Positions 1 through 64,000 of a DNA stretch of 64,000 bases are shown here, piece by piece. A model generated the notes under the pieces. The model had not been told where the DNA came from. It worked only from the letters and a program-made list of their open reading frames with translations, and did not search any database. The stretch's first letter is position 1, and each line of letters starts with the position of its first letter. The translations under genes and the position numbers were made by a program. The stretch comes from Sandaracinobacter neustonicus (lineage in GTDB: Bacteria; Pseudomonadota; Alphaproteobacteria; Sphingomonadales; Sphingomonadaceae): contig NZ_VFSU01000011.1 in NCBI RefSeq assembly GCF_006385875.1, positions 248,001-312,000 on the forward strand. Direction: 5' to 3'.

Positions 1-1230
1 CCAGGCGGGAGGACCTTCGCGGGAGCCGGCCGAACTGTCGGCAGCAGGTTCCCCGCCGATGGTCCCTTTGGTTGAGGAACCGCCCGTGGCCCCGAAGCCG
101 GCCTTGGCGCCGTCGGAGAAGCTGGATTTCATGCTGTCGGCGGCGCGCGAGGTGGCGCGCTTCAGCGGGGAGACGGTCGCCGCGCTCGCAGCGCGGGCGA
201 CGCCGCCGAGACCGGATGCGACGCCCGCCGCGCCGGACTGGCCCAGGGAACCGAGGCTGTACGCGGCGCTCGCACCACCCGCGGCTGCGGCGCCTCCGCG
301 GGCGACAGCAGCGCCGCCAGAGAGCGCCGCCGCGCTTCCCTTTACGGCCAGGCCGGCGGCGCCACCTGCGGCAAGCGCCGCCCCGCCGACCGCAAGGCCG
401 GTACCAACGGCGGCGCCGGCGCTGAGCTGCGGCCCGCCCTGAACCAAGCCGGCGGCGATGCCGGGACCGAAGATGCCGAGACCCAGCAGGGAAAGCGCAG
501 CCAGCACGACAGCCATGGCGTCGTCGATCGTCGGCGTCTGGCCTCCGAATCCGGTCGTGAACTGTGAAAACAGTGTCGAGCCGATGCCGATGATAACGGC
601 GAGAACCAACACCTTGATGCCGGAGGAGACGACGTTGCCCAGCACGCGCTCGGCCATGAACGCGGTCTTTCCGAAGAGCCCAAAGGGGATCAGAACAAAG
701 CCGGCAAGCGTCGTCAGCTTGAACTCGATCAACGTGACGAAGAGCTGGATGGCGAGAATGAAGAAGGCGAGGATGACCAGCGCCCAGGCGAAGAGCAGAC
801 ACGCGATCTGGATGAAATTCTCGAAAAAGCTGATCCATCCCATCAGATCGGAGATGGACTCCAGCAGCGGCCGTGCCGCATCCAGCCCGGTTTGAGCGAC
901 CTTTCCGGGCCGCATCAGATCCTGAGCCGTGAAGCTCGTGCCCGATCCCTTCAGGCCGAGGCCGGCGAAGGATTCGAAAATGATTCTGGCGAGGTTGTTC
1001 CAGTTGCCGATGATGTAGGCGAAGGCGCCGACGAAGAGGGTCTTCTTGACGAGCCGCGCGATGATGTCGTCGTCAGCGCCCCAGCTCCAGAACAACGCGG
1101 CGAGCGTCACATCGATCACTATGAGCGTGGTCGCAATGAAGGCGACCTCGCCACCAAGCAATCCGAAGCCGCTGTCGATATAGGAGGTGAAGACCCCCAG
1201 GAAATTGTCGATGACGCCTGAGCCGCCCAT
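1..1230 (-). CDS. trbL: TrbL, conjugal transfer membrane protein (partial, 3' end outside window)
   Basis: TrbL/VirB6-family inner-membrane component of the type IV secretion apparatus for DNA transfer. The frame is open from an ATG at 1230 to the window edge, so at least 410 residues are present and the stop is missing. The first ~240 residues hold several long hydrophobic segments. After that the protein turns into a low-complexity Ala/Gly/Ser-rich tail, as is usual for TrbL. It starts 3 bases after trbK, so it is translated with the trb operon. trbF, trbG and trbI normally follow trbL and would lie beyond the left edge (inference). The identity rests on the membrane-plus-tail architecture and on the position after trbJ and trbK. 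Confidence 0.9.
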   Translation of the reverse strand, partial: MGGSGVIDNFLGVFTSYIDSGFGLLGGEVAFIATTLIVIDVTLAALFWSWGADDDIIARLVKKTLFVGAFAYIIGNWNNLARIIFESFAGLGLKGSGTSFTAQDLMRPGKVAQTGLDAARPLLESISDLMGWISFFENFIQIACLLFAWALVILAFFILAIQLFVTLIEFKLTTLAGFVLIPFGLFGKTAFMAERVLGNVVSSGIKVLVLAVIIGIGSTLFSQFTTGFGGQTPTIDDAMAVVLAALSLLGLGIFGPGIAAGLVQGGPQLSAGAAVGTGLAVGGAALAAGGAAGLAVKGSAAALSGGAAVARGGAAAAGGASAAYSLGSLGQSGAAGVASGLGGVARAASAATVSPLKRATSRAADSMKSSFSDGAKAGFGATGGSSTKGTIGGEPAADSSAGSREGPPAW

Positions 1231-1233
1231 GAT

Positions 1234-1518
1234 TCAGCGCCCTTCCTGAGGCTGGGGCGCCGGGGGCGTCGCACGCCCGAGGAAGCGGTCGCGGGTTTCC
1301 GCCCAGACGCGCATGCAGGCCGGATCGCTGGCAGCCTCTTGGCCAAGCTGCTGGCACCGGCGCTGCGCATCCCGAAGCGGATCTCGCATCGCCTGAACCG
1401 GCCTGACCGGCTGCTGCGACGGAAGTGGTTCCTTTCGGGTCATCTCGATCGCTGTCGCCGTGATGGCGATGGCGACGAAGACGACTGCGCCCAGCCGGGC
1501 CAGCATCTTGCCGTCCAT
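1234..1518 (-). CDS. trbK: TrbK-like small exported/membrane protein
   Basis: A 94-residue protein with one N-terminal hydrophobic segment (about residues 6-25) and a charged, partly periplasmic remainder with two cysteines (in RRCQQ and DPACM). This fits the TrbK-alt family found between trbJ and trbL in alphaproteobacterial ICEs and Ti-type plasmids. TrbK of RP4 is an entry-exclusion lipoprotein. This variant lacks an obvious lipobox, so an exclusion role is only inferred. I chose the ATG at 1518 because it directly precedes the hydrophobic segment; an in-frame upstream ATG at 1578 would overlap trbJ and add unlikely sequence. It sits 10 bases after trbJ and 3 before trbL. Confidence 0.75.
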   Translation of the reverse strand: MDGKMLARLGAVVFVAIAITATAIEMTRKEPLPSQQPVRPVQAMRDPLRDAQRRCQQLGQEAASDPACMRVWAETRDRFLGRATPPAPQPQEGR

Positions 1519-1528
1519 GGCTACGCCC

Positions 1529-2296
1529 TCAGTTGCCGTTGCCGTACATCCGGGCATTGCCCGGCTGATAGCCGGCACCGGGCGTCAGGAAGCGACGGCG
1601 CTGTTCGCGTCCCTGCTCGGCAGCGGCCGCACGCTCGGCCTCGGTCAACGCACCCGACCGGCCGTTGGCCGAGATCAGCGCGATCAGATCCGAGAGCTGT
1701 TGCGACTGGAGTGCGAGGAGCTGGTTGCCGGCCTGCGTCGCCTGCAGCGCTCCCGTCGCGCCCTGACTCTGGCCGACAAGGGAGGACATCTCGGCGCGGT
1801 TGGTGTCGATATTGGTGACGACGCCGGCCTGCACGCGCATGGCGTCCTGGAGACCGCCGACCGTATTCTGCCAGCGCGTGCGGGCGCCGGAGATCAGTTC
1901 GGCATCCGTAGCCGAGAGCGAAGCCCGGCCATATTGCTGCTGAAACATCCGGTCGACATTCTGGACGTCGAAGGCGATGTTCTGCGCCTGCTGCAAGAGC
2001 TGCTGCGTGCGTTGGACGTTCTGCTGAAGCTGCTGCAGCGACGAGTATGGAAGGCTGGCGAGGTTGCGCGCTTGGTTGATGAGGCCCTGCGCCTCGTTCT
2101 GAAGCGAGCGTATCTGATTGTTGATCTGTTCGAGCGAGCGCGCCGCCGTCAGGACGTTCTGAGCGTAATTGGTGGGATCATAGACCACCCACTGCGCCGC
2201 GGCCGGCGGCGACAGCATAGGCGCCATAGCGATCGGCATTGCCAACAGGGTTGCGGCGAGCCGAAGCGCGCGGCGGGGGGAACGATGGGTCGTCAT
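1529..2296 (-). CDS. trbJ: TrbJ, P-type conjugation pilus assembly protein
   Basis: A 255-residue exported protein of the TrbJ/VirB5 type. The first ~33 residues form a signal peptide (Arg-rich start, Ala/Leu/Met core, cleavage plausible after PPAAAQ). The mature part begins WVVYDPTNYAQN, the usual TrbJ start, and then forms long Gln/Asn/Ala-rich helices. A strong ribosome site (AAGGAGG) lies eight bases before the ATG at 2296, which decides the start over an in-frame codon at 2365. The gap to trbE is two bases. VirB5-like proteins sit at the pilus tip or act in pilus assembly, so this product should act in the periplasm or outside the cell. Confidence 0.92.
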   Translation of the reverse strand: MTTHRSPRRALRLAATLLAMPIAMAPMLSPPAAAQWVVYDPTNYAQNVLTAARSLEQINNQIRSLQNEAQGLINQARNLASLPYSSLQQLQQNVQRTQQLLQQAQNIAFDVQNVDRMFQQQYGRASLSATDAELISGARTRWQNTVGGLQDAMRVQAGVVTNIDTNRAEMSSLVGQSQGATGALQATQAGNQLLALQSQQLSDLIALISANGRSGALTEAERAAAAEQGREQRRRFLTPGAGYQPGNARMYGNGN

Positions 2297-2298
2297 GG

Positions 2299-4752
2299 TC
2301 AAGCCTCCTTCTCGGGCTGCGTGGGGATGAGGTTGGTGAGGTCGGGAATGAGATCGGCCGCCCAATCGACACCGCGCAGACGCAGCCAGGCCGCGAGGAA
2401 GCCCTCGCGACCATGCTCGGCCACGGTGCGTGCGATCAGCGATTGATCCGTCTTGGAGGAGGCGGCAGCGAACGCGAGGCCGACTTCAGAAAGCCCCAAT
2501 TCGAAAAGTCGGTTGCCGCGGCGCGACTGACAGTAATAGTCCCGCTTGGGCGTCGCCCTGGCCAATATCTCGATCTGTCTGTCATTCAGACCGAAGCGGC
2601 GGTAGATCGCCGTGATCTGCGGCTCGATCGCGCGCTCGTTCGGCAGGAGCAGCCGCGTCGGACAGCTCTCGATAATGGCCGGTGCGATCCCACTGTTGTC
2701 GATGTCGCTAAGCGACTGGGTGGCGAAGATGACACTGGCGTTCTTCTTGCGCAGGGTTTTCAGCCATTCACGGAGCTGGCCCGCGAAGGCGTCGTCATCA
2801 AGGGCCAGCCAGCCTTCGTCGATGATGAGAAGCGTCGGCGAACCATCGAGACGATCGCCGATGCGGTGAAAGAGGTAGGACAGGACGGCCGGAGCTGCGC
2901 CTGTCCCGACGAGGCCTTCGATCTCGAACGCCTGGACGGATGCCGCTCCGAGATGCTCGACCTCGGCATCGAGCAACCGGCCGTAGGGACCACCGACGCA
3001 ATAGGGGCGAAGCGCCTGCTTCAGATCGTTCGATTGCAACAGGACCGTCAGGCCTGTGATCGTGCGCTCTTCGGCGGGCGCGGAGGCCAGCGAGGTGAGC
3101 GCGGTCCACAGGTGTTCCTTCACCTCTGGCGTGATCGGCACGCCTTCGCGCGTAAGGATCGATGTCAGCCAATCGGCCGCCCAGGCGCGCTCCGGGATGT
3201 CATCGACGCGCGCCAGAGGTTGCAACGAAACGGAGGACTCGACGCCGTCAGTGAGGTCGCCGCCGAGGTCGTGCCAGTCTCCGCCCATGGCGAGCGCGGC
3301 CGCCCGGATCGAGCCGCCGAAATCGAAGGCGAAGACCTGGGAGCCCTCGTAGCGACGGAATTGCAACGCCATGATGGCGAGCAGAACCGACTTGCCGGCG
3401 CCGGTTGGTCCGACCACCAGCGTGTGGCCGACGTCGCCGACATGAAGCGAAAACCGGAACGGGGTGCTTCCCTCGGTCTTGCCGTAAAGCAAGGGGGGCG
3501 ACCCGAAGTGCTCGTCCCGTTCCGGCCCCGCCCACACCGCTGAAAGCGGGATGATGTGGGCGAGATTGAGCGTCGAGATGGGGGGCTGGCGGACATTGGC
3601 GTAGACATGTCCCGGCAGGGAGCCCAGCCATGCATCGACGGCGTTGATGGTCTCGGCCATGCAGGTGAAATCCCGGCCCTGGATGACCTTTTCGACGAGA
3701 CGCAGCTTCTCGTCGGCAATTCGGGGGTCATCGTCCCAGACGGCGACCGTGGCGGTGACATAGGCTTGGCCAGCATAGTCTGCGCCCAGTTCCTGAAGAG
3801 CGAGATCCGCATCCGCGGCCTTGTTCGCGGCGTCGGTGTCCACGAGGGCGGAAGCCTCATTGGTCATGACCTCTTTCAGGATCGCCGCGATGGACTTGCG
3901 CTTGGCGAACCATTGCCGACGAATCTTGGTCAGCAGCTTGGTCGCGTCGGTCTTGTCGAGCAGGATCGCGCGCGTCGACCAGCGGTAGGGAAAAGCCAGA
4001 CGGTTGAGATCGTCGAGAATTCCGGGCGTGGTGGCAGTCGGGAATCCGACGACCGTCAGGATGCGCAGATGCGCGGTCCCCAGGCGAGGCTCGAGGCCGC
4101 CTGTCAAAGCTTGATCCGCGAGCAGCGAGTCGAGATAGATTGGGGTCTCGGGCACCCGCACCCGATGGCGCTTCGTCGAGACCGCCGAATGCAGGTAGGT
4201 CAAGGTCTCGGCGCTGTCGAGCCAGGCGCATTCGGGCATGAAGCCGTCGAGAAGCGCGATAACGCGATCGGTCCGATCGACAAAGCTGTTGAGGACCTCA
4301 TGGGGGTCGAGACCGCCGCGGTCGCGTCCCTCGTAGAGCCACGCTTCCGTGCGAGCCGCATCCTCGGCCGGCGGCAGATAGGCGATGGTGAGGAAATAGC
4401 CTGAGATGTAGTGCGCGCCGGCTTCCTCGAAGTCGGCCTTGCGCTCGGCGTCGAGCAGACCAGACGCGGCATCGGGGAACAGGCTTTGAGGATAGGTCGA
4501 GGCTTCGTGACGCTGTGCTTCAACGAAGATCGCCCAGCCCGACCCAAGCCGACGGAAAGCGTTATTGAGACGGCCAGCCACCGCGACCAGCTCGGCAGCA
4601 ACGGCGGAGTCCAAATCCGGCCCACGAAATCGAGCTGTGCGCTGGAAAGAGCCGTCCTTGTTGAGGACAACGCCCTCGGCGACGAGCCCGACCCAGGGCA
4701 GGAAGTCGGCCAGACGTGCGGCGGTCCGGCGATATTCAGCGAGGTTCATCAT
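2299..4752 (-). CDS. trbE: TrbE, VirB4-family conjugation ATPase
   Basis: An 817-residue cytoplasmic ATPase that powers pilus assembly and DNA/protein export through the trb channel. The N-terminal CagE/TrbE/VirB domain covers roughly residues 170-400. The Walker A motif GPTGAGKS lies at 448-455, and a Walker B region (TLLIIDEGW) sits near 640. The length is typical for the family. The start is the first of two tandem ATG codons at 4752, preceded by AGGAG. The gene lies 12 bases after trbD and 2 bases before trbJ, so it belongs to one transcript. No sign of damage is visible. Confidence 0.96.
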   Translation of the reverse strand: MMNLAEYRRTAARLADFLPWVGLVAEGVVLNKDGSFQRTARFRGPDLDSAVAAELVAVAGRLNNAFRRLGSGWAIFVEAQRHEASTYPQSLFPDAASGLLDAERKADFEEAGAHYISGYFLTIAYLPPAEDAARTEAWLYEGRDRGGLDPHEVLNSFVDRTDRVIALLDGFMPECAWLDSAETLTYLHSAVSTKRHRVRVPETPIYLDSLLADQALTGGLEPRLGTAHLRILTVVGFPTATTPGILDDLNRLAFPYRWSTRAILLDKTDATKLLTKIRRQWFAKRKSIAAILKEVMTNEASALVDTDAANKAADADLALQELGADYAGQAYVTATVAVWDDDPRIADEKLRLVEKVIQGRDFTCMAETINAVDAWLGSLPGHVYANVRQPPISTLNLAHIIPLSAVWAGPERDEHFGSPPLLYGKTEGSTPFRFSLHVGDVGHTLVVGPTGAGKSVLLAIMALQFRRYEGSQVFAFDFGGSIRAAALAMGGDWHDLGGDLTDGVESSVSLQPLARVDDIPERAWAADWLTSILTREGVPITPEVKEHLWTALTSLASAPAEERTITGLTVLLQSNDLKQALRPYCVGGPYGRLLDAEVEHLGAASVQAFEIEGLVGTGAAPAVLSYLFHRIGDRLDGSPTLLIIDEGWLALDDDAFAGQLREWLKTLRKKNASVIFATQSLSDIDNSGIAPAIIESCPTRLLLPNERAIEPQITAIYRRFGLNDRQIEILARATPKRDYYCQSRRGNRLFELGLSEVGLAFAAASSKTDQSLIARTVAEHGREGFLAAWLRLRGVDWAADLIPDLTNLIPTQPEKEA

Positions 4753-4764
4753 TCGGCGCGCTCC

Positions 4765-5046
4765 TCAGACCGCCAGATGGCCAGGGATGCGCAGGTGCCG
4801 TCGGCCGACCTCCACGAAGAGCGGATCGCGTTTGGCCGCCCACACGGCGGCGAAATGCCCGATCGCCCAGATCGCGAGCCCGACCAGCCAGAGGCGAAGG
4901 CCGAGACCCACGGCACCGGCGAGGGTGCCGTTCATGATGGCGATGGAACGAGGGGCGCCGCCGAGCAGGATATGCTCGGTCAACGCCCGGTGCACCGGAA
5001 CGGTGAAGCCCGGGACCTCGGCGAGTTGTTCGAGGCCAGCCGCCAT
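4765..5046 (-). CDS. trbD: TrbD, VirB3-like conjugation membrane protein
   Basis: A 93-residue membrane protein of the VirB3/TrbD family, a small inner-membrane partner of the VirB4-type ATPase TrbE encoded next. Residues from about 33 to 65 form the hydrophobic part (LGLRLWLVGLAIWAIGHFAA). The segment before it contains the family-typical PVHRALTE(H) stretch followed by LLGGAPR. The stop of trbC and this start share one base (TGATG), indicating translational coupling, and trbE begins 12 bases downstream. Confidence 0.93.
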   Translation of the reverse strand: MAAGLEQLAEVPGFTVPVHRALTEHILLGGAPRSIAIMNGTLAGAVGLGLRLWLVGLAIWAIGHFAAVWAAKRDPLFVEVGRRHLRIPGHLAV

Positions 5047-5378
5047 CAGACGAGCGCTCCGCCGCCGAATGAGAAGAAAGAGAGGAAGAACGAACTGGCG
5101 GCGAAGGCGATCGACAAGCCGAAGACGATCTGGATGAGGCGACGGAAGCCGCCGGACGTGTCACCGAACGCCAGGGTGAGCCCGGTGACGATGATGATGA
5201 TCACGGCGATGATCTTGGCGACGGGGCCCTCGATCGATTGCAGGATGGATTGCAAAGGCGCCTCCCACGGCATGGAAGAACCGGAGGCGTGGGCGGCGGT
5301 AGAAAAGAGGATGCTGACGGATATGGTGGCTGCCGAGGTCGCAAGGACGTGGCAGCCGCGCGCGAGCGTGCGAATCAT
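5046..5378 (-). CDS. trbC: TrbC, VirB2-like conjugative pilin
   Basis: A 110-residue prepilin. An N-terminal signal sequence (about 1-32, ending AAHASG) is followed by a mature chain with two hydrophobic segments around a short loop, the VirB2/TrbC layout. TrbC pilins are processed and cyclised by the TraF peptidase, and a TraF homologue is encoded at 12073-12618. The ATG overlaps the trbB stop by four bases (ATGA). An AGGAGA ribosome site lies about ten bases upstream and supports this start rather than a longer frame through trbB. Confidence 0.93.
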   Translation of the reverse strand: MIRTLARGCHVLATSAATISVSILFSTAAHASGSSMPWEAPLQSILQSIEGPVAKIIAVIIIIVTGLTLAFGDTSGGFRRLIQIVFGLSIAFAASSFFLSFFSFGGGALV

Positions 5379-6355
5379 GAAGGTTCTCCTGTGCTGGGAG
5401 TCGCGGGGGTGATGCGGTAGTCGCCGTCGGGGCCGAGCCCTTCGACGCGGGCGAGATCCGCCAGTCGGCGCGCGGACCCACGGCCGGAGAGGACGGCCAC
5501 GAGGTCGATCGTTTCGGCGATCAGTGCGCGCGGCACCGTGATCACCGCTTCCTGGATGAGCTGTTCGAGGCGACGCAGCGCGCCGATGCCCGAGCCGGCG
5601 TGGATGGTCCCGATTCCTCCGGGGTGGCCGGTGCCCCAAGCTTTGAGGAGGTCGAGCGCCTCGGAGCCTCGGACCTCGCCGATCGGTATGCGGTCGGGCC
5701 GAAGGCGGAGGGACGACCGGACCAGTTCCGAGAGCGTCGCCACGCCGTCTTTCGTGCGCATGGCGACGAGGTTGGGCGCGGCGCATTGCAGCTCGCGTGT
5801 GTCCTCGATGATGACCACCCGGTCGGCGGTCTTGGCGACCTCGGCCAAGAGGGCGTTGGTCAGTGTCGTCTTGCCTGTCGAGGTTCCTCCGGCGACGAGG
5901 ATGTTGGCGCGGGAGGCGACAGCCTGGCGAAGGATGACCGCCTGATCGGTAGTCATGATGTTGGCGGCCACATAATCGTCGAGGCTGAAGACGGCGACGG
6001 CCGGCTTACGGATGGCGAAGGCGGGAGCGGCGACGACAGGTGGCAGGAGGCCTTCGAAGCGCTCGCCGCTGTCCGGCAGTTCGGCGGAGACGCGCGGGCT
6101 GCGTGGATGCACCTCGGCGCCGACATGGTGGGCCACGAGCCGGACGATACGTTCGCCGTCAGCGGGGGAGAGACGCTCCCCCGTGTCGGAGAGACCCTCC
6201 GACAGACGATCCACCCAAAGGCGACCATCGGGGTTCAGCATCACCTCGACGACGGCGGGGTCTTCGAGGAACCGCGTGATCGAGGGACCAAGCGCGGTGC
6301 GCAGCATGCGCGCGCCGCGAACAAATGCCTCAGGTTTGAGGTCTGTGGTGGTCAT
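5375..6355 (-). CDS. trbB: TrbB, VirB11-family secretion ATPase
   Basis: A 326-residue hexameric traffic ATPase of the VirB11/GspE superfamily that acts at the cytoplasmic base of the mating channel. The Walker A motif GGTSTGKT is at residues 156-163. It is followed by the family Asp box ([10 protein letters not shown]) and by the His box/Walker B region ([15 protein letters not shown]). The N-terminal domain has the typical [20 protein letters not shown] start. It is the first gene of the trb operon and lies behind a 150-base leader rich in inverted repeats. The ribosome site in front of its ATG is weak and sits against a hairpin, so expression may depend on that leader (inference). Confidence 0.96.
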
Positions 6356-6505
6356 CTCAGCCCCGCTTCTTGACGGGGCGAAAAGTCGATCCCCGGATCG
6401 GGGTCGATTAAAGGAGCCTGAAATCAGGCCGATTCAACAAGTATCGGTCGTAGTAGTAGTGTGGCGTGCAAATACAGGAGAACGGCGGTTCGAGCCGATG
6501 GAACT
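6356..6505 (-). promoter_or_regulatory. Leader of the trb operon with three inverted repeats
   Basis: This 150-base gap holds three inverted repeats in a row before trbB. GCCTGA-AA-TCAGGC is at 6416-6429. TCGA(T)CCCCG-GAT-CGGGG-TCGA is at 6386-6407. GCCCCG-8 bases-CGGGGC is at 6360-6379. The last one sits four bases from the trbB ATG and would cover the region where a ribosome site should be. The first could be an operator, for instance for the RHH protein encoded just upstream. The other two look like RNA hairpins. Function is inferred from symmetry and position only. Confidence 0.5.
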
Positions 6506-6967
6506 CTACACCTGATCCTCTGCTTTGCCGCTCCCAGCTTTTGACGAATCGCCGTCGACATCTTCTGAAATCTCTTGGCGGAGCTTGGGACCCTGAGCCA
6601 GTCGCCGGCCTAGCGCCGCCACAAAGCGCTCGTAGCGCTCTCCCGCCTTGGCGCGCGCCGCCTGGGCCGCCGGTTCCGGAAGCGCCGGCGTGCTGTTGAT
6701 CCAGAAGCGTATGAAGACGGCGAGCGTCTCCACCGAGATGCCGACGTCGCGTTCTATGCGGGTCATGCGGCGGTCAAGCTGATCAAGACGTCTGGCGACA
6801 ATCGCCTCACGACGCTCCGCGTCGTCCGGCGACAGGAATGACGCGAGTGCCGCTTCAGCGACAAGGGATAGGGATTGTTCTCGTCGCGCCGCATAGTCCG
6901 ACAGCATCGCCATGATCTCGGGGTCGAGATAGACGGAGATCTGGGTCTTTTTCTTTCGTCCGGTCAC
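6506..6967 (-). CDS. CopG/ribbon-helix-helix protein linked to TraG
   Basis: A 153-residue protein beginning [18 protein letters not shown], a ribbon-helix-helix DNA-binding fold. The chain continues with helical, Arg-rich sequence that can form a coiled coil ([16 protein letters not shown]). Such a gene regularly accompanies traG in these elements. It may repress the trb operon or assist at oriT, but nothing in the sequence decides which. I place the start at the GTG at 6967, four bases after the traG stop with GGAG upstream. A longer frame from 7024 would overlap traG by over 50 bases and add residues foreign to the fold. Confidence 0.8.
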
Positions 6968-6971
6968 GAGA

Positions 6972-8966
6972 TCACAACTCCATGCCGTCATTGGGATCGA
7001 GCGAAACCTGGCGCGCAACGCCATGCATGACGCGTGTCATACGTCGATTGCGGGTGGCCTCTTCTTCGAACTCGTCGGGCGGATCGATTTCGAACTCATT
7101 GTCGATCGGTGTCTTCTTCTCGACGGGTGCGACGCGGTTGAGTTCCGGTTGATGTCGCCGTTCGGAGTTCGTGGGGTCTTCATCCTCCTCCCGGTCATCA
7201 GGCGGCAACGCGCTGGCTGAATCCTCTGGAGGACCAGCCGGGATCGGCAGGCTGCTCCAATCGTCGGGACGCCCCTCGGGCGCGCGGACAAGCTCGGGCG
7301 GAGCCAGGACACGCTCCTTGAAGCGCCCGTCCTCGTAGTAACGAGCCTTCTTTGCCCTGATCGGCGGCGTGCCGGCGGCCATGACGATCTCGTCGGTCGG
7401 GGGAAGCTGCATGATCTCCCCTGGCGTCAGGAGTTGGCGCGCGGTCTCGGAACGCGACACCATCAGATGTCCGAGCCAAGGCGACAGCCGATGACCGGCA
7501 TAGTTCTTCATGGCCTTCATTTCGGTGGCAGTGCCGAGCGCATCGGATACGCGTTTGGCGGTCCGCTCATCGTTCGTGGCGAAGCTCACCCGGACATGGC
7601 AGTTGTCGAGAATCGAGTTGTTCGGCCCATACGCCTTCTCGATCTGGTTCAGGGACTGAGCGATGAGGAAGCTCTTGAGCCCGTATCCCGCCATGAAAGC
7701 CAGTGCGCTCTCGAAGAAGTCGAGGCGGCCGAGCGCGGGAAACTCGTCAAGCATCAGCAGGAGGCGATGGCGGCCGGCTTTGGCTTGCAGATCTTCCGTC
7801 AGCCGCCGCCCGACCTGATTGAGGATCAGGCGGATCAACGGCTTGGTGCGGTTGATGTCCGAAGGCGGCACGACAAGGTAAAGGGTGGTTGGGCGCTTGC
7901 CGCCCACCATGTCGGTTATGCGCCAGTCGCAGCGCCGCGTGACCTGGGCGACGACGGGATCGCGATAGAGGCCGAGGAAGGACATGGCGGTCGAGAGGAC
8001 CCCCGATCGTTCGTTGTCGGATTTGTTGAGCAGCTCGCGGGCGGCGCTGGCGATCACGGGGTGTGGCCCCGTTTCGCCGAGATGCGCGGTTTTCATCATG
8101 GCGGCGAGCGTCGACTCGATCGGTCGCCTGGGATCGGAGAGGAAGGCGGCGACGCCAGCCAGCGTCTTGTCGGTCTCGGCATAGAGGACGTGCAGGATGG
8201 CGCCGACCAGCAAGGCGTGACTGGTCTTTTCCCAGTGGTTGCGCTTTTCCAGCGAGCCTTCGGGATCGACCAGGATATCGGCGATGTTCTGGACATCGCG
8301 AACCTCCCATTCGCCGCGGCGGACCTCGAGCAGCGGATTGTAGGCTGACGAATTCGGATTGGTGGGATCGAACAGGAGCACGCGACCATGCCGCGCCCGG
8401 AAGCCGGCGGTGAGCTGCCAGTTCTCGCCCTTGATGTCGTGAACGATGGCCGAGCCCGGCCATGTCAGAAGTGAAGGGACGACGAGACCGACACCCTTGC
8501 CTGATCGGGTTGGCGCGAAGCACAGAACATGCTCGGGGCCGTCATGGCGCAGATACTCGCGCTCGTAGCGCCCCAGCACGACGCCATCCGGCCCGAGGAG
8601 GCCCGCGGCCTTGACCTCTCCCTTCTCGGCCCAGCGCGCCGAGCCATAGGTGGCGGCGTTCTTCGCCTCGCGTGCGCGCCAGACCGACATGCCGATCGCG
8701 ACGGCGATCGCGATGAAGCCGCCGGACGCGGCGATCATCCCGCCCTTGGCGAAGATCTCCGGCGCGTAGGCGTCGTAGAAGTACCACCACCAAAAGATGG
8801 CTGGCGGATAGTAGATCGGGACGCCGGAGAGTTCGAACCACGGCGTGCCGAGTTGGGCCTGAAAGCCGAGGCTCCAGGCGACATACTGGGTGGCGCCCCA
8901 GGTGGTGATGAGGATGATGAGGAAGACGACGGTGATCTGCCCCCAGAGGATTTTTGTCGCGGACAT
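6972..8966 (-). CDS. traG: TraG/VirD4-type coupling protein (T4CP)
   Basis: A 664-residue inner-membrane ATPase that brings the relaxase-DNA complex to the mating channel. Hydrophobic segments lie at about 10-30 and 75-100. The Walker A motif APTRSGKG is at 151-158, in the usual T4CP context (VLCFAPTRSGKGVGLVVPSLL region), and Walker B (LLLMLDEFPALG) is at about 402-413. The C-terminal ~100 residues are acidic and likely disordered. It lies 24 bases after the relaxase and 4 before the RHH gene, the standard order relaxase-T4CP. The length matches the family. Confidence 0.96.
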   Translation of the reverse strand: MSATKILWGQITVVFLIILITTWGATQYVAWSLGFQAQLGTPWFELSGVPIYYPPAIFWWWYFYDAYAPEIFAKGGMIAASGGFIAIAVAIGMSVWRAREAKNAATYGSARWAEKGEVKAAGLLGPDGVVLGRYEREYLRHDGPEHVLCFAPTRSGKGVGLVVPSLLTWPGSAIVHDIKGENWQLTAGFRARHGRVLLFDPTNPNSSAYNPLLEVRRGEWEVRDVQNIADILVDPEGSLEKRNHWEKTSHALLVGAILHVLYAETDKTLAGVAAFLSDPRRPIESTLAAMMKTAHLGETGPHPVIASAARELLNKSDNERSGVLSTAMSFLGLYRDPVVAQVTRRCDWRITDMVGGKRPTTLYLVVPPSDINRTKPLIRLILNQVGRRLTEDLQAKAGRHRLLLMLDEFPALGRLDFFESALAFMAGYGLKSFLIAQSLNQIEKAYGPNNSILDNCHVRVSFATNDERTAKRVSDALGTATEMKAMKNYAGHRLSPWLGHLMVSRSETARQLLTPGEIMQLPPTDEIVMAAGTPPIRAKKARYYEDGRFKERVLAPPELVRAPEGRPDDWSSLPIPAGPPEDSASALPPDDREEDEDPTNSERRHQPELNRVAPVEKKTPIDNEFEIDPPDEFEEEATRNRRMTRVMHGVARQVSLDPNDGMEL

Positions 8967-8990
8967 GCAGAAGTCCTTTCGAGAATGGGG

Positions 8991-10730
8991 CTAGAGGCCG
9001 AGGCCTCGCTTGCGGCCGAAGCTCCAGTCGACGCCGCCGTCGCCGCGAGTGACGCCGGAGACCTGGCGGCCGAGATGTTTGTCGAGCGAGGGGGACCAGG
9101 GTACGAGCTGGAAGCCGAGGCCGTCGTCGATCATGGCGAACCGGCCCGAAGCCAGAGTCAGGCGCTGGCGATAGGCTCCGGCGACGTATTCGCCGGTCTG
9201 AGCGGCCTTGAACGGAAGACTGGTTTCGCCGGTGAGTTTGCTGGCGACCGCCTCAAGCTCCCGACGTCGCAGCGTCTCGATCAGCCTGCGGGAGAAGATC
9301 ACACGCTGTCCCTGCCGCTCCGCCAGACCTTCGTTCGTCAGATGATCGGCACGGTCTGTCATCGCCTGCCGTACCTCGGCTCCAAATCCGCCATCCGATA
9401 GCGCGGCGGGCTCACGGGCGATGGCCTGCCGGTCGAGCCAGGTCGCGCCCCCGGCCGTAACCTGGGCCTGGATGTCGAGATCGGATCGAACGGCAAGCGC
9501 GACGCGGCGCTGGCCACGCGCGTCATCGAAGGCGCGCAGCTCGACGATCGAGCCGGGCGCGCTGTCTCCGGCGGCGTCGAGATCGGAAAGCCGGATGTGG
9601 TGGGTACTTCCGTCGACGCCATCGACGACGGCATAGGCTGTGCCCTTCAATTCATCGTCGAGGCCGCGCGCGATCAGGCGGCCGACAATGGGCGTGTCGA
9701 GGCTCTCGGCCGCCAGCACATAGGCGCCAGCCCCGCGCTCGATGCCGCGTTCGGTGAGCGCGCGGTGCATGCGCTTGATGATATCGCCACGCTCGCCGAG
9801 TTCGCGCAGGGTCGCCTCGGCCCTGTCATCTATCGTCCACTGCCCGGGCCCGACCTGTTGCGCGAGGCCGAGCGTCTCCAGCTTGCGAAGCCTGCCGACC
9901 TTCTGGACGCTGTAGGTGCCCGGCTGGCGATCGCGGTCCGGGGCGAGATCGATGACGCCCGTGTCACGCGCGTCGCGGGCAAGCTGCCGATCGAGCTGCG
10001 TCCAGCGTTCGGCCCCGACCTGATTGTCGAGCGCCCGCCGGATGTCGAGATCGGTGCGCGGCCCCAACTCCTGGGTAATGAGGTCGCGGGCGCGATCGCG
10101 CATCCCCTCCTTGATGTAGTCGCGTGAGATGACCAGGTCCTGGCCGTCGTCACGGACGCCCCGCACGATCAGGTGCACATGGGGATGCTCGGTGTTCCAG
10201 TGATCCACCGCGGCCCACTCGAGCCGCGTACCCAGATCCTTCTCCATCTGCCCGACCAGGTCGCGCGTGAAGGATCGCAGGTCCGACATATCCACTGCGT
10301 CGTCGGGCGACACGATGAACCGGAAGTGATGACGGTCGTCCTCGCAACGCTCGGCGAAGGCCCGGCCATCGACGTCTTCACTCCCAGGACCGAAGAGGCG
10401 AGCCTTCTCCCCGTCCCGGGTCACGCCGTCGCGGCGAAGATAATCGAGATGGGTGCCGAGGGGCGCCATGCGTCCGGAATGGCGGACGACGCGAGCCTTG
10501 ATGACGGCGCCGCGCGTGCGGGCGGTGATGAAGCGATTGGCCTGGATGCTAGCGCGCTGGCCACGCCCGAAGCGGGATCGGCTCGCCGAGACCACACGGC
10601 CCGAGCGCGAGACCCCGCCGCCCGCCTTCTTGGCAGCGGCGAGCGCCTGGGCGATGAAGGGGCGCGCCGACTGCGCGCGTGTCGAGCGAATGCGCCCCGG
10701 ACGAATGCGGAATTCGCGTTCATCGGCCAT
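8991..10730 (-). CDS. rlxS: Relaxase, VirD2/RlxS type with DUF3363 C-terminus
   Basis: A 579-residue DNA-nicking and transfer protein of the MOB-P group. The metal-binding histidine motif HPHVH is at residues 182-186. A tyrosine in HLDYLRR (residue 97) is the candidate nucleophile. The region after the relaxase domain matches the DUF3363 family seen in ICEMlSymR7A RlxS. The Arg/Ser-rich first ~85 residues are typical. I use the ATG at 10730 (MADEREFRI), where the conserved protein begins, instead of an in-frame upstream codon at 10865 that would run through the candidate oriT. It presumably nicks the TATCCTG site 150 bases upstream of its own start. Confidence 0.93.
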   Translation of the reverse strand: MADEREFRIRPGRIRSTRAQSARPFIAQALAAAKKAGGGVSRSGRVVSASRSRFGRGQRASIQANRFITARTRGAVIKARVVRHSGRMAPLGTHLDYLRRDGVTRDGEKARLFGPGSEDVDGRAFAERCEDDRHHFRFIVSPDDAVDMSDLRSFTRDLVGQMEKDLGTRLEWAAVDHWNTEHPHVHLIVRGVRDDGQDLVISRDYIKEGMRDRARDLITQELGPRTDLDIRRALDNQVGAERWTQLDRQLARDARDTGVIDLAPDRDRQPGTYSVQKVGRLRKLETLGLAQQVGPGQWTIDDRAEATLRELGERGDIIKRMHRALTERGIERGAGAYVLAAESLDTPIVGRLIARGLDDELKGTAYAVVDGVDGSTHHIRLSDLDAAGDSAPGSIVELRAFDDARGQRRVALAVRSDLDIQAQVTAGGATWLDRQAIAREPAALSDGGFGAEVRQAMTDRADHLTNEGLAERQGQRVIFSRRLIETLRRRELEAVASKLTGETSLPFKAAQTGEYVAGAYRQRLTLASGRFAMIDDGLGFQLVPWSPSLDKHLGRQVSGVTRGDGGVDWSFGRKRGLGL

Positions 10731-10973
10731 GATGCGGCCCCGCAATGTGCGAAAGCGCGAGGCGACCCAAAGGGTTGAGACAGGAGCGCACATTGCGCAG
10801 CACGGCGGCAACGTGCGCACAGACTCGAAAAAACCGGCAAAAACAACCGCCCGACCGACGCACAAGGTGCGCCCTTTTATCCTGCCATCGTGCGGTTGTT
10901 GTGCCTGCCTCCTGCCCTCGCGCCCTCCATGACACGCTGCAGCCCGACCCGGTGCGAATGCAAAGCCGCGCCA
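10731..10973. other. oriT: Candidate origin of transfer (oriT) with RP4-like nick site
   Basis: No gene fits this 243-base stretch between the relaxase and the transglycosylase genes. It contains TATCCTG followed by CC at 10878-10886 on the + strand, matching the IncP/VirD2 nick consensus TATCCTG|C, so the nick would fall between 10884 and 10885. Just upstream is a hairpin CGCAC-AAG-GTGCG (about 10859-10871). The hairpin and nick lie inside a wider inverted repeat (AACAACCGC at 10842-10850 and GCGGTTGTT at 10892-10900). A further perfect 11-bp inverted repeat (10741-10751 and 10787-10797) lies closer to the relaxase start. Location next to a MOB-P relaxase supports the call. Confidence 0.78.
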
Positions 10974-11696
10974 TCATTGCGGGTCTCCGGTATCATCGCG
11001 GGCAAGAACGATGGACGCTGCCTGCGATCCTCCGTCGCCATCGGTCGCAGCCGGAAGGGACGAGCGGCTGTCGAGTGAGTGACCGCTGAATGGTGTCCCG
11101 ATTGCAGAACGAGCGTCGGCGGATCGCGTGACGAACAGCGGGGCCTCGCGCCAATCGGGCGGCGGAGGTGCGGCAGCGGGCGCGCCTCTCGACGGCGCTG
11201 CGGAGCCGAGCTGAGGGGCGAGAAGAGCGACATAGGCGCGGGTCTCGGCGGGTAGCGCACGCCCCGTCGCGAGGTGCTCATCGTAGCGGCCGGGTCCTGC
11301 ATTGTAGGCCGCGAGCATGGCAGGGATCGTGCCGTAGCGATCATACATCTCGCGCAGATAGGCCGTTCCCGCCAGGATGTTGTCGCGCGGGTCGTAAGGA
11401 TTGCGACCGAGCCGATAGCGCACGCGAAGCCCCGTCCATGTGTCGGGCATCACCTGCATCAGTCCCATAGCTCCGGCCGAAGAGATCGCACGCACGTCGC
11501 CTGAACTTTCGGCGCGCTTGACGGCGATGATCCACGCTTCAGGAATGCCGAAGCGCTGCGAGGCTTCGGCGACATAACCGGCGTGCGGATCGACGGATGC
11601 CGTGCGCGCCGGTGGCGAGGTCTGCGCGCGAACGGGCAACGCCGCGTTCGCTGTCAGGACCAGGCCGGAAAGGAGAAGGAGGACGGCGCGCTGCAT
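10974..11696 (-). CDS. Lytic transglycosylase of the conjugation system
   Basis: A 240-residue exported SLT/goose-lysozyme-fold enzyme that opens peptidoglycan for the transfer channel (VirB1 role). Residues 1-25 form a signal peptide (LLLLSGLVLTANAALPVRAQ). The catalytic glutamate is in RAESSGDVRAISSAGAMGLMQV, the classic ES...GAMGLMQ motif, followed by NPYDPRDNI and AYNAGPGR. The C-terminal ~70 residues are Ala/Pro/Ser-rich and probably unstructured. The start at 11696 gives a clean signal peptide; an upstream in-frame ATG at 11771 would overlap the DUF736 gene. It sits four bases after that gene. Confidence 0.93.
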   Translation of the reverse strand: MQRAVLLLLSGLVLTANAALPVRAQTSPPARTASVDPHAGYVAEASQRFGIPEAWIIAVKRAESSGDVRAISSAGAMGLMQVMPDTWTGLRVRYRLGRNPYDPRDNILAGTAYLREMYDRYGTIPAMLAAYNAGPGRYDEHLATGRALPAETRAYVALLAPQLGSAAPSRGAPAAAPPPPDWREAPLFVTRSADARSAIGTPFSGHSLDSRSSLPAATDGDGGSQAASIVLARDDTGDPQ

Positions 11697-11700
11697 GGCG

Positions 11701-12033
11701 TCAGTCCTTTGCGTCGCGCTTGGACGGACGGCTCCAATGCAGGGACCAAGCCGAACCGGCATCGTCGTCACGGAAGAGATTGGCGCGGATCGGATGCCGG
11801 AAAGCGGGATCGTCTATGACAAGCGCGACGTACTCGCCGGCGCGTTCGCCGGTGCGCATCCAGCCCGCGCCGACTTCTGGACCTTCGTCACCGCCCTGGT
11901 GGACGCGGTAGTCCGGAGCGTTCTCCGTTTCGGACGGTTCGGCTGGGATAATGGCGAGATCGCAGGCCAGCGTCAGCGTGTGAATCTGCCCGGTGAAGCC
12001 GCTTGCTTCGCGAGTGAACATACCGATTTGCAT
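11701..12033 (-). CDS. DUF736 family protein, copy 1
   Basis: A 110-residue DUF736 protein: MQIGMFTREASGFTGQI at the start, DYRVH and GAGWMRTGERAGEYVALVIDDP in the middle, and PIRANLFRDDD near the end. The family is small, single-domain, common on alphaproteobacterial ICEs and plasmids, and of unknown biochemical role. AGGAGA lies before the ATG at 12033. It lies in the middle of the rdfS-to-transglycosylase operon. A second, better conserved paralogue is at 17321-17647; this copy has a longer insert in the middle (SETENAPDYRVHQGGDEG). Confidence 0.85.
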   Translation of the reverse strand: MQIGMFTREASGFTGQIHTLTLACDLAIIPAEPSETENAPDYRVHQGGDEGPEVGAGWMRTGERAGEYVALVIDDPAFRHPIRANLFRDDDAGSAWSLHWSRPSKRDAKD

Positions 12034-12072
12034 GGGAAGTCTCCTGGGTTGCGGGTGAGAAAATGGAAGCAA

Positions 12073-12618
12073 TCAGCGCATCGGTGCGCGCCAGACGAAG
12101 CGGCCGTCGCCGTCTTCATCGGTCCAGACGGGCGTCGCGCGGCCGATCACTGCGGTGTCGGCAAGCGGACCGAAGTAGCGGCCGTCGAGGCTGTCGGCGG
12201 CATCGGGATTCATGAGGAAGAGTTCGCCGTCTGCGAGCCGTCGGCAGCCCTGCCAGATTGGCAGCGCGCGGCCGAGGCGGTCGCGATCGCGCGCGTCGCC
12301 GAGCGGCACGTCATCGATGGTGATGGCCGTGCCGGTGCGACAAACGCGCTGCCCTGGCAGCGCCATGACGCGTTTCAGAAGCGGCACGTCGGGACCGATG
12401 TAGCCGCGCTGGACCATGAACCCGGCCAGCGGTTCGGGGGGCATGACGGCGACCAGATTAGTGACTTCGAGCCGACCGGAAGGCGCGATGCTGTAAAGTC
12501 CGACCGGAACGCTGGGTGTGACGTTCCAGACCAGCTTGATGGATGTTGGAGCGGCGATGGCGAGCGCTACGCCGAGCGCGGCGATGGCCGTGGCTTTGAC
12601 ATAGCCGGAGCGGGTCAT
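12073..12618 (-). CDS. traF: TraF, S26-type pilin maturation peptidase
   Basis: A 181-residue membrane-anchored peptidase of the signal-peptidase I family. One N-terminal membrane segment (about 9-30) is followed by SVPVGLYSI, where the serine of the S(V/M)P-G box is the nucleophile. LLKRVMALPGQ contains the catalytic lysine, and the C-terminal part has LNPDAADSLDGRYFGPL. In RP4, TraF trims and cyclises the TrbC pilin, and trbC is present here at 5046-5378. The ATG at 12618 overlaps the preceding stop by four bases (ATGA), so the two genes are translationally coupled. Confidence 0.93.
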   Translation of the reverse strand: MTRSGYVKATAIAALGVALAIAAPTSIKLVWNVTPSVPVGLYSIAPSGRLEVTNLVAVMPPEPLAGFMVQRGYIGPDVPLLKRVMALPGQRVCRTGTAITIDDVPLGDARDRDRLGRALPIWQGCRRLADGELFLMNPDAADSLDGRYFGPLADTAVIGRATPVWTDEDGDGRFVWRAPMR

Positions 12619-13136
12619 CCTTCGATCCCCCGCCGCTTGAGCCACGCCAGATGGCGCTCGGCCGTGTATGGACGTGGCGCGTGACCGGCCTGTCCCCGAT
12701 GGGCGACGTGACGCCAATGGTCCGGCGCGACGTCGCAGGCATCGACGCCGAGCGCTTCGATGGCGTCGATGTGCCGAAGCACGTCCTCGACCTTCGGCCA
12801 GCCCTCAACCTTCAGCAGGATTTCGCCGCCGGGGCGCACGAAAGGAACCGTCTGATAGGCCTCGCCCGCCACGATCGCGCGCAGAATGTCGATGCGCGAA
12901 ATGATGGTGCCGTAGTCGTTGGCGGCCCAGCGGACGAAGGCGAAGACGGCGTTCGGCTGGAAGCCGACGACACGCCGACGGCGGTCGAGAATCTGTTCGT
13001 GGGCTTGGCGACCGAACCTGATCCAGTATTCGATCTTCTTCTCCACCCACGTCAGTTCGACATAGGTCATGTCGTCGTGGGGCTGTGCAGGCGGCATCGG
13101 ACCGCCGCGCACGCGCGGGGCCGCGGTGCCGGTCAT
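12615..13136 (-). CDS. DUF2840 family protein
   Basis: A 173-residue protein with the DUF2840 signature TYVELTWVEKKIEYWIRFG near its start, then AFVRWAANDYGTIISRIDILRA and a helical C-terminus. The family is confined to ICE and plasmid operons with traF and parA, and its role is unknown. The ATG at 13136 overlaps the upstream stop in an ATGA, and its own stop overlaps the traF start in the same way. An in-frame upstream start would overlap the RHH gene completely and is rejected. Confidence 0.87.
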   Translation of the reverse strand: MTGTAAPRVRGGPMPPAQPHDDMTYVELTWVEKKIEYWIRFGRQAHEQILDRRRRVVGFQPNAVFAFVRWAANDYGTIISRIDILRAIVAGEAYQTVPFVRPGGEILLKVEGWPKVEDVLRHIDAIEALGVDACDVAPDHWRHVAHRGQAGHAPRPYTAERHLAWLKRRGIEG

Positions 13137-13384
13137 GAGGGGGCTCCATCGGTGGGAGGAAACTCGCGCTCGAGCAGCGTGCGCAGCATGTCGGCGACGG
13201 TGACGCCGCGCTGAAACGCGACGATCTTGATACGGCCGCGCAGATCCGCCGTGATGTCGATGGTGAGCCGCGCGGTGAAGCTGGACGCGGCGGGATCGCG
13301 GGGCGGCGTGTCGGCCGCCTTGATCCATTGCTCGGCGTCGGCGGGGCGCGTGGCGAAGCCACGTCGCGATGGGCGCTCGCTCAT
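13133..13384 (-). CDS. Small ribbon-helix-helix-like protein downstream of ParA
   Basis: An 83-residue protein. The C-terminal half (FTARLTIDITADLRGRIKIVAFQRGVTVADMLRTLLEREFP) has the strand-helix-helix pattern of ribbon-helix-helix DNA-binding proteins, and the first ~40 residues are basic and Ser/Pro-rich. It overlaps parA by four bases (ATGA) and the DUF2840 gene by four. A ParA-type ATPase with a small RHH partner suggests a partition or plasmid-maintenance pair, where the RHH protein would bind a centromere-like site (inference from context). No centromere repeats are visible beside it. Confidence 0.8.
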   Translation of the reverse strand: MSERPSRRGFATRPADAEQWIKAADTPPRDPAASSFTARLTIDITADLRGRIKIVAFQRGVTVADMLRTLLEREFPPTDGAPS

Positions 13385-14034
13385 GTGCCTGCTCTCCCTG
13401 CGCGGAGGCGGCTGATTTCGTTCACAAGCGCCGCCACCTCGCGGGCCGCCGTCGTCGCGTCGTCCAGCTCGCAGACGAGGCGGCCGGTCTGCGCCGCCGA
13501 TGCGAAGGCGATGCGCTGTCCGATGGTCGTGGCGAGCACCGGCGGATCATGATCGGCCAGCGTCTCGGCGGTCTCACGCGCCAGGACGGTGCGCGCGCCG
13601 CAACGGTTGAGAACGAAGCGCGCCAGAAGATCAGGCCGGTAGATGCGCGCTTCCGCAAGGAGCGCCAGCATTTCGGCCGACGCCCATCCGTCGAGCGGCG
13701 AAGGCTGCACCGGGATCAGGACGAGATCGGCCGCGAGCAGCGCCGAGCGCATCAGCGCGGCGACTCGGGGCGGGCCGTCGATCACGACATGATCGACATC
13801 GCGCGCCAGTTCTGGAGCCTCGCGGTGCAGCGTGTCGCGCGCCAAGCCGACGACGCCGAAGAGGCGCGGAAGGCCCTCGCGGCTGCGCTGCTGCGACCAG
13901 TCGAGCGCGGACCCTTGCGGGTCGGCGTCGATGACCGTGACGCGCTTTCCGCGACTCGCCAGTTCGCCCGCGAGGTTGAGGGCGAGCGTTGTTTTTCCCA
14001 CGCCGCCCTTCTGATTGAGGAAGGCGACGATCAT
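13381..14034 (-). CDS. parA: ParA-family partition ATPase
   Basis: A 217-residue Walker ATPase of the small ParA/Soj group. It starts directly with MIVAFLNQKGGVGKTT, a deviant Walker A motif with the signature lysine (KGGVGKT). Switch I is VIDADPQGSALDW and Walker B is HVVIDGPPR. There is no N-terminal HTH, so it resembles type Ib/ParF proteins, which pair with a small RHH partner such as the one encoded next. Its ATG overlaps the repA stop by four bases. The probable role is stabilising the excised circular form of the ICE. Confidence 0.93.
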   Translation of the reverse strand: MIVAFLNQKGGVGKTTLALNLAGELASRGKRVTVIDADPQGSALDWSQQRSREGLPRLFGVVGLARDTLHREAPELARDVDHVVIDGPPRVAALMRSALLAADLVLIPVQPSPLDGWASAEMLALLAEARIYRPDLLARFVLNRCGARTVLARETAETLADHDPPVLATTIGQRIAFASAAQTGRLVCELDDATTAAREVAALVNEISRLRAGRAGT

Positions 14035-15191
14035 CGCACCCCTCCCGAGCGGCCTCGGGGCGAACGCTCACCGGTCTGGGATTGATCGCCGAAGAGCTTT
14101 GTTTGGGCGCCGTTCGGGGCTGTCACTTTGCGGCTCGAAGAGGCCGCGCTGAGGTTGCGCGCCGTCGCCCGGATGAGGTTTTCCACATCGCGCGCGCGCT
14201 CTTCAGAGTTTGATTCTTGGTTAGACTCTAAGTTAAGGGGGCGATTTCGGCTTTGATTTCGGTGCGTTAGACCCTGTTTGGGTTCCTGATAGCACGAGCC
14301 CAGGGTTCCCGATGGCACGATAGTGCGGGTTCCCGATAGCACGACCCCGTCCACAGGTTTTCCACAGGGAGGATGAGGCTCGAAGGCGAGTAGGACGCGA
14401 CCGCCGATCTCCACCTCCAGAAAGAGGGCGTAGCCGGGGAGCGGCTGGCGACGGACGATATCGCGCAGCTCAAAGGCGAAGCGCTTGAACGGCGAGAGGC
14501 TGCCCGACTTCTGGTGAAGATGACGCAGATCGAAACGCCACCCGGCCCGCTGGCGGCCGCCGTGCTTGCGCACCAGGCGATAGAGCCAACGGTCGAGGCC
14601 GCCGGTCAGATCGAAATAGGCGCGGTCGATGGTCAGGACGAGCGCGTCATCGAGCACGGCCTTGTAGAACCAGTCGGGGACGATCAGTTCGATCCCGTCG
14701 GGGCGACCGTTACCGTCGGTGCGCTCCTGCCACTCATTGATCCAGGAGAAGCGATGGCGGCGTCCTTCGGCCGGTTGTCGGATCGAGGTGGAAACGGTGG
14801 TCGACTGCAGGCGGTCGAGCGCGGCCTTCAGCCGTTGGTAGTCGCGCAAGCTAGTGCCGCGGCCGACATAGGTGAGAATCTCGTAGGGAGTGGCGGCCAT
14901 CAGGCGCGATGTGCGCAGCCCGGCGTCACGCGCCTCGACGATCTGGCTCGCCGCCCAGATCAGGATGTCCGCGTCCCAAATGGTCGCCATGCCATGATCG
15001 GGCACCGCTTCCACGCGGATCGCGACGTCGCCGGCGGCGAAGTCGATGGGCGCGATGCGATGGGATTTGGAAAGAGAGAAGAAGGGATAGGCCATGAGAT
15101 CCTGCGCGTCTCTTGGCGCGAAGTCGCCAGGGAGCGCCCGAAACAGGTCGAGCTGTCCGCGCTCCGATGGGTGACGACGCCGCACCGCCAT
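14031..15191 (-). CDS. repA: RepA-type replication initiator of the ICE
   Basis: A 386-residue replication initiator A (RPA-like) protein. The N-terminus (QLDLFRALPGDFAPRDAQDLMAYPFFSLSK) and the DADILIWAASQI, PYEILTYVGRGTSLRDYQRLKAAL and KRFAFELRDIV stretches fit the family found on IncP-like plasmids and alphaproteobacterial ICEs. It would start replication of the excised circle from iterons, and three 18-bp repeats lie inside the gene (14280-14344). The C-terminal ~90 residues are poorly conserved and Ser/Asn-rich, possibly because the DNA there serves as an origin. It follows rdfS by 17 bases. Confidence 0.87.
   Translation of the reverse strand: MAVRRRHPSERGQLDLFRALPGDFAPRDAQDLMAYPFFSLSKSHRIAPIDFAAGDVAIRVEAVPDHGMATIWDADILIWAASQIVEARDAGLRTSRLMAATPYEILTYVGRGTSLRDYQRLKAALDRLQSTTVSTSIRQPAEGRRHRFSWINEWQERTDGNGRPDGIELIVPDWFYKAVLDDALVLTIDRAYFDLTGGLDRWLYRLVRKHGGRQRAGWRFDLRHLHQKSGSLSPFKRFAFELRDIVRRQPLPGYALFLEVEIGGRVLLAFEPHPPCGKPVDGVVLSGTRTIVPSGTLGSCYQEPKQGLTHRNQSRNRPLNLESNQESNSEERARDVENLIRATARNLSAASSSRKVTAPNGAQTKLFGDQSQTGERSPRGRSGGVR
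14280..14344. repeat. Three 18-bp iteron-like direct repeats inside repA
   Basis: The 18-mer GGGTTCC(T/C)GAT(A/G)GCACGA occurs at 14280-14297, 14303-14320 and 14327-14344 on the + strand. Start-to-start spacing is 23 and 24 bases, close to two helical turns, as expected for sites bound by the same face of an initiator. Because 23 is not a multiple of three, the repeats are in different reading frames, so they are not a protein-level repeat. An AT-richer stretch lies just left (about 14200-14280). They are plausible RepA iterons, so an origin would be embedded in the coding region. Confidence 0.7.
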
Positions 15192-15208
15192 GAACGGACC
15201 GGGCGAGA

Positions 15209-15490
15209 TCAGCGTGCGAGGCGACCGACGGGCTGGCCCGTCGATGGCGTCTGGCGTTTGGCAGGAAGGACCGAACCGCGCGGGTCGGAGGTCGAGGTGA
15301 CGGCGCCACGGTCGGCCCAGGTTTCGAGATCGTCGACGGAATAGACGACGCGGCCGCCGAGCTTTCGATAGGCCGGCCCCGTGCCGTAGGTGCGGTGCTT
15401 CTCCAGCGTGCGGGCTGAAAGGCTGAGGAATTCTGCGGCTTCCTTGGTCCGCAGGAAGCGCGGCGGTAGAACGGCGGTATCGGGTCGCAT
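15209..15490 (-). CDS. rdfS: RdfS-like excisionase (AlpA/MerR-type HTH)
   Basis: A 93-residue winged-helix protein. RFLRTKEAAEFLSLSARTLEKHRTYGTGPAYRKLGGRVVYSVDDLETWAD is the classic excisionase/AlpA layout: HTH, then the GP-Y-KLGG-VVY wing. In ICEMlSymR7A the equivalent RdfS is the recombination directionality factor that drives excision, and it heads the same downstream gene set (repA-parA-DUF2840-traF-relaxase). A GGAGG ribosome site lies before the ATG at 15490. The basic, Pro/Ser-rich tail after residue ~65 is not part of the fold. FseA, encoded just upstream, is its expected activator. Confidence 0.85.
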   Translation of the reverse strand: MRPDTAVLPPRFLRTKEAAEFLSLSARTLEKHRTYGTGPAYRKLGGRVVYSVDDLETWADRGAVTSTSDPRGSVLPAKRQTPSTGQPVGRLAR

Positions 15491-15578
15491 GGATCGGGCC
15501 TCCGTGGTGTTGCGGGAAGCCGCTGGGGTTCAGCGGCGAACAACGACCACGGTGGCGAAGGAAAGCCGGCGTGTTGCA

Positions 15579-15608
15579 GGGCGAAATTAGGGGGTATTGA
15601 TTTCGCCC
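15579..15608. promoter_or_regulatory. Inverted repeat in the rdfS promoter region
   Basis: GGGCGAAAT at 15579-15587 and ATTTCGCCC at 15600-15608 form a perfect 9-bp inverted repeat with a 12-base spacer. It lies 22 bases past the fseA stop and about 90 bases upstream of the rdfS start. It is a candidate operator for an activator such as FseA. A terminator for fseA is less likely because no T-run follows on the minus strand. Confidence 0.5.
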
Positions 15609-15630
15609 AACGGCGGATCGACGACGGCTA

Positions 15631-16396
15631 TTATCGCCGTCGATGACGCAGCAGCTTTTTGTATCCGCCGGCGATCATGGCGCGGGCATCGCGAAGCAAG
15701 GCCTTCACGCCATGACGAGCGGAAGAAGCCTGCCATTCGTCCCGGTCGAGATGACCAATGTTGAAGAGGACTTGCGCGATCTCCTGCTGGGTCGCTCCAT
15801 CGCGATCCCCGTCGATCGCCTGCAGCATCTTGCGCAACCGCGCACGCTGCTGCCGCGTCAGGCGCGTGTCGGGCGGGATGGCGCGGCCATGCAAAGCCGA
15901 AAGGAGTCGATGAACGGCCTCGATCCTGTCGAAGCCGTTCAGGCCAAGCGGAATGACCGCGACCTCCGCCGACCCCTTCTCGGCATAGTCGACGATCTGG
16001 AGGCGTTGACCGTTTCCGAGCACGTAGCGGAATGTCGCCCCGCCCTCGTCGTGCGAGGGCTGATAGCTGCCGGCCCCGAGAGGGGTGTCCGTTAGAATGC
16101 GTCGGAGGTCTACCGGCGCTTCCGTGAGGAAGACGACGCTCGTGTCATCCTGGGGAAGCCACAGGACCGCAGCCTCAGGCGGTGGCGTCCGTGGATCTAC
16201 GGGGAAATCGCAAACCCCAGCGTTGCCGAATCTTGTCGCTCAGTCCTTCTGGTGCATCGGACGCCGCTAGCGTCTCGAAATCAGCGTCGTACGCTTCATT
16301 GCGGCGGAGCCACTCCCAGGCCAGATCGGACGCGGTCAATGCATCCAGATGGTCGTATTCCGCCGAGGAGCGCCATGTCGATGCATCGGGTGTCAT
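15631..16396 (-). CDS. fseA: FseA-like excision activator, made by +1 ribosomal frameshifting (DUF6499 + DUF2285)
   Basis: Two frames together encode one DUF6499-DUF2285 protein. The upstream frame (ATG 16396 after GGAGG, stop 16175-16177) encodes TWRSSAEYDHLDALTASDLAWEWLRRN and ends 73 residues on, soon after RWGLRFP. The downstream frame has no good start of its own and runs to 15631. Slipping +1 at CGA-TTT-CCC (16210-16202), Phe codon TTT to TTC, joins them as RWGLRFP-VDPRTPPPEAAVLW, about 254 residues in all. ICEMlSymR7A msi172-msi171 is fused by the same UUU-to-UUC slip to give FseA, which activates rdfS; rdfS is the next gene here. A simple frameshift mutation is the alternative, but the match in site and neighbours argues for regulation. 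Confidence 0.85.
16201..16210 (-). promoter_or_regulatory. Programmed +1 frameshift site in fseA
   Basis: On the minus strand the sequence CGATTTCCCC encodes Arg-Phe-Pro in the upstream frame. tRNA-Phe can re-pair from TTT (16207-16205) to TTC (16206-16204), after which CCC and GTA are read in the downstream frame. The run of four C also permits proline-tRNA slippage with the same product. The upstream frame hits its TGA about nine codons later. Confidence 0.78.
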
Positions 16397-16497
16397 CACA
16401 ATCCCCTCCAAGTTACGCATTTTAGGGGCTTTACGATTCACTTGTGGGTTGCGTCAGGGAAGCCGGAGAGATGTCTCCAGGCGATGCCGGAGCGGCA

Positions 16498-16779
16498 TCA
16501 CGCGAACGGCCGATGCTGGCTTTCGCGGACGAGTTCACGATACCCGTGCTCTGTCATCCAATGCGCGCGCGCGAGGTGCGCCTCGTGGATATCGCGGCAT
16601 CGTTTGGGCTCGCGGCCGGGGTCCAGGCCGAAAAGAACATGGACCGCTTCGCGCCAATCGGCTCCGTCACGTTCGGCGTCCAGGAGCCGCAGATAGAGTT
16701 TCATATGCTCGCGGTCGTAAGACGTGAGCGTGTTGCTGAACGGCGGTTCGTCCAGAAGCGTCGGTGTCGGTTGTCCCAT
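16498..16779 (-). CDS. qseM: QseM-like antiactivator (short DUF2285 protein)
   Basis: A 93-residue single-domain protein: LTSYDREHMKLYLRLLDAERDGADWREAVHVLFGLDPGREP, then AHLARAHWMTEHGYREL. This is the DUF2285 helical domain also present in the C-terminal half of FseA. In ICEMlSymR7A the small DUF2285 protein QseM binds and blocks both TraR and FseA. The position between a QseC-like repressor and fseA fits the same job. I prefer the ATG at 16779; an in-frame TTG at 16851 gives a longer but poorly conserved start. A candidate operator overlaps the bases directly upstream of this ATG. Confidence 0.78.
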   Translation of the reverse strand: MGQPTPTLLDEPPFSNTLTSYDREHMKLYLRLLDAERDGADWREAVHVLFGLDPGREPKRCRDIHEAHLARAHWMTEHGYRELVRESQHRPFA

Positions 16780-16796
16780 CAAGCTACCATAGTCGC
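16780..16796 (-). promoter_or_regulatory. Second QseC-type operator, at the qseM start
   Basis: Read on the minus strand the site is GCGACTA-TGG-TAGCTTG. It shares the CGACTA half-site and TAG with the palindrome at 17169-17185, at the same 3-base spacing, but its right half is degenerate. It abuts the qseM ATG, so binding there would repress qseM. This is a weaker match than the other site. Confidence 0.5.
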
Positions 16797-16877
16797 GCGT
16801 ATCAACCTCGTTAACCGTCTTCTGAGGTTGGACGCCCTCTATGCACGACAAGGATGGCGGCTATGAGATCGGCGCCA

Positions 16878-17126
16878 CTAGCGCGGACGATCGCTCCTCT
16901 CGTGCAGGAGCAGCACGCCCTCGCCCTTGTCGGTGGAGAGGAAGACGATCCCGCCGGCTTCGAGAGACCTTCGCACCTGATCCCGCGTGGATTCGTACAC
17001 CTCAAGACGGTTTCCCGACTCAAGGCGCTTGAGGGCGGTCAGCGATACTCGGGCCTTGTCAGCGAGCGTCTCCTGTGTCCAACCCAGCAACGCGCGTGCG
17101 GCCCGTGATTGTCGGGCGGTGATCAT
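16878..17126 (-). CDS. qseC: QseC-like XRE-family repressor
   Basis: An 82-residue Cro/C1-type HTH protein: ITARQSRAARALLGWTQETLADKARVSLTALKRLESGNR, followed by a short dimerisation part (RRSLEAGGIVFLSTDKGEGVLLL). In ICEMlSymR7A the XRE protein QseC controls qseM through paired operators and sets the on/off state of transfer. Here it lies on the same strand as the qseM-like gene and about 100 bases before it, whereas as I recall the R7A pair is divergent. A perfect GGGAGGTGAT ribosome site precedes the ATG at 17126. A 17-bp palindrome 43 bases upstream is its likely operator. Confidence 0.8.
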   Translation of the reverse strand: MITARQSRAARALLGWTQETLADKARVSLTALKRLESGNRLEVYESTRDQVRRSLEAGGIVFLSTDKGEGVLLLHERSDRPR

Positions 17127-17135
17127 GCATGATCA
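17120..17135. promoter_or_regulatory. 16-bp palindrome over the qseC ribosome site and start
   Basis: TGATCATGCATGATCA is a perfect palindrome at 17120-17135. It spans part of the GGGAGGTGAT ribosome site and the ATG at 17126. A hairpin in the mRNA could mask the start, or a protein could bind the DNA. It may also be chance. Confidence 0.35.
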
Positions 17136-17168
17136 CCTCCCACCGTGGCCTGTACGCACTCCAGTACT

Positions 17169-17185
17169 ACGACTAAAATAGTCGT
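17169..17185. promoter_or_regulatory. Candidate QseC operator, perfect 17-bp palindrome
   Basis: ACGACTA-AAA-TAGTCGT at 17169-17185 has two perfect 7-bp arms around three A/T bases, the size expected for an XRE-family dimer. It lies 43-59 bases upstream of the qseC-like ATG, where binding could autoregulate the gene. The CGACTA half-site recurs in front of qseM. Confidence 0.65.
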
Positions 17186-17285
17186 TCTGGAGCGAAACGT
17201 CACCAGAAATAAGCATTGGGAGGGGCCGCTACACGAGGCGCACTGCCGTTTGATGACGGGGATGATTCGGTAGCAATGAGGTGGC

Positions 17286-17309
17286 GGCCCCGGCCTTTCG
17301 GCCGGGGCC
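17286..17309 (-). terminator. Strong hairpin downstream of the second DUF736 gene
   Basis: GGCCCCGGCC-TTTC-GGCCGGGGCC is a perfect 10-bp stem with a 4-base loop, starting 12 bases past the DUF736 stop on the minus strand. It lacks a clear T-run, so it may end transcription with a factor or protect the mRNA 3' end. Confidence 0.6.
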
Positions 17310-17320
17310 CTCTGTCCGCC

Positions 17321-17647
17321 TCAGTCGCTGCGGCGACCGTTCGGGCGGGACCAGATCAGGGAGAAGATGTCGCTATCTTCGTCGTCGAAGAGGTTGGCGT
17401 AGATCGGGGCGTTGAAGCTCGGATCGTCGAGCTTGAGGCCCAGATAGTCGCGGCCCTCGTTGGAGCGCTTGGACCAGGCGGCGCCGATCTCGGCCCGGCC
17501 GACCAGGACCCGGTGGCTGGGGGCGTTCTCGCCGCTGGCGCGCAGGTCGGGGACGATGCGGACGTTCTTGGCTTGGACGCTGAGGGTGACGATGTCGCCG
17601 GTGTACTCGTTCGAGGCGGTCTTCTTGAAGGTGCCGATGGTGGCCAT
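17321..17647 (-). CDS. DUF736 family protein, copy 2
   Basis: A 108-residue, near-canonical DUF736 protein: MATIGTFKKTASNEYTGDIVTLSVQ, then NVRIVPDLRASGENAPSHRVLVGRAEIGAAWSKRSNEGRDYLGLKLDDPSFNAPIYANLFDDE. Highly expressed single-gene DUF736 units are a fixture of these elements, but no activity is established. The ATG at 17647 fits the family start. A long untranslated leader precedes it and contains a segment shared with the leader of the DUF2493 gene, so the two may be co-regulated. A strong hairpin follows the stop, so it is probably a single-gene unit. Confidence 0.9.
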   Translation of the reverse strand: MATIGTFKKTASNEYTGDIVTLSVQAKNVRIVPDLRASGENAPSHRVLVGRAEIGAAWSKRSNEGRDYLGLKLDDPSFNAPIYANLFDDEDSDIFSLIWSRPNGRRSD

Positions 17648-18212
17648 TGTGGGTCTCCGTATCCATTTCCGAGCCCGCACCATTGCGGCCTCGATGGCGA
17701 TCGGCAGGCCGGAGGCGAGCGACGACACATCGCTTGCGACCGGAACGCAGCGGAGGATGGCGCAGGCGCGACTTTGTTGTTTCGCGAGGAATGACGGCGC
17801 AGCCGGCAGGGGAAGAAAGTCGGGACGCGCCGTTGTGGCATAGGCGCTCGAGGCGCAGCCGTCCTTCGGCCAGATCAGGCCATTGAAGAGGCCATATGGA
17901 GCGGTCGCTGAATGGACAGAACTCGGAGACCCTGGCCACCCGCAACCGCCAAAGATCCGCTGCACGTCACCGACTTCATCGCCCCATTCCGGGCCTTCGC
18001 CCGCGACCTCTGTCCCTGACGCCAACAGCAAAGATCGCGCTGCCTGCCGGAGATCGTCGGCTCGTCACTACAGGCGCTGCCTCTCCACCCGCTCAATACG
18101 CGACCGCCTCACAGGGACTCGCCTCGGCGCTACGTGCGCTCGCCTGCTCCGGGCTTTTCCCCACGACGAAAGTGATATCCCTCTCAGTCGGAGCCGTTTA
18201 GGTCTTTCCGCA
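17648..18212 (-). promoter_or_regulatory. Long leader of DUF736 copy 2, with a segment shared with the DUF2493 leader
   Basis: No convincing gene lies in these 565 bases. The first ~150 (17648-17800) resemble 20678-20830. Both contain, on the + strand, CAGCGGAGGATGGCG(C/A)AGGC and TTTGTTGTTTCGCGA or TTTTGTTTCGCGA. Closer to the start codon both have a hairpin with changed but still paired arms (CCGCA/TGCGG here). The remainder, 17801-18212, shows no recognisable feature; short frames there lack ribosome sites and family resemblance. Confidence 0.5.
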
Positions 18213-18653
18213 TCAGACGCGAGACAGTTGGCCCGCCGAAGGGTCGGAGGCCGCCATGCCGGTGATCCGCACGAAGGCGGTCACACCGACCGCGACAGCT
18301 CCGATGATCGAGAACACGATCTGCCAGGTCTCGGACGGCATGGTGTGTTTGACGACGCCATGGGTGGCGTGGAAACCCGCGATCACCGCAGGCGCGACAA
18401 AGGCGATGGCGATCAGGAGGCGCGCCCAGATCGGGCGCACGGTGGCGAGTAGGAACTGGCCGATGCCGAAGGTCAGACCGGCCCCCGCGAAGCCGATGAT
18501 GATCGCGCCGAGCCAGCCGGCGCCTGTGCCATACGCCCACATGCCGAGACTCACGCCCGCGAAGAACGGGAGCGCATAGACGGCAAGCGTGAAGAGCAGC
18601 CAGCAGAGGAAACCGATGGCGGCGAAGCTGAGAAGGATGCCAAGGAAGATCAT
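18213..18653 (-). CDS. Conserved ICE membrane protein, unknown function
   Basis: A 146-residue protein made almost entirely of hydrophobic segments, about four: MIFLGILLSFAAIGFLCWLLF, YALPFFAGVSLGMWAYG, WLGAIIIGFAGAGLTFGIGQF and LLIAIAFVAPAVIAGF, with a further one near the C-terminus. I do not recognise a named family. GGAGA precedes the ATG at 18653. Its place among conserved ICE genes suggests an element-borne role, perhaps in the envelope during transfer, but nothing shows it directly. Confidence 0.72.
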   Translation of the reverse strand: MIFLGILLSFAAIGFLCWLLFTLAVYALPFFAGVSLGMWAYGTGAGWLGAIIIGFAGAGLTFGIGQFLLATVRPIWARLLIAIAFVAPAVIAGFHATHGVVKHTMPSETWQIVFSIIGAVAVGVTAFVRITGMAASDPSAGQLSRV

Positions 18654-18744
18654 GGTGGTATCTCCGTAAGAATGGTCTGACGGTTGCGCCTCCACCACCA
18701 CCACGGCGCTGCTCAATTCTAGCAGGGAATGGCGCCGTCGGGGA

Positions 18745-18766
18745 GCGGACACCGATCGGTGTCCGC
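18745..18766. promoter_or_regulatory. Perfect 22-bp palindrome between two ICE membrane-protein genes
   Basis: GCGGACACCGA-TCGGTGTCCGC has two 11-bp arms without a spacer. It lies between the stop of the 55-residue gene and the next start at 18653. A smaller hairpin, GCCCC-GTCAT-GGGGC at 18786-18800, overlaps that stop codon. Without a T-run it could be an operator for the downstream gene or an RNA processing/3' end structure. Confidence 0.45.
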
Positions 18767-18791
18767 TTCGACCGAAGGGCCCGTCGCCCCG

Positions 18792-18959
18792 TCATGGGGC
18801 GAACGGATCGATCTCGCTGACGATCTCGATTTCATCGCCGTCGAATTCATTGGCGGTCGTGACCGAGAGGGTGCCGTCGCCGGCGCGGAAGATGACGATG
18901 ACGGCCATCAGGGTGGTGGCGAGGCTGAAGGCGTAGGCGTGCGCGTCGGGGAAGGACAT
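18792..18959 (-). CDS. Small membrane protein, 55 residues
   Basis: A short protein, MSFPDAHAYAFSLATTLMAVIVIFRAGDGTLSV and then an acidic tail (EFDGDEIEIVSEIDPF). The one hydrophobic stretch (about 8-25) suggests a single membrane pass. A GGAG ribosome site lies about eight bases before the ATG at 18959, and the preceding in-frame sequence is unlike protein, which decides the start. It is codirectional with and about 140 bases before the larger membrane protein gene. No family is recognised. Confidence 0.6.
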   Translation of the reverse strand: MSFPDAHAYAFSLATTLMAVIVIFRAGDGTLSVTTANEFDGDEIEIVSEIDPFAP

Positions 18960-19162
18960 TGCTCCGGCTCCTGTTTGAGCGGAGGACCATCCCCCGCTGG
19001 CAGGCGCCCGAAGTGTCCGGCCGGGGGCCGCGATCACCGCGTAGGCGTAAGCGGGAGCGGCGGCACGCTTGCGTAGTCCGACCCTTTACGGGTTGATGGC
19101 GTCAGGCCCGCGGCCGGACCAAGGATCAGCGCAATGGATCGCGGGGTGTGGTCGTTTTCGCT

Positions 19163-19612
19163 TCAGGAGCCGTGGGCGTCCTGGCGCGCATGATTGTAGA
19201 CCGCTTGAGCGAGTTCACGCACAATGTCGCAGGCATCATCCGCAAATCCCGCCGGCCATGCTCGCGGATCGCGCTGAAATCCGCCGCGCTGAAAATAGGG
19301 ATGAATCTGGTCGACAACGAGCGCGAGTCGGGACGGGAGGTTCAGACCGGCGCGTTCGGCGTATCGAGCCGCCTTATCCAGATCGTGACCGATCTGCACT
19401 CGATTCCAGGCGTCGGTGCTCGCGGTGCGGAGCAGATGAGACTTGAGCAGCAGCTCCGTCGCGACAGCGATCGAGTGAAGAGCGAGCTTATCGGCGGATT
19501 GCGTGGTCGCCCATGATGCGCAGTCGAGCTGAGTCATCGCGTTCCGTCGGAACATCTCGGAGATATGAAGGTCCGGCGCGAAGTCATCTGGGAATGGTAG
19601 AAGGTCCGGCAT
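19163..19612 (-). CDS. HEPN-like helical protein, unknown function
   Basis: A 149-residue mostly helical protein. LALHSIAVATELLLKSHLLR followed by VQIGHDLDKAARYAERAGL is the pattern seen in HEPN-like proteins (an E-L-LK helix and a GHDL turn). The RNase motif R-4 residues-H is not evident, so it may be a non-catalytic member, such as an antitoxin-like or substrate-binding form. It interrupts the run of conserved ICE genes and stands alone, with a weak ribosome site, which suggests a later insertion. The HEPN assignment is tentative. Confidence 0.5.
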   Translation of the reverse strand: MPDLLPFPDDFAPDLHISEMFRRNAMTQLDCASWATTQSADKLALHSIAVATELLLKSHLLRTASTDAWNRVQIGHDLDKAARYAERAGLNLPSRLALVVDQIHPYFQRGGFQRDPRAWPAGFADDACDIVRELAQAVYNHARQDAHGS

Positions 19613-19741
19613 CGCGCCAAGATGCCAAAGTAACAGAAATATCCAACCCGATTGCTTCGCCCGATTTGCACTGATTTACACGCGGCATGCCGGAGTTCCG
19701 ACTTTCAGACATGTCGACTTCGGTTGAAGGCGAACAGCCAA

Positions 19742-19763
19742 GGGCGGCGCTTACGCGCCGCCC
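19742..19763 (-). terminator. Terminator hairpin with the DUF2493 stop codon in its loop
   Basis: GGGCGGCGC-TTAC-GCGCCGCCC is a perfect 9-bp stem. On the minus strand the 4-base loop GTAA contains the TAA stop of the DUF2493 gene (19753-19751). The 3' side continues TTGGCTGTTC, only mildly T-rich. Confidence 0.6.
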
Positions 19764-20677
19764 GATCCGAACCGATAGACCGGAATGCCCAGCTTGCGGG
19801 CCTTATCGGCGAGATTGTCCTGAATGCCGGTGCCGGGGAAGACCACGACGCCAATCGGCATGACGGTCAGCATCTGATCGTTGCGCTTGAAGGGCGCGGC
19901 CTTGCCGTGCTTCGTCCAGTCGGGTTTGAAGGCGACCTGCGGCACCTTGCGGGTATCAGCCCAGCGGGCGGCGATCTTCTCGGCGCCTTTGGGCGTGCCG
20001 CCGTGCATCAGCACCATGTCGGGGTGCTTGCCGTGGATCTGGTCGAGCTTGGCCCAGATGGCCTGGTGGTCCGTGGTGTCGCCGCCGGAGAAGGCGATCT
20101 TCGGCCCGGTCGGAACCAGCACCTCGGTTTCCGCGCGACGCTTGGCGGCGAGGAAGTCGCGGCTGTCGATCATCGCGGCGGTGAGATGGCGATGGTTGAC
20201 CCGTGATCCGGTCCGGGGCGACCACGGCGAGCCCGTGACGCGAAGGTAATGCTCGGCTGCGCTTTCGCGGAAAACTTCCAGGCTGTCGCGGCGTTCGACC
20301 AGGCTCTTGCCCATGTCGATCAGGTTCTCGAGCTGTAGTGACTTGACCTCGGAGCCGTCCTGTTCGCGCTGGAGGCGCTTCTGGCCCTGTTCGTTGTCGT
20401 CCAGCGTATTGTCGACGCGGCTGACGGCGCGGTGGAACATATTGACGGTCGACCAGAGCAGTTCGTTGAGGTCGTGATCGAGGCTGGTGTCGGCCAGGGT
20501 GGCGATGAGGGCGTCGAAGATGTCTGCGACGGCTCCCTCAATGACGCGGTCTTCCGGGACCGGGCGGGGATCGGGTTCGTCCTCGGAGGGGCGATAGCCG
20601 TAGAGCTGGAGTTCCTGCAGCATGTCGTCGGTGGGAGACGAGTCGTGGTGCGGTTCGAAGTCGTCGTGCTCGTTCAT
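19751..20677 (-). CDS. DUF2493 (YspA/SLOG-type) protein
   Basis: A 308-residue protein with an acidic helical N-terminal part (1-180) and a C-terminal DUF2493 domain: IAFSGGDTTDHQAIWAKLDQIHGKHPDMVLMHGGTPKGAEKIAARWADTRKVPQVAFKPDWTKHGKAAPFKRNDQML and then VVVFPGTGIQDNLADKARKLGIPVYRF. The GG-D and GGTPKGAE turns are those of a Rossmann-like SLOG domain, which may bind or sense nucleotides. GGAG before the ATG at 20677 supports this start; an ATG at 20719 is a less well supported alternative. The leader is related to that of DUF736 copy 2. Confidence 0.85.
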   Translation of the reverse strand: MNEHDDFEPHHDSSPTDDMLQELQLYGYRPSEDEPDPRPVPEDRVIEGAVADIFDALIATLADTSLDHDLNELLWSTVNMFHRAVSRVDNTLDDNEQGQKRLQREQDGSEVKSLQLENLIDMGKSLVERRDSLEVFRESAAEHYLRVTGSPWSPRTGSRVNHRHLTAAMIDSRDFLAAKRRAETEVLVPTGPKIAFSGGDTTDHQAIWAKLDQIHGKHPDMVLMHGGTPKGAEKIAARWADTRKVPQVAFKPDWTKHGKAAPFKRNDQMLTVMPIGVVVFPGTGIQDNLADKARKLGIPVYRFGSGGA

Positions 20678-20985
20678 GGGATGCTCCGTCGGTTGGACCG
20701 CGACCGTCGCGGCCTTCATGGCGACGAAGCCGTCGGGCGGGTCGGACCTGCACCCGGAGCAAGGCGCAGGGCCGAAGCGTCAGCGGAGGATGGCGAAGGC
20801 CGGCGATTTTGTTTCGCGATGGAAAGGCGCGGTACGCGCCGCCGGAAAATCGTCGGCCGCAGCCATTGCCGATCCGGCCCGGCTGACGGCCGATCGCCCT
20901 CTCGAAGGCCGAGGCGCGGTCCCTCTGACGGGTCCAGCAGCCAGCGAGCAAGGCGGCGCCGGGCCGCCTCGCTTTCCGATACCGG
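20678..20985 (-). promoter_or_regulatory. Leader of the DUF2493 gene, related to the DUF736 leader
   Basis: This 308-base gap has no gene. The first ~150 bases resemble 17648-17800, including CAGCGGAGGATGGCG and TTTTGTTTCGCGA on the + strand (about 20780-20820). A hairpin lies near the start codon (CCGCGA/TCGCGG, about 20698-20712), where the DUF736 copy has CCGCA/TGCGG. The rest, 20831-20985, shows nothing recognisable. Confidence 0.5.
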
Positions 20986-22029
20986 CTATGCTGCGATCGC
21001 CATGAAGCGAGCGACGTCCTGGGGGGCGAGCTGCACGCGGATTCCTGACCGAAGCGCATCCAGTCCAAGCAGGCGCAGATCTTCATTGCAGTCCCCGAGC
21101 ACCGGCGAAAGCACGATCGCTTCGATCCCGGCCGCATTGGCGCGTTCGATCAGATTGTCCCGCGCGCCGTCTCCTGCCGGATCGTTGTCGCGGACGATGT
21201 AGAGCCTGCGAAGCGTCGACGGGAACAGGATGGCGGCAAGGTGCGCCGCTGAGAGCGCGGGCGCGATCGCCATGTCGGGTACGATCTGACGCAGCGATAG
21301 CATGGTTTCGATGCCTTCGCCTGCCGCCATCACATCTCCCGGCATGCCGATGCGGACCGCATGACCGAGCAGATCGCCCATCGCCTTGCGCTGCGTGTCG
21401 ATCGGCGCCTTGTCGGAGCCGTCTAGCGAGAGCCACGTGCGGTGGGCTCCCGTGATCGTGCCGCCCAGATCGGTGACGGCGGCGATCATCGCCGGCCAGG
21501 TTTCGGTCGGGCTATCGTCCTCGGGGCGGTAGTAGCACCTCGGATGGAATCGCAGGCTGCCGGTCCCGTGCAAAGCCGTAATCCCGCGTTTGCGGAGATA
21601 CGTTTCCACGATGGTGCCCGCGATCGGCTGCGACATGGCGAAGAGGCGGCGCGCCGCCTCGGACGATCCCGATGGGGCTGGCGCTCTGCCCTGTCGTGAT
21701 GGCGCCGGTGGCGGTTCGGGTTGCGGCATGCTGAGAAAGCTGCGTGCCTCTTCGGCGACATCGGTGAAGTCGATGAGGCCGAGCGATTCCCGGATCACGT
21801 CGAGCAGGTCGCCATGCTCGCCAGTCGCCGCATCGTTCCATTTGCCCGCTGGCCCCTTGGGGGTATCGCGGAGCCGCACAAACATCGAGCGGCCCCTGGC
21901 GTTGCGGACGTCGCCGACCTGCCAATAGCCGCCCTGACGGCGGCCGTTGGAAAGGTAATGGCGGCAGACCGCCTCGGCCTGTCGGCCGAGACGCTGCGCC
22001 AGATCGGAGGCGTTGATCCGTGTCATCAT
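20986..22029 (-). CDS. Toprim-domain primase-like protein (DUF7146-type)
   Basis: A 347-residue protein with a C-terminal Toprim domain: MAAGEGIETMLSL with the catalytic glutamate (237-242), then LYIVRDNDPAGDGA with the DxD pair (281-283). The N-terminal part (GGYWQVGDVRNARGRSMFVRL, GKWNDAATGEHGDLLDVI) fits primase-related proteins of ICEs and phages, though no CHC2 zinc finger is seen. It probably primes or processes transferred single strands. It begins with tandem ATG codons at 22029 that overlap the stop of the helicase gene, so the two are translationally coupled and likely work together. Confidence 0.85.
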   Translation of the reverse strand: MMTRINASDLAQRLGRQAEAVCRHYLSNGRRQGGYWQVGDVRNARGRSMFVRLRDTPKGPAGKWNDAATGEHGDLLDVIRESLGLIDFTDVAEEARSFLSMPQPEPPPAPSRQGRAPAPSGSSEAARRLFAMSQPIAGTIVETYLRKRGITALHGTGSLRFHPRCYYRPEDDSPTETWPAMIAAVTDLGGTITGAHRTWLSLDGSDKAPIDTQRKAMGDLLGHAVRIGMPGDVMAAGEGIETMLSLRQIVPDMAIAPALSAAHLAAILFPSTLRRLYIVRDNDPAGDGARDNLIERANAAGIEAIVLSPVLGDCNEDLRLLGLDALRSGIRVQLAPQDVARFMAIAA

Positions 22030-25000
22030 GCCGCCTCCCGCTCGGAGATGCGAGCCAGCGGATAGATGTCGAGCAGCTTTCCGAGGATGGCCGGCCCGGT
22101 TGCGTCGACGGGCACGAAGAAGCGCAGCTTCCACGAGATGATCTCGCTATACAGCCCGTAGCTCCGCAGCCGATCGCGCATCGTGTCGGTGAACCCGGAG
22201 AGTTCGATGCGGTTCGCGCCCATGACACGGACCCGGCGAAGCTGAAGGCCTTCGGCGAGGTCGAGGATGGTGCGGCCGTCGATCAGGGCCGCATAGGCGT
22301 CCTCCGCGCCGAGGTTGGTCGCGCCGGTCGAGGCGGCGTTGGCGGCCCAGGCGGGCGAGACGCGTCGGCCGATGATGCGCTCGCCGTCATCGGTTTGAAG
22401 GCGATAAACGCGCGTCGACTCGTTGGGCAGGCGCTTCCAGACGGGCAGCAACAGGCCGCTGACCATATGGATCGTGCTTTCGGTGAAGGTCGGGACCTCC
22501 GACACCTCGCGCTGCCAGATGGCGGCGAAGGTCTCGCGATCGGCCTCTTGCCAGTGGCTGTCGACCATCATTTTCAGCGACGCGTGATGCTGCTCCATCG
22601 GCCGGATCAGCCGGACGCGCCGTTCAATCTCGCCATCGTCGAGCATGAGCGACGGCGCCGGAATCTGCACAGCGGCGCGCCCGGATCGCTCGTTGATGAG
22701 CAGCCGGGCATGCGGATCGTCAAGCCAGGCCAGCGCGGTCTTCGTCGACGTCGGCCTATTGCGACGGCGTTCGGCGATACTGAGAAGGCGCGCTTCCGCG
22801 CCCGTCGCGGGATGGGTGTAGATGGTGGTCCGCTCCGTGACGATGAAGCTCTCTGCCGTCAGCGTCTCCAGGCCGGTGTCATAGACTCCGCTGGCGATCG
22901 CGCCCGCCACCTTCGACTCGAGCAGCAGTTCGAAGGCGGTAAACAGGATGCCCTGCAGCTCGATGGTCAGGGCGAGCAGCCGGTTGAGGAACGTCGTGAT
23001 CGGCGGCAATTCGTCCTTGATGCCGCCCTCGTCCATCAGCTTCAGGCCGGTGGCCTCCTCGAAACGCTGGAGCGAACAGCCTTCAACCTTGCCCCGCACA
23101 ATCTGGAGATAGAGCTGGCGAAGGGCATCGCGAGCGTAGGTCGATTCCAGATTGTCCTCGGGCCGGAACAGGCCCTGTCCGCCGGTCTGGCGCTGGCCGC
23201 GCGTGATCGCGCCCAACGTGTCGAGGCGGCGGGCAATGGTGGAGAGGAAGCGCTTCTCCGCCTTCACGTCCGTGGCGATCGGCCGGAACAGCGGCGGCTG
23301 CGCCTGGTTGGTGCGGTTGGTGCGACCAAGGCCCTGGATGGCGGCGTCGGCCTTCCAGCCCGGTTCCAACAGATAGTGAACGCGCAGGCGCTGATTCCGC
23401 GCGGAGAGTTCGGCGTGATAGCTACGCCCGGTGCCGCCCGCGTCCGAGAAGACGAGGATGCGTTTCTGATCGTCCATGAAGGCGCTGGTCTCGGCGAGGT
23501 TCGCCGATGGCGCGCGGTTCTCGACCACGAGGCGATGGCCCTTGCGCACGATGCGCCGCGATCGGCCCGTCACCTCCGCGACCATCTCCGTGCCGAAACG
23601 CTGCACGATCTGGTCGAGCGCGCCGGGCACCGGCGGGAGCGAAGCGAGCCGTTCGATCAGATCGTTGCGGCGGGCGACGGCTTCCCTGCTCTCGACAGGC
23701 TGGCCATCCCGATAGACCGGGCGTGACGACAGATTGCCCTCGGAGTCGGTGAAGGGCTCGTAGAGCTGCACCGGGAAGGAATGGGCGAGATAGTCCAGGA
23801 CATACTCCCGCGGCGTGATGTCCACGCGCACGTCGTTCCATTCCTCTGTCGGAATCTCCGCCAGCCGACGTTCCATCAAGGCTTCGCCCGTCGAGACGAT
23901 CTGGATCACGGCGGCATGGCCCGCATCGAGATCGCCTTCGATGGAGCGGATCAGCGTCGGCGTCTTCATCGACGTGAGCAGATGGCCGAAGAAGCGCTGC
24001 TTGGCGGACTCGAACGCCGAGCGGGCGGCGGACTTGGCCTGCTTATTCAGCGTGCCGTCGCTGCCGGTGATGTTGGCGGCCTGCATCGCCGCATCGAGAT
24101 TGTTATGGATGACTGCGAAGGCGCCAGCATAGGCATCATAAATGCCCCGCTGTTCATCGGTGAGCTGGTGTTCAACCAACTCGTATTCGACGCCGTCATA
24201 CGAGAGCGACCGGGCGGTGTAGAGGCCGAGCGATCTGAGATCGCGCGCGAGCACCTCCATGGCCGCCACGCCGCCGTCCTCGATGGCTTCGACGAATTCG
24301 GCGCGGGTGGCGAAGGGAAAGTCCTCCCCGCCCCAGAGGCCGAGCCGCTGCGCATAAGCGAGATTGTGGACCGTGGTGGCTCCGGTGGCGGACACATAGG
24401 TCACGCGCGCATTCGGCAGGGCGTGCTGGAGGCGCAAACCTGCGCGGCCCTGCTGCGAGGCGGCGACGTCGCCGCGTTCACCCTTTCCGCCAGCGGCGTT
24501 CTGCATGGCGTGCGCCTCGTCGAAGATGATGGCTCCATCGAAATCGGAGCCCAACCAATCGACGATCTGCCGGACGCGCGAAACCTTCTCGCCGCGGTCA
24601 TCGGAGCGTAGCGTGGCGTAGGTCGTAAATAGGACGCCTTCCGACAGGGTAATGGGCTTGCCTTGCGGGAAGCGCGACAGCGGCGTGACCAGCAGCCGTT
24701 CCATTCCGAGCGCCGACCAATCGCGCTGCGCGTCCTCGATCAGCTTATCGGACTTCGAGACCCAGACCGCCTTGCGGCGACCGCGCAGCCAGTTGTCGAG
24801 GATGATGCCCGCTGACTGACGGCCCTTGCCGGCGCCAGTCCCGTCGCCGAGCATGTAGCCGCGCCGGAAGCGCACGGCGTTCTCGGCGTCGGGCGGAGCG
24901 GCCTTCACGAGATCGAAGGTCTCATCGACCGTCCATGAGCCGGCGAGGAAATCGGAATGGGCCGCGCCGGCGAAGATGACGGTTTCGATCTGGGCGTCGG

Positions 25001-26357
25001 ACAGGAGATCGCAGATGTTCGCCGGCAGCATCGGCCGGTAGCTCGGCTTGGGCGGCGCGATGCTGGCCATGGCCGCCGACTGCACGAGCTTGGTCGGATG
25101 CGCCTGCGCGCCGGGGATGCGGATCGACTGCAACCCGTATTCTTCGTAGATCACCTCGGTGAGACGCGTGCCCTCGGGCGGCGTCCAGTCGACGATTTCA
25201 TAGGCGAGTTCGACACCGTCCGGCTCGATGGCGAGCGATGCGGCCGGGCGAGCGACCGAGGCGCGCGCGAGATAGCCGCGTACAGTGCGCGGCGTGGTGG
25301 CCGGGGTGGCGGGCGAAGCCGGCGTCGTCGCCGTGGCAAGGCGCGAGGGGACCTGGGCCCCGATCCAGCCGAGCAAGGTCGCGACATCCGGCGCAACGCC
25401 CGCAGAGGTCGGGAAGACGGCCGGATCGTCAGCCGGGAGCTTGTCGATGACGGTCAGCCGGGTCTCGATCGTCGTGCCGTGCCGAGCGTAGACCGAGCCG
25501 TCGATCGCTGCGGTGAAGACGACGCGGCCACGCTCCTGGAGCCGCCTGAAAGCGTCGGTCCAGGCCGGGATTTCGGGCCCGAAGTTCGCGCCGGTGATGG
25601 CGACCAGTCGGCCGCCGTCGGCGAGACGCGCCAGGGCCGAGGTGACATGCCGATAGGCGGCATCAGCCATGCGGCCGGAGACATGGGCCATGGCCGAGAA
25701 CGGCGGGTTCATGATGACGACGGCGGGCGCGTGGGTCGGCGGGAGATGATCGTCGATCTGGGCCGCGTCGAAACGCGAGACGGCGATGGCCGGGAAGAGA
25801 GCGGCGAGCAGATCGGCGCGGGCGTCGGACAGCTCGTTGAGGAGAAGTTCGCCGCCGCTGATCTGGGCGAGGATTGCGAGCAGCCCGGTGCCGGCCGACG
25901 GCTCAAGCACGAGGTCGCCCGGCGCAATGGCGGCCGCGGTCACGGCGGCGAGCCCAAGCGGCGTCGGCGTCGAGAATTGCTGCAATGCCTGACTTTCCTC
26001 GGAGCGGCGCGTGTGCGTCGGCAGGAGGCCGGTGATTTTCGTGATGGCGGAAAGCCGTGCAGCCGGAGAAGCGGCTTTGCGGAAAAGCGCCTTGCCGTAT
26101 TTCTGAAGGAACAGCACGGTCGCCGCTTCGCAGGCGTCGTAGGCCGTCTTCCAGGTCCATGCGCCGGTCGTGTCCGATGCGCCGAACGCCGCTTCCATCG
26201 CGCCGCGCAGCGCTGTGGCGTCGATGCGTTCGCCGCGCTCGAGGTGGGTCAGAAGACGCAGGGCCGCGCCGAACGCGGCGACCTCTGCTGCAGGAACGGG
26301 AACGACAGGAGGGGATGCGGCGGCGTCGGCCGCCGCTGATGTCAAAGCCAGGGTCAT
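22026..26357 (-). CDS. Methyltransferase / strawberry-notch-type helicase fusion
   Basis: A 1443-residue protein with two enzymes. Residues ~120-310 form an adenine-type DNA methyltransferase: EPSAGTG at 152-158 binds S-adenosylmethionine and NPPF at 217-220 is the catalytic motif. Residues ~430-1300 form an SF2 helicase of the strawberry-notch family: GDGTGAGKGR at 504-513 (Walker A), DEAH at 613-616, and a C-terminal helicase part with FSDAGGTGRSYHA and GLGRTNRTNQ. This giant is a hallmark of these ICEs. Host-range protection by methylating incoming DNA is a common guess but unproven. A radC-like leader may precede it. Start ATG at 26357, stop overlapping the Toprim gene. Confidence 0.92.
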   Translation of the reverse strand: MTLALTSAAADAAASPPVVPVPAAEVAAFGAALRLLTHLERGERIDATALRGAMEAAFGASDTTGAWTWKTAYDACEAATVLFLQKYGKALFRKAASPAARLSAITKITGLLPTHTRRSEESQALQQFSTPTPLGLAAVTAAAIAPGDLVLEPSAGTGLLAILAQISGGELLLNELSDARADLLAALFPAIAVSRFDAAQIDDHLPPTHAPAVVIMNPPFSAMAHVSGRMADAAYRHVTSALARLADGGRLVAITGANFGPEIPAWTDAFRRLQERGRVVFTAAIDGSVYARHGTTIETRLTVIDKLPADDPAVFPTSAGVAPDVATLLGWIGAQVPSRLATATTPASPATPATTPRTVRGYLARASVARPAASLAIEPDGVELAYEIVDWTPPEGTRLTEVIYEEYGLQSIRIPGAQAHPTKLVQSAAMASIAPPKPSYRPMLPANICDLLSDAQIETVIFAGAAHSDFLAGSWTVDETFDLVKAAPPDAENAVRFRRGYMLGDGTGAGKGRQSAGIILDNWLRGRRKAVWVSKSDKLIEDAQRDWSALGMERLLVTPLSRFPQGKPITLSEGVLFTTYATLRSDDRGEKVSRVRQIVDWLGSDFDGAIIFDEAHAMQNAAGGKGERGDVAASQQGRAGLRLQHALPNARVTYVSATGATTVHNLAYAQRLGLWGGEDFPFATRAEFVEAIEDGGVAAMEVLARDLRSLGLYTARSLSYDGVEYELVEHQLTDEQRGIYDAYAGAFAVIHNNLDAAMQAANITGSDGTLNKQAKSAARSAFESAKQRFFGHLLTSMKTPTLIRSIEGDLDAGHAAVIQIVSTGEALMERRLAEIPTEEWNDVRVDITPREYVLDYLAHSFPVQLYEPFTDSEGNLSSRPVYRDGQPVESREAVARRNDLIERLASLPPVPGALDQIVQRFGTEMVAEVTGRSRRIVRKGHRLVVENRAPSANLAETSAFMDDQKRILVFSDAGGTGRSYHAELSARNQRLRVHYLLEPGWKADAAIQGLGRTNRTNQAQPPLFRPIATDVKAEKRFLSTIARRLDTLGAITRGQRQTGGQGLFRPEDNLESTYARDALRQLYLQIVRGKVEGCSLQRFEEATGLKLMDEGGIKDELPPITTFLNRLLALTIELQGILFTAFELLLESKVAGAIASGVYDTGLETLTAESFIVTERTTIYTHPATGAEARLLSIAERRRNRPTSTKTALAWLDDPHARLLINERSGRAAVQIPAPSLMLDDGEIERRVRLIRPMEQHHASLKMMVDSHWQEADRETFAAIWQREVSEVPTFTESTIHMVSGLLLPVWKRLPNESTRVYRLQTDDGERIIGRRVSPAWAANAASTGATNLGAEDAYAALIDGRTILDLAEGLQLRRVRVMGANRIELSGFTDTMRDRLRSYGLYSEIISWKLRFFVPVDATGPAILGKLLDIYPLARISEREAA

Positions 26358-26460
26358 GGGAAATGCCTCGGGGAGAGCGGAGACGGGGAAGCCCGCGCGG
26401 CGCTCTCTCTCAACCGCCCGGACTCGTCCCGTTCCGGCGACCCTCTCCCTCTCGAGGGAC
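26358..26460 (-). ncRNA. Possible fourth, divergent structured 5' leader
   Basis: The region before the helicase gene has a purine-rich loop (GAGAGAGAGC on the minus strand) between GC-rich arms, and outer GGGACG/CGTC(T)CC arms with a bulge. It resembles the three better leaders at 28192, 30713 and 32228 but does not align cleanly. Confidence 0.35.
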
Positions 26461-26477
26461 TCGCAATGGCTGACATG

Positions 26478-26511
26478 AAAAAAGCGCCCAACCGCGAAGG
26501 CTAGGCGCTTT
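26478..26511 (-). terminator. Rho-independent terminator
   Basis: On the minus strand AAAGCGCC is followed by a 15-base loop and GGCGCTTTTTT (arms at 26504-26511 and 26481-26488, T-run at 26483-26478). It lies six bases after the stop of the 26517-27161 gene, a textbook intrinsic terminator. Confidence 0.88.
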
Positions 26512-26516
26512 GGGTA

Positions 26517-27161
26517 TCAACCGAACCGGCAACCGGCCTCGGTGAAGGTGTAGTCGTTGGCGGCGATGGATTCGTCGATCGCCTCGTCCGAGGTCAGATG
26601 CTCATACTCGCGTTCGAGCTGGCGATAGAGCCATCGGGCGAGATCGCGCAACGCCTCGGTGACGGCTTCTTCCGCGCCGTCGGTCATGGGCTGCCAGGTC
26701 GGACTGTCGCGGTCGACGGAAATCGACATGCAGTATTCGTGATAGTATCGCCCGCCATGCGTGGCTTCGGCGCGGAGCTGGAAGAAATTGCGCCGCTGCA
26801 CGACCTGAAGCGCATCGGCGATCCTATGAAGGGCTTCGTCGTGCGGGGCATAATCGCGCAGCGCCTTCGGCGCGCCCTTGCGATAGCGATAATGGGCCTC
26901 GAAACAGGCGCCGTCGCCCTGACTCCAGAAGCCGCGAAACCAGATGCAAAGCTCTTGGCGGCTACCGCCGCCATGGAGCCGGATGGGCCGGGTCTTGAAG
27001 GTCAGGCCAAGGATCTCGCCGATGCGGACGAAGTCGTCAAAGACGAATTCGTGCCAATCGTGCTCGAAGCCGATCTCACGATACCATGACCGGGCTTTCT
27101 CCCTGGCGGATTCGGAGAGTTCGCCCAGCCGATAGACGGTGGTTTCGATGATCTCAGGCAT
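26517..27161 (-). CDS. Conserved ICE protein, unknown function
   Basis: A 214-residue protein, MPEIIETTVYRLGELSESAREKARSWYREIGFEHDWHEFVFDDFVRIGEILGL at the N-terminus, with aromatic-rich middle (CIWFRGFWSQGDGACFEAHYRYRKGAPK) and an acidic helical end. Similar proteins occur on many alphaproteobacterial elements and are sometimes labelled antitoxin of a stability system, for which I see no supporting motif. A strong GGAGGTGAT ribosome site fixes the start at 27161. It overlaps the preceding gene by eight bases and is followed by an intrinsic terminator, so it ends a transcription unit. Confidence 0.7.
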   Translation of the reverse strand: MPEIIETTVYRLGELSESAREKARSWYREIGFEHDWHEFVFDDFVRIGEILGLTFKTRPIRLHGGGSRQELCIWFRGFWSQGDGACFEAHYRYRKGAPKALRDYAPHDEALHRIADALQVVQRRNFFQLRAEATHGGRYYHEYCMSISVDRDSPTWQPMTDGAEEAVTEALRDLARWLYRQLEREYEHLTSDEAIDESIAANDYTFTEAGCRFG

Positions 27162-27570
27162 CGGGATCACCTCCGTCGAGCACGTCGGCGAGCCAGCCGC
27201 TGGTATAGGTCCACGCCACGGTCTCGCCCGTGGCCAGGTCGAGCACATGCGCGCCGCCGCCAAAGGCATCGACGCGCGGTCTCGAGCAGGTGTTGGCGTA
27301 TTGGAAACCCCAGCGCCCGGTCAGCCCGAACGCGGCGGCGCAGCGCTTCACGAACTGAATCAGGCGCTCGGGATCGCCGGTGACATCGTCGCGCATCCAG
27401 AGCTTGGTCCCGCCGTGTTCGGGCTGGATCGAAAGAAGAAAACCCTCGGACGGCGGCTCCTCCGACGCTCCTTCCTCGGAGAGCGTGTTGTAGAGGTCGA
27501 GTGCGCGTGCGGCGTTGTCGGGGGTGCCGACGTCGAGCAGGCAGGAGAAATGCGTGAAAAAGTCGGCCAT
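27154..27570 (-). CDS. Conserved ICE protein, unknown function
   Basis: A 138-residue protein without a family I can name: MADFFTHFSCLLDVGTPDNAARALDLYNTLSEEGASEEP, then GFLLSIQPEHGGTKLWMRDDVTGDPERLIQFVKRCAAAFGLTGRWGFQYANTCSRPRVDAFGGGAHVLDL. The pattern suggests a small alpha/beta fold. CAGGAG precedes the ATG at 27570. Its stop overlaps the next start by eight bases, so it is coupled to the 26517-27161 gene and may act with it. It follows the terminator at 27588. Confidence 0.68.
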   Translation of the reverse strand: MADFFTHFSCLLDVGTPDNAARALDLYNTLSEEGASEEPPSEGFLLSIQPEHGGTKLWMRDDVTGDPERLIQFVKRCAAAFGLTGRWGFQYANTCSRPRVDAFGGGAHVLDLATGETVAWTYTSGWLADVLDGGDPDA

Positions 27571-27587
27571 GGCAGGCTCCTGAAACG

Positions 27588-27612
27588 ACAAAGCCCGGCG
27601 CGAGGCCGGGCT
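27588..27612 (-). terminator. Rho-independent terminator
   Basis: On the minus strand AGCCCGGC-CTCGC-GCCGGGCTTTGTCGTTT: arms at 27605-27611 and 27593-27599, T-rich tail to 27581. It ends the unit of the 27634-28191 gene and its tail runs into the leader of the next gene. Confidence 0.82.
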
Positions 27613-27633
27613 GATTGAAGGAATGTGACGGGG

Positions 27634-28191
27634 TCAGGCGGCCTGCGGCAGCCGGAGAAGATCGGCGGCGGTTTCGCGCCAGAGCTGATCGACCAGACGG
27701 GCTTCAAGCCGGGAGGCCTGATAGCGAAGGTCGCGCGCTGATCTATGATCGCCGCGGCCGGAGGCGGCGAAGGCCAGGCCGCGAATCCGGCTCGATTCGG
27801 TGACGATGCGCCGGGCTTCGCGGTCACTGGCGACGGGATGCTGCCAGAGGATGACGCCGGCGCGGATGTCACCAGCGAGCACCAGGCCCAGCGCGTTATC
27901 CTGCACGACGATCAGCCGGGGCCGGAAATGCAGCGTGTCGTCCGGGCCGATGCGGATGTCGTCGCGCGCGACGCGCATGGCGGCAAGGATCATGGCCTCT
28001 TCAGGGGACGCCGCGTCCCCGAGCGGGATGGTCCGGTCGCAGCAGTCGGCGTCGGTGGCCTCGGCATAGCTGATCGTGCCGAGGCAGGAGACGCGCAGCG
28101 GGAGCTTTTGCGCGCGATGAAGTCTGGGAAGCACCTTCTCCGCGAGGATCTGACCGATCGAGACGAAGGGGGCAGCACTGGCATGGGTCAT
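27634..28191 (-). CDS. Conserved ICE protein, unknown function
   Basis: A 185-residue protein, MTHASAAPFVSIGQILAEKVLPRLHRAQKLPLRVSCLGTISYAEATDADCCDRTIPLGDAASPEEAMILAAMRVARDD at the N-terminus and a helical, Arg/Ala-rich C-terminus. I recognise no catalytic motif. Two adjacent cysteines (DCC) are the only notable residues. It is preceded by one of the covarying stem-loop leaders (28192-28250), with GGAG between that leader and the ATG, and is followed by an intrinsic terminator, so it is a single-gene unit under probable post-transcriptional control. Confidence 0.66.
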   Translation of the reverse strand: MTHASAAPFVSIGQILAEKVLPRLHRAQKLPLRVSCLGTISYAEATDADCCDRTIPLGDAASPEEAMILAAMRVARDDIRIGPDDTLHFRPRLIVVQDNALGLVLAGDIRAGVILWQHPVASDREARRIVTESSRIRGLAFAASGRGDHRSARDLRYQASRLEARLVDQLWRETAADLLRLPQAA

Positions 28192-28250
28192 CGGGAATAC
28201 TCCGCGACGGGCGGCGGAGGCCTCTCCTCCACCTGCTATTCCGTCACGGC
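28192..28250 (-). ncRNA. Structured 5' leader A (radC-like motif)
   Basis: On the minus strand outer arms GACGG/CCGTC (28245-28241 with 28210-28206) enclose an inner stem GGTGGAGG/CCTCCGCC that includes a U-G wobble, with a purine-rich AGAG loop. The stem ends two bases before the GGAG ribosome site. It aligns with the leaders at 30713 and 32228, with different inner-stem bases but preserved pairing. Confidence 0.62.
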
Positions 28251-28299
28251 CGATTGGCCCGAACTCTTACTCTCATCGCCGACGCCGAAGCCGATCCGG

Positions 28300-28521
28300 T
28301 CAGTAGCCGAAGGACCAGGAGGGCCAGGCCTGACCGTCGTCGGAGGCCGTGACCGCCTCGGCCAGATAGGTCGCGTCGCCCTCGATGAGGGAGGGATCGC
28401 GCACAGGAGTTTCGTCGATCACGGTGACGCGGGTCACAAGGCCGTCCTCGACCTCGACATGGACGGGCACGAGATACTGGAACACGAGGCGGCGCGTCGG
28501 GGACGCGTTGATAATGGGCAT
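28300..28521 (-). CDS. Small conserved ICE protein, 73 residues
   Basis: A 73-residue protein: MPIINASPTRRLVFQYLVPVHVEVEDGLVTRVTVIDETPVRDPSLIEG and then DATYLAEAVTASDDGQAWPSWSFGY. The alternating hydrophobic pattern suggests a beta-rich fold. GGAGA lies about seven bases before the ATG at 28521; the upstream in-frame extension to 28719 is unlike protein and runs through the parB gene on the same strand, so it is rejected. It lies behind the parB terminator and may rely on read-through or its own promoter. Confidence 0.68.
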   Translation of the reverse strand: MPIINASPTRRLVFQYLVPVHVEVEDGLVTRVTVIDETPVRDPSLIEGDATYLAEAVTASDDGQAWPSWSFGY

Positions 28522-28534
28522 GATGATCTCCACG

Positions 28535-28567
28535 AAAAATGCGGGGAGCGGCAAAGACCGCTCCCCG
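28535..28567 (-). terminator. Rho-independent terminator after parB
   Basis: On the minus strand CGGGGAGCGG-TCTTTG-CCGCTCCCCG, a perfect 10-bp stem (28567-28558 and 28551-28542), then CATTTTTCG. It starts nine bases after the parB stop. Confidence 0.87.
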
Positions 28568-28576
28568 TTGTCGTGT

Positions 28577-30712
28577 TCACTCGGCTGCGGCCAGGACGGT
28601 TTCCTCGTCCTCGGCATCGGCGCCCTCGTCCTCCTCGCCATCATCGGCGAGGAAGTCCGGCAGCGCCGTGTCATCGCCGCCATCCGTCTGCGCCTCGGCG
28701 CCGTTGGCCTGTTCGCCATCGAGCGAGGCGAGGCGCAGCGGCTCGGGCAACCAGCCGGTGTCGGCCAGCAGGCGCTCGGCTTCCTTGGCCATGTCGCCCT
28801 TCTTCAGGTGGTCGATGAGCTGCGCAGCCCGCTCGCCGGCGCCTTCGCGAACGGCTTCGAGGATGCGCGGCTTAGTGACACGGCCGAGATAGTTGCCCAC
28901 GGTCGGCCGCCAGCCCGCCGCCACCATGTCGAGGCCGGTTTCGCGAGCGAGCCGGTCCGCCTGCGCCATCCGCACGTCAAGGCCATGGCGGCTGACGCCC
29001 GAACCCGAATGCGGATTGGGCCGCTCGAAGAGCGCATTGACGCCGTAGCTCACGCACAAGGCCAGCAGGTCCATGCGCGTGCCGTCATCGAGATGGGTGA
29101 GCCAGTCCCAGAGGGCCTGGTCGTCGGCCGGGACATGGTCGCCCCAGCGTTCATGCCGCTCGTTCACGGCCCGGGCGGAGTCGCTCTCCTTCAGCTCGTC
29201 GGACTGAGCCGGAAAGAAGATGTGCCGGACACTGGCCTCGAGGCAGCCCGTCGGCGCGGTGTGCCGGAAGGTATCGCTGACCAGCTTGTGCAGCAACATG
29301 GTCATGGCGACCTGCGGATTTTCCGCCACGGCATTGCGCAGCGCCACCGTGCGATGGGCCGTCAGCTCGATCACGAGGCGTTCGGGCAACGGCTTGAGGC
29401 TGTCGTCCTCGTCCTCCTCGGGCTCGGCGGGCTGGCCTCCGATAGTGATGACCGCGCGCTGGACAGCGCGCGCATCGTCGCCATCGGCCTCGGTGTGGTC
29501 GTCGTCGCCTTCGGACTCGACCGGCGCCTCGTCGTCAGGGCGCACGTAGCCGCGCTCGACCAGCAGCGACCCGTCGCCGTCGAGACTGACGAAGACGCCG
29601 GCGATGCGGATCTCGGCCGGATCGTAGGTGACGGGCCGCCGTTCGAAGGCTTCCAGAGCCTGCTCGATCTCGCCCAGGCGCTGATCGATCTCGTCGGGCA
29701 GCTCGTCGGCCTCGGAATATTCCTCCTCGATCCGGTCATACTCGGCTCGCAACGCTTCACGCGTGGCGCGCTCCTCATCGGTCAGATCGACGATCGTGCC
29801 CGAAAGTTCGCGAAGGCCATGATCGTGGCCGTAGGGAAAGCTCATGGCCACATCGACCCACTTCCAGCCCTCAGCGGCGATTTCGTCGGCGCAGGTCTTG
29901 AGCTTCTCGGCGACGAGTCGATCGAGCAGAACGGGGTCCTGCAGCCAGCCGCCGTCGTCGTCCTGGAACAGGTCGCGCAGGATGCAGCCGCCTGCGGCCT
30001 GGTAGGCGTCGATACCGACGAAGACTGCGCGCTTGTCGGAGGCGCGGACCGTGGTCTCGGTCAGCATGCGGCGGATCTGATAGGGTTCCTTCGACCAGCT
30101 ATGGCTGATCGCTTCCCACACCTGCTCCTGACGCGCGTGGTCTTCTGAGATCGAGAAGGCCATGAGCTGTTCGAGGGTCATGCCGTTTTCGGCGTAGATG
30201 TCGAGAAGTGCGGGCGAGACGGTGACGAGCCGCAACCGCTGCTTCACCACCTGGACCGGGACGAAGAAGGCAGCGGCGATCGTCTCGTCGGTCATGCCCT
30301 TGTCGCGCATGGCCTGGAAGGCGCGGAACTGATCGAGCGGATGCAACGGCGCACGCTCGATATTCTCGGCCAGCGACACCTCGTCGATCAACACATCGGC
30401 CTTGGAGTCAGAGACGACGCAGGGGACCGGTGCGGTTTTGGCGAGGCGCTTCTGCTTCACGAGCAATTCGAGGGCGCGGTAGCGGCGGCCGCCGGCGGGG
30501 ACTTCGAACATGCCGGTCTCCGCACCTTCGGCGTTCACCACGGGACGGACATGGATGCTCTGGATGAGGCCGCGGCGGACGATGGACTCCGCCAGTTCGT
30601 CGATGGAGACGCCGGCTTTCACGCGCCGGACGTTGGACTGGCTCAGCACCAGCTTGTTGAAGGGGATGTCGCGTGAGGACGACAGGGTGATCTTCTGAAC
30701 GGCAGTAGCCAT
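28577..30712 (-). CDS. parB: ParB/RepB/Spo0J-family protein of the ICE, 711 residues
   Basis: A large ParB-like protein. Residues 1-120 hold the ParB nuclease/CTPase-type domain: IPFNKLVLSQSNVRRVKAGVSIDELAESIVRRGLIQSIHVRPV, then the GGRRYRAL box and a SLAENIERAPLHPLDQFRAF box. An HTH follows (DKGMTDETIAAAFFVPVQVVKQRLRL). The long remainder is rich in Asp/Glu and ends in an acidic tail. This is about twice the length of a chromosomal ParB, but normal for the version on these ICEs, where it may bind DNA broadly or regulate genes rather than partition. It has a structured leader upstream and a terminator downstream. Confidence 0.92.
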   Translation of the reverse strand: MATAVQKITLSSSRDIPFNKLVLSQSNVRRVKAGVSIDELAESIVRRGLIQSIHVRPVVNAEGAETGMFEVPAGGRRYRALELLVKQKRLAKTAPVPCVVSDSKADVLIDEVSLAENIERAPLHPLDQFRAFQAMRDKGMTDETIAAAFFVPVQVVKQRLRLVTVSPALLDIYAENGMTLEQLMAFSISEDHARQEQVWEAISHSWSKEPYQIRRMLTETTVRASDKRAVFVGIDAYQAAGGCILRDLFQDDDGGWLQDPVLLDRLVAEKLKTCADEIAAEGWKWVDVAMSFPYGHDHGLRELSGTIVDLTDEERATREALRAEYDRIEEEYSEADELPDEIDQRLGEIEQALEAFERRPVTYDPAEIRIAGVFVSLDGDGSLLVERGYVRPDDEAPVESEGDDDHTEADGDDARAVQRAVITIGGQPAEPEEDEDDSLKPLPERLVIELTAHRTVALRNAVAENPQVAMTMLLHKLVSDTFRHTAPTGCLEASVRHIFFPAQSDELKESDSARAVNERHERWGDHVPADDQALWDWLTHLDDGTRMDLLALCVSYGVNALFERPNPHSGSGVSRHGLDVRMAQADRLARETGLDMVAAGWRPTVGNYLGRVTKPRILEAVREGAGERAAQLIDHLKKGDMAKEAERLLADTGWLPEPLRLASLDGEQANGAEAQTDGGDDTALPDFLADDGEEDEGADAEDEETVLAAAE

Positions 30713-30770
30713 CGGGATGTACTCCGCGACGGGCGGCCGAAAGCCTCTCTCTCGGCCTCCAACCCGTCAC
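30713..30770 (-). ncRNA. Structured 5' leader B before parB (radC-like motif)
   Basis: On the minus strand outer arms GACGGG/CCCGTC (30768-30763 with 30733-30728) and inner arms GGCCGA/TCGGCC (30757-30752 with 30740-30735) close an 11-base loop containing GAGAGAGG. GGAG follows two bases after the outer arm, eight bases before the parB ATG. Confidence 0.66.
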
Positions 30771-30890
30771 GAAAATCCCGTTCCCCCCTCTTACTCTCTC
30801 ACCCCGAACCGCGAACGCGTCAGGAAAGCCTATCGCCGCGTGGAAGCGCAAAGCCTCAAAGCCGACTTCACGCCTCCACGTATTTGCGCA

Positions 30891-31262
30891 TCAATGCTCG
30901 CCGTGCCGTGACCGAGCGGCCTGATAGAGAATGCGCTCTGCCGCCCGGATGCTGCCGGCCTGCCGCGCGGCTTCCGCCCAAACGGAGAGCAGGAAATCCC
31001 CCGTGAAGAGGATGTCCCGTTCGATCCCCATGCCGAACGGCAGGCGGAGCGACGACATCTCCTGCAGCGAGAAGGAGCCAAGCTCAGGGTGACCGAGATC
31101 GGCCAGCCCGAAGAGCGTGTCGCCATCCTCGTCCAGTTCGGTGGCGAGCCAGACGCCTTCACCCAGCGGGTTGAAGAATTTCACGACCGGCACATGGTCG
31201 GCGTCGCGCTGCCGGCCGTTGGCAAAAAGCTGCTCACGCAGCTCGTCAGTCAGGAGGATCAT
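30891..31262 (-). CDS. DUF2958 family protein
   Basis: A 123-residue DUF2958 protein: MILLTDELREQLFANGRQRDADHVPVVKFFNPLGEGVWLATELDEDGDTLFGLADLGHPELGSFSLQEM. The family is common next to ArdC antirestriction genes on plasmids and ICEs, and its function is unknown. Its ATG overlaps the ardC stop by four bases (ATGA), so the two are translationally coupled and probably serve the same task during establishment in a new host. Confidence 0.9.
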   Translation of the reverse strand: MILLTDELREQLFANGRQRDADHVPVVKFFNPLGEGVWLATELDEDGDTLFGLADLGHPELGSFSLQEMSSLRLPFGMGIERDILFTGDFLLSVWAEAARQAGSIRAAERILYQAARSRHGEH

Positions 31263-32227
31263 GCCGCCCTCCTGTCACAATCCGGACAGCTCACCTCCGT
31301 GCGATCCTCCGCGTGTGCTTCGGGAAGGTGTGCGAGCAGCCAGTCGGCGGCCTTGCTCGCCTGACTTGCGGCCCGCACGATGGCGCGATTGTCCTCGCGC
31401 AGGACCTCGAGCCAGGAGCCGATATAGTCCGCGTGGCGGACGGTCGGGACGATGCCGAGTGAGGCGCAGCAGAAGGCGGCGTTCATCTCGGCCACCAGCT
31501 CCTCGAACGCATATTTCTTCGTGCCAAAGGAGCCGGAGAAGTCGCGGCCGAGACGGGTGGCGTTGCCGGTGGCGTGACCGAGCTCATGCAGCGCAGTGCG
31601 GTGCCAGTTGATCGGCTCGAAATAGGCCTGTGGCGGCGGCACCTGCACATAGTCGTGGGCGGGGACATAGAAGGCCCGATCGCCGCCGATGCGAAAGTCG
31701 ATCCTCGTCGCCCGGATCAGCGCTTCGACCTTGGGTTCGATCAGGCCTGGCGGCGGAGGCGGAGCCTCAATGGCGATATCGTCGGGCAGGCTCTCACACT
31801 GCGCCGCGTTGAAGACCGTGAAATGCTTCAGAAATGGAATAGCGGCCGCCTCTTCGCCGGTCTCGCGTGCGCGGCGCTTTTCGTCGTCGGGCACAAAGCG
31901 GTCAGCATAGACGATGGTCGTGCCGTGCTCGCCCTTCCGCACGTTTCCGCCGAGGGCGAGCGCCTGGCGAAAGGTCAGCCAATGCTGGGAAGGAAAGCCG
32001 TGCTGGATCACGGCGCCCCAAAGGATCAGGACGTTGATGCCGGAATACTGACGGGAGGTCGCCGCATTCCTCGGCATGGCGAGCGGCGCCTTCGCCGCAG
32101 CTGTACCCCAGGGCTGGACCCAGGGAAGCCGGCCATCCTCGAGTTCGGCGATGATCTTGTTGGTGATGTCGTCATAGAGATTGGTGCGGTCACCGGTACG
32201 ACGCGCGGCGCGATCCATTCTGGCCAT
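31259..32227 (-). CDS. ardC: ArdC-type antirestriction protein
   Basis: A 322-residue ArdC protein: an N-terminal ssDNA-binding domain (NLYDDITNKIIAELEDGRLPWVQPWG, YSGINVLILWGA, WLTFRQALALGGNVRKGEHG) and a C-terminal zinc metalloprotease-like domain with HELGHATG in YFEPINWHRTALHELGHATGN. ArdC shields incoming transferred DNA from restriction in the recipient. I place the start at the ATG at 32227, eight bases after GGAG. An ATG at 32242 would lie inside the structured leader. The leader has the same fold as those before parB and the 27634-28191 gene, hinting at shared control on entry. Confidence 0.93.
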   Translation of the reverse strand: MARMDRAARRTGDRTNLYDDITNKIIAELEDGRLPWVQPWGTAAAKAPLAMPRNAATSRQYSGINVLILWGAVIQHGFPSQHWLTFRQALALGGNVRKGEHGTTIVYADRFVPDDEKRRARETGEEAAAIPFLKHFTVFNAAQCESLPDDIAIEAPPPPPGLIEPKVEALIRATRIDFRIGGDRAFYVPAHDYVQVPPPQAYFEPINWHRTALHELGHATGNATRLGRDFSGSFGTKKYAFEELVAEMNAAFCCASLGIVPTVRHADYIGSWLEVLREDNRAIVRAASQASKAADWLLAHLPEAHAEDRTEVSCPDCDRRAA

Positions 32228-32284
32228 CGGGATAAACTCCATGACGGGCGCCGGGAGCCTCTCTCCCAGCCCTCAACCCGTCAC
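32228..32284 (-). ncRNA. Structured 5' leader C before ardC (radC-like motif)
   Basis: On the minus strand outer arms GACGGG/CCCGTC (32282-32277 with 32248-32243) and an inner stem CTGGGAG/CTCCCGG with a U-G wobble enclose AGAGG. The GGAG ribosome site follows. Inner-stem bases differ from leader B while pairing is kept, so the sequence covaries. Confidence 0.68.
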
Positions 32285-32463
32285 GGACGATCCGTCCGCA
32301 CTCTCGCTCTCGGGGCGTTGCGGGGTGTCCCCGCAGAAGGGGTCGGCCGAGACCGTGGCTCGGCCGCAGGGGAAGGCTTTCCCCGTTCAATCGATCCCTC
32401 GTGGCGACCGGAGCCACGAAGGACGGTTGGGCTGAGTTTGAAAGCTTTAAGGCCGTTGAAAAG

Positions 32464-32491
32464 TGTCAGAAACTCGCATATATTTCTGACA
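32464..32491. promoter_or_regulatory. Operator-like inverted repeat before abiEi
   Basis: TGTCAGAAA (32464-32472) and TTTCTGACA (32483-32491) form a perfect 9-bp inverted repeat around CTCGCATATA. It ends directly at the AGGAGA ribosome site of abiEi. AbiEi antitoxins are known to bind inverted repeats at their own promoter, so autorepression is likely. The intervening CATATA may be part of a -10 box. Confidence 0.72.
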
Positions 32492-32496
32492 GGAGA

Positions 32497-33096
32497 ATGA
32501 TGGTGCAACGTCTGACCGAACAGATTCTGGCGCACGCCGAGACGCTTCCGGAAGGAACGCCGCTGGCGGCAAAGAGCCTTCTCCACCTCGGCAGCCGCGC
32601 TGGGGTGGACCAGGCTTTGTCGCGTCTTGCAGAACGAGGGCATCTGATCCGTGCCGGGCGCGGCGTGTATCTGCGTCCGGTGAAGAGCCGGTTCGGCGCC
32701 CGCGCGCCTTCGGTGGAAAAGGCCGTCGAGGCGCTGGCGGTGCAGCGTGGAGAAGTCATCGTGCCGAACGGCGCGGCTGCCGCAAACGCGCTGGGCCTGA
32801 CGACGCAGGTGCCGGTCCGCTCCGTTTATCTTACCTCGGGCCGGAGCCGCACGATGACCTTGGGCAAGCAGCTCGTCGAATTGCGCCATGCGCCACGCTG
32901 GCAGCTTGCGCTCGCCGATCGTCCCGCAGGCCAAGCGGTTCGCGCGCTAGCCTGGCTCGGGCCGGAGAAGGCGGAATCGGCGCTAAAGGCTCTGAAACGA
33001 AAGCTGCCGCCTACGGCGTTCGGCGAACTGGTGGCCGCCGCGCCGCAGTTTCCAACCTGGCTTGCCCGAAGCGTCGGCAAGGCGGTCCATGGCTGA
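32497..33096 (+). CDS. abiEi: AbiEi-type antitoxin (DUF6088)
   Basis: A 199-residue type IV antitoxin and repressor. An N-terminal winged helix (LTEQILAHAETLPEGTPLAAKSLLHLGSRAGVDQALSRLAERGHLIRAGRGVYLRPV) is followed by a C-terminal domain with VIVPNGAAAANALGLTTQVPV. It begins a rightward cargo block, opposite to the ICE backbone. AGGAG precedes two tandem ATGs; I take the first at 32497. A perfect inverted repeat upstream is its probable operator. Its stop overlaps the toxin gene by eight bases, the usual AbiE arrangement. Confidence 0.9.
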   Translation: MMVQRLTEQILAHAETLPEGTPLAAKSLLHLGSRAGVDQALSRLAERGHLIRAGRGVYLRPVKSRFGARAPSVEKAVEALAVQRGEVIVPNGAAAANALGLTTQVPVRSVYLTSGRSRTMTLGKQLVELRHAPRWQLALADRPAGQAVRALAWLGPEKAESALKALKRKLPPTAFGELVAAAPQFPTWLARSVGKAVHG

Positions 33097-34105
33097 TCCC
33101 TTTCTGTCCTTGTCGGCGGCGGACCGTCGTGACGTCTTGGGCGTCGCCGCCGATCGGTCGGGGCGGCCCGCCCATCTGCTCGAAAAGGACGTTTGGGTCG
33201 TCTGGGCGCTTCAGACAGTCTTCGGCTCCGCGCTCGGCGATCATCTCGTCTTCAAGGGTGGGACATCGCTTTCAAAAGCCTACGGCGTCATTCAGCGTTT
33301 TTCGGAAGATGTCGATCTGACCTACGACATCCGAGCGATCGCGCCTGATCTGGTGGGCGACAAGGGCGAGGCACTGCCGACAACACGCAGTGAAGAGAAG
33401 CGCTGGTCGAAGGTGATGCGCCACCGGTTGCCGGAGTGGATTTCGGGCACGGTGCAACCATTGCTCATCGACGCAATTGGAGCGCAGGGCGTTTCGGCGG
33501 CGACCCGGGTCGAGGGCGAGAAGCTCTTCATCGACTATGAAGCGACCTCAACCGGCTCGGGTTATGTCGCGCCCAGCGTCATGCTGGAATTCGGCGCCCG
33601 CTCGACCGGCGAACCGGCCAGCGTACGCGACGTGGTCTGCGATGCGGCGGGCCTGGTCGAGGGCGTGACGTTCCCGGCGGCGTCGCCGCGGGTGATGCAC
33701 GCCGAGCGGACCTTTTGGGAAAAGGCGACCGCGATACACGTTTTCTGCTTGCAGGAGCGGCTGCGCGGGGAGCGGTTCGCTCGCCATTGGCATGACGTGG
33801 TCCGCCTGGATGACGCGGGGATCGCCGACGCGGCAGCGGCTGACCGAGATCTCGCCCGCGCGGTCGCACGTCACAAGGGGATGTTCTTCGCTGAGAAGGC
33901 GGCGGACGGGGCGCCTGTCGATTACGAGGCCGCCGTCAGTGGATCGTTGCAACTCGTGCCGAACGGAGAGGCACGCGCGGCCCTGGCCTTCGATTACGAA
34001 CATATGGTGGGAGACGGATTGCTGCTTGAGGACGCCGAGTCTTTTGGGTTGCTGATCGAGCGATGCGCAGACATCGCCGAACACGCAAATCGCGCGGCGG
34101 GATAG
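33089..34105 (+). CDS. abiEii: AbiEii-type nucleotidyltransferase toxin
   Basis: A 338-residue toxin of the AbiEii/AbiGii family. LVFKGGTSLSKAYGVIQRFSEDVDLTYD contains the GG(T/S)SLSK and D-x-D motifs of the DNA polymerase beta-like nucleotidyltransferase fold, and HAERTFWEKATAIHVF is the downstream K-containing motif. Relatives modify tRNA 3' ends, blocking translation, and abort phage infection. All motifs are present, so it is probably active. The start at 33089 overlaps abiEi by eight bases (ATGGCTGA). It lies directly before the Hachiman genes, forming a defence cluster. Confidence 0.92.
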   Translation: MADPFLSLSAADRRDVLGVAADRSGRPAHLLEKDVWVVWALQTVFGSALGDHLVFKGGTSLSKAYGVIQRFSEDVDLTYDIRAIAPDLVGDKGEALPTTRSEEKRWSKVMRHRLPEWISGTVQPLLIDAIGAQGVSAATRVEGEKLFIDYEATSTGSGYVAPSVMLEFGARSTGEPASVRDVVCDAAGLVEGVTFPAASPRVMHAERTFWEKATAIHVFCLQERLRGERFARHWHDVVRLDDAGIADAAAADRDLARAVARHKGMFFAEKAADGAPVDYEAAVSGSLQLVPNGEARAALAFDYEHMVGDGLLLEDAESFGLLIERCADIAEHANRAAG

Positions 34106-34122
34106 TAGAAACTGGGGAAAGC

Positions 34123-34905
34123 GTGGGGTTCTACGAGAAATGGTGTGAAGCCACCAAAGAGAAAGACAAGCGCAAGCACTATTGGACCTATGTCGAGAAG
34201 GGTGGCGGGCGTGACGAGATCAGCGCCGATCTCGCGAAGACCATTCGCTCCCATTATGACCGGCTCGAGCGCATCGCCGAGGATGTGGAGCGGCTTGGCT
34301 ACAAGATCGCCGCCAAGATTCTGAGCGAAGCGATGCCACATACGGACAAGGGCCGCTCTGGCGATCTTGGCGAAATCCTTGCGACTGAGCTGGTGGAGGA
34401 AGAAATCGGCCTGCGCGTCCCCGTGCGTCGGCTCCGCTACAAGGACGGCCGCAACATGGCCATGCGCGGCGATGACTTCATCGGCGCCGGCTATGGCGGC
34501 CAGGACGAGAAGCTTTGGCTCCTGAAGGGGGAAGCCAAAAGCAACAAGAAGCTCGGCAAATCCACCGTGACAAGCGCTCGTAAGGTGCTCGATCGCGACA
34601 ATGGCCGCTGCACGCCGGACTCGTTGCTGTTCGTCGCCAACCGCCTCCTGGAGAGCAATGATCCCGACGAAAACGCGCTAGGCCGCGACCTCCGCGATGA
34701 GGTGGGCTTGAAGTCGCTGCGCGCCGATCGCATCGACCACATGCTTTTCACCGTTTCCGGCAACGGCCCCCATGCCTCGCTGAAGGAAGATCTCGAGGCC
34801 GCCGGGACCAATCGCGACCACTACGTCGTGAACATCCACGTCGAAGACCACCAGGACTTCATCGCGGCCATGTACGAAGGGGCGCAAGACCTTGGAGACG
34901 CCTGA
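34123..34905 (+). CDS. hamA: HamA, DUF1837 nuclease of a Hachiman defence system
   Basis: A 260-residue DUF1837 protein, the effector of Hachiman antiphage systems. GDLGE (80-84) is followed by RRLRYKDGRNMAMRGDDFIGAGY with D117/D118 and by LWLLKGEAKS with E137 and K139, together a PD-(D/E)xK-type nuclease site. The fold fits cleavage of DNA once released by the partner helicase. I place the start at the GTG at 34123, just past abiEii, with GGGGAAA upstream; a longer frame from 34063 would overlap abiEii. It overlaps hamB by 14 bases. The catalytic residues look intact. Confidence 0.88.
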   Translation: MGFYEKWCEATKEKDKRKHYWTYVEKGGGRDEISADLAKTIRSHYDRLERIAEDVERLGYKIAAKILSEAMPHTDKGRSGDLGEILATELVEEEIGLRVPVRRLRYKDGRNMAMRGDDFIGAGYGGQDEKLWLLKGEAKSNKKLGKSTVTSARKVLDRDNGRCTPDSLLFVANRLLESNDPDENALGRDLRDEVGLKSLRADRIDHMLFTVSGNGPHASLKEDLEAAGTNRDHYVVNIHVEDHQDFIAAMYEGAQDLGDA

Positions 34906-37900
34906 CGAGCTGACCGCCTTCCTCGCCACCGCGACCGTCGACGGCATCCTCGGCCGTTTGCTCTATCGTGGTGCTGCGTGGTCGCTGATGCGGGAAGCAG
35001 GCGTATTGCCGCAGACCGCGCCGCCCTTGGGCGCGACAATCGAAACCGACCTTGCCGAGCACGGCTTCGCCTTGCTTCGGGGCGCCATGGCCTTGCGTGC
35101 CCAGACCGGCGCGTCAGACTTGACGAACAAGGCATTTGAACGGGCGGCCAACGCCTTCGAAGCGCTGGTAAGAAACGGTGATCCTGAGGCACCCGATCGC
35201 GGCTTCCGCCGCACCATCGCGGCTGCCGCCTATCACCTGGCCGGCTTCTCGGCCGTCGCCTATTCGTTGTTCAAGGAGACGGATGAAGATCTCAACGCAT
35301 CGCCCGGCGAAACGGCAATCCGTCATCTCATCCTGCGGGATCTCGATCAGTTACGTGCCTTCGTTCGCGACTGGCTTAGCGACGAGGCCCACGGCGATGA
35401 GCAGATGGGCGAAGCGCTGGGCGGCGATGAGCCTGATATCGACGACGTATTGTCTACCATCCTGAATACGACGATTTGCCGGGCTCTTGCCTACTTCGAC
35501 TTCGCGCTGGAAACGGGGGAAGAGGAGCCGATCGACGCCGCGCGCGATCTGCTGGCCACTGCGGTCAGCCTCGCCGGCAACGCCGGGAATGTCCCGTTGT
35601 GGTGGATCTCGAATCTCTGCCGTCACCTGATTGACGACCTCTGGCAGCATTCGTTGCACGGGAACCTGCCAACGGAGCCACCCGCTGGAACGGAGGAGAA
35701 ATATCCGGACCTCCGGCGGCTGTTCATCGGTTCGCTGTACGCCCGCAAAACATCCGAGGTGGAGCTTTGGCCGTCTCAACGCGAGGCCGCTCGTCGATCT
35801 ACGGATGTCACCGACGATCTCGTTGTGGCGCTTCCCACCAGCGCGGGGAAGACGCGCGTTGCGGAAATCGCCGCATTGATGACCTTGTCCTCCGCGCGGC
35901 GGGTGTTGATCGTCACGCCGTTGCGTGCGTTGTCGGCCCAGACCGAACGCTCCTTCCGCAAGACTTTCGCACCTCTCGGGTTCAGCGTCTCGTCGCTGTA
36001 CGGCGCCAGTGGTCTTTCGGCAGGTGACGAGGATGCACTGCGCACCCGCGAGATCATCATCGCCACACCGGAGAAACTCGACTTCGCGCTTCGGAGCGAT
36101 TCCTCCCTGATCGATGATGTCGGTCTGATCGTTCTCGACGAGGGCCATATGATCGGGCCCAGCGAGCGTGAGATCCGCTACGAGACGCTGGTGCAGCGTC
36201 TGTTACGCCGCGCCGACGCGGCCGATCGCCGGATCGTCTGCCTGTCCGCGATCCTGCCCAGCGGCGACGAGTTGGACGACCTTACCGCCTGGATACGCTC
36301 GGACGAACCCGGCGAGCCCGTGCGTTCCGACTGGCGACCCACGCGCCAGAGGTTCGGCGCCCTAACCTGGCGCGGCAAGGATGCGCTCCTGCGGCTTGAC
36401 CTCGACGACGGCGGTCCTTTCCTCGACAAGTTCGTCGAGGAGAAGCCTGCGCGCGGAAGGGAGAAGAATCCGTATCCTCGGAAGAACTCACATCTCGCCC
36501 TCTTTGCGGCGTGGGAATTCGCCGGCCAGGGCAAGCGCACTCTGATCTTTTCCACCCAGGCCAACTGGGTCGAGAGCTACGGCAAGCAGGTCGTTGACCT
36601 GTGTAAGCGCGGCTATCTCGACTCCCTGCTGGAGGATGAGGGGTCGGTCGCGCGCGCGCTGGAAGTCGGCAAGGAGTGGCTGGGCGAAAACCATCCGGCC
36701 GTTGCCAGCCTCAAGGCCGGCGTCGCCATTCACCACGGCCGCCTGCCAAGCCCGTTCCTGCGCGAACTGGAAGTCCTTCTCTCGGAGGGTGTGCTCAAAG
36801 TCATCGTCGCTTCGCCGACGCTTTCCCAAGGGCTCAACCTCAACGCCGCCGTCCTGCTCGTACCGGCACTCTACCGGGCCGGCGAGAAGATCAAGGGCGA
36901 GGAGTTCGCCAACGTTGCAGGCCGGGCCGGGCGCGCGTTCGTCGACGTCGAGGGCCTGATCGTCCATGTCATGTTCGACAAGACCGACTGGCGAAAGAAG
37001 GAGTGGAGGAAGCTGGTCGCCTCCGCCAAGGCCCGCACGTTGAAAAGCGGCCTCATCCAGATCGTAGCCGAAATCCTCGAGCGCCTGTCGCGAGAGGGGG
37101 TGCTCGATCGCGATGACGCCTGGGAGTATCTCGCCAATTCCCGGGAGGCGTGGCGATCGCCCGACGAGGAGGCCGAGGTGGCTGAACGCCTTGCCGCCGC
37201 CGTGGAATACGACGCCGGCGGCGACGAGAACGATGACGAGGACGAGAGCGAGGACGACCAAGAGGAAACGATCGACGAAGAGCCGTTGTCGCAGATTGTC
37301 GAGCGCCTCGATGCGACCGTGTTCGGCCTGATCGAAGCTCTGGATGCGGATCGCGCCGATCTCCCGAAGTTGCTGGACGAGGCCCTCAAAGGATCACTCT
37401 GGGCTCGTCAGATTGCGCGCGAGGAAGAGGACGTCGCGCCCCTGCACAAGAGGGTGTTCGAAGCACGCGCCGACCTCATTTGGAAGACCACCTCCGAACA
37501 GGCGCGGCGCGGGCATTTCGCGATGGGGGTTGGACTTGAAGCCGGCCTTTCTATCGACACCATGGCTGATGAACTGGCCCAGCTGCTCGATCGCGCCGAC
37601 GATGCGGCGCTGAGCGGCGACGTCGACGAGCTCGCCGACGCCCTTGGTGGCCTGGGAGAACGGTTGCTGTTCATGCGGCCCTTCATCCCCGACAAGAAGA
37701 ACGCGCTGCCGGCCAATTGGAAAGTCATTCTGCGCGCCTGGATCTCAGGCGACGCGGTCGAGAAGATCGGACCGCAGAACATGCGGGCGGTCGAAGAGGC
37801 TTTCACCTATCGCTTGGTCTGGGCGCTGGAAGCCGTCCGCACCCGCCGCATGTCGCTCGGCTGGTCACCGGAGACGGTGGCGGGCGGCGCAGCGGCGGCG

Positions 37901-38416
37901 GTCGAAACCGGCGTCCCGCAGTTCATGATGGCGATGTTGATCCGGGCGGGGCTTCCGTCACGGCGCGCGGCCATCGCGGCCATTCAGGACGCCGAGCCGA
38001 TCTTCGTGACGCCCGCGGAGATGCGGGCCTGGCTCGAATCCGACGAGATTACGGCCTACACTGATGCCGGCGACTGGCCCACGCCCGACACCGCAGCGCT
38101 TTGGGCGCGCTTTCGCACCGAAGCTCTCAGCGGCGGAATCCATAAATGGTCGGTCGAACGCTATAAGCGTCTGCTCGACATCGCGGCGGCCCCGCCCGCG
38201 GGCCTTTATCGAATCGTCACGGACGAGGGGGACGGACGAACTTGGCTCGAAACGCCTGACTACCGGCGGGTCGCGCCCTTCAAGAAGCCGGCGGTGGACC
38301 CAAAGCCCAGCCTCTTCTCAGGAAGGCTGCCGGGCAACACCAGGCTGGTCGAAGCCTTGCGCGTTGGTCGCGGAAAACTGCGGTGGCCGCCCGCTGACGC
38401 TAGAGGGGAAAATTAG
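34892..38416 (+). CDS. hamB: HamB, SF2 helicase of a Hachiman defence system
   Basis: A 1174-residue DExH helicase. The first ~290 residues are helical and unlike other helicases. LPTSAGKT at 314-321 is motif I, DEGH at 416-419 motif II, CLSAILPSG motif III, SPTLSQGLNL near 641-650 motif V region, and GRAGR at 677-681 motif VI. The C-terminal ~450 residues contain an acidic linker (about 770-790) and helical sequence. HamB senses DNA ends or invading DNA and controls HamA. It starts at a TTG at 34892 within hamA, and its stop lies two bases before the CoiA-like gene. Confidence 0.9.
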   Translation: METPDELTAFLATATVDGILGRLLYRGAAWSLMREAGVLPQTAPPLGATIETDLAEHGFALLRGAMALRAQTGASDLTNKAFERAANAFEALVRNGDPEAPDRGFRRTIAAAAYHLAGFSAVAYSLFKETDEDLNASPGETAIRHLILRDLDQLRAFVRDWLSDEAHGDEQMGEALGGDEPDIDDVLSTILNTTICRALAYFDFALETGEEEPIDAARDLLATAVSLAGNAGNVPLWWISNLCRHLIDDLWQHSLHGNLPTEPPAGTEEKYPDLRRLFIGSLYARKTSEVELWPSQREAARRSTDVTDDLVVALPTSAGKTRVAEIAALMTLSSARRVLIVTPLRALSAQTERSFRKTFAPLGFSVSSLYGASGLSAGDEDALRTREIIIATPEKLDFALRSDSSLIDDVGLIVLDEGHMIGPSEREIRYETLVQRLLRRADAADRRIVCLSAILPSGDELDDLTAWIRSDEPGEPVRSDWRPTRQRFGALTWRGKDALLRLDLDDGGPFLDKFVEEKPARGREKNPYPRKNSHLALFAAWEFAGQGKRTLIFSTQANWVESYGKQVVDLCKRGYLDSLLEDEGSVARALEVGKEWLGENHPAVASLKAGVAIHHGRLPSPFLRELEVLLSEGVLKVIVASPTLSQGLNLNAAVLLVPALYRAGEKIKGEEFANVAGRAGRAFVDVEGLIVHVMFDKTDWRKKEWRKLVASAKARTLKSGLIQIVAEILERLSREGVLDRDDAWEYLANSREAWRSPDEEAEVAERLAAAVEYDAGGDENDDEDESEDDQEETIDEEPLSQIVERLDATVFGLIEALDADRADLPKLLDEALKGSLWARQIAREEEDVAPLHKRVFEARADLIWKTTSEQARRGHFAMGVGLEAGLSIDTMADELAQLLDRADDAALSGDVDELADALGGLGERLLFMRPFIPDKKNALPANWKVILRAWISGDAVEKIGPQNMRAVEEAFTYRLVWALEAVRTRRMSLGWSPETVAGGAAAAVETGVPQFMMAMLIRAGLPSRRAAIAAIQDAEPIFVTPAEMRAWLESDEITAYTDAGDWPTPDTAALWARFRTEALSGGIHKWSVERYKRLLDIAAAPPAGLYRIVTDEGDGRTWLETPDYRRVAPFKKPAVDPKPSLFSGRLPGNTRLVEALRVGRGKLRWPPADARGEN

Positions 38417-38418
38417 AC

Positions 38419-39126
38419 ATGCTCTATGCTTGGGTCGGTGATCAGAAGCGTGCGCCGCTCGCCAAGGGCGAGCGCACCACCTGCCGTGACTGTGGCGGTC
38501 TGCTGACCGCGGTGATGCCCGTCGAAAACACGCCCCACTGGCGGCACAAGGCCGGAGACTGCGATCCGTGGAGCGAGCCTGAAGGGCCTTGGCACCTCGG
38601 CTGGAAAGAACTTTTCGATATGTCGTGCCGCGAGATCGCCCTGCGCGATCCGATGACCGGCGAACTGCATCGCGCCGATGTGCTGGTTGGCAGCGGCACC
38701 TCTCGCGCGACCGTGCTCGAGTTGCAGCATTCCTCGATCAGTGAGGACGAACGCAACGCGCGCGAGGCCTTCTATCGGCAAGGGCATCGGATGTTTTGGC
38801 TGGTCCACATCCACAGCGAAAGCTCCTTTCTCGGAACCTACTTCAGCATGTCGCTCGATTTCGGCTCGCGCGTCGTAAACCTCGACGGCAAGGAATTCGC
38901 GGTCATGCGCTGGATGGGACCGAGCAAACAGTTCATCGAGAAGTGGAAGCGCGCAAGCGCCCACGTCTTCTTCAATGCAGGTCCCTACATCTTTTACCTC
39001 GCCGGTCAGGGCGTCGCCTCTCGGTTGGGCGGCCCGTTCCGGCGTGGTGAGTTTGCTCTCTGTGCATTGTCGCGTGACGAGTTTCTGCGGGCCGTTCGGT
39101 GGGAGGACAGCGCGACGCCTCAGTGA
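38419..39126 (+). CDS. CoiA-like nuclease, third gene of the Hachiman operon
   Basis: A 235-residue protein resembling the CoiA-like nuclease family. A zinc-type part comes first (C22-x2-C25, H40-W-R-H43, C48), then HLGWKELF, then HRADVLVG with D87 and VLELQHSSIS with E101 and Q103, a D-ExQ variant of the PD-(D/E)xK site; RMFWLVHI ends the core. It starts two bases after hamB with GGGGAAA before the ATG, so it is almost surely cotranscribed. CoiA was named for competence, but many relatives sit among defence genes. Whether it is an accessory effector of this Hachiman system is inference. Confidence 0.75.
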   Translation: MLYAWVGDQKRAPLAKGERTTCRDCGGLLTAVMPVENTPHWRHKAGDCDPWSEPEGPWHLGWKELFDMSCREIALRDPMTGELHRADVLVGSGTSRATVLELQHSSISEDERNAREAFYRQGHRMFWLVHIHSESSFLGTYFSMSLDFGSRVVNLDGKEFAVMRWMGPSKQFIEKWKRASAHVFFNAGPYIFYLAGQGVASRLGGPFRRGEFALCALSRDEFLRAVRWEDSATPQ

Positions 39127-39256
39127 AGGTCACGCGATTTGATCCCGAGATCATCGATGTGACCGTAGGGATAAAAGAAGTCTCGCGCGCGTAACCCCTT
39201 GGGCGCCAGCTCGCGCGCATCGGAGCCCGAACATGGCGCGCGTGACCGAAACCCCC

Positions 39257-40456
39257 TCACATCACGGAGTCAAGCGCAGCTCCGCCCCCGGCTGCGAGCA
39301 ATACGACAACCCATGGTGGGGCTTTCCAGGCCATCAGTGCCACAAAGCAAACCAGAGCCAGCGCGAAGTCCGGCATGCCGCCGATCGCGCTGGTGAAGAC
39401 AGGCGAATACAACGCCGCGCCGAGGATGCCGACGACAGCGGCATTGGCGCCTTGCATGGCCGACTGCGCCCATGTCGTGCGGCGCAACCGATCCCAGAAG
39501 GGGAGCGCCCCGATCAGGATGAGGAAGCCCGGCAGGAAGAGTGAGACAAGAGCGATCGCCGCACCGGCAACGCCGTTCGGCGCCGGTCCCATGACCGCCC
39601 CGAGCCAGGCGGCGAAGGTGAAGAGCGGTCCCGGCACGGCCTGCGCCGCGCCATAGCCCGCAAGGAAGGCGTCGTCGGACACCCATCCCGGCGTGACGGT
39701 TTCGGCCTGCAAGAGCGGCAGCACGACATGCCCACCACCGAAGACCAGAGAGCCAGCACGATAGAAGCTGTCGGCCAGCGCCCATCCTTGCGCCTGTCCG
39801 GCCAAGAGCGGCAGGCCAATCAGTAAGACTGCAAACAGCGCAAAGGCCGTCAGTCCGGCTTTCCGCGAAACCGGGACCGGCAGATGCGCGCCGGTCGTGA
39901 CCTGTCCCTTGCTGAGGACCAACCCGGCGATTGCGCCGAGGAGAATGGCGCCCATCATTCCGATGGCACCCGGTGCCCACGCGAGCAGAAGCACAGCCGC
40001 GACCGCGATCGTGGCGCGCTCCTTGTCGGGGCAGAGATTTCTTGCCATGCCCCACACGGCTTGCGCCACGATGGCGACGGCGACGATCTTGAGACCATGC
40101 AGGACGCCAAGGGCAAGCGGGCTTTCCAGCCGCGTTGCCGTCATGGCGAGCGCGAGAAGGATCAGAGCCGATGGTAAGGTGAAGGCGAGGAAGGCCGCAA
40201 ATGCCCCGAGCCATCCCGCGCGCGTCAAACCAAGCGCAAAGCCGACCTGGCTGGAGGCCGGGCCGGGCAGGAACTGACATAGCGCGACCAGATCGGCATA
40301 AGCGCTTTCGCTCAGCCATTTTCGACGCGTCACCAGCTCGTCCCGGAAATAACCCAGATGCGCGATCGGACCGCCGAAGGAGGTGAGCCCCAGCTTCAGG
40401 AAGACGCGGAAAACTTCGGCGGCGCTGGCCTTTGACTGCTGGGGGCTTTGATCCAT
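39257..40456 (-). CDS. chrA: ChrA chromate transporter (two-domain)
   Basis: A 399-residue inner-membrane efflux protein of the CHR family in the fused, two-domain form. Domain 1 has FLKLGLTSFGGPIAHLGYFRDELV and QFLPGPASSQVGFALG, and domain 2 repeats the pattern with AGSLVFGGGHVVLPLL and GAAQAVPGPLFTFAAWLGA. These F-GG-H and PGP motifs define the family. It exports chromate using the membrane potential. It ends convergently with the CoiA-like gene across 130 bases and lies near the arsenic operon with the same strand but a 66-base gap, so a shared transcript is possible. No chrB regulator is present. Confidence 0.94.
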   Translation of the reverse strand: MDQSPQQSKASAAEVFRVFLKLGLTSFGGPIAHLGYFRDELVTRRKWLSESAYADLVALCQFLPGPASSQVGFALGLTRAGWLGAFAAFLAFTLPSALILLALAMTATRLESPLALGVLHGLKIVAVAIVAQAVWGMARNLCPDKERATIAVAAVLLLAWAPGAIGMMGAILLGAIAGLVLSKGQVTTGAHLPVPVSRKAGLTAFALFAVLLIGLPLLAGQAQGWALADSFYRAGSLVFGGGHVVLPLLQAETVTPGWVSDDAFLAGYGAAQAVPGPLFTFAAWLGAVMGPAPNGVAGAAIALVSLFLPGFLILIGALPFWDRLRRTTWAQSAMQGANAAVVGILGAALYSPVFTSAIGGMPDFALALVCFVALMAWKAPPWVVVLLAAGGGAALDSVM

Positions 40457-40522
40457 TCAGGCGGTCTCGTTGATTGGTCACTCTCGCCAACGATGAGATA
40501 CGGTTGGCGTTGTTCCGAATAC

Positions 40523-41236
40523 TCAGGTCGCTGCCGTCAGATTGACCCGCCGCATCAGAGCCTCACCGCTCTCCTTGCGCTCGGAATAGCGGTCGGTCAG
40601 GTAGGAAGAGACATCGCGCGTCAGCAGCGTGAACTTCACCAGTTCCTCCATCACGTCGACCACCCGATCATAATAGGATGACGGTTTCATCCGACCTGCT
40701 TCGTCGAACTCCTGAAAGGCTTTGGCGACGGAGGACTGGTTGGGGATCGTCACCATGCGCATCCAGCGGCCCAGCACCCGCATCTGATTGACGGCATTAA
40801 AGCTTTGCGAGCCTCCGGACACCTGCATGACGGCGAGCGTGCGCCCTTGGGTCGGCCGCACTGCACCGACCGAGAGCGGAATCCAATCGATCTGCGCCTT
40901 CATCACCCCGCTCATCGCGCCGTGCCGCTCCGGGCTGGTCCAGACCTGACCTTCTGACCAGAGCGAGAGTTCCCGCAATTCCTTGACCTTCGGATGGTTG
41001 ACGTCGGCGCCGTCCGGCAACGGCAGGCCATGCGGGTCGAAGATGCGCGTTTCCGCGCCGAAGTGTTTCAGCAGGCGCTCTGCCTCCAGGGTGAGAAACC
41101 GGCTGTAGGAGCGCTCGCGCAGCGAGCCGTAGAGCAGGAGGATGCGCGGCGGATGGGCCGAGGGCGCTGCCCGAAGACGGTCGATTGTCGGCACGTCCAG
41201 GCATGCACCATCGACGTTGGAAAGATCGCGCAGCAT
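40523..41236 (-). CDS. arsH: ArsH, NADPH:FMN oxidoreductase
   Basis: A 237-residue flavodoxin-fold protein. [26 protein letters not shown] is the FMN phosphate loop and [51 protein letters not shown] is typical of ArsH. It uses NADPH and oxidises trivalent organoarsenicals or eases oxidative stress. The last gene of the arsenic operon, it shares one base with the acr3 stop (TGATG). Length and motifs are intact. Confidence 0.95.
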
Positions 41237-42291
41237 CAGCGCTTCGCCTCAGCCACGCCCCGGGGCTTTTCGCCGCGCTCGTACCAACCTTTCGAGCGGT
41301 TCACGATCCAGACGACGGAGAGCATCACGGGCACCTCGATCAGCACGCCGACCACGGTGGCGAGCGCCGCACCGGACTGAAAGCCGAATAGACTGATGGC
41401 AGCGGCGACGGCGAGCTCGAAGAAGTTAGATGCCCCGATCAGCGCCGACGGCCCGGCGACGCAATGCTGCTCGCCAGTCAGCCGGTTGAGGAGATAGGCA
41501 AGGCCGGAGTTGAAATAGACCTGGATCAGGATCGGCACGGCGAGCAGCGCGATCACCAGCGGCTGGGCGAGGATCTGTTCGCCCTGGAAGCCGAAGAGCA
41601 GGACGAGCGTGGCGAGCAGCGCCACCAGCGACAGTGGCTGAAGGCGGTCAAGAAAGCGCTTCAGCGCCGGCTCGCCGCCAGTGGCGAGTAGCCGGCGTCG
41701 CAGTATCTGCGCGGCGATCACCGGCACGACGATATACAGCGCGACGGACAGGACCAGCGTGTCCCATGGCACGGTGATGGCCGACAGGCCGAGCAGCAAG
41801 CCGACGACGGGCGCGAAGGCGAACACCATGATGGTGTCGTTGAGCGCGACTTGGCTCAGCGTGAAATGCGGCTCGCCTTTGGTGAGGTTCGACCAGACGA
41901 AGACCATGGCCGTGCAAGGCGCGGCGGCGAGGATGATGAGGCCGGCGATATAGGAGTCGATCTGGTCCGCCGGCAGGTAGGGCCGGAACAGATAGCCGAT
42001 GAATAGCAACCCGAGCGCCGCCATCGAGAAGGGCTTGACCGCCCAGTTGACGAACAGCGTGACGCCAATGCCGCGCCAGTGTTCCTTGACCTGGCCGAGA
42101 GCGGCGAAGTCGATCTTGACCAGCATCGGCACGATCATAAGCCAGATCAGCGCCGCGACCGGCAGATTGACCTTGGCGATCTCGGCCGCGCCGATGGCAT
42201 GGAAGACGCTCGGCATCAGATGGCCGAGGCCAATGCCCACGACGATGCACAGGGCGACCCAGAGGGTGAGATAGCGTTCAAAGGTGGACAT
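41236..42291 (-). CDS. acr3: ACR3-type arsenite efflux permease
   Basis: A 351-residue membrane protein with about ten hydrophobic segments. The conserved ACR3 features are visible: [60 protein letters not shown] with the essential cysteine in APCTAMVF, and [14 protein letters not shown]. It expels arsenite made by the two arsenate reductases encoded upstream. It lies nine bases after arsC and overlaps arsH by one base. ACR3 and not the unrelated ArsB family is indicated by the APCTAMV and SNFFELA motifs. Confidence 0.95.
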
Positions 42292-42300
42292 GGACTTTCC

Positions 42301-42726
42301 TCAGGCCGTCGCGACGCGGCGGCCGTGTTCGTCGATCACCCGCTCGCCGTCTTCCTTGACGAATGCCCCGCGCTGCGGCGGCAGCAGGTCCAGCACGTCC
42401 TCGGACGGCCGGCACAGCCTCACCCCTTCCGGCGTGACTACGATCGGACGATTGATGAGGATGGGATGCGCCATCATGGCGTCGAGAACTTGCGCGTCGC
42501 TCAGCGCCGGATCGTCCAGGCCAAGCTCGGCGTAAGGCGTGCCCTTCTCGCGCAGCAGCGCGCGAACGGAGATTTCCATGCGCGCGCTGAGCTGCTCAAG
42601 CATCGTGCGGCTCGGCGGCGTCCTGAGATATTCGATGACATGCGGCTCGACGCCGGAATTGCGGATCAGACCCAGCGTATTGCGCGACGTGCCGCACTCG
42701 GGGTTGTGGTAGATGATGACGTCCAT
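42301..42726 (-). CDS. arsC: Arsenate reductase, glutaredoxin-dependent (ArsC family)
   Basis: A 141-residue Spx/ArsC-fold enzyme: DVIIYHNPECGTSRNTLGLIRNSG contains the catalytic cysteine (residue 11), and GLDDPALSDAQVLDAMMAHPILINRPIVVTPEGVRLCRP the arginine-rich anion site. It reduces arsenate to arsenite with glutathione and glutaredoxin; a GrxC-type glutaredoxin is encoded outside the ICE at 51804. The ATG at 42726 fits the family start. It stands between the second arsenate reductase and acr3. Confidence 0.94.
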   Translation of the reverse strand: MDVIIYHNPECGTSRNTLGLIRNSGVEPHVIEYLRTPPSRTMLEQLSARMEISVRALLREKGTPYAELGLDDPALSDAQVLDAMMAHPILINRPIVVTPEGVRLCRPSEDVLDLLPPQRGAFVKEDGERVIDEHGRRVATA

Positions 42727-42734
42727 GATCGGCC

Positions 42735-43262
42735 TCACGCAACGTCAGGGCGCGGCGAGGTTGCGCCTTCGCTGCGGCCGATCTCGCGCAGCTTGGTGCC
42801 AAGCGCAGCCTTGTCGAGGCTGGCCACCGGCAGAGCCGTAAAGACGGAAATCCGGTTTCGCATGTAGCGGAAGGCGGCGACGAACGCCTTTTCCTTTTCG
42901 ATGTCCCGTCCGACGACGGCAGCGGGATCTTCGATGCCCCAATGCGCGGTCATCGGCTGGCCCGGCCAGACCGGGCAGGCTTCGCCGGCGGCGTTGTCGC
43001 AGACGGTGAACACGAAATCCATGACAGGTGCGCCGGGTTGGGCGAACTCCTCCCAGCTCTTCGAGCGGAAGCCTTCGGTCGGATAGTCGAAGCTTCCGAG
43101 CACCTTCAGGGCGAACGGGTTGACCGCGCCCTTGGGCATGCTCCCGGCCGAGAAGGCACGGAAGCGACCAGCGCCGTCCTTGGCCAGAATGCTCTCGGCC
43201 AGGATCGAGCGGGCCGAATTCCCCGTGCAGAGGAACAGGACATTGTAGATGCGGTCAGTCAT
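42735..43262 (-). CDS. arsC: Arsenate reductase, phosphatase-like (thioredoxin-linked type)
   Basis: A 175-residue protein with the low-molecular-weight tyrosine phosphatase fold. The P-loop NVLFLCTGNSARSILAE holds the nucleophilic cysteine and arginine, and MDFVFTVCDNAAGEACPVWPGQPMTAHWGIEDPA holds the downstream cysteine pair and aspartate region. It is an alternative arsenate reductase that usually works with thioredoxin, so the operon encodes two unrelated enzymes for one reaction. The start overlaps arsR by eight bases. Confidence 0.93.
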   Translation of the reverse strand: MTDRIYNVLFLCTGNSARSILAESILAKDGAGRFRAFSAGSMPKGAVNPFALKVLGSFDYPTEGFRSKSWEEFAQPGAPVMDFVFTVCDNAAGEACPVWPGQPMTAHWGIEDPAAVVGRDIEKEKAFVAAFRYMRNRISVFTALPVASLDKAALGTKLREIGRSEGATSPRPDVA

Positions 43263-43626
43263 GGGCGGCCTCCTTGGCGGCGAGAGTTTGAGGCGGGCAG
43301 CAGGGCGAAAGATCGGCGATCAGCGGCGCGCAGATCTCGGGGCGGCCGCCGCAGCAGTCCTTCACAAGGAATGTGGTGAGTGCATGCACAGCCTCGAGCC
43401 GCGCCCGATAGATAATTGAGCGGCTGTGCCGCTCGGCGTCGATCAGGCCGGCGCGCGTCAGCGTCGCAAGATGCGTCGACATGGTGTTGTGCGGGACGTT
43501 CAACCGGCGGGCGATGTCGCCTGCAGCTAATCCGTCCGGTTCGTGCTCCACCAGCAGGCGGAACACGTCGAGGCGGGTCGGTTGCGCGAGCGCGGCGAAC
43601 GCAAGGATGGCGGCATCTGATTCCAT
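43255..43626 (-). CDS. arsR: ArsR-family arsenic-responsive repressor
   Basis: A 123-residue winged-helix repressor: LAFAALAQPTRLDVFRLLVEHEPDGLAAGDIARRLNVPHNTMSTHLATLTRAGLIDAERHSRSIIYRA. It lacks the ELCVCDL metal site of the plasmid type. Instead cysteine clusters at the C-terminus (DCCGG, CAPL, SPCCPP) are the likely As(III) site, as in other ArsR subtypes. It starts the operon. An inverted repeat lies directly before its ATG, so it should repress the whole arsR-arsC-arsC-acr3-arsH unit until arsenite binds. Confidence 0.94.
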   Translation of the reverse strand: MESDAAILAFAALAQPTRLDVFRLLVEHEPDGLAAGDIARRLNVPHNTMSTHLATLTRAGLIDAERHSRSIIYRARLEAVHALTTFLVKDCCGGRPEICAPLIADLSPCCPPQTLAAKEAAHD

Positions 43627-43646
43627 ATGTCGAGACTAATCGACAT
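43627..43646. promoter_or_regulatory. ArsR operator candidate
   Basis: ATGTCGA (43627-43633) and TCGACAT (43640-43646) form a 7-bp inverted repeat with a 6-base spacer, directly upstream of the arsR ATG. Size and place suit an ArsR dimer that blocks transcription of the operon. Confidence 0.75.
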
Positions 43647-43785
43647 CTGGTGGTGAGTCCAGAGGCACGAGTTGTCCTTATGGAGAATGGCAGGTTATGC
43701 CGGGCCTATGCCTAGCCGCGACAGAAAGCGGGAAGCGAGCCCGACGAAGAGTCCAGCTCGCTATCCCATCAACTCGTCAAATCGC

Positions 43786-45141
43786 CTAAGCGGCCAAGGG
43801 CAAATCTTGTCTGTCCCCGCTGGGGTCTTCCACCGCCTTCTTGAGGAAGTGAGAAAGTGCGGCCTTTCGGGAATTCCGATCTAGAGCGTAGGCGGTCTGC
43901 TTGAACTTGACCCCATCGAGCAGCCCCTGAACGTAGCCGGAGATAGTGTCGGCGGCCATGATGAGGGCGGTGTCGAGCGAATGGATGTATTTGCTCGTGA
44001 CGGTCCCCTTTGAGTGACCGACCAGCGCGGCGATGGTGACCTCGGTGAAGCCGAGATCGTTTGCGATGCTGGCGAAGCTGTGACGCAGGACGTGCGGCGT
44101 TACATCTGCCAGCGGCGAGTCCCGGAAAATCTGCCGCCAGTGATTGGGGAATCCGCCAAAGGCGTTGTCCTCGCCCTGGCCGGGGAAGACATAGCTGCCC
44201 GTCGCGGTCTTGCGGCGTTTCTCTAGATACTCGACCACGGCGAGGCCGATAGGACGGATGGAGGCGCCTTCCTTGCTATCCTCCAGACGCATGCAGCTCG
44301 CGTCAGTGTCCGCCTCGGTCCACTTGAGACCGATCATCTCGCTTCGGCGGCAGCCGGTGAGCGCGATCTGTCGGATGATCTCGACCGTCATCCCATATTT
44401 CGGGGTTTCGGCCGCTTCGCGCAGAATCTCGCCGAGCGTGCGGTACTCCGCCTCGGTGAGACGACGGTCGCGGACATTGTCCTTGGGCTTGCGGATGCCG
44501 TGCACGGGATTGGCCGTGATGATCCCTGCCTCCATGGCGTAGGTGAAAATGCCGCCGACGAGTCCGAGCGTCCGCGTGGCCGTACCGGCGCCGCCTGTCA
44601 CGATGGACTTGCCGCGCAGCTTCTTGGTCTTCACCGACACTGCCGTCTTGCCCGCCATGATGTCCTTCAACACCTTGGTCATGTCGGCTTTGACGAGATC
44701 CTTTACCCGGCGCGTGCCGATCAGCGGAATGATGTGTCGATGAATGCGACCGGTATCGCTGACGATGGTCGTTGCCTTTTTCGGTCGGCCTCCCTTTCCG
44801 AGAATGAGACCGGCTTCGAGGTCCTTGAGATACATCGCGCACAGTTCTTTGACGGTGATCGCCTGATGATCCAGCAGGCGTTCCTCGGAGGGGTTATCAC
44901 CCTGTGCGACGCGACCGAGTTGCACCTTAGCTTCCTGCCGGGCTGTCTCCGCCGTCCACACGCCATGAAGGCCGATTGTGAAGCGGCGGGTTCGACCTGC
45001 GGCGCGGTATTGGATAAGGTAGCTGCGTTTACCGGACGCGAAGATGCGAAGGCCGAAGCCGGGAAGTTCGTCGTCCCAGATGAAGTAGTCCTTCTCGCGG
45101 GCTACGGCAGCATCCACGACTCGTTTCGTGAGCTTGGCCAT
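43786..45141 (-). CDS. int: Tyrosine site-specific integrase of the ICE
   Basis: A 451-residue P4-type (DUF4102-containing) integrase. The N-terminal arm-binding domain includes LPGFGLRIFASGKRSYLIQYRAAGRTRRFTIG, and a core-binding domain spans ~95-215. The catalytic domain has Arg in TGCRRSEMIGLKW (265/266), HVLRH (H350, R353), LVGHSKG (H376) and nucleophile Y385 in TSKYIHSLD. All catalytic residues are present. It would insert and excise the ICE with RdfS. It lies between the ars cargo and a tRNA-Arg gene, reads away from the tRNA, and has a 318-base gap in between that should hold one att end. Confidence 0.93.
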   Translation of the reverse strand: MAKLTKRVVDAAVAREKDYFIWDDELPGFGLRIFASGKRSYLIQYRAAGRTRRFTIGLHGVWTAETARQEAKVQLGRVAQGDNPSEERLLDHQAITVKELCAMYLKDLEAGLILGKGGRPKKATTIVSDTGRIHRHIIPLIGTRRVKDLVKADMTKVLKDIMAGKTAVSVKTKKLRGKSIVTGGAGTATRTLGLVGGIFTYAMEAGIITANPVHGIRKPKDNVRDRRLTEAEYRTLGEILREAAETPKYGMTVEIIRQIALTGCRRSEMIGLKWTEADTDASCMRLEDSKEGASIRPIGLAVVEYLEKRRKTATGSYVFPGQGEDNAFGGFPNHWRQIFRDSPLADVTPHVLRHSFASIANDLGFTEVTIAALVGHSKGTVTSKYIHSLDTALIMAADTISGYVQGLLDGVKFKQTAYALDRNSRKAALSHFLKKAVEDPSGDRQDLPLAA

Positions 45142-45459
45142 TACGCGATTTCCCCCTGGAGAGCGGGCTGTTTCCGCGGAAGCACCACGGAAGCAGCCGG
45201 ATGAAAGTCGGAGCGAAGTGTCGGATATGGATTTCGGCGGGGAAAACCGGATTGTCCATACGTTTCAAAGCGTTGTAGTATCATGGCGTGTCCTAGCGTG
45301 CATTTCTGATAGCCAGGACAAATTGCTCCGAAGGCTGAAGTCAAGGGCTGCTGGTTTGTGAGAGACGTAGAAAAGGAGATTGTTTACAAAGGTTTGCGGG
45401 AGTTACCGTTGAGGCTTCCACCCTACAGGTTTTCCGCGTAAGCACTGCGTAAGCAACAG
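45142..45459. other. Probable attachment-site region between integrase and tRNA-Arg
   Basis: No gene is seen in these 318 bases. Short direct repeats occur at both ends: CGGAAGCA twice near 45175-45195, and GCGTAAGCA twice at about 45437-45453, just before the tRNA. Such repeats could be integrase arm sites. A partner att core is not in the window, so the exact ICE boundary cannot be fixed. Confidence 0.4.
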
Positions 45460-45536
45460 GCACCCATAGCTCAGCTGGATAGAGCGCTACCCTCCGAAGG
45501 TAGAGGTCTCAGGTTCGAATCCTGATGGGTGCGCCA
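45460..45536 (+). tRNA. tRNA-Arg (anticodon CCG), CCA encoded
   Basis: A full cloverleaf can be drawn. The acceptor stem is GCACCCA/TGGGTGC and the D-stem GCTC/GAGC. The anticodon stem is CTACC/GGTAG with loop CTCCGAA, giving anticodon CCG. The T-stem is TCAGG/CCTGA with loop TTCGAAT. A G discriminator and genomic CCA end it at 45536. Its 5' end faces the ICE integrase, unusual for an element inserted in a tRNA 3' end. Confidence 0.96.
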
Positions 45537-45841
45537 TCTCTCAGACAGACAGTACGATCGCTTTCAGGCTCCTTCATGAGGAACTGGGCGGAGCTGATGG
45601 CGCCGTTGTGACGCTGCGAATACCTCCAAGCCCTGCGGGACTTGACCAGCATCGCTCGCAAGCGGCACGCGTAATGGCAGAACTTACCTGCGACTTCTCG
45701 CCGTTCACGAGTGTTTTGGCATCCGACAGCTATTGTCGGACGCCGACATTCAAAGGGGTGCTCAGATGCCGCACTGTTGATTGATCTAGCAGGGAGCGTA
45801 GCGCTGTTCCTGATCAAGCTAGCGCGAAGGGGGGCTAGCCA
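45537..45841. other. Gap after tRNA-Arg, no recognised gene
   Basis: These 305 bases show no credible gene. A minus-strand frame (45509-45817) crosses the tRNA and resembles no family I know. An inverted repeat CCGACAG-CTATTG-TCGG lies near 45723-45741. The stretch may be a scar of earlier insertions at the tRNA. Confidence 0.4.
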
Positions 45842-46783
45842 ATGCTACAGATCGTGCAAGGCATGTATTTCCGGCCGGTACCGCTCACGGACACGCTACA
45901 CCGGGGTATTTTTTATACAAACCTGCGCGCCTTTCGTGAGCAGACACTGACCTTCGTTTTTGGGAGGCTGCTGCCTTCGACGACATTTGATGGTCCGCGC
46001 ACCTTCACGGTCGAAGCGCGAGAGCAGCTGGAAGCCCAGAGCCCCTCCGGGACGCTTGAAGTCCTCGCCGCCACCAGTGGCGACCAGTTGCTCGACGAGG
46101 TTGCCGCAGTAGTCGCCTTCTGTACCAAAGCCACTTGCGTCCGCGACCATGACATGGCGCGCCGGCTGATTTCTGCTCAACAAGGCGAGGAAAGAAATCG
46201 CCGCGGTCCCGCGAGCCTATTGCGCCAGACCTTCGACGCAACGGTTATCCTCACGGACGAGGGTGTAGCGGACCTTGAACGCTTCACGCGCTCACTCCTC
46301 GGGCTACAGCGCAAGAGCTACGAGGCGGTCATCAGGGCCATACGCCAGATCGTCGATGCGACGCTTATCGTCGATGAAGACGCCGCATTAGCATATACAT
46401 TGATGGTGGCGGCTCTAGAATCACTCGGCCAAGCGTCCGAAAGCGAACCCGCTGTCTGGGAGGACTACGATCCGTCGAAACGACATCGGATAGACGCAGC
46501 CACCCAAGGACTTGACGACGTTGTCCGCGCGCGGATCGAGAGCGCCGTGCTTGCAAATGAGCATCATGGTCTTCAGCGGCAGTTCGTCGCCTTTGTGCTA
46601 GATCACGTTGAGCCCTCCTTCTATCGGAACGAAGCTGTTGGCGCGATCCGACCAATCAAGACTACCGAGCTCCCAAACGCGCTGCGCCAAGCCTATTCTA
46701 TCCGCTCGCGAACCGTTCACGCTTTGGAGCGCTGGCTCGGGAGGTTTGGATGGCAGGCGATCGTGCCGATACGGCATTGCTAG
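45842..46783 (+). CDS. HEPN-like protein of unknown function
   Basis: A 313-residue protein I cannot assign to a named family. The C-terminal half looks like a HEPN-type helical domain: DEDAALAYTLMVAALESLGQ, WEDYDPSKRHRI, and IRSRTVHALERWL with an R-4 residues-H motif (RSRTVH) typical of HEPN RNases. The N-terminal half (MYFRPVPLTDTLHRGIFYTNLR) is of unknown type. A run of G (AAGGGGGG) precedes the ATG at 45842. It overlaps the next gene by 34 bases, so the pair is cotranscribed. The site beside an ICE insertion suggests accessory, perhaps defence or toxin-antitoxin, function (inference). Confidence 0.65.
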   Translation: MLQIVQGMYFRPVPLTDTLHRGIFYTNLRAFREQTLTFVFGRLLPSTTFDGPRTFTVEAREQLEAQSPSGTLEVLAATSGDQLLDEVAAVVAFCTKATCVRDHDMARRLISAQQGEERNRRGPASLLRQTFDATVILTDEGVADLERFTRSLLGLQRKSYEAVIRAIRQIVDATLIVDEDAALAYTLMVAALESLGQASESEPAVWEDYDPSKRHRIDAATQGLDDVVRARIESAVLANEHHGLQRQFVAFVLDHVEPSFYRNEAVGAIRPIKTTELPNALRQAYSIRSRTVHALERWLGRFGWQAIVPIRHC

Positions 46784-47631
46784 ACACCGGCATTGTCCTA
46801 AGTTTGGAAGGACTGTCACGCCTGAGCCGTCATGTGGTGCGGCGCTTCGTTGAGCGTGCTCCTCAAGGTGTCGATTCGACATTCAACTACCGCTCAGCAC
46901 TACCCGGAATCATGCCGGGCCGCTGGGCAGCGCAATATTGGATCGGACGGGCCGAGGGGTTCAATCGTGATACCGCTGCCGAGTATTTCGATGGAATGCT
47001 AACATATCTGATCGAGGGGCTATCAAAGCGTAGCGAGACGGGTCTTGTCGATATGAGCCCTGTTCTAGAATCCATCGAGGGCACGGCGCTCGGCCTTTCC
47101 AAACGAGAGGATCGCCTTGCGATGGCCGGGATCATGACGGTCTGGAACACGGTCGCTCCCCCGGACCGTCGTCGCAGGCTCAAGCCGAAGCTCGCCAAGC
47201 GGTTTGAGGCCGACTTGGCGGAACCGAGCATGGTGAGCTTCGCAATCGGAATGGTGCTCGGACGGCCGATTGAATGGTCGACCGAAGATATGCAGTTGCT
47301 TTCCGACGCCCGCTGGAAAGAGCGGTTAGGCAACAAACCCGCCCCTCTTCCGATGCGAGTTGATGCGGCTCTCCACATCCTGCTCGCAGACCGGCTCTTG
47401 CACGAGGGCAGCAAAACTAAGGCGCTGGGTGAGCTCGGTCGTGCGGTCGAGACTGTTCCCGGACTTGCTCCCCTGATCGAGTTCGAACAGGCGATCGAAC
47501 GCGGTGAGGACCCTGTACTGAATCTCGGTCGCTTCGTGCTCGGCGAGGCGGAGTTTATTGGAGCAGCGTCGACTGCCAGCCACCGACCGGAGTCGGATGA
47601 GGGGCAACCGGGAGAAGTGCGTTCTGACTAA
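46750..47631 (+). CDS. Unknown protein coupled to the HEPN-like gene
   Basis: A 293-residue protein without recognisable family: ADTALLDTGIVLSLEGLSRLSRHVVRRFVERAPQGVDSTFNYRSALPG at the start, then ESIEGTALGLSKREDRLAMAGIMTVWNTVAPPDRRRRLKPKLAKRF, and a helical, TPR-like end (LLADRLLHEGSKTKALGELGRAVETVPGLAPLIEFEQAIERG). No membrane segment or catalytic motif is clear. GGGAGG lies seven bases before the ATG at 46750, inside the end of the preceding gene, supporting coupled translation. Together the two may form an uncharacterised two-gene system. Confidence 0.65.
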   Translation: MAGDRADTALLDTGIVLSLEGLSRLSRHVVRRFVERAPQGVDSTFNYRSALPGIMPGRWAAQYWIGRAEGFNRDTAAEYFDGMLTYLIEGLSKRSETGLVDMSPVLESIEGTALGLSKREDRLAMAGIMTVWNTVAPPDRRRRLKPKLAKRFEADLAEPSMVSFAIGMVLGRPIEWSTEDMQLLSDARWKERLGNKPAPLPMRVDAALHILLADRLLHEGSKTKALGELGRAVETVPGLAPLIEFEQAIERGEDPVLNLGRFVLGEAEFIGAASTASHRPESDEGQPGEVRSD

Positions 47632-47667
47632 CGTCGGAGATACTCCGGCGTTACTCCACATGTACGA

Positions 47668-48153
47668 CTAACGCTCTAGCGCGTTCTCCGAAAAATGCTC
47701 GCGGATGAAGTCGAGCTTGGGATCGATGTATCGCCGACAAAAAGGCCTGTTCGGGTCGGTGCGATAATAGTTCTGATATCGCTCGTCCGAAGCTTTGAAG
47801 CCCGCGAATGGTAGGACGAGGGTGTGGACCGGCTTGCCGGTCTCCGCAGCGTATCCGCGTATCGCCTCATCGGCTTCGGCTCGCTGAATCTCGTCGAAGA
47901 TATAGATCGCGCTTCGGTACTTGTTTTGAACCGAGCGCGCACGAGTGGCGGAGTGTGTGCGCAGGTGCACCTCGGACAGTGTCTCCAGTCCGATAACGGA
48001 GGGTTCGAACGTTACAATCACCCCCTCGGCCCAGGTGTCCGCCGGGGCGGCCGATTGTAGAAAGCCCTGGTGGACCTGCGTGACGCCGCGCAACGCTTGG
48101 AAAACGCCCTCGGTGCACCAGTGGCAACCTCCTCCAAAGCCCACCTGTGCCAT
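47668..48153 (-). CDS. msrA: Peptide methionine sulfoxide reductase MsrA
   Basis: A 161-residue MsrA: GFGGGCHWCTEGVFQALRGV carries the catalytic cysteine (residue 10) in a GC(H)WC variant of the GCFWC motif. FEPSVIGLETLSEVHLRTHSAT and NKYRSAIYIFD fit the family, although the usual HDPT is replaced by LRTH. It repairs S-methionine sulfoxide in proteins. It starts two bases after the hydrolase stop and is the third gene of a dps-hydrolase-msrA unit, consistent with an oxidative stress role. Confidence 0.93.
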   Translation of the reverse strand: MAQVGFGGGCHWCTEGVFQALRGVTQVHQGFLQSAAPADTWAEGVIVTFEPSVIGLETLSEVHLRTHSATRARSVQNKYRSAIYIFDEIQRAEADEAIRGYAAETGKPVHTLVLPFAGFKASDERYQNYYRTDPNRPFCRRYIDPKLDFIREHFSENALER

Positions 48154-48155
48154 AC

Positions 48156-49010
48156 TTAGCTCCTGCGCAAAGGCACAACGGCCGGGCCAGACTTATCGAG
48201 CTGGCGGACGAACGCGATGATCCGCTGTCCGACATCGTTCGCCATTTCGACATGAGGGTAGTGCCCAGCGCCCTCGACAATCATGGTTTCGGCATGGAGC
48301 CTCGAAGCCAAGCTTCGGGCTTCTTCGACAGGGTCCGTGAAGTCGGGATCCTTTGTGCCCATGACGATGAGGCTCGGCACAGAGATCTCGTCCAAGATCG
48401 CTGCGGTGTCGGACTTCGACAATGAGAGCATCGTCAAGAGAGCCTGCATGCGCTTTGGCTCCCTGAGGTTTGCAGCAATCGCCGCTTTTACCTCAGCATG
48501 ATCCGGCGCCGGTTTCGTCGGGAATAGGCTGCTCCAGTAAGTGGTCCAGAACCAGGTTCGCCATGGCCCCGCGAATCCGAGCCCAAGGACAAGTTTCTGG
48601 ATCGTCGTGAAGGGAAGATCGCGAACGATCGGACCGAGCAGCACCACCCCGTTGACGTGACTAGGAGCTTCCTTGGCAGCCCAAAGCGCGGAGCCGGCTG
48701 CGAACGAGTTGCCCATGATCACGGCTGGCCCGTCAGCCAACTGTCGGAGGATGGCGACGGCGTCACGGCCGACCGCTCGCGCGGAGTAATCCGACCACTC
48801 CGGCGACGATTGGCCGAATCCGCGGACGTCCATCGTCACCACTCGGCATCCCGCATGCTGCAGCATGGGCTTGATGAGCCGATACTCGGAGCGCAGGTCT
48901 CCCATTCCTGGGATGCCTACGACGAGAGGTCCGGTTCCACCCGTATCGTCGAAGGCTATCCTACCGCCCTCTGTCTGAAGGAACTGGGTCTGCACATCGT
49001 TAGGCGCCAT
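48156..49010 (-). CDS. Alpha/beta-fold hydrolase
   Basis: A 284-residue hydrolase. GIPGMGDLRSEYR is the oxyanion loop, VIMGNSFAAGSALWAA the nucleophile elbow with serine, VMGTKDPDFTDP holds the candidate acid, and EGAGHYPHVE the catalytic histidine. The substrate cannot be told from sequence; esterases, epoxide hydrolases and haloperoxidase-like enzymes share these motifs. I use the ATG at 49010; a GTG at 49067 would overlap dps. It sits between dps and msrA. Confidence 0.87.
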   Translation of the reverse strand: MAPNDVQTQFLQTEGGRIAFDDTGGTGPLVVGIPGMGDLRSEYRLIKPMLQHAGCRVVTMDVRGFGQSSPEWSDYSARAVGRDAVAILRQLADGPAVIMGNSFAAGSALWAAKEAPSHVNGVVLLGPIVRDLPFTTIQKLVLGLGFAGPWRTWFWTTYWSSLFPTKPAPDHAEVKAAIAANLREPKRMQALLTMLSLSKSDTAAILDEISVPSLIVMGTKDPDFTDPVEEARSLASRLHAETMIVEGAGHYPHVEMANDVGQRIIAFVRQLDKSGPAVVPLRRS

Positions 49011-49039
49011 GAAACGATCCGATCCGTTGAGCAGCAGAC

Positions 49040-49534
49040 CTATCGGCTGACTTCGAAAAGGAACCACGCTCGGCGTTCCGCTTCGTCGGTCCAGGTATCG
49101 ATCAGGCCGGAGGTCGCGTTGTCCTTCGCCTCGTCGGCGACTTCCTTTGCGCGGCGCAGCGACTCGACCATGTGAAGATTATCGGCGCGCAGCTCCGCCA
49201 GCATGTCCTGCGGCGTGACGAACTCAGCGTCGTTGTCCTTGATCGTCTGGTGGCTGGCGATATCGCCGATCGATCGTATGGTCGTATTTCCGGTCTTCCG
49301 GGCGCGCTCCGCCATCGCATCGGTCGCTGCGAGGATTTCCGCAGCTTGCTCATCGAGAAGGAGATGGTAGTCCCTGAAGTACGGGCCCGAGACATGCCAG
49401 TGAAAGTTCTTGGTCTTGAGGTAGACCGCATAGCTGTTCGCCAAAATGATCTTCAACGCATCCGCGACCGTCATGGTCGCGTTCTCGTCGAGGTCAGATG
49501 GTGAAGGCACGGTTGCAGCACTGGAGTTTGTCAT
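49040..49534 (-). CDS. dps: Dps, DNA-protecting ferritin-like protein
   Basis: A 164-residue Dps. ILANSYAVYLKTKNFHWHVSGPYFRDYHLLLDEQAAEILAATDAMAERARK holds the intersubunit ferroxidase ligands (H in FHWHV, D and E in DYHLLLDEQAAEI). It oxidises and stores iron in a 12-mer and shields DNA from peroxide. It is the first gene of the unit with the hydrolase and msrA. A palindrome shared with the nadE promoter lies about 110 bases upstream. Confidence 0.94.
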   Translation of the reverse strand: MTNSSAATVPSPSDLDENATMTVADALKIILANSYAVYLKTKNFHWHVSGPYFRDYHLLLDEQAAEILAATDAMAERARKTGNTTIRSIGDIASHQTIKDNDAEFVTPQDMLAELRADNLHMVESLRRAKEVADEAKDNATSGLIDTWTDEAERRAWFLFEVSR

Positions 49535-49643
49535 CGCGTGAACTTCCTCGATGAAGGCTTGCGCAAAAGATCAGCGCCGATTCTCTGGAACGCTGAGGTA
49601 TAGAAGATGAATTTACCTCAGATCGAAGTCCAATGGCCTGTGT

Positions 49644-49658
49644 CTATAGTTTCGATAG
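49644..49658. promoter_or_regulatory. CTATAG-TTT-CGATAG site upstream of dps
   Basis: The 15-mer CTATAGTTTCGATAG is a near-palindrome (6-3-6). An identical 15-mer is found at 59329-59343 and a related perfect palindrome at 60312-60328. It is placed about 110 bases before the dps start. It is a candidate operator for a common redox regulator. Confidence 0.55.
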
Positions 49659-49727
49659 TTCTGGCGACCAGAAGGGGCGCTTGGAGCGGCACGGGAAAAT
49701 GGGAAGGCAGCGAACCCCACATGCTCA

Positions 49728-49994
49728 TCAGGCATTCGGCTGATAGCCCAATACGAAAGCGATAACCTTCTCCGAGGACATCTCGCACGGCTTCAGCGAC
49801 GCACTGCCCGAAGCAACGCGATACAGATTGAAGCTGACGATGTCGTTCCCGGCTAGTTCTCGAGCAAAAAGGCTGTTCCTCCGTCCATCCTCCGACCGAC
49901 GAACCGTCACGCCGAAACGCCTGCCTTCGTAAGCGCCTTCGCTATACCCCTCAGGCAGACGCTCGAAAGCCGTATCGAATTCTGGATGGTCCAT
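49728..49994 (-). CDS. Hypothetical protein, 88 residues
   Basis: An 88-residue protein, MDHPEFDTAFERLPEGYSEGAYEGRRFGVTVRRSEDGRRNSLFARELAGNDIVSFNLYRVASGSASLKPCEMSSEKVIAFVLGYQP. The strand-rich pattern and single cysteine give no family. It stands alone, codirectional with dps but 190 bases before it. The codon pattern is like its neighbours and the ATG at 49994 starts a plausible protein, so I regard it as real but uncharacterised. Confidence 0.65.
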   Translation of the reverse strand: MDHPEFDTAFERLPEGYSEGAYEGRRFGVTVRRSEDGRRNSLFARELAGNDIVSFNLYRVASGSASLKPCEMSSEKVIAFVLGYQPNA

Positions 49995-50056
49995 TCTGCA
50001 TCACCGCCAATCGGCCTTCGCCCTGCGAACGTGAGTGCTGCGCCATGCGATTGGGG

Positions 50057-50503
50057 TCATCGCGTCAGTCTGACGTTGCGGCCCCAAAGAAACCCCGCGT
50101 CATTAGCGCTAGCGAAGTCCGGGTCCACGTAGATGAAAACACGCTTGATAAGCGCGCCGTCGAACTCGAATACGTTGGCGAAACGGCCTTCGGACCGGCC
50201 TTCAACCGGCCACGCCGTGCCGTCAGCCATAACGCCACCTTCAAAGCCTTCCACAATCACGTGGTCGCCGGCTACGTGGAAGGTCATGCGATCGAAATCG
50301 TGCTCGATCCGCTGAAGCGACCCCAACAGACCCTTGGCGACTTCCATGAATTCGGCTTTGCCATATCCAACTCCGAACTTCGGGAAGTACGTCACGACAT
50401 CGTCAGTCAGAATGTCGAGGATGGTGGGATCGCCACTGTCGATTTTCCGGAAATAGTCGGTGGCGACGGCGATGCGGTCTTGGGTCACCTCTGCATTCGG
50501 CAC
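50057..50503 (-). CDS. SnoaL/NTF2-like protein
   Basis: A 148-residue cone-shaped alpha+beta barrel protein: ATDYFRKIDSGDPTILDILTDDVVTYFPKFGVGYGKAEFMEVAKGLLG, then FHVAGDHVIVEGFEGGVMADGTAWPVEGRSEGRFANVFEFDGALIKRVFIYVDPDF. This is the layout of SnoaL-like proteins, which bind small hydrophobic ligands or act as isomerases or cyclases. The substrate is unknown. It starts at a GTG (50503) with AGGAG ten bases upstream. Confidence 0.85.
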   Translation of the reverse strand: MPNAEVTQDRIAVATDYFRKIDSGDPTILDILTDDVVTYFPKFGVGYGKAEFMEVAKGLLGSLQRIEHDFDRMTFHVAGDHVIVEGFEGGVMADGTAWPVEGRSEGRFANVFEFDGALIKRVFIYVDPDFASANDAGFLWGRNVRLTR

Positions 50504-50663
50504 TCTATGAACTCCTGAGATGCGGAAGCTTTATCCGCTATTGCTTCGAGAATAATGGGCCCTGCAGGATCAGCCGGTCTGCTGCCCGGAATTCAACGGA
50601 GCGCTGAGGTGCGGAAGTGATCGTCCTTCAGTTATCCGCGTGACACGCCCGTCGAGCATCGAT

Positions 50664-51419
50664 TCAGACCAGGACGCCCCCTGACACATCTATCACCGCG
50701 CCAGCTGTGTAGCTTGCAGCGGGACTAACGAGGTAACTGACGGCGCCCGCCACTTCCTCAATCGTGGCGATCCGACGGATGGGATGCATATCGATGACGG
50801 CCTGCGGAAAATTCTCAGCAACTTCCCCGGTCATGTCGGTTGGCATGATGCCAGGTTGGACCACGTTGACGGTAATGTTGCGTGGGCCAAGATCGCGTTG
50901 CACCCCACGGGCATATCCTGCGATCGCTGCCTTGGTTCCTGCGTAGTCGGCAATTCCCGGCACGATCGCTCGGGTGCCCAGGCCGGAACCGATGAAGACA
51001 ATGCGGCCACCGTCAGAGATTTTCTGCGCCGCCGCACGCGTGATCGCCACGGTGCCCATGACATTGACCATCCACTGCCTGTCGAACGCGGCGGAATCGA
51101 GCGTCGGATCGTCAACCAATTTTCCTTGGACGGCGATTGCGGCGTTGTTGATCAAGATGTCGAGCTTGCCGAGTTCAGCTACGACCTGCTCGACCATCGG
51201 CTTGGCGGCGGACGTATCCGCTTGATCGCATCGAATTGCGAGAGCGCGAACGCCTTTGGCCCTCACCACCTCGGCGACGGACTCGGCTTTATCGGCCGAC
51301 GCAGCGTAGGTGATAGCAATATCGGCTCCCTGATCGGCGAGCGTCGCCGCCAGCACGGCGCCAAGGCCTCGAGAGCCACCCGTGATGATAGCGACTTTGC
51401 CGTCCAAAACTTTCGACAT
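50664..51419 (-). CDS. Short-chain dehydrogenase/reductase
   Basis: A 251-residue SDR. VAIITGGSRGLGAVLA is the NAD(P)-binding TGxxxGxG loop, DILINNAAIAV the NNAG-type motif, FIGSGLG carries the catalytic serine region and DYAGTKAAIAGYARG the Y-3 residues-K pair. VQPGIMPTDMTGEVAE is the usual PG loop. The substrate is unknown; the closest types are glucose-1-dehydrogenase and 3-oxoacyl reductase-like SDRs. It follows the DUF427 gene by 38 bases and may share its transcript. Confidence 0.92.
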   Translation of the reverse strand: MSKVLDGKVAIITGGSRGLGAVLAATLADQGADIAITYAASADKAESVAEVVRAKGVRALAIRCDQADTSAAKPMVEQVVAELGKLDILINNAAIAVQGKLVDDPTLDSAAFDRQWMVNVMGTVAITRAAAQKISDGGRIVFIGSGLGTRAIVPGIADYAGTKAAIAGYARGVQRDLGPRNITVNVVQPGIMPTDMTGEVAENFPQAVIDMHPIRRIATIEEVAGAVSYLVSPAASYTAGAVIDVSGGVLV

Positions 51420-51457
51420 CGGCGGTTCCTTTCTGAAATCTAATTGCCGGCGGACGG

Positions 51458-51739
51458 CTACGCGACGTTGACGCCTTTCCAGAAGGCGATGTGATCCTTG
51501 ATGGAATGGGCCGCCGGAGAAGGGTCGGCATAGGTCCACGCAGCGTTTGCGTTGCGCCGGTCCCCGACCCGGAGATGGAAGTATTGGGCCGTCCCCTTCA
51601 CGGGACAGACAGACGTGTGCTCGCTCGGTTCCAGATACTGCCGGTCAACCGAGTGAGGCGGGAAATAATGGTTTCCATCCACAACCATAGTCTCGTCGCT
51701 TACCGCGAGGGTGACATCGTTCCAAACTGCTGAGACCAA
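51458..51739 (-). CDS. DUF427 family protein
   Basis: A 93-residue DUF427 protein: WNDVTLAVSDETMVVDGNHYFPPHSVDRQYLEPSEHTSVCPVKGTAQYFHLRVGD, then AAWTYADPSPAAHSIKDHIAFWKGVNV. The SxHTxCPxKGxAxY motif defines the family, whose role is unknown. It starts at a TTG (51739) with AGGAG upstream; no ATG fits. It lies in a row with a glutaredoxin and an SDR, matching a redox-response grouping. Confidence 0.9.
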   Translation of the reverse strand: MVSAVWNDVTLAVSDETMVVDGNHYFPPHSVDRQYLEPSEHTSVCPVKGTAQYFHLRVGDRRNANAAWTYADPSPAAHSIKDHIAFWKGVNVA

Positions 51740-51803
51740 ACCGGACTCCTCTCTCGTCGTTCAGCCACTTCCATCGACAAGTGGCCCTGTCGGGCGGGAC
51801 AAA

Positions 51804-52076
51804 TCAGTTTGCCGTGGTTTGTCCGGCAAGCAGCTTGTCGAGCGAGCCATCTGCATCGAGCGCAACGAGATCGTCGGAGCCGCCGACATGCGTCTCGTTG
51901 ATGAAGATCTGCGGCACGGTGCTTCGCCCCGACGACTCGATCATCGCCTTCCGGTGTGCAGGATCGGCTTCGATATCAAGCTCAGTGAATGCCACGCCCT
52001 TCTCTTTGAGGAGCGCCTTCGCACGACGGCAGAACGGGCACCAACTCGTGGTGTAGATGAGGACTTCAGGCTTCAT
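51804..52076 (-). CDS. grxC: Glutaredoxin 3 (GrxC type)
   Basis: A 90-residue glutaredoxin. VLIYTTSWCPFCRRAKALLKEKGV has the dithiol CPFC site, STVPQIFINETHVGGSDDLVALD the cis-proline and glutathione-binding GG-DD motif. It reduces disulfides and glutathionylated proteins, and could donate electrons to the ICE-borne ArsC at 42301. The ATG at 52076 begins the fold exactly; an upstream extension is unlike protein. Confidence 0.94.
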   Translation of the reverse strand: MKPEVLIYTTSWCPFCRRAKALLKEKGVAFTELDIEADPAHRKAMIESSGRSTVPQIFINETHVGGSDDLVALDADGSLDKLLAGQTTAN

Positions 52077-52207
52077 GTTGCATCTCCAATCGTTGAGGGG
52101 TGATGGGCCGGCCGGATTCGCGGCGGTCATCCGAAGGCAAAGGCTTGCGCCCCAGGGTCTCGTGGACCGCGCAGCTCCGGCGTCCGAGTTGGTCGAGGCG
52201 CTGGACA

Positions 52208-52576
52208 TCACGCCGCCATCTTTCGGACCGTGTCCAAGACCCGGTCTTGCCGGTATGGCTTGGCGAAGAACACAATGTCCGCTGGAACAACGGCTTCGTC
52301 AGGCCAAGGCCTCCCGGACGTGATTATGATCTGGATGGTTGGCCACCGCCGGCGGATGCAAATGGCGAGCATGATGCCATCGATCCCGCCGGGCATGTTC
52401 ACGTCCGTGAACACGACGCGCACATCCAGTCGTTCCTCCAGGGTCATGAGCGCGGCGGATGCATTCGGCGCCTGCAAGACTTCGAAGCCCGCCTCCTCGA
52501 TCATGTCCGTCGCGAACAGTCGGAGAAGTGGTTCGTCTTCGACGACGAGCACCACGGGTTTCACCATTCCACCCAT
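52208..52576 (-). CDS. Single-domain response regulator
   Basis: A 122-residue receiver domain without output domain. VLVVEDEPLLRLFATDMIEEAGFEVLQA has the acidic pair, VVFTDVNMPGGIDGI the phospho-acceptor aspartate, ITSGRPWPDEAV the serine/threonine and FFAKPYRQDRVL the lysine. It is encoded seven bases after the HWE kinase, its obvious phosphate donor. Single-domain regulators with such kinases often feed phosphorelays in alphaproteobacterial stress control, for example towards PhyR, though no PhyR is in the window. Confidence 0.93.
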   Translation of the reverse strand: MGGMVKPVVLVVEDEPLLRLFATDMIEEAGFEVLQAPNASAALMTLEERLDVRVVFTDVNMPGGIDGIMLAICIRRRWPTIQIIITSGRPWPDEAVVPADIVFFAKPYRQDRVLDTVRKMAA

Positions 52577-52583
52577 ACTCCCA

Positions 52584-54188
52584 TCAACCTTGAACCAGGT
52601 GACGCATGGAGGCGTGCAGATCGGCCGTTAACCCGGCGGGCTCGTAGCGAACATCGACACCTCCGGTGCCGACCAGGCCGATGTTGATCAGCTTCGATCC
52701 AAAGCCTCGGTGAGTTGGCGGCACAACCGGAGGCCCACCCCGTTCTCGCCATGTTACGCGCAGAAGGTCGTCGTCCTGGCCGACTTCGACATCCCACGAC
52801 AGCGAGACGTGGCCGTCGTCACTGGTCAGCGCGCCGTATTTGCAGGCGTTTGTCAGCAACTCGTGGACGATGAGGGAAAACGAGAGCGCCGCTCGTGGTC
52901 CCAGCGCCACCGCCGGCCCACTCATGTCGACCCGATCTGAGAACCCGATCGCGTCGATCACTGTCGCTGCGACAGCTTGTAGATCAGCTTGTGTCCAACT
53001 CATTTGGTGCAAGGCGTCGTGCGCCGCGCTCAGAGCCATCAGCCGACGCTCGAAGGCGTAGACCGCTTCGCGATCGGTGACGCTTCGCAGCGTTTGGCTC
53101 GCGATGGCCTGCACCATGGTAAGCATGTTCTTCAGGCGGTGAGCGATTTCGCCGTTCACTATGAGTTGCTGCTGCTCGGTACGATGCCTCGCGACGCCTG
53201 CCTCGAGCCGGTCTGCCGCACTTCGTAGGAACGAGATTTCCTCTGCGGGCCAAGGTCGGGGATGCGCCGAATGAACGAAGAAAACGGCGATGGTTTTGCC
53301 ACGATCTCGAACCGGCATGTCGACCAGCGACCGAACGCCGACCCGCATTGCGCTCTCGAGATTGTGCAGAGTGCGATCGTCGGTCAGGGCGTCCCACACA
53401 ACGAGAGGGTCGCCAACGACGAGCGGCTCGCGCAAGTTCCCGTACTCGTCGAGACGGTGGCGCCCGGCAATGCTCACCGCCCCCGGGGCCGTCCAATCGG
53501 TTTCGACGTCAATCGTATCGACGTCCTCGTTGACGGATCCGAACCCGGCTCGGTCAGCGGAGAGCGTTCGGCCGACAATGGCGGCGGTCGCCGAAGCCAT
53601 CTCTGCCGTATCGTGGCTGCTCCGAATGGTCTCGCCGATTTCGACCAAGGCTGTCTGCAGGGCTGTGAGGCGCTCACTGGCCTTTGCGATCCGGCGGAGT
53701 TCGAGATTTTCGCTGGCGAGACGGGCAAGGGCTTGCAGCATCGCCTTTTCCATCTCGCTGAGCCCTTCAGGCCGCGGAACGGTATCGATGACGCACAGCC
53801 GACCCACGATCGCTCCCGATCGCAGGACGAGCGGCGCGCCAGCGTAGGCGCGAAAGTGCCGGACGCCCGTGACGAGCGGATTGCGCTTGGTCCGCGCATC
53901 ATTTGTGAGATCGACGATCTCTAGAAGATCGCCTTGATCGATCTCGATCCGACAGACCGAGTGTTCGATCTCCGTCTCGCATACCTCAAGCCCGTACTTG
54001 GCTTTGAACCATTGCCGGTCAGTATCCAGCAGGGTGATGAGCGCGATGGGAACGTCACAGGCCTTTGCGGCGACAAAAACGAGATCGTCGAAGGCTTGCT
54101 CATCCGGTGTGTCGAGCACCATGAGGTCTGCAAGCGCCCGCGCCCGCTGTGCCGCCCCGAAATCGGTTCTGTCAGCGCTCAGGCTCAC
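52584..54188 (-). CDS. GAF-GAF-HWE sensor histidine kinase
   Basis: A 534-residue soluble kinase. Two GAF domains span ~20-160 (QWFKAKYGLEVCETEIEHSVC, LVLRSGAIVGRLCVID) and ~175-335. The phospho-acceptor region is GEIAHRLKNMLTMVQAIASQTLRS, typical of the HWE/HisKA_2 group, and HELLTNACKYGALT is the ATP-binding N box, followed by GGPPVVPPTHRGFGSKLI. No membrane segment is present, so it senses an intracellular signal, possibly light or redox through a GAF-bound cofactor. It begins with a GTG at 54188 after AGGAG and is coupled to the response regulator. Confidence 0.92.
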   Translation of the reverse strand: MSLSADRTDFGAAQRARALADLMVLDTPDEQAFDDLVFVAAKACDVPIALITLLDTDRQWFKAKYGLEVCETEIEHSVCRIEIDQGDLLEIVDLTNDARTKRNPLVTGVRHFRAYAGAPLVLRSGAIVGRLCVIDTVPRPEGLSEMEKAMLQALARLASENLELRRIAKASERLTALQTALVEIGETIRSSHDTAEMASATAAIVGRTLSADRAGFGSVNEDVDTIDVETDWTAPGAVSIAGRHRLDEYGNLREPLVVGDPLVVWDALTDDRTLHNLESAMRVGVRSLVDMPVRDRGKTIAVFFVHSAHPRPWPAEEISFLRSAADRLEAGVARHRTEQQQLIVNGEIAHRLKNMLTMVQAIASQTLRSVTDREAVYAFERRLMALSAAHDALHQMSWTQADLQAVAATVIDAIGFSDRVDMSGPAVALGPRAALSFSLIVHELLTNACKYGALTSDDGHVSLSWDVEVGQDDDLLRVTWRERGGPPVVPPTHRGFGSKLINIGLVGTGGVDVRYEPAGLTADLHASMRHLVQG

Positions 54189-54254
54189 CGCAGTTCTCCT
54201 GGATGATGCCTCGAAGGTCGAGCGTGGCCGATCATCGGCGCTTCCCGCGTCATG

Positions 54255-55325
54255 TCAGTGCCCCCTCATGCGGGGCGGCCACTGCGCTGACGGCACGCCC
54301 GCTTGGCCGCTCTGATCGGCGATGGCGTCACCGACGGCGAGGACGATCTTGCCCTGGATATGGCCTGCCTCTGCGCGTTCGTGAGCGACGGCCGCTTCGG
54401 AAAGGGGATATGTGCTATCGACGGCGACGCGGACCTCACCGCTGTCGAGCAAGCGAGCTAGCTTGGCCAACTGATCGCCGCTGGAACGCACCTGCGTCGC
54501 CGAAACGGTCACTCCTCGGTCGGCAGCCTCGTCATGTCCGGCAAAGCCAAGGGGAAAGATCGGGAACAGCGCACCGCCACGACGTATGGTCCGAAGGAAG
54601 CGGCCGGAGGCCGGACCGCCGACGGCATCGACGACAAGATCGATGTCGCGCACATCGTCTTCGGGTTTAGTCTTCGTGTAGTCGATGAACTCGTCGGCGC
54701 CCAGTTCGCGAAGGAACGCTTCGTGCCGGGTTGAAGCGACGGCGATGACACGCGCGCCTTCGTGCTTTGCCAACTGCAATGCCAGATGACCGACACCGCC
54801 CGCAGCCCCGTTGATCATAACGCTCTTCCCAGCCAACGGGACCGGGCTGTGGCGCTCGGGCTGCAGCGGGTTCTGCTCGTTATGGCCTAGCTCGATCAGG
54901 AACTGCCAAGCGGTCAGCCCCGACATGGGAACGGCGGCTGCATGAATGTGGTCCAGGTGTCGGGGCTTGGCCGCAAGGTCGGAAGCAGGCGCGGAAACAT
55001 ACTCGGCGTATCCCAAGCTCTCGCCGAAACTGGGAAAGCGGATCATTCCAAAAACTTCATCGCCGACCGAGAACGCCGTCACATCGTCAGCGACCTTCTC
55101 GACGATCCCGGAGACATCCGAGCCGGGTATGGCGGGGAATGTCACCGACGGCCGCCACTCGGGCGGCAGAGCCTTGTATCCCTCGCGGAGATACCAGTCG
55201 GGCGGGTTGAGGCCTGCCGCTTTTACACGGACGAGCACCTCTCCCGGCTTTGTCACAGGTGTCGGCGCCTCCTCATAGCGAAGGACATGAGGAGCGCCGA
55301 ACTCATGGAAGCGGATCGCTTTCAT
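54255..55325 (-). CDS. Zinc-free quinone oxidoreductase-like MDR enzyme
   Basis: A 356-residue medium-chain reductase. MKAIRFHEFGAPHVLRYEEAPTPVTKPGEVLVRVKAAGLNPPDWY is a quinone-oxidoreductase start, SVMINGAAGGVGHLALQLAKHEGARVIAVAS the NADPH site (AAGGVG). It lacks the zinc-binding cysteines of alcohol dehydrogenases. It probably reduces quinones or enones. The start at 55325 has GGAGG upstream. It is the last gene of a five-gene leftward run beginning with the molybdenum enzyme at 59111. Confidence 0.9.
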   Translation of the reverse strand: MKAIRFHEFGAPHVLRYEEAPTPVTKPGEVLVRVKAAGLNPPDWYLREGYKALPPEWRPSVTFPAIPGSDVSGIVEKVADDVTAFSVGDEVFGMIRFPSFGESLGYAEYVSAPASDLAAKPRHLDHIHAAAVPMSGLTAWQFLIELGHNEQNPLQPERHSPVPLAGKSVMINGAAGGVGHLALQLAKHEGARVIAVASTRHEAFLRELGADEFIDYTKTKPEDDVRDIDLVVDAVGGPASGRFLRTIRRGGALFPIFPLGFAGHDEAADRGVTVSATQVRSSGDQLAKLARLLDSGEVRVAVDSTYPLSEAAVAHERAEAGHIQGKIVLAVGDAIADQSGQAGVPSAQWPPRMRGH

Positions 55326-55339
55326 TTTTCGTCCTCCGA

Positions 55340-56605
55340 TCAGACGCGTTCGAGGAGGGCGACAGTGCCTTGACCACCATCGGCGCAGATGCTGACGATC
55401 CCGCGAGATCCGACCGGCATGGCCCATAGCTCTTTCACAGCTTGGCTGAGATCGCGCGCGCCGGTCGCGCCGAAGGGATGTCCGATGGCTACCGAGCCGC
55501 CGTTGGGATTGACGCGATCCCAATCGAAGTTGCCCATCTCCTCCGAAACACCGGCCTTGTCTCGGACCCAGTTCGGATCAGTAATGGCCGCGACGTTGGC
55601 CAGCACCTGTGCCGCGAACGCCTCGTGGATTTCCCAAAGTGCGATGTCGGCGAAGCCAAGGTGATGGCGCGCCAGAAGTCGTGGAATGGCATAGGACGGC
55701 GCCATCAGCAGCCCCTCCGTGCGCAGGTCGACCGCCGAGACTTCGTAGTCGATTATCCGCGCATAGGGCGTGCCATCGGGCAGCCTCTTCAGACCCTCCT
55801 CGTTGGACACCCAACAGCCGGCCGCCCCATCCGTGATGGGGGAGCTGTTGCCGGCTGTCAGGCTACCCATTCCGCTCTCACGATCGAAGGCGGGCTTCAA
55901 ACCGGATAGACGTTCGGCGGATGTGTCCGCGCGCGGGTTCGCATCGCGGGAAAGCTCCGGCAACGAGATCACGAGGTCATCGAAGAAGCCGCCGTTCCAG
56001 CCGGCGACGGCGCGCTGGTGGCTTTTTAGAGCCCAGTCATCCTGAGCCTCACGCGAGATGCGCCACGCCTTGGCGGTCTCCTCCATGTGATCGCCCATCG
56101 TCCTGCCCGTAAGGCGGTTGGCCCAGCCCTTCGTGGGGAGCACATAGTCTTGAGGGGTCAACGCCCCCAGGGCGGCAAGTGCTGCGGCCGGATCCTGCGC
56201 GAAGAGATCGGTGAGTCGTTTAGATGCCTCAGCGGTGAGAGCGAGCGATGGTCGGCTCATGACCTCAGACCCGCCGACCAGTATCAGGTTGAGCCCGCCG
56301 CCGAGCATCCCGGCTGCGGCGAAGCTCGCGGTCATGCTGGTCGAGCACGCTAGGACTACGGAGAATGCTGGAACGTTGGGGTTGAGCTTCCCGTCCAGCC
56401 AGATTTCGCGAGCGATGTTGCTCCAGCCCAGGTTCGGGATGACGGTTCCCCAGATCGTCAGATCGGGCTCCGCAAGCTTCGCCATTTCTTCAACGACTGG
56501 CACTGACAACGAGACCGCGTCATAATTTGCCAGCGCTCCTCCGCCACGACCGAATGGTGTCCGCAAGCCTGCGGCTATGAAAACTGGTTCGGCGAAGCGG
56601 CTCAC
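55340..56605 (-). CDS. Thiolase / acetyl-CoA acetyltransferase family
   Basis: A 421-residue thiolase. AFSVVLACSTSMTASFAAAGML contains the acyl-accepting cysteine, WEIHEAFAAQ the His region, NPNGGSVAIGHPFGATGARD the second catalytic histidine, and ICADGGQG the C-terminal cysteine. It cleaves or forms 3-ketoacyl-CoA. Position between two enone reductases suggests breakdown of an unsaturated or cyclic compound (inference). Start GTG at 56605 follows GGGAGA. Confidence 0.93.
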   Translation of the reverse strand: MSRFAEPVFIAAGLRTPFGRGGGALANYDAVSLSVPVVEEMAKLAEPDLTIWGTVIPNLGWSNIAREIWLDGKLNPNVPAFSVVLACSTSMTASFAAAGMLGGGLNLILVGGSEVMSRPSLALTAEASKRLTDLFAQDPAAALAALGALTPQDYVLPTKGWANRLTGRTMGDHMEETAKAWRISREAQDDWALKSHQRAVAGWNGGFFDDLVISLPELSRDANPRADTSAERLSGLKPAFDRESGMGSLTAGNSSPITDGAAGCWVSNEEGLKRLPDGTPYARIIDYEVSAVDLRTEGLLMAPSYAIPRLLARHHLGFADIALWEIHEAFAAQVLANVAAITDPNWVRDKAGVSEEMGNFDWDRVNPNGGSVAIGHPFGATGARDLSQAVKELWAMPVGSRGIVSICADGGQGTVALLERV

Positions 56606-56680
56606 GGTGATCTCCCAAAGCTAAAGATTCTAATTAGACGAGGTGGCGTAGTGCGGTCCGCTGACGGCAGGCGCCGGCCG

Positions 56681-57694
56681 TCAGGGCGTCTCCCCATCCC
56701 TGAGGTCGATGACCATTTTTCCGATGTTTTTTCCGGCGAACAGATCGAGGAACGCCGAAGGGGTTCTCTCGAGGCCGTGAACTACCGTCTCCTGCCATTT
56801 GACCTTCCCATCGGCGATCCACCGGGTGACGTCGCGCTGGAAATCCTCCCAAACCGACATGTTGTGGATGGTGACGAAGCCTTGCAGCAGGAGGCTCTTC
56901 TCAATAACCGCATAGATATTGCGGGGGCCGACCGGCTCGCTGTTGTATTGCTCGATCATTCCGCACAAAGCGAAGCGTGCGAAGCCATTGGCCGCCTCAA
57001 GCGCGGCTTCCAGGTGCGTGCCACCGACGTTGTCGAAATAGATGTCGACACCCTTAGGCGCAGCTTCGCGAAGTGCTGCGACCATGTCGTCCGTATTCTT
57101 GTAGTTTATCGTGGCATCAGCGCCTGCTTCCTCGCGCAGCCAACGCAATTTGTCCTCGCCGCCCGCAGACGCAACGACTCGGCATTCCTTGATCTTTGCG
57201 ATTTGGACAGCGAGCGATCCGACCGAACCCGCTGCTGCTGACACGAACACAGTTTCGCCAGCTCGCGGCTTTCCGATCTGGAGCATGCCGATGTAGGCGG
57301 CGAAGCCTGGGAAACCGAGCGGGCCCAGATACGCCTGCTCTGGAATCGTCGTATCGATCCTAGTAGCGGACGCGGCGTCGATGATCGCGCGGTCGCGCCA
57401 GCCGGCAAAGTGGCTCACAACCTCGCCAGGGCTGAACCGTTCATCCTTGCTTTCGACTATGACGCCGATCGCGGCGCCATCGAGAGGCTCGCCAACTTGG
57501 AAGGGCGGCATATAGCTTTCTCGACCGGTCATGCGGCCGCGCATGTAAGGGTCAACGGAGAGCCACCGGTTGGCGACGAGCAGTTGTCCTCGCTCTGGCG
57601 CGGGGAGATCCTGCTCGACGAGTTCGAAGTTGTTGGCCTGCGGTAGCCCTTCGGGACGACTTTTAAGGTGAAATTGACGGGCCATGATGGTCAT
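56681..57694 (-). CDS. NADP-dependent 2-alkenal/curcumin-type reductase (MDR)
   Basis: A 337-residue leukotriene B4 dehydrogenase-like reductase: WLSVDPYMRGRMTGRESYMPPFQVGEPLDGAAIGVI is the hallmark of this MDR branch (CurA/alkenal reductase), and ETVFVSAAAGSVGSLAVQIAKIKECRVVASAGGEDK binds NADPH. It reduces alpha,beta-unsaturated carbonyls. The C-terminus carries DLFAGKNIGKMVIDL as usual. It lies 72 bases after the flavin reductase and 75 before the thiolase gene. Confidence 0.92.
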   Translation of the reverse strand: MTIMARQFHLKSRPEGLPQANNFELVEQDLPAPERGQLLVANRWLSVDPYMRGRMTGRESYMPPFQVGEPLDGAAIGVIVESKDERFSPGEVVSHFAGWRDRAIIDAASATRIDTTIPEQAYLGPLGFPGFAAYIGMLQIGKPRAGETVFVSAAAGSVGSLAVQIAKIKECRVVASAGGEDKLRWLREEAGADATINYKNTDDMVAALREAAPKGVDIYFDNVGGTHLEAALEAANGFARFALCGMIEQYNSEPVGPRNIYAVIEKSLLLQGFVTIHNMSVWEDFQRDVTRWIADGKVKWQETVVHGLERTPSAFLDLFAGKNIGKMVIDLRDGETP

Positions 57695-57766
57695 GGGCGA
57701 AGCCTTTCCCGGACAGAGCTTGAGCTGGGCGCTCCCGCGTGATGGGATGCGATCATCTGGCCGCCC

Positions 57767-58513
57767 CTACCCACCGTAGCGCTCGGTCTTGATGATCGAG
57801 ACGCCCAGCCCTGCCGACAATGCGCTGTCCGTCGCGATGTTGACGAAACCGTTCGACCCGCAAACGAACACGTGGCCCGGGTCGCGACCGAGACGTGCGA
57901 TTGTCGCCTGGACCATCCCATCGTCGATCCGTCGGCCATAGTCCGAGGCGCGCTTTGGCGCTTCTCGCGTAATCGCGAGCGTCAAGATGAACGTGGGATC
58001 GCTCATCTCGATTAAGTGGAGTTCGCTGGAGAAGAGCACGTCCTCAGCGGTTCGCGCCGACAAGAGCAGAGCGACTGGAACGGCCTGTGCCGATGCCCGA
58101 CGCTGCCGGATCATCGCCATCAGCGGCACCACGCCTGAACCTGCGCCGATCAGCAGCACCGGCTTGTCGGTAGGCTCGGGCCAAAGAAAGTGGCCTCCAA
58201 GCGGTCCCCTGAGTTCGATCTCGTCGCCGGCTGCGGCGACGTCGTGGAAGAATGGCGAAACTTCGCCATTCGGCAGGCGCTCGATGGCGAGTTCCAGGAT
58301 CGGTGAAGAGCCCGCCGACGATGCGATCGAATAACTGCGCATCGCCTGATAGCCGTCTGGGGCGGTCAGCCGGACGTCGACGTGCTGGCCTGCTGTATGG
58401 ACGAATGGTTCCTGCAACCGCAGGAAAAAGCTCTTGATACTCGGTGTCTGTTGGACGATTTCGTCGATCACGCCTGACTGCCACGACGCGGGTTGCGCAT
58501 CGAACTCAGTCAT
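57767..58513 (-). CDS. FAD/NAD(P)-binding ferredoxin-reductase-like protein
   Basis: A 248-residue reductase. GYQAMRSYSIASS is the FAD-binding RxYS motif, KPVLLIGAGSGVVPLMAMIR the pyridine nucleotide loop, and HVFVCGSNGFVN the C-terminal CGS motif. There is no 2Fe-2S domain, so electrons should pass to a separate partner. The gene overlaps the preceding molybdopterin enzyme gene by eight bases, so the two likely form an electron-transfer pair. Confidence 0.92.
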   Translation of the reverse strand: MTEFDAQPASWQSGVIDEIVQQTPSIKSFFLRLQEPFVHTAGQHVDVRLTAPDGYQAMRSYSIASSAGSSPILELAIERLPNGEVSPFFHDVAAAGDEIELRGPLGGHFLWPEPTDKPVLLIGAGSGVVPLMAMIRQRRASAQAVPVALLLSARTAEDVLFSSELHLIEMSDPTFILTLAITREAPKRASDYGRRIDDGMVQATIARLGRDPGHVFVCGSNGFVNIATDSALSAGLGVSIIKTERYGG

Positions 58514-59111
58514 GGGTGTACCGTTGCTCGCGCCACGGATCACCGTAGATGTGATAACCGCGCAACTCCCAGAACCCGGCCTCGTCGCGAGTGGTGAACT
58601 GCAGCGCATTCACCCACTTGGCGGACTTCCAGAAGTAGAGATGCGGAACAAGAAGGCGCGCCGGTCCGCCATGGTCGCGGGGAAGCGGCTGGCCCGCGTA
58701 GCTCAGCGCGACCATAGCTTTGCCGGACAACATGTCCGCGAGCGGAACATTCGTCGAATAGCCATCGTAGCAGTGCGCGAGAACGAAGTCTGTTGGCTGT
58801 TTAACTTCAGCGTCAGCGAGGATGTCCTCGATCAGCACGCCTTCCCACTTCGTGTCGAGCTTGGACCAGGACGTGACGCAGTGAATGTCTTTGGTCACTT
58901 TGGTCTTTGGAAGGGCGTTGAATTCACTCCAACTCCAGACCTTCACGGGTCTCGGACCGATCTTGACCGTGAACTTCCAGTCGGACGTCTCGATACGAGG
59001 CGTTGGCCCAGCGGTAAGAACGGGAAAGTTCTCCACGAGATGTTGACCTGGCGGAATACGGCCCTCGTGGTCGCCGCCTGAACCGCGGCCGGTGAAACCT
59101 CTGGTGACCAT
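58506..59111 (-). CDS. Sulfite-oxidase-like molybdopterin enzyme
   Basis: A 201-residue protein with the oxidoreductase molybdopterin-binding fold: WKFTVKIGPRPVKVWSWSEFNALPKTKVTKDIHCVTSWSKLDTKWEGV, where C in HCVTSW is the molybdenum ligand, then AHCYDGYSTNVPLADML and PLPRDHGGPARLLVPHLYFWKSAKWV. It has no twin-arginine signal, so it is probably cytoplasmic, unlike MsrP. The adjacent flavin reductase is the likely electron partner. It heads the leftward unit, diverging from nadE. Confidence 0.9.
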   Translation of the reverse strand: MVTRGFTGRGSGGDHEGRIPPGQHLVENFPVLTAGPTPRIETSDWKFTVKIGPRPVKVWSWSEFNALPKTKVTKDIHCVTSWSKLDTKWEGVLIEDILADAEVKQPTDFVLAHCYDGYSTNVPLADMLSGKAMVALSYAGQPLPRDHGGPARLLVPHLYFWKSAKWVNALQFTTRDEAGFWELRGYHIYGDPWREQRYTHD

Positions 59112-59413
59112 GCCGAACCCCCTTGCTCGTCACGACGGACCGACCGACTTCATCTCAGGCTAATGCGTAGATGACCCTCGCAAAGGAAAGATATCGAGCG
59201 GATCGCAAAGCTGATGTTCAGACAACCGGGTGTTAAATCAGTAGAGACACGCAATTCATCACTATGACTCGCGATAATCCCGCCTCGACTATAGCTTTAT
59301 ATCAGACTGCTTTCCCAATGCCCTGTCGCTATAGTTTCGATAGCTTTGAATCGGTGTTGCGTGAGCGTTATGGCTCGTGGGACAGAGAAGCTTCGCGAGG
59401 TGAGGTCGCCAGC
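59112..59413. promoter_or_regulatory. Divergent promoter region with a CTATAG-TTT-CGATAG site
   Basis: These 302 bases separate the molybdopterin enzyme gene and nadE. At 59329-59343 is CTATAGTTTCGATAG, identical to 49644-49658; a partial copy (CTATAGCTTTATA) lies near 59289. The site is 71-85 bases before the nadE start chosen here. Nothing else is recognised. Confidence 0.55.
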
Positions 59414-60295
59414 ATGCGACTGCGGCGTGCCCAGGAGGTCGTCATTCCCATCCAAGACGAGATTATCGCAGCGCTCGGCGTTTCGGCGTCGTTCGATGCC
59501 CGACGCGAGGCGGCAGAACGCGCCGCCTTCCTCCGCGACTATCTTAGGTCGTCGGGGCAGCGAGCGTATGTGCTTGGAATCAGCGGCGGCGTCGATTCCC
59601 TGACGGCGGGCCTAATCGCGCAATCGGCCGTGAAGGATCTGCGTCAGATCGGGTACGAATGCGAGTTTGTAGCGGTGCGGCTGCCCTATGGCGAACAGAT
59701 GGACGAGCGCGATGCTCAGCTTGCCTTGTCAGCCATCAGGCCCGACCGCGTTGCCGTGATCAATATAAAGCCCGCGACCGACGCGCTGTGGAGCGGGATG
59801 ACAGGCTCCGATTACGAGTCCGCCGACCCCGGCCTGCGCAGTACGGTGCTCGGGAACATCAAGGCACGCCAACGGATGGTCGCCCAGTTTGCTCTCGCGG
59901 GGACCCTGGGCGGCCTTGTGATTGGCACGGACCATGCAGCCGAAGCGGTGATGGGTTTCTTCACAAAGTTCGGCGATGGCGCGGCCGATGTTCTCCCTCT
60001 CGCCGGTCTCAATAAGCGGCGCGTTCGCGCGATCGCGTCTCATCTGGGCGCCCCGGCGGAACTGATCAGTAAGGTTCCCACGGCAGATTTGGATGACGCG
60101 ATGCCGTTACACCCCGACGAAGACGCCTACGGCGTGACCTATGATGAGATAGACGATTACCTCGAAGGAAGGGGTGTGGCCCAGGCGGCGGTCGAGACGA
60201 TCCAAAGAGCGTATCGAGCCACCGCGCATAAGCGCGCGCTGCCTGTGGCCTCCAACGTGCAGCTTCTGGCGCCGCAAGGGTCGAACGGACGCTAA
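59414..60295 (+). CDS. nadE: NAD synthetase, ammonia-dependent
   Basis: A 293-residue NadE. VLGISGGVDSLTAGLIAQ contains the SGGVDS ATP-loop (57-62), GNIKARQRM and GTDHAAEAVMGFFTKFGDGAADVLPLAGLNKRRVRAIASHLGAP follow as in E. coli NadE, and KVPTADL is the C-terminal site. It makes NAD from deamido-NAD. There is no glutaminase domain. The ATG at 59414, after GAGGTGAGG, aligns with the E. coli start; an ATG at 59264 would add about 50 unrelated residues and cover the palindromic site. Confidence 0.93.
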   Translation: MRLRRAQEVVIPIQDEIIAALGVSASFDARREAAERAAFLRDYLRSSGQRAYVLGISGGVDSLTAGLIAQSAVKDLRQIGYECEFVAVRLPYGEQMDERDAQLALSAIRPDRVAVINIKPATDALWSGMTGSDYESADPGLRSTVLGNIKARQRMVAQFALAGTLGGLVIGTDHAAEAVMGFFTKFGDGAADVLPLAGLNKRRVRAIASHLGAPAELISKVPTADLDDAMPLHPDEDAYGVTYDEIDDYLEGRGVAQAAVETIQRAYRATAHKRALPVASNVQLLAPQGSNGR

Positions 60296-60311
60296 ATTTG
60301 CTCCCGCCTAG

Positions 60312-60328
60312 GACATAGAAACTATGTC
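60312..60328. promoter_or_regulatory. Perfect 17-bp palindrome GACATAG-AAA-CTATGTC
   Basis: Arms 60312-60318 and 60322-60328 are perfect. The ATAGAAACTAT core matches the inverse of the sites at 49644 and 59329 (ATCGAAACTAT). It lies 16 bases past the nadE stop and 200 bases before the redoxin operon. Confidence 0.5.
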
Positions 60329-60529
60329 ACGCCGCTATTGGAAAAGACCGGCGTTGGAATTCATAGTCATCCACGTAAACTCGTGGCCTCGTCGGGTATA
60401 GTCTAGACAGGATTCTGGTCTTATCGACTATTCGACGCTCGGGCCGTGGGGCGGTGAAGTATAGCAGTTCCCCTGCGCTCGCGAGTTTTCGCTGCACGTC
60501 GGGCACATGCTTCGTGTTCGGAGAGAGGG

Positions 60530-61003
60530 ATGAGCGCGGCCGATCGTCAAGCGCCAGAGCTTCGCATTCATCGGTGGATCGGCGTGGATGGAAGCGACCT
60601 TAAGGCGCCGATCAAGCTATCGGATCTTGGCGTAGGGCCGAAGGTCCTTTTCGCGTTTCAGCATTGGTGCAGGGGCTGCCATCTGCATGGGTTTCCTACA
60701 CTGCAGAAATTGCATGGTGCGCTGGAGTCCAGAGGCGTCGGATTCGCAGTGATCCAGACGGTCTTCGAAGGCGCGCACGAAAATACATTCGACAAGTTGC
60801 GCATCAATCAGGTGGAGTACCGTCTCCCCGTCGCTTTCGGGCACGACGAACCGCCGCCTGGTGCTGCGTTTCCAACGTTCATGGAGGATTACCGGACACG
60901 GGGAACGCCGTGGTTCACGGTCATCAACGCCGACGGTTGCGTCGTCTTTTCGGATTTCCACCTGGACGCGGATCGTTTGGTGGCAAATTTGGAGAGCTCG
61001 TGA
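60530..61003 (+). CDS. Thioredoxin-like protein
   Basis: A 157-residue thioredoxin-fold protein: KVLFAFQHWCRGCHLHGFPTLQKLHGAL has a CRGC active site, and YRTRGTPWFTVINADGCVVFSDFHLDADRL has the cis-proline loop (GTPW). No signal peptide is seen, so it is cytoplasmic. The WCxxC type suggests thiol exchange or peroxide defence. It begins a rightward operon, three bases before the DM13 gene, with GGAGAGA in front of the ATG. Confidence 0.85.
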   Translation: MSAADRQAPELRIHRWIGVDGSDLKAPIKLSDLGVGPKVLFAFQHWCRGCHLHGFPTLQKLHGALESRGVGFAVIQTVFEGAHENTFDKLRINQVEYRLPVAFGHDEPPPGAAFPTFMEDYRTRGTPWFTVINADGCVVFSDFHLDADRLVANLESS

Positions 61004-61006
61004 AAC

Positions 61007-61498
61007 ATGCCACGGTGGCTCATTCTAGCCTGCACCCACTTCGTCGTTGGCATCACAGGCTTTGCTGCCGGCATCTACACGCTGCCTATCCTCACCGCGC
61101 CGGCGTCGCCCACTGAAGCTGCGTTGAGGAGTTCGACGCCTGAGGCGCTCTATTCGGGAAAGCTTTCTCGTGATCTAGCCGGCAGCGACCTGCTGCACTG
61201 GGGTGAAGGCGAAGTGCAGATCCTGCCTCACCGGATCGCGCACATTGGCCGTCTCTCTCCCGGGCCGGACTACAAGCTTTATCTCGCCCCGCACTTCGTA
61301 GAGACCGAGGAAGCGTTCCTCGCGATCAAGGCCGCGTCCGTTCGGGTCGGCGATGTGAGGGCCTTCAACGGCTTCATTATGGAGGTGCCCGCCGACATCG
61401 ACGTTCGCGACTACAGTGCCGTTGTCATCTGGTGCGAAGCCTTCGATCAGTTCATCAGTTCTGCGGCGTATCAGCCGCCGCGCCAGGCTCGGAAATGA
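61007..61498 (+). CDS. DM13-domain protein, membrane anchored
   Basis: A 163-residue protein with an N-terminal membrane anchor or signal (LILACTHFVVGITGFAAGIYTLPIL) and a DM13 domain: LHWGEGEVQILPHRIAHIGRLSPGPDYKLYLAPHFVETEEAFLAI, VGDVRAFNGFIMEVPADIDVRDYSAVVIWCEAFDQFISSAAYQ. The IWC cysteine is the conserved redox residue of DM13, proposed to act in electron transfer. It overlaps the MFS gene by four bases. With the thioredoxin-like neighbour it suggests an envelope redox task. Confidence 0.9.
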   Translation: MPRWLILACTHFVVGITGFAAGIYTLPILTAPASPTEAALRSSTPEALYSGKLSRDLAGSDLLHWGEGEVQILPHRIAHIGRLSPGPDYKLYLAPHFVETEEAFLAIKAASVRVGDVRAFNGFIMEVPADIDVRDYSAVVIWCEAFDQFISSAAYQPPRQARK

Positions 61499-62766
61499 GT
61501 CAGGCGATGGATAGCGTGAAGGCGGCCTGCGCGCGGGGGCTCGTTCTGGCGCCGGTCGCAGCGCTGTTGTTGAGTGTCGCCACCTTGCTCTTGGGCAATG
61601 GTCTATTGGGTACCCTTCTGATCGTGAGGGCTGGTGAGGAAGGCTTTTCCGCTCAAACGATCAGCGCGATGATGTCCCTATACTTTGCGGGCTTCACCAT
61701 TGGCGCTCTCACGCTGCCCAGGATGATCGTGTCCGTCGGTCATGTGAGGACTTTCGCTGGCTTCGCCGCGATCGCCTCGATGACGGCTCTTCTTCATGTC
61801 GCATTCGTGGAGGCGAACGTATGGATGCCGCTTCGCCTTGTGACCGGTTTCGCCTATGCAGGCATGATCCTGGCGACTGAGAGCTGGCTCAACGCTCACG
61901 CGATTCAATCCACGCGCGGTCAGCTTTTGTCGATTTTCGGCGTTGTTTCGATGGGTTCATGGGCCCTTGGTCAAGCGCTTCTCAACATCGCTCCACCCGC
62001 AGACGTGACGCTGTTCCTGTTCGTCTCGCTGCTGATATCTGCGGCCGTCGTCCCCGTCACGCTACTGCCCAGTCATCCCCCGGCCGAGGTTCAACAGGAG
62101 CCCGTCGCCTTTCGCGATCTCGTTGCAATTTCGCCCCTTCCGTCGGTCGGCGTTTTCCTAGCCGGTCTGGCCATCGGCGGCTTCTGGGGACTAGGGCCCA
62201 ATTTTGCGCAGAGGATTGGCCTCGATGTGGGCGGCATTTCTTCGTTCATGGCTGCGGTCCTTGGTGGAACGCTCGTGCTGCAGTGGCCATTGGGATGGCT
62301 ATCGGACCGCGTGTCGCGGACACTCGTCATTGCCGGCGCCGCCCTGGCTTCCGCGGCGGCCGCGATCGGCGTAGCGCTGGCTGCGGACGCGCCTCTGCCT
62401 GTGCTACTTGCGGCGGGCGCGCTGTTCGGCGGCTTCGGTATTCCCATCTATTCGCTATGCCTTGCCGTTGCGAACGACGACCTTCCTCCGGGTCGGCTGC
62501 TGGGCACCGCTCGCGGACTTCTCCTACTCAACGGGATCGGAACCGCCGCCGGGCCGCTCATCGGAGGCCTGGTGATGGACCTCCTCGGTCCTGGCGGCCT
62601 GTTCCTCTACGCGGCGGCATTGCTGACTGCCCTGGCGGTCTTGGCCGGTGTGCGTAGGCACTCCGACCGATCGGTCAAGACAAGAGCGACACGCTGCCCG
62701 AGCACGGCGATGATAACCGGGTCGCTCGACGCGATGATACGAACCCCGGCGGATCAGCGCCGCTGA
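61495..62766 (+). CDS. Major facilitator superfamily transporter
   Basis: A 423-residue membrane protein with about 12 hydrophobic segments. SLYFAGFTIGALTLPRMIVSVGHVRTFAGFAAIAS is the loop 2-3 region, and WPLGWLSDRVSRTLVIAGAAL in the second half repeats the G-x3-DR motif. Substrate unknown; the pattern fits sugar or multidrug transporters of the YcaD type. The ATG at 61495 overlaps the DM13 stop (ATGA). The last ~30 residues are hydrophilic and probably not conserved. Confidence 0.9.
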   Translation: MSQAMDSVKAACARGLVLAPVAALLLSVATLLLGNGLLGTLLIVRAGEEGFSAQTISAMMSLYFAGFTIGALTLPRMIVSVGHVRTFAGFAAIASMTALLHVAFVEANVWMPLRLVTGFAYAGMILATESWLNAHAIQSTRGQLLSIFGVVSMGSWALGQALLNIAPPADVTLFLFVSLLISAAVVPVTLLPSHPPAEVQQEPVAFRDLVAISPLPSVGVFLAGLAIGGFWGLGPNFAQRIGLDVGGISSFMAAVLGGTLVLQWPLGWLSDRVSRTLVIAGAALASAAAAIGVALAADAPLPVLLAAGALFGGFGIPIYSLCLAVANDDLPPGRLLGTARGLLLLNGIGTAAGPLIGGLVMDLLGPGGLFLYAAALLTALAVLAGVRRHSDRSVKTRATRCPSTAMITGSLDAMIRTPADQRR

Positions 62767-62842
62767 GACGACGATGCCCATAACCGAAGGACTGCCAGTC
62801 GGCTGTTAGAGGAGCCTGGCTGAGAACAAGGTGGAACGCGTC

Positions 62843-63565
62843 ATGGATGAGGGCGTGAAGGCTTCAGCCCCGAGAGACGCATACGAGGCTAAACGGGGGG
62901 CGATCGCCATCCTCCCGTTGGCCTTCGGGGCCAGCGTGTATGGCTTGGCCTTCGGTTTCCTGGCCGTACAGGTAGGTTTCCCATGGTGGGGCGTCGCGAT
63001 CATGAGCGCCTCTACCCATGCGGGCTCTTCGCAGATCATCGCGGTTGAGCAGTTCGCTTCCACAGGTGTCGTGTTGGGCGCGGTTCTGGCCGGTGCGTCA
63101 CTGAACCTGCGCTATGTCGGCATCATCGCCTCTTTATCCGAGGTGCTGGCCGGCTTGTCGCTGAGGAAAAAGCTCTTCGCCATCCACATTACTGGCGACG
63201 AGAACTGGGCTTTGACGATGTCCGAGCGGGCAAAGTCCCCCGATGTCGGAGCACCATTCCTCATAGGCTCAGGGCTGGTGAATATCTCCATGTGGACAGC
63301 CTCCACGACGCTCGGGGCTTTGCTTGGCGCCGCGCTGCCCGATCTCGGACGCTTTGGCCTGAGCTTCGCGTTCACGGCGGCCTTCATTGCAATGGCGCGA
63401 GGTCTGTGGCGGGGACGTTCCCAAGCCCTGCCATGGACCATGGCCGCGGCAGCGACCATGGCCGTCATCTCGCTCGGCATGCCCAAAGCTTACGGGATCA
63501 TCGTCGGCGCATTCTTCGGCTTGGTGGTGATCTCCTTGAAGCGCAGGATCGAGGCGGCAGCCTGA
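62843..63565 (+). CDS. azlC: AzlC, branched-chain amino acid exporter, large subunit
   Basis: A 240-residue AzlC-family protein with six to seven hydrophobic segments: AILPLAFGASVYGLAFGFLAVQVGFPWWGVAIMSASTHAGSSQIIAVEQFAS, then LNLRYVGIIASLSEVLAGLSLRKKLFAIHITGDENWAL. It exports branched-chain amino acids or analogues (such as azaleucine) with AzlD. The ATG at 62843 has AGGTGGA eight bases before; a GTG at 62831 is an alternative. It overlaps azlD by one base. Confidence 0.92.
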   Translation: MDEGVKASAPRDAYEAKRGAIAILPLAFGASVYGLAFGFLAVQVGFPWWGVAIMSASTHAGSSQIIAVEQFASTGVVLGAVLAGASLNLRYVGIIASLSEVLAGLSLRKKLFAIHITGDENWALTMSERAKSPDVGAPFLIGSGLVNISMWTASTTLGALLGAALPDLGRFGLSFAFTAAFIAMARGLWRGRSQALPWTMAAAATMAVISLGMPKAYGIIVGAFFGLVVISLKRRIEAAA

Positions 63566-63861
63566 TGAGCGCTTCGCACTGGGCTGTCGTCGGTTTGCTC
63601 GTCGTGGCTGCGTTTGCGATCCGGGTCGCCGGGTTGATTGCCGGTGAGCGAATTAGGGTTTCCAGGCAGGCTTGGGTTCTGGACGAGTTGCCTGGGCTGA
63701 TCGTGGTCAGCTTGGTCGCTTCGTCGTTGATCGGTCAGCCACCTCCAACCTGGATCGCGGCCGGTGTCGCGCTGGGTGCAGCGATCGCCACGAACCAGGT
63801 CATCGTGGCGATGGTATTGGGAATGCTCGCCTACGCAGGTCTGGGGTGGCTTGGCTCGTAA
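63565..63861 (+). CDS. azlD: AzlD, branched-chain amino acid exporter, small subunit
   Basis: A 98-residue membrane protein with three to four hydrophobic segments: WAVVGLLVVAAFAIRVAGLIAGERI, ELPGLIVVSLVASSLIG, WIAAGVALGAAIATNQVIVAMVLGMLAYAGLGWLG. It is the standard partner of AzlC. The start shares one base with the azlC stop (TGATG), so the pair is translationally coupled. The remaining 139 bases to the window edge show no gene. Confidence 0.92.
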   Translation: MSASHWAVVGLLVVAAFAIRVAGLIAGERIRVSRQAWVLDELPGLIVVSLVASSLIGQPPPTWIAAGVALGAAIATNQVIVAMVLGMLAYAGLGWLGS

Positions 63862-64000
63862 GTGCCGATCATCTGCGAGAAGGAGCTATGGGGAGGCCAG
63901 CAGTCGTCCAGTCAGGCTGCGAACGTCGATGGCCCGCACTCACGATCCGAGGACCGCGGGTCCTTGCCTACGCAACAGCCTCCACGGTCAAATCGCGGCC

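Follow-up and report, generated by a model that had tools for sequence, protein, structure and literature searches.

The radC RNA of alphaproteobacteria precedes genes for DNA-interacting and antirestriction proteins. Rfam lists it as a cis-regulatory RNA. Other structured sequences have been described in front of genes of mobile elements. In Bacillus plasmid pLS20, a repeated structured sequence called EGeRS1 lies directly upstream of likely ribosome sites in several operons including the one with ardC, and no constitutive promoter was found within it (PMC8708921). EGeRS1 is 420–750 bp long and, as a heading there states, prevents read-through from upstream promoters. In a similar example from the same paper, the common upstream sequence EGeRS2 of plasmid p576 defines an establishment regulon that includes ardC, and consists of strong promoters under an element-encoded repressor, i.e. 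a DNA-level mechanism. Frpo and ssi sites are hairpins before anti-defence genes of conjugative elements; according to PMC11541004 they act as single-stranded DNA, with the -35 and -10 boxes in the duplex. The STAXI motif is found near SSB, antirestriction and integrase genes, and is described in PMC2864571 as pseudoknots repeated two or three times with frequent UUCG loops.

Here we analyse a leader found three times in a stretch of 64,000 nucleotides of Sandaracinobacter neustonicus (the window). Its conservation, fold, strand, place relative to the Shine-Dalgarno sequence and AUG, gene set and range within the collections searched were all computed. Structured mRNA leaders are a known kind of element; we regard this one as new and its regulon as unusual. 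A published description of it was not found in open-licence PMC main texts. Compared by description, EGeRS1 is the system nearest to it in logic, a repeated structure before the ribosome sites of establishment operons, but the leader is about 85 nt long instead of 420–750 bp, comes from outside Bacillus, and holds the Shine-Dalgarno sequence within its fold. EGeRS2 differs in acting at the level of DNA. STAXI is alike in being a structured motif near antirestriction genes and differs in its repeated pseudoknots; no match of STAXI type appeared in the Rfam scans of the window or leader region.

The window looks, from its gene content, like it holds an integrative and conjugative element (ICE). 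An integrase adjoins a tRNA gene, and there are genes for a type IV secretion system, a coupling protein, RepA, ParA, a protein with a RovC-type domain (PF10074, which we take to be the former DUF2285), and a relaxase whose best NCBIfam match is RlxS at 594 bits, below the model cut-off of 850. ICEMlSym elements are known to carry both rlxS and DUF2285-type regulators (PMC8627217, PMC11963761, PMC10359603); the main texts of these three papers make no mention of ParB or antirestriction.

The leaders and the genes behind them

The sequence-only reading had placed a stem-loop at 28192, 30713 and 32228, and these positions are correct: all three leaders (type A) are minus-strand sequences that run up to the start codons at 28191, 30712 and 32227. 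The leader of ArdC (32228..32312) has an AGAG box at 32310-32301, an outer helix (32286-32277 / 32248-32239), an inner helix (32270-32263 / 32257-32250) closed by the loop AGAGG at 32262-32258, the Shine-Dalgarno GGAG at 32240-32237, and the AUG from 32227. In the leader of the ParB_N protein (30713..30799), the box is at 30797-30788, the outer helix at 30772-30763 / 30733-30724, the inner helix at 30757-30749 / 30743-30735, the AGAGG loop at 30748-30744 and GGAG at 30725-30722, with the AUG from 30712. The third leader (28192..28275), before a gene for a 185-aa protein, has the box at 28273-28264, helices at 28249-28240 / 28211-28202 (outer) and 28233-28226 / 28220-28213 (inner), the AGAGG loop at 28225-28221, GGAG at 28203-28200 and the AUG from 28191. 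Single-sequence folding gives two stacked helices in each. The outer arms, AGAGG loop and GGAG had all been noted from the letters and are present; the ribosome site had been put right after the stem, and here only its presence stands, since its two Gs are paired within the base of the outer stem.

Across 34 copies from the window, the rest of the genome and plasmids, the order is the same: an AGAGnnAGAG box, a variable spacer, the outer helix, the inner helix, GGAG and, after a gap of 7–9 nt, AUG. The outer helix is centred on GTGACGG/CCGTC, and the inner helix is capped with a five-base loop, mostly AGAGG. The element is about 85 nt long, and in the three window leaders GGAG stands 8–9 nt before the AUG. 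The covariance model R1 scores them at 95.5 (ArdC), 93 (ParB_N) and 86 bits (185-aa protein), all three being members of its training set. Each is also an exact match to a gapped pattern of AGAGNNAGAG, TGACGG and CCGTCNNGGAG, which was composed after the family was already known and has only these matches in the window (28200-28273, 30722-30797, 32237-32310) and none in 100 dinucleotide shuffles of it.

The AGAG box marks a sharp onset of conservation. Over 169 non-redundant 80-nt flanks, the columns upstream all hold at most 0.11 bits and the box holds 1.7–2.7 bits in eight of its ten columns, a height that is partly selection because the box is the anchor of the flank alignment. These 169 flanks also show no upstream promoter conserved at a constant distance from the element. 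Directly upstream of the ArdC leader there is a separate conserved element with hairpins (32312..32384, minus strand), compared over the 210 leaders with enough upstream sequence. In this comparison, as in the linker-helix, accessibility and reading-frame analyses below, the own genome's duplicate loci (L001-L005, L021-L028) were excluded and identical leaders were counted once.

The genes downstream had been taken for ParB, ArdC and an unknown protein, and Pfam agrees. All are on the minus strand. The ArdC-like gene (31259..32227, 322 aa) encodes an ArdC-N domain and a zincin-like metallopeptidase (PF08401, PF18818), and the gene at 28577..30712 a ParB_N protein of 711 aa (PF02195; PHROG 7783). 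The 185-aa protein (27634..28191), for which an 11-member alignment (A7) was made, has no match in Pfam, PADLOC, PHROG or NCBIfam; its family has no relative in the PDB (best E 0.38), and its AlphaFold model is weak (mean pLDDT 63).

The same few kinds of genes stand behind the other leaders. R1 gave 97 matches over 54 loci, training sequences included, and the 89 distinct leaders among them (alignment A3) precede, by protein cluster, 38 ParB genes, 26 ArdC, 12 DUF932, six of the 185-aa family and five singletons. The start codon lies 7–9 nt past GGAG in 87 of these 89, the remaining two being truncated by the end of the locus; this set is partly selected, because R1 includes the ATG. With a pattern that leaves out the start codon, 139 of 139 leaders from named genomes have a start codon 5–10 nt past GGAG (138 of them ATG), where the script inspected 3–19 nt beyond GGAG. 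Here the genes are ParB in 64 cases, ArdC in 37, DUF932 in 24, the 185-aa family in nine and others in five; three of these five others are just 15–30 aa long. The name DUF932 comes from the annotation in one plasmid and similarity to that protein; one member scores 20.1 with Pfam against a cut-off of 23, and another has no match. Such fixed placement relative to the ribosome site and start codon, one of the marks of structured cis-regulatory mRNA leaders, is thus a property of the family. In two plasmids the ParB leader begins 38 nt past the stop of a preceding gene on the same strand, and is therefore internal to an operon. An upstream peptide was also considered: the distance from TGACGG to ATG is spread over all three frames (98, 36 and 79 of 213 leaders), which argues against a conserved reading frame through the leader and falls short of proof because the classes are unequal.

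In a comparison of 289 genomes on each side, with at most three ParB candidates scored per genome, the leader stands directly upstream in 22 of 22 listed ParB homologues of at least 50% identity and in one of 14 more distant ones (compared by eye). Conversely, 17 of the 21 leader-bearing genomes have a ParB match at 1e-30, and G068, G123, G154 and G304 have none; the leader of G123 precedes a DUF932 gene, and that of G154 the first 75 aa of a ParB.

Fold, strand and distribution

The claim that the inner stems differ in sequence yet keep pairing, as one covarying structured RNA before several genes, is borne out in two sets of aligned leaders from relatives, both with strong covariation support across homologues. 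In A3, standard pairs make up 96.8% of 1498 paired cells, and 11 of 17 pairs show changes on both sides. Its covariation score is 0.348, compared with 0.217 in shuffles (reached in none of 500) and 0.075–0.106 with slid partners. The second set, A4 (147 distinct leaders), comes from named genomes fetched by a pattern without the inner helix (100 of 120 loci searched, 150 of 156 matches kept); it scores 0.345 against 0.222 shuffled (again none of 500) and at most 0.110 slid, and all seven inner-helix pairs are double-changed. Both alignments were fitted to R1 and so are biased towards its structure, and their related sequences are not independent. When the interior was folded without fitting to R1, AGAGG formed the hairpin loop in 84 of the 139 pattern leaders. 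At the inner pair 51-67 of A4, 35 of 146 cells are unpaired, and the five core pairs of the outer helix say little on RNA versus DNA because they hardly vary.

The strand can be read from the wobble pairs. If it were the template strand that folded, an alignment written in the sense of the mRNA would show depletion of G-U and tolerance of A-C. The 1498 paired cells of A3 hold 229 G-U and 20 A-C, whereas shuffles within columns give 255 G-U and 60 A-C (minimum 48 in 500), i.e. A-C is cut threefold and G-U by one tenth. It is therefore the mRNA-sense strand that folds, and not a single-stranded-DNA promoter on the template; the remark that the wobbles make sense only with the minus strand as the RNA is right for the family as a whole. 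A covarying fold of the mRNA strand is a further mark of structured cis-regulatory leaders, and it is present here.

The fold also reaches the ribosome site. In A3, two Gs of GGAG form pairs that close the outer helix at its base, in 85 of 88 sequences at columns 29-84 and in 83 of 88 at columns 30-83. By partition-function folding, the mean unpaired probability of these Gs is 0.063 in 212 leaders, compared with 0.19 at 400 GGAG-ATG sites taken from the same loci as controls. For the A and G of GGAG the difference from the controls is not significant (p 0.09), and in the 212 leaders the AUG is as accessible as in controls (0.488 versus 0.515, p 0.25), so that occlusion of the ribosome site is, in this folding model, partial. 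A switch in which the spacer pairs with the linker between Shine-Dalgarno sequence and AUG was also considered. In 128 of 213 leaders, near-duplicates removed, a helix over the linker alone is not supported (z -0.9, 364 of 2000 permutations), nor is an extension over linker and AUG (z -1.4, 174 of 2000); with GGAG included, and in that case alone, the extension is supported (z -2.7, 4 of 2000). This switch is kept as a weak candidate.

The same leader occurs in mobile DNA elements (ICEs and plasmids) of alphaproteobacteria well beyond the window. The own genome has ten type-A copies, five divergent ones on contig C5 and five on contig C11, of which three are in the window and two, roughly 80 kb off, seem to belong to a second element; seven copies thus lie outside the window. 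With strict filters, R1 finds matches in 21 of 289 genomes of a class sample (G068 at 28 bits only) and in 25 of 299 genomes of a phylum sample, all 25 in the window's class or family. A pattern scan of named genomes, with the loop, inner helix and start codon left out of the pattern, finds at least 139 distinct leaders in at least 120 stretches. Among 80 titles listed, 75 are alphaproteobacterial taxa, judged by name; the other five are unspecific ('bacterium', 'Proteobacteria'). The ParB leader matches 75 plasmid records and the 28.2-kb leader 11, and three stretches of viral contigs match the leader pattern.

How the leader may act

Binding of single-stranded DNA has been suggested for ArdC-N domains, and effectors of invading elements can contain ParB domains (PMC5512222). 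Together with the setting in a conjugative element, this makes the leader genes plausible establishment genes, which would act at entry into a new cell. We read the leader as an undescribed cis-acting RNA that co-regulates these genes, and infer that it does so at translation. As a 5' UTR RNA it would govern a regulon of ArdC, the ParB_N protein, DUF932 and the 185-aa family, and a longer variant, described below, would serve strawberry-notch helicase and ArdB-type antirestriction genes. With two Gs of the Shine-Dalgarno sequence paired at the base of the outer helix, translation would start poorly in the resting fold. A trans-acting factor probably acts on the leader: it would read the single-stranded AGAGnnAGAG box and the AGAGG loop, and stabilise or open the fold, so that scattered genes would be translated jointly, with a presumed timing at entry or in preparation for transfer. 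The RNA probably switches these genes together. We put the probability that translation is controlled by the outer helix at the Shine-Dalgarno sequence, with a putative factor reading the AGAG sites, at roughly 0.6. A far more specific version, which we regard as speculative and rather doubtful, is that donors silence their establishment mRNAs by an element-encoded factor on the AGAG sites. Transfer would bring DNA only, and in the absence of the factor ArdC, ParB_N, DUF932, the 185-aa protein, the helicase and ArdB would all be translated in a single burst, ended by the return of the factor, i.e. a zygotic induction at the level of translation common to ICEs and plasmids across Alphaproteobacteria.

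In the papers cited here, the models given for joint switching of early genes are DNA-level promoters (Frpo, EGeRS2). A short portable RNA common to the gene set makes joint switching testable by reporter fusions. It is also of use in searches, since candidate establishment genes can be picked up with a covariance model or a pattern, without protein similarity, among them genes of unknown function such as the 185-aa family, DUF932 and DUF6878.

Among other explanations, the one that survives best is a constitutive translation enhancer or mRNA stabiliser, i.e. a 5' stem with a purine-rich standby site, unregulated and spread along with its genes. 5' stems can stabilise mRNA, purine-rich stretches such as AGAG resemble ribosome landing sites, and the leader does go with ParB genes of at least 50% identity. 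However, the resting fold pairs two Gs of the Shine-Dalgarno sequence, hardly a letter of the box and loop varies, which is more conservation than a plain stabiliser needs, and the second leader type before the same kind of genes points to a regulon. We therefore find this explanation unlikely.

Somewhat less likely still is a DNA operator or centromere-like site before the genes that it controls, bound for example by the ParB_N protein. That protein is encoded in the gene set, most leader-bearing genomes (17 of 21) have a ParB match, and the outer arms are inverted repeats of each other whose core hardly changes. In a DNA site the letters themselves should be conserved, but the inner arms vary and still pair in all seven pairs, with G-U tolerated; the unpaired AGAG box, the AGAGG loop and the fixed distance to Shine-Dalgarno sequence and AUG are unexpected for an operator, and G123 has the leader with no ParB match.

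A single-stranded-DNA promoter or initiation site of the Frpo/ssi kind, where a hairpin in the transferred strand lets RNA polymerase start in the recipient, is very unlikely. The setting is the same, a conjugative element with early-type genes, antirestriction genes among them, and such promoters precede leading-region genes (PMC11541004). Compared by description, they require a folded template strand with -35 and -10 boxes in the duplex, whereas in the leader the wobbles (20 A-C, 229 G-U) favour the mRNA strand and no -35/-10 is conserved upstream. In addition, the helix ends at the Shine-Dalgarno sequence, 7–9 nt from the AUG in nearly all copies, with little space for a start site and leader. 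The wobble pattern, the flat upstream profile and the placement are the grounds on which both this promoter and the DNA operator were set aside.

The chance that the leader belongs to the radC RNA family or is a variant of it, which the earlier description as a 'radC-like RNA motif' implied, is practically nil: what the two have in common is their gene context alone, with DNA-interacting and antirestriction genes (here ParB_N and ArdC) downstream as in the family's defining description, and membership is refuted at the level of the Rfam model. Scanned as had been proposed, the radC model RF01754 has no match in the window at its gathering score, none in 28150-32400 (4.2 kb) at E<=10 with permissive filters, and none at gathering in six related plasmid loci; the leaders do not reach the curated threshold of 40 bits. 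As a positive control, the model scored above cut-off in four of the 299 phylum-sample genomes, all of one genus outside the window's class, and not in the window's genome. True radC RNAs have several hairpins over about 149 nt, with stretches CUUCAA and CCCAGG, whereas the leader is one interrupted hairpin of about 85 nt. Conversely, R1 run on six radC loci (E<=10, filters off) gave 22 matches, none overlapping radC and the best, at 17.1 bits, outside it. Two radC searches that lacked a positive control (0 of 59 and 0 of 240) are not counted as evidence. In Rfam 15 as a whole the leader has no match at gathering, in the window or in the six related loci; at E<=10 the leader region gives two archaeal snoRNA matches within coding sequence, taken as chance.

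A longer leader before the helicase gene

A second type of leader (type B) precedes the gene for a strawberry-notch type helicase of 1443 aa (22026..26357, minus strand; PF13872, PF13871). It spans about 26350/26358..26458 on the minus strand and had not been listed in the sequence-only reading. R1 matches it weakly (26353-26454, 20.8 bits, E 0.0077), as it does before other strawberry-notch helicase genes. Type B has an AGAG box, a longer hairpin with a GAGAGAG loop, which reads GAGAGAGAG in the window copy, and a conserved CCGCTCTCC before the ribosome site. Nine such leaders align (A2), one of which (L019) precedes an antirestriction gene. The model R2 built from these nine scores the window copy, itself a training sequence, at 91.5 bits, and it also matches type-A leaders weakly, e.g. 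L119 at E 1e-4, which speaks for kinship of both types. Covariation among the nine sequences is modest (7 of 26 pairs, with a covariation term of +1, i.e. unfavourable), so that the type-B fold is uncertain, and we only propose that the two types are related. Against Rfam at E<=10, the region gave seven low-scoring matches, each to an unrelated family and short of its gathering score; they are taken as chance.

In 64 chosen loci R2 has 47 matches at E<=0.1, of which 27 are below 1e-10, including the nine of the training set. Among 33 matches inspected out of the 47, 23 lead to proteins with similar N-termini, and six of these 23 are confirmed as strawberry-notch by Pfam or plasmid annotation. 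Two R2 matches lead to genes with the Pfam domain Antirestrict (PF03230), presumably the ArdB/KlcA family. Two further genes behind R2 matches resemble the PF03230 genes by their first residues.

A conserved element upstream of the ArdC leader

Directly upstream of the AGAG box of the ArdC leader lies a second conserved element of about 73 nt (32312-32384, minus strand). It comprises, in this order, GGGGAAAGCCTTCCCC, a variable stretch made of two halves that change between species yet appear complementary, and CCCC..GGGG..CCCCGCAACGCCCC. Among the leaders with enough upstream sequence, roughly half of those of ArdC (29-30 of 59) and at least a third of those of DUF932 (13-15 of 36) have the element immediately before the box; the ParB leaders have it in 0-3 of 92 cases, and the leaders of the 185-aa family in none of 14. 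RNAalifold, run on 40 copies, predicts two hairpins in the element, and the middle hairpin was not recovered.

Surroundings of the ArdC gene

Divergent from the ArdC gene and adjoining it are genes of two defence systems, AbiEi/AbiEii and Hachiman HamA/HamB (32500-38416, plus strand). Defence-type genes or integrases are also found near this gene in four related plasmids; its neighbourhood looks as if it were a cargo hot spot. One end of the mobile element is probably the site at 43786-45533, where a tyrosine integrase gene adjoins a tRNA gene. In the strawberry-notch protein (22026-26357, minus strand) the N-terminal stretch, at about residues 120-320, has weak matches of methyltransferase type.

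Leaders elsewhere

In the same genome (G000), the 20.5-kb contig C5, perhaps a plasmid, carries five type-A leaders, divergent copies that are spread over the two strands (locus L057, 8619-14731). They precede two ParB-like genes, two DUF932-like genes (so labelled by cluster) and one DUF6878 gene. Three contigs from a viral collection (L193, L194 and L195) also carry the type-A leader; these may be plasmid pieces misfiled as viral, or the leader copies may be borne by phage. At two further loci (L018:10901-10991 and L124:695-784) the downstream proteins share RLRVLSLGAGVQSTTLALMAAHGEIGPMPDC near the N-terminus, which makes them an additional candidate for establishment genes; a Pfam search with the L018 protein gave no match.
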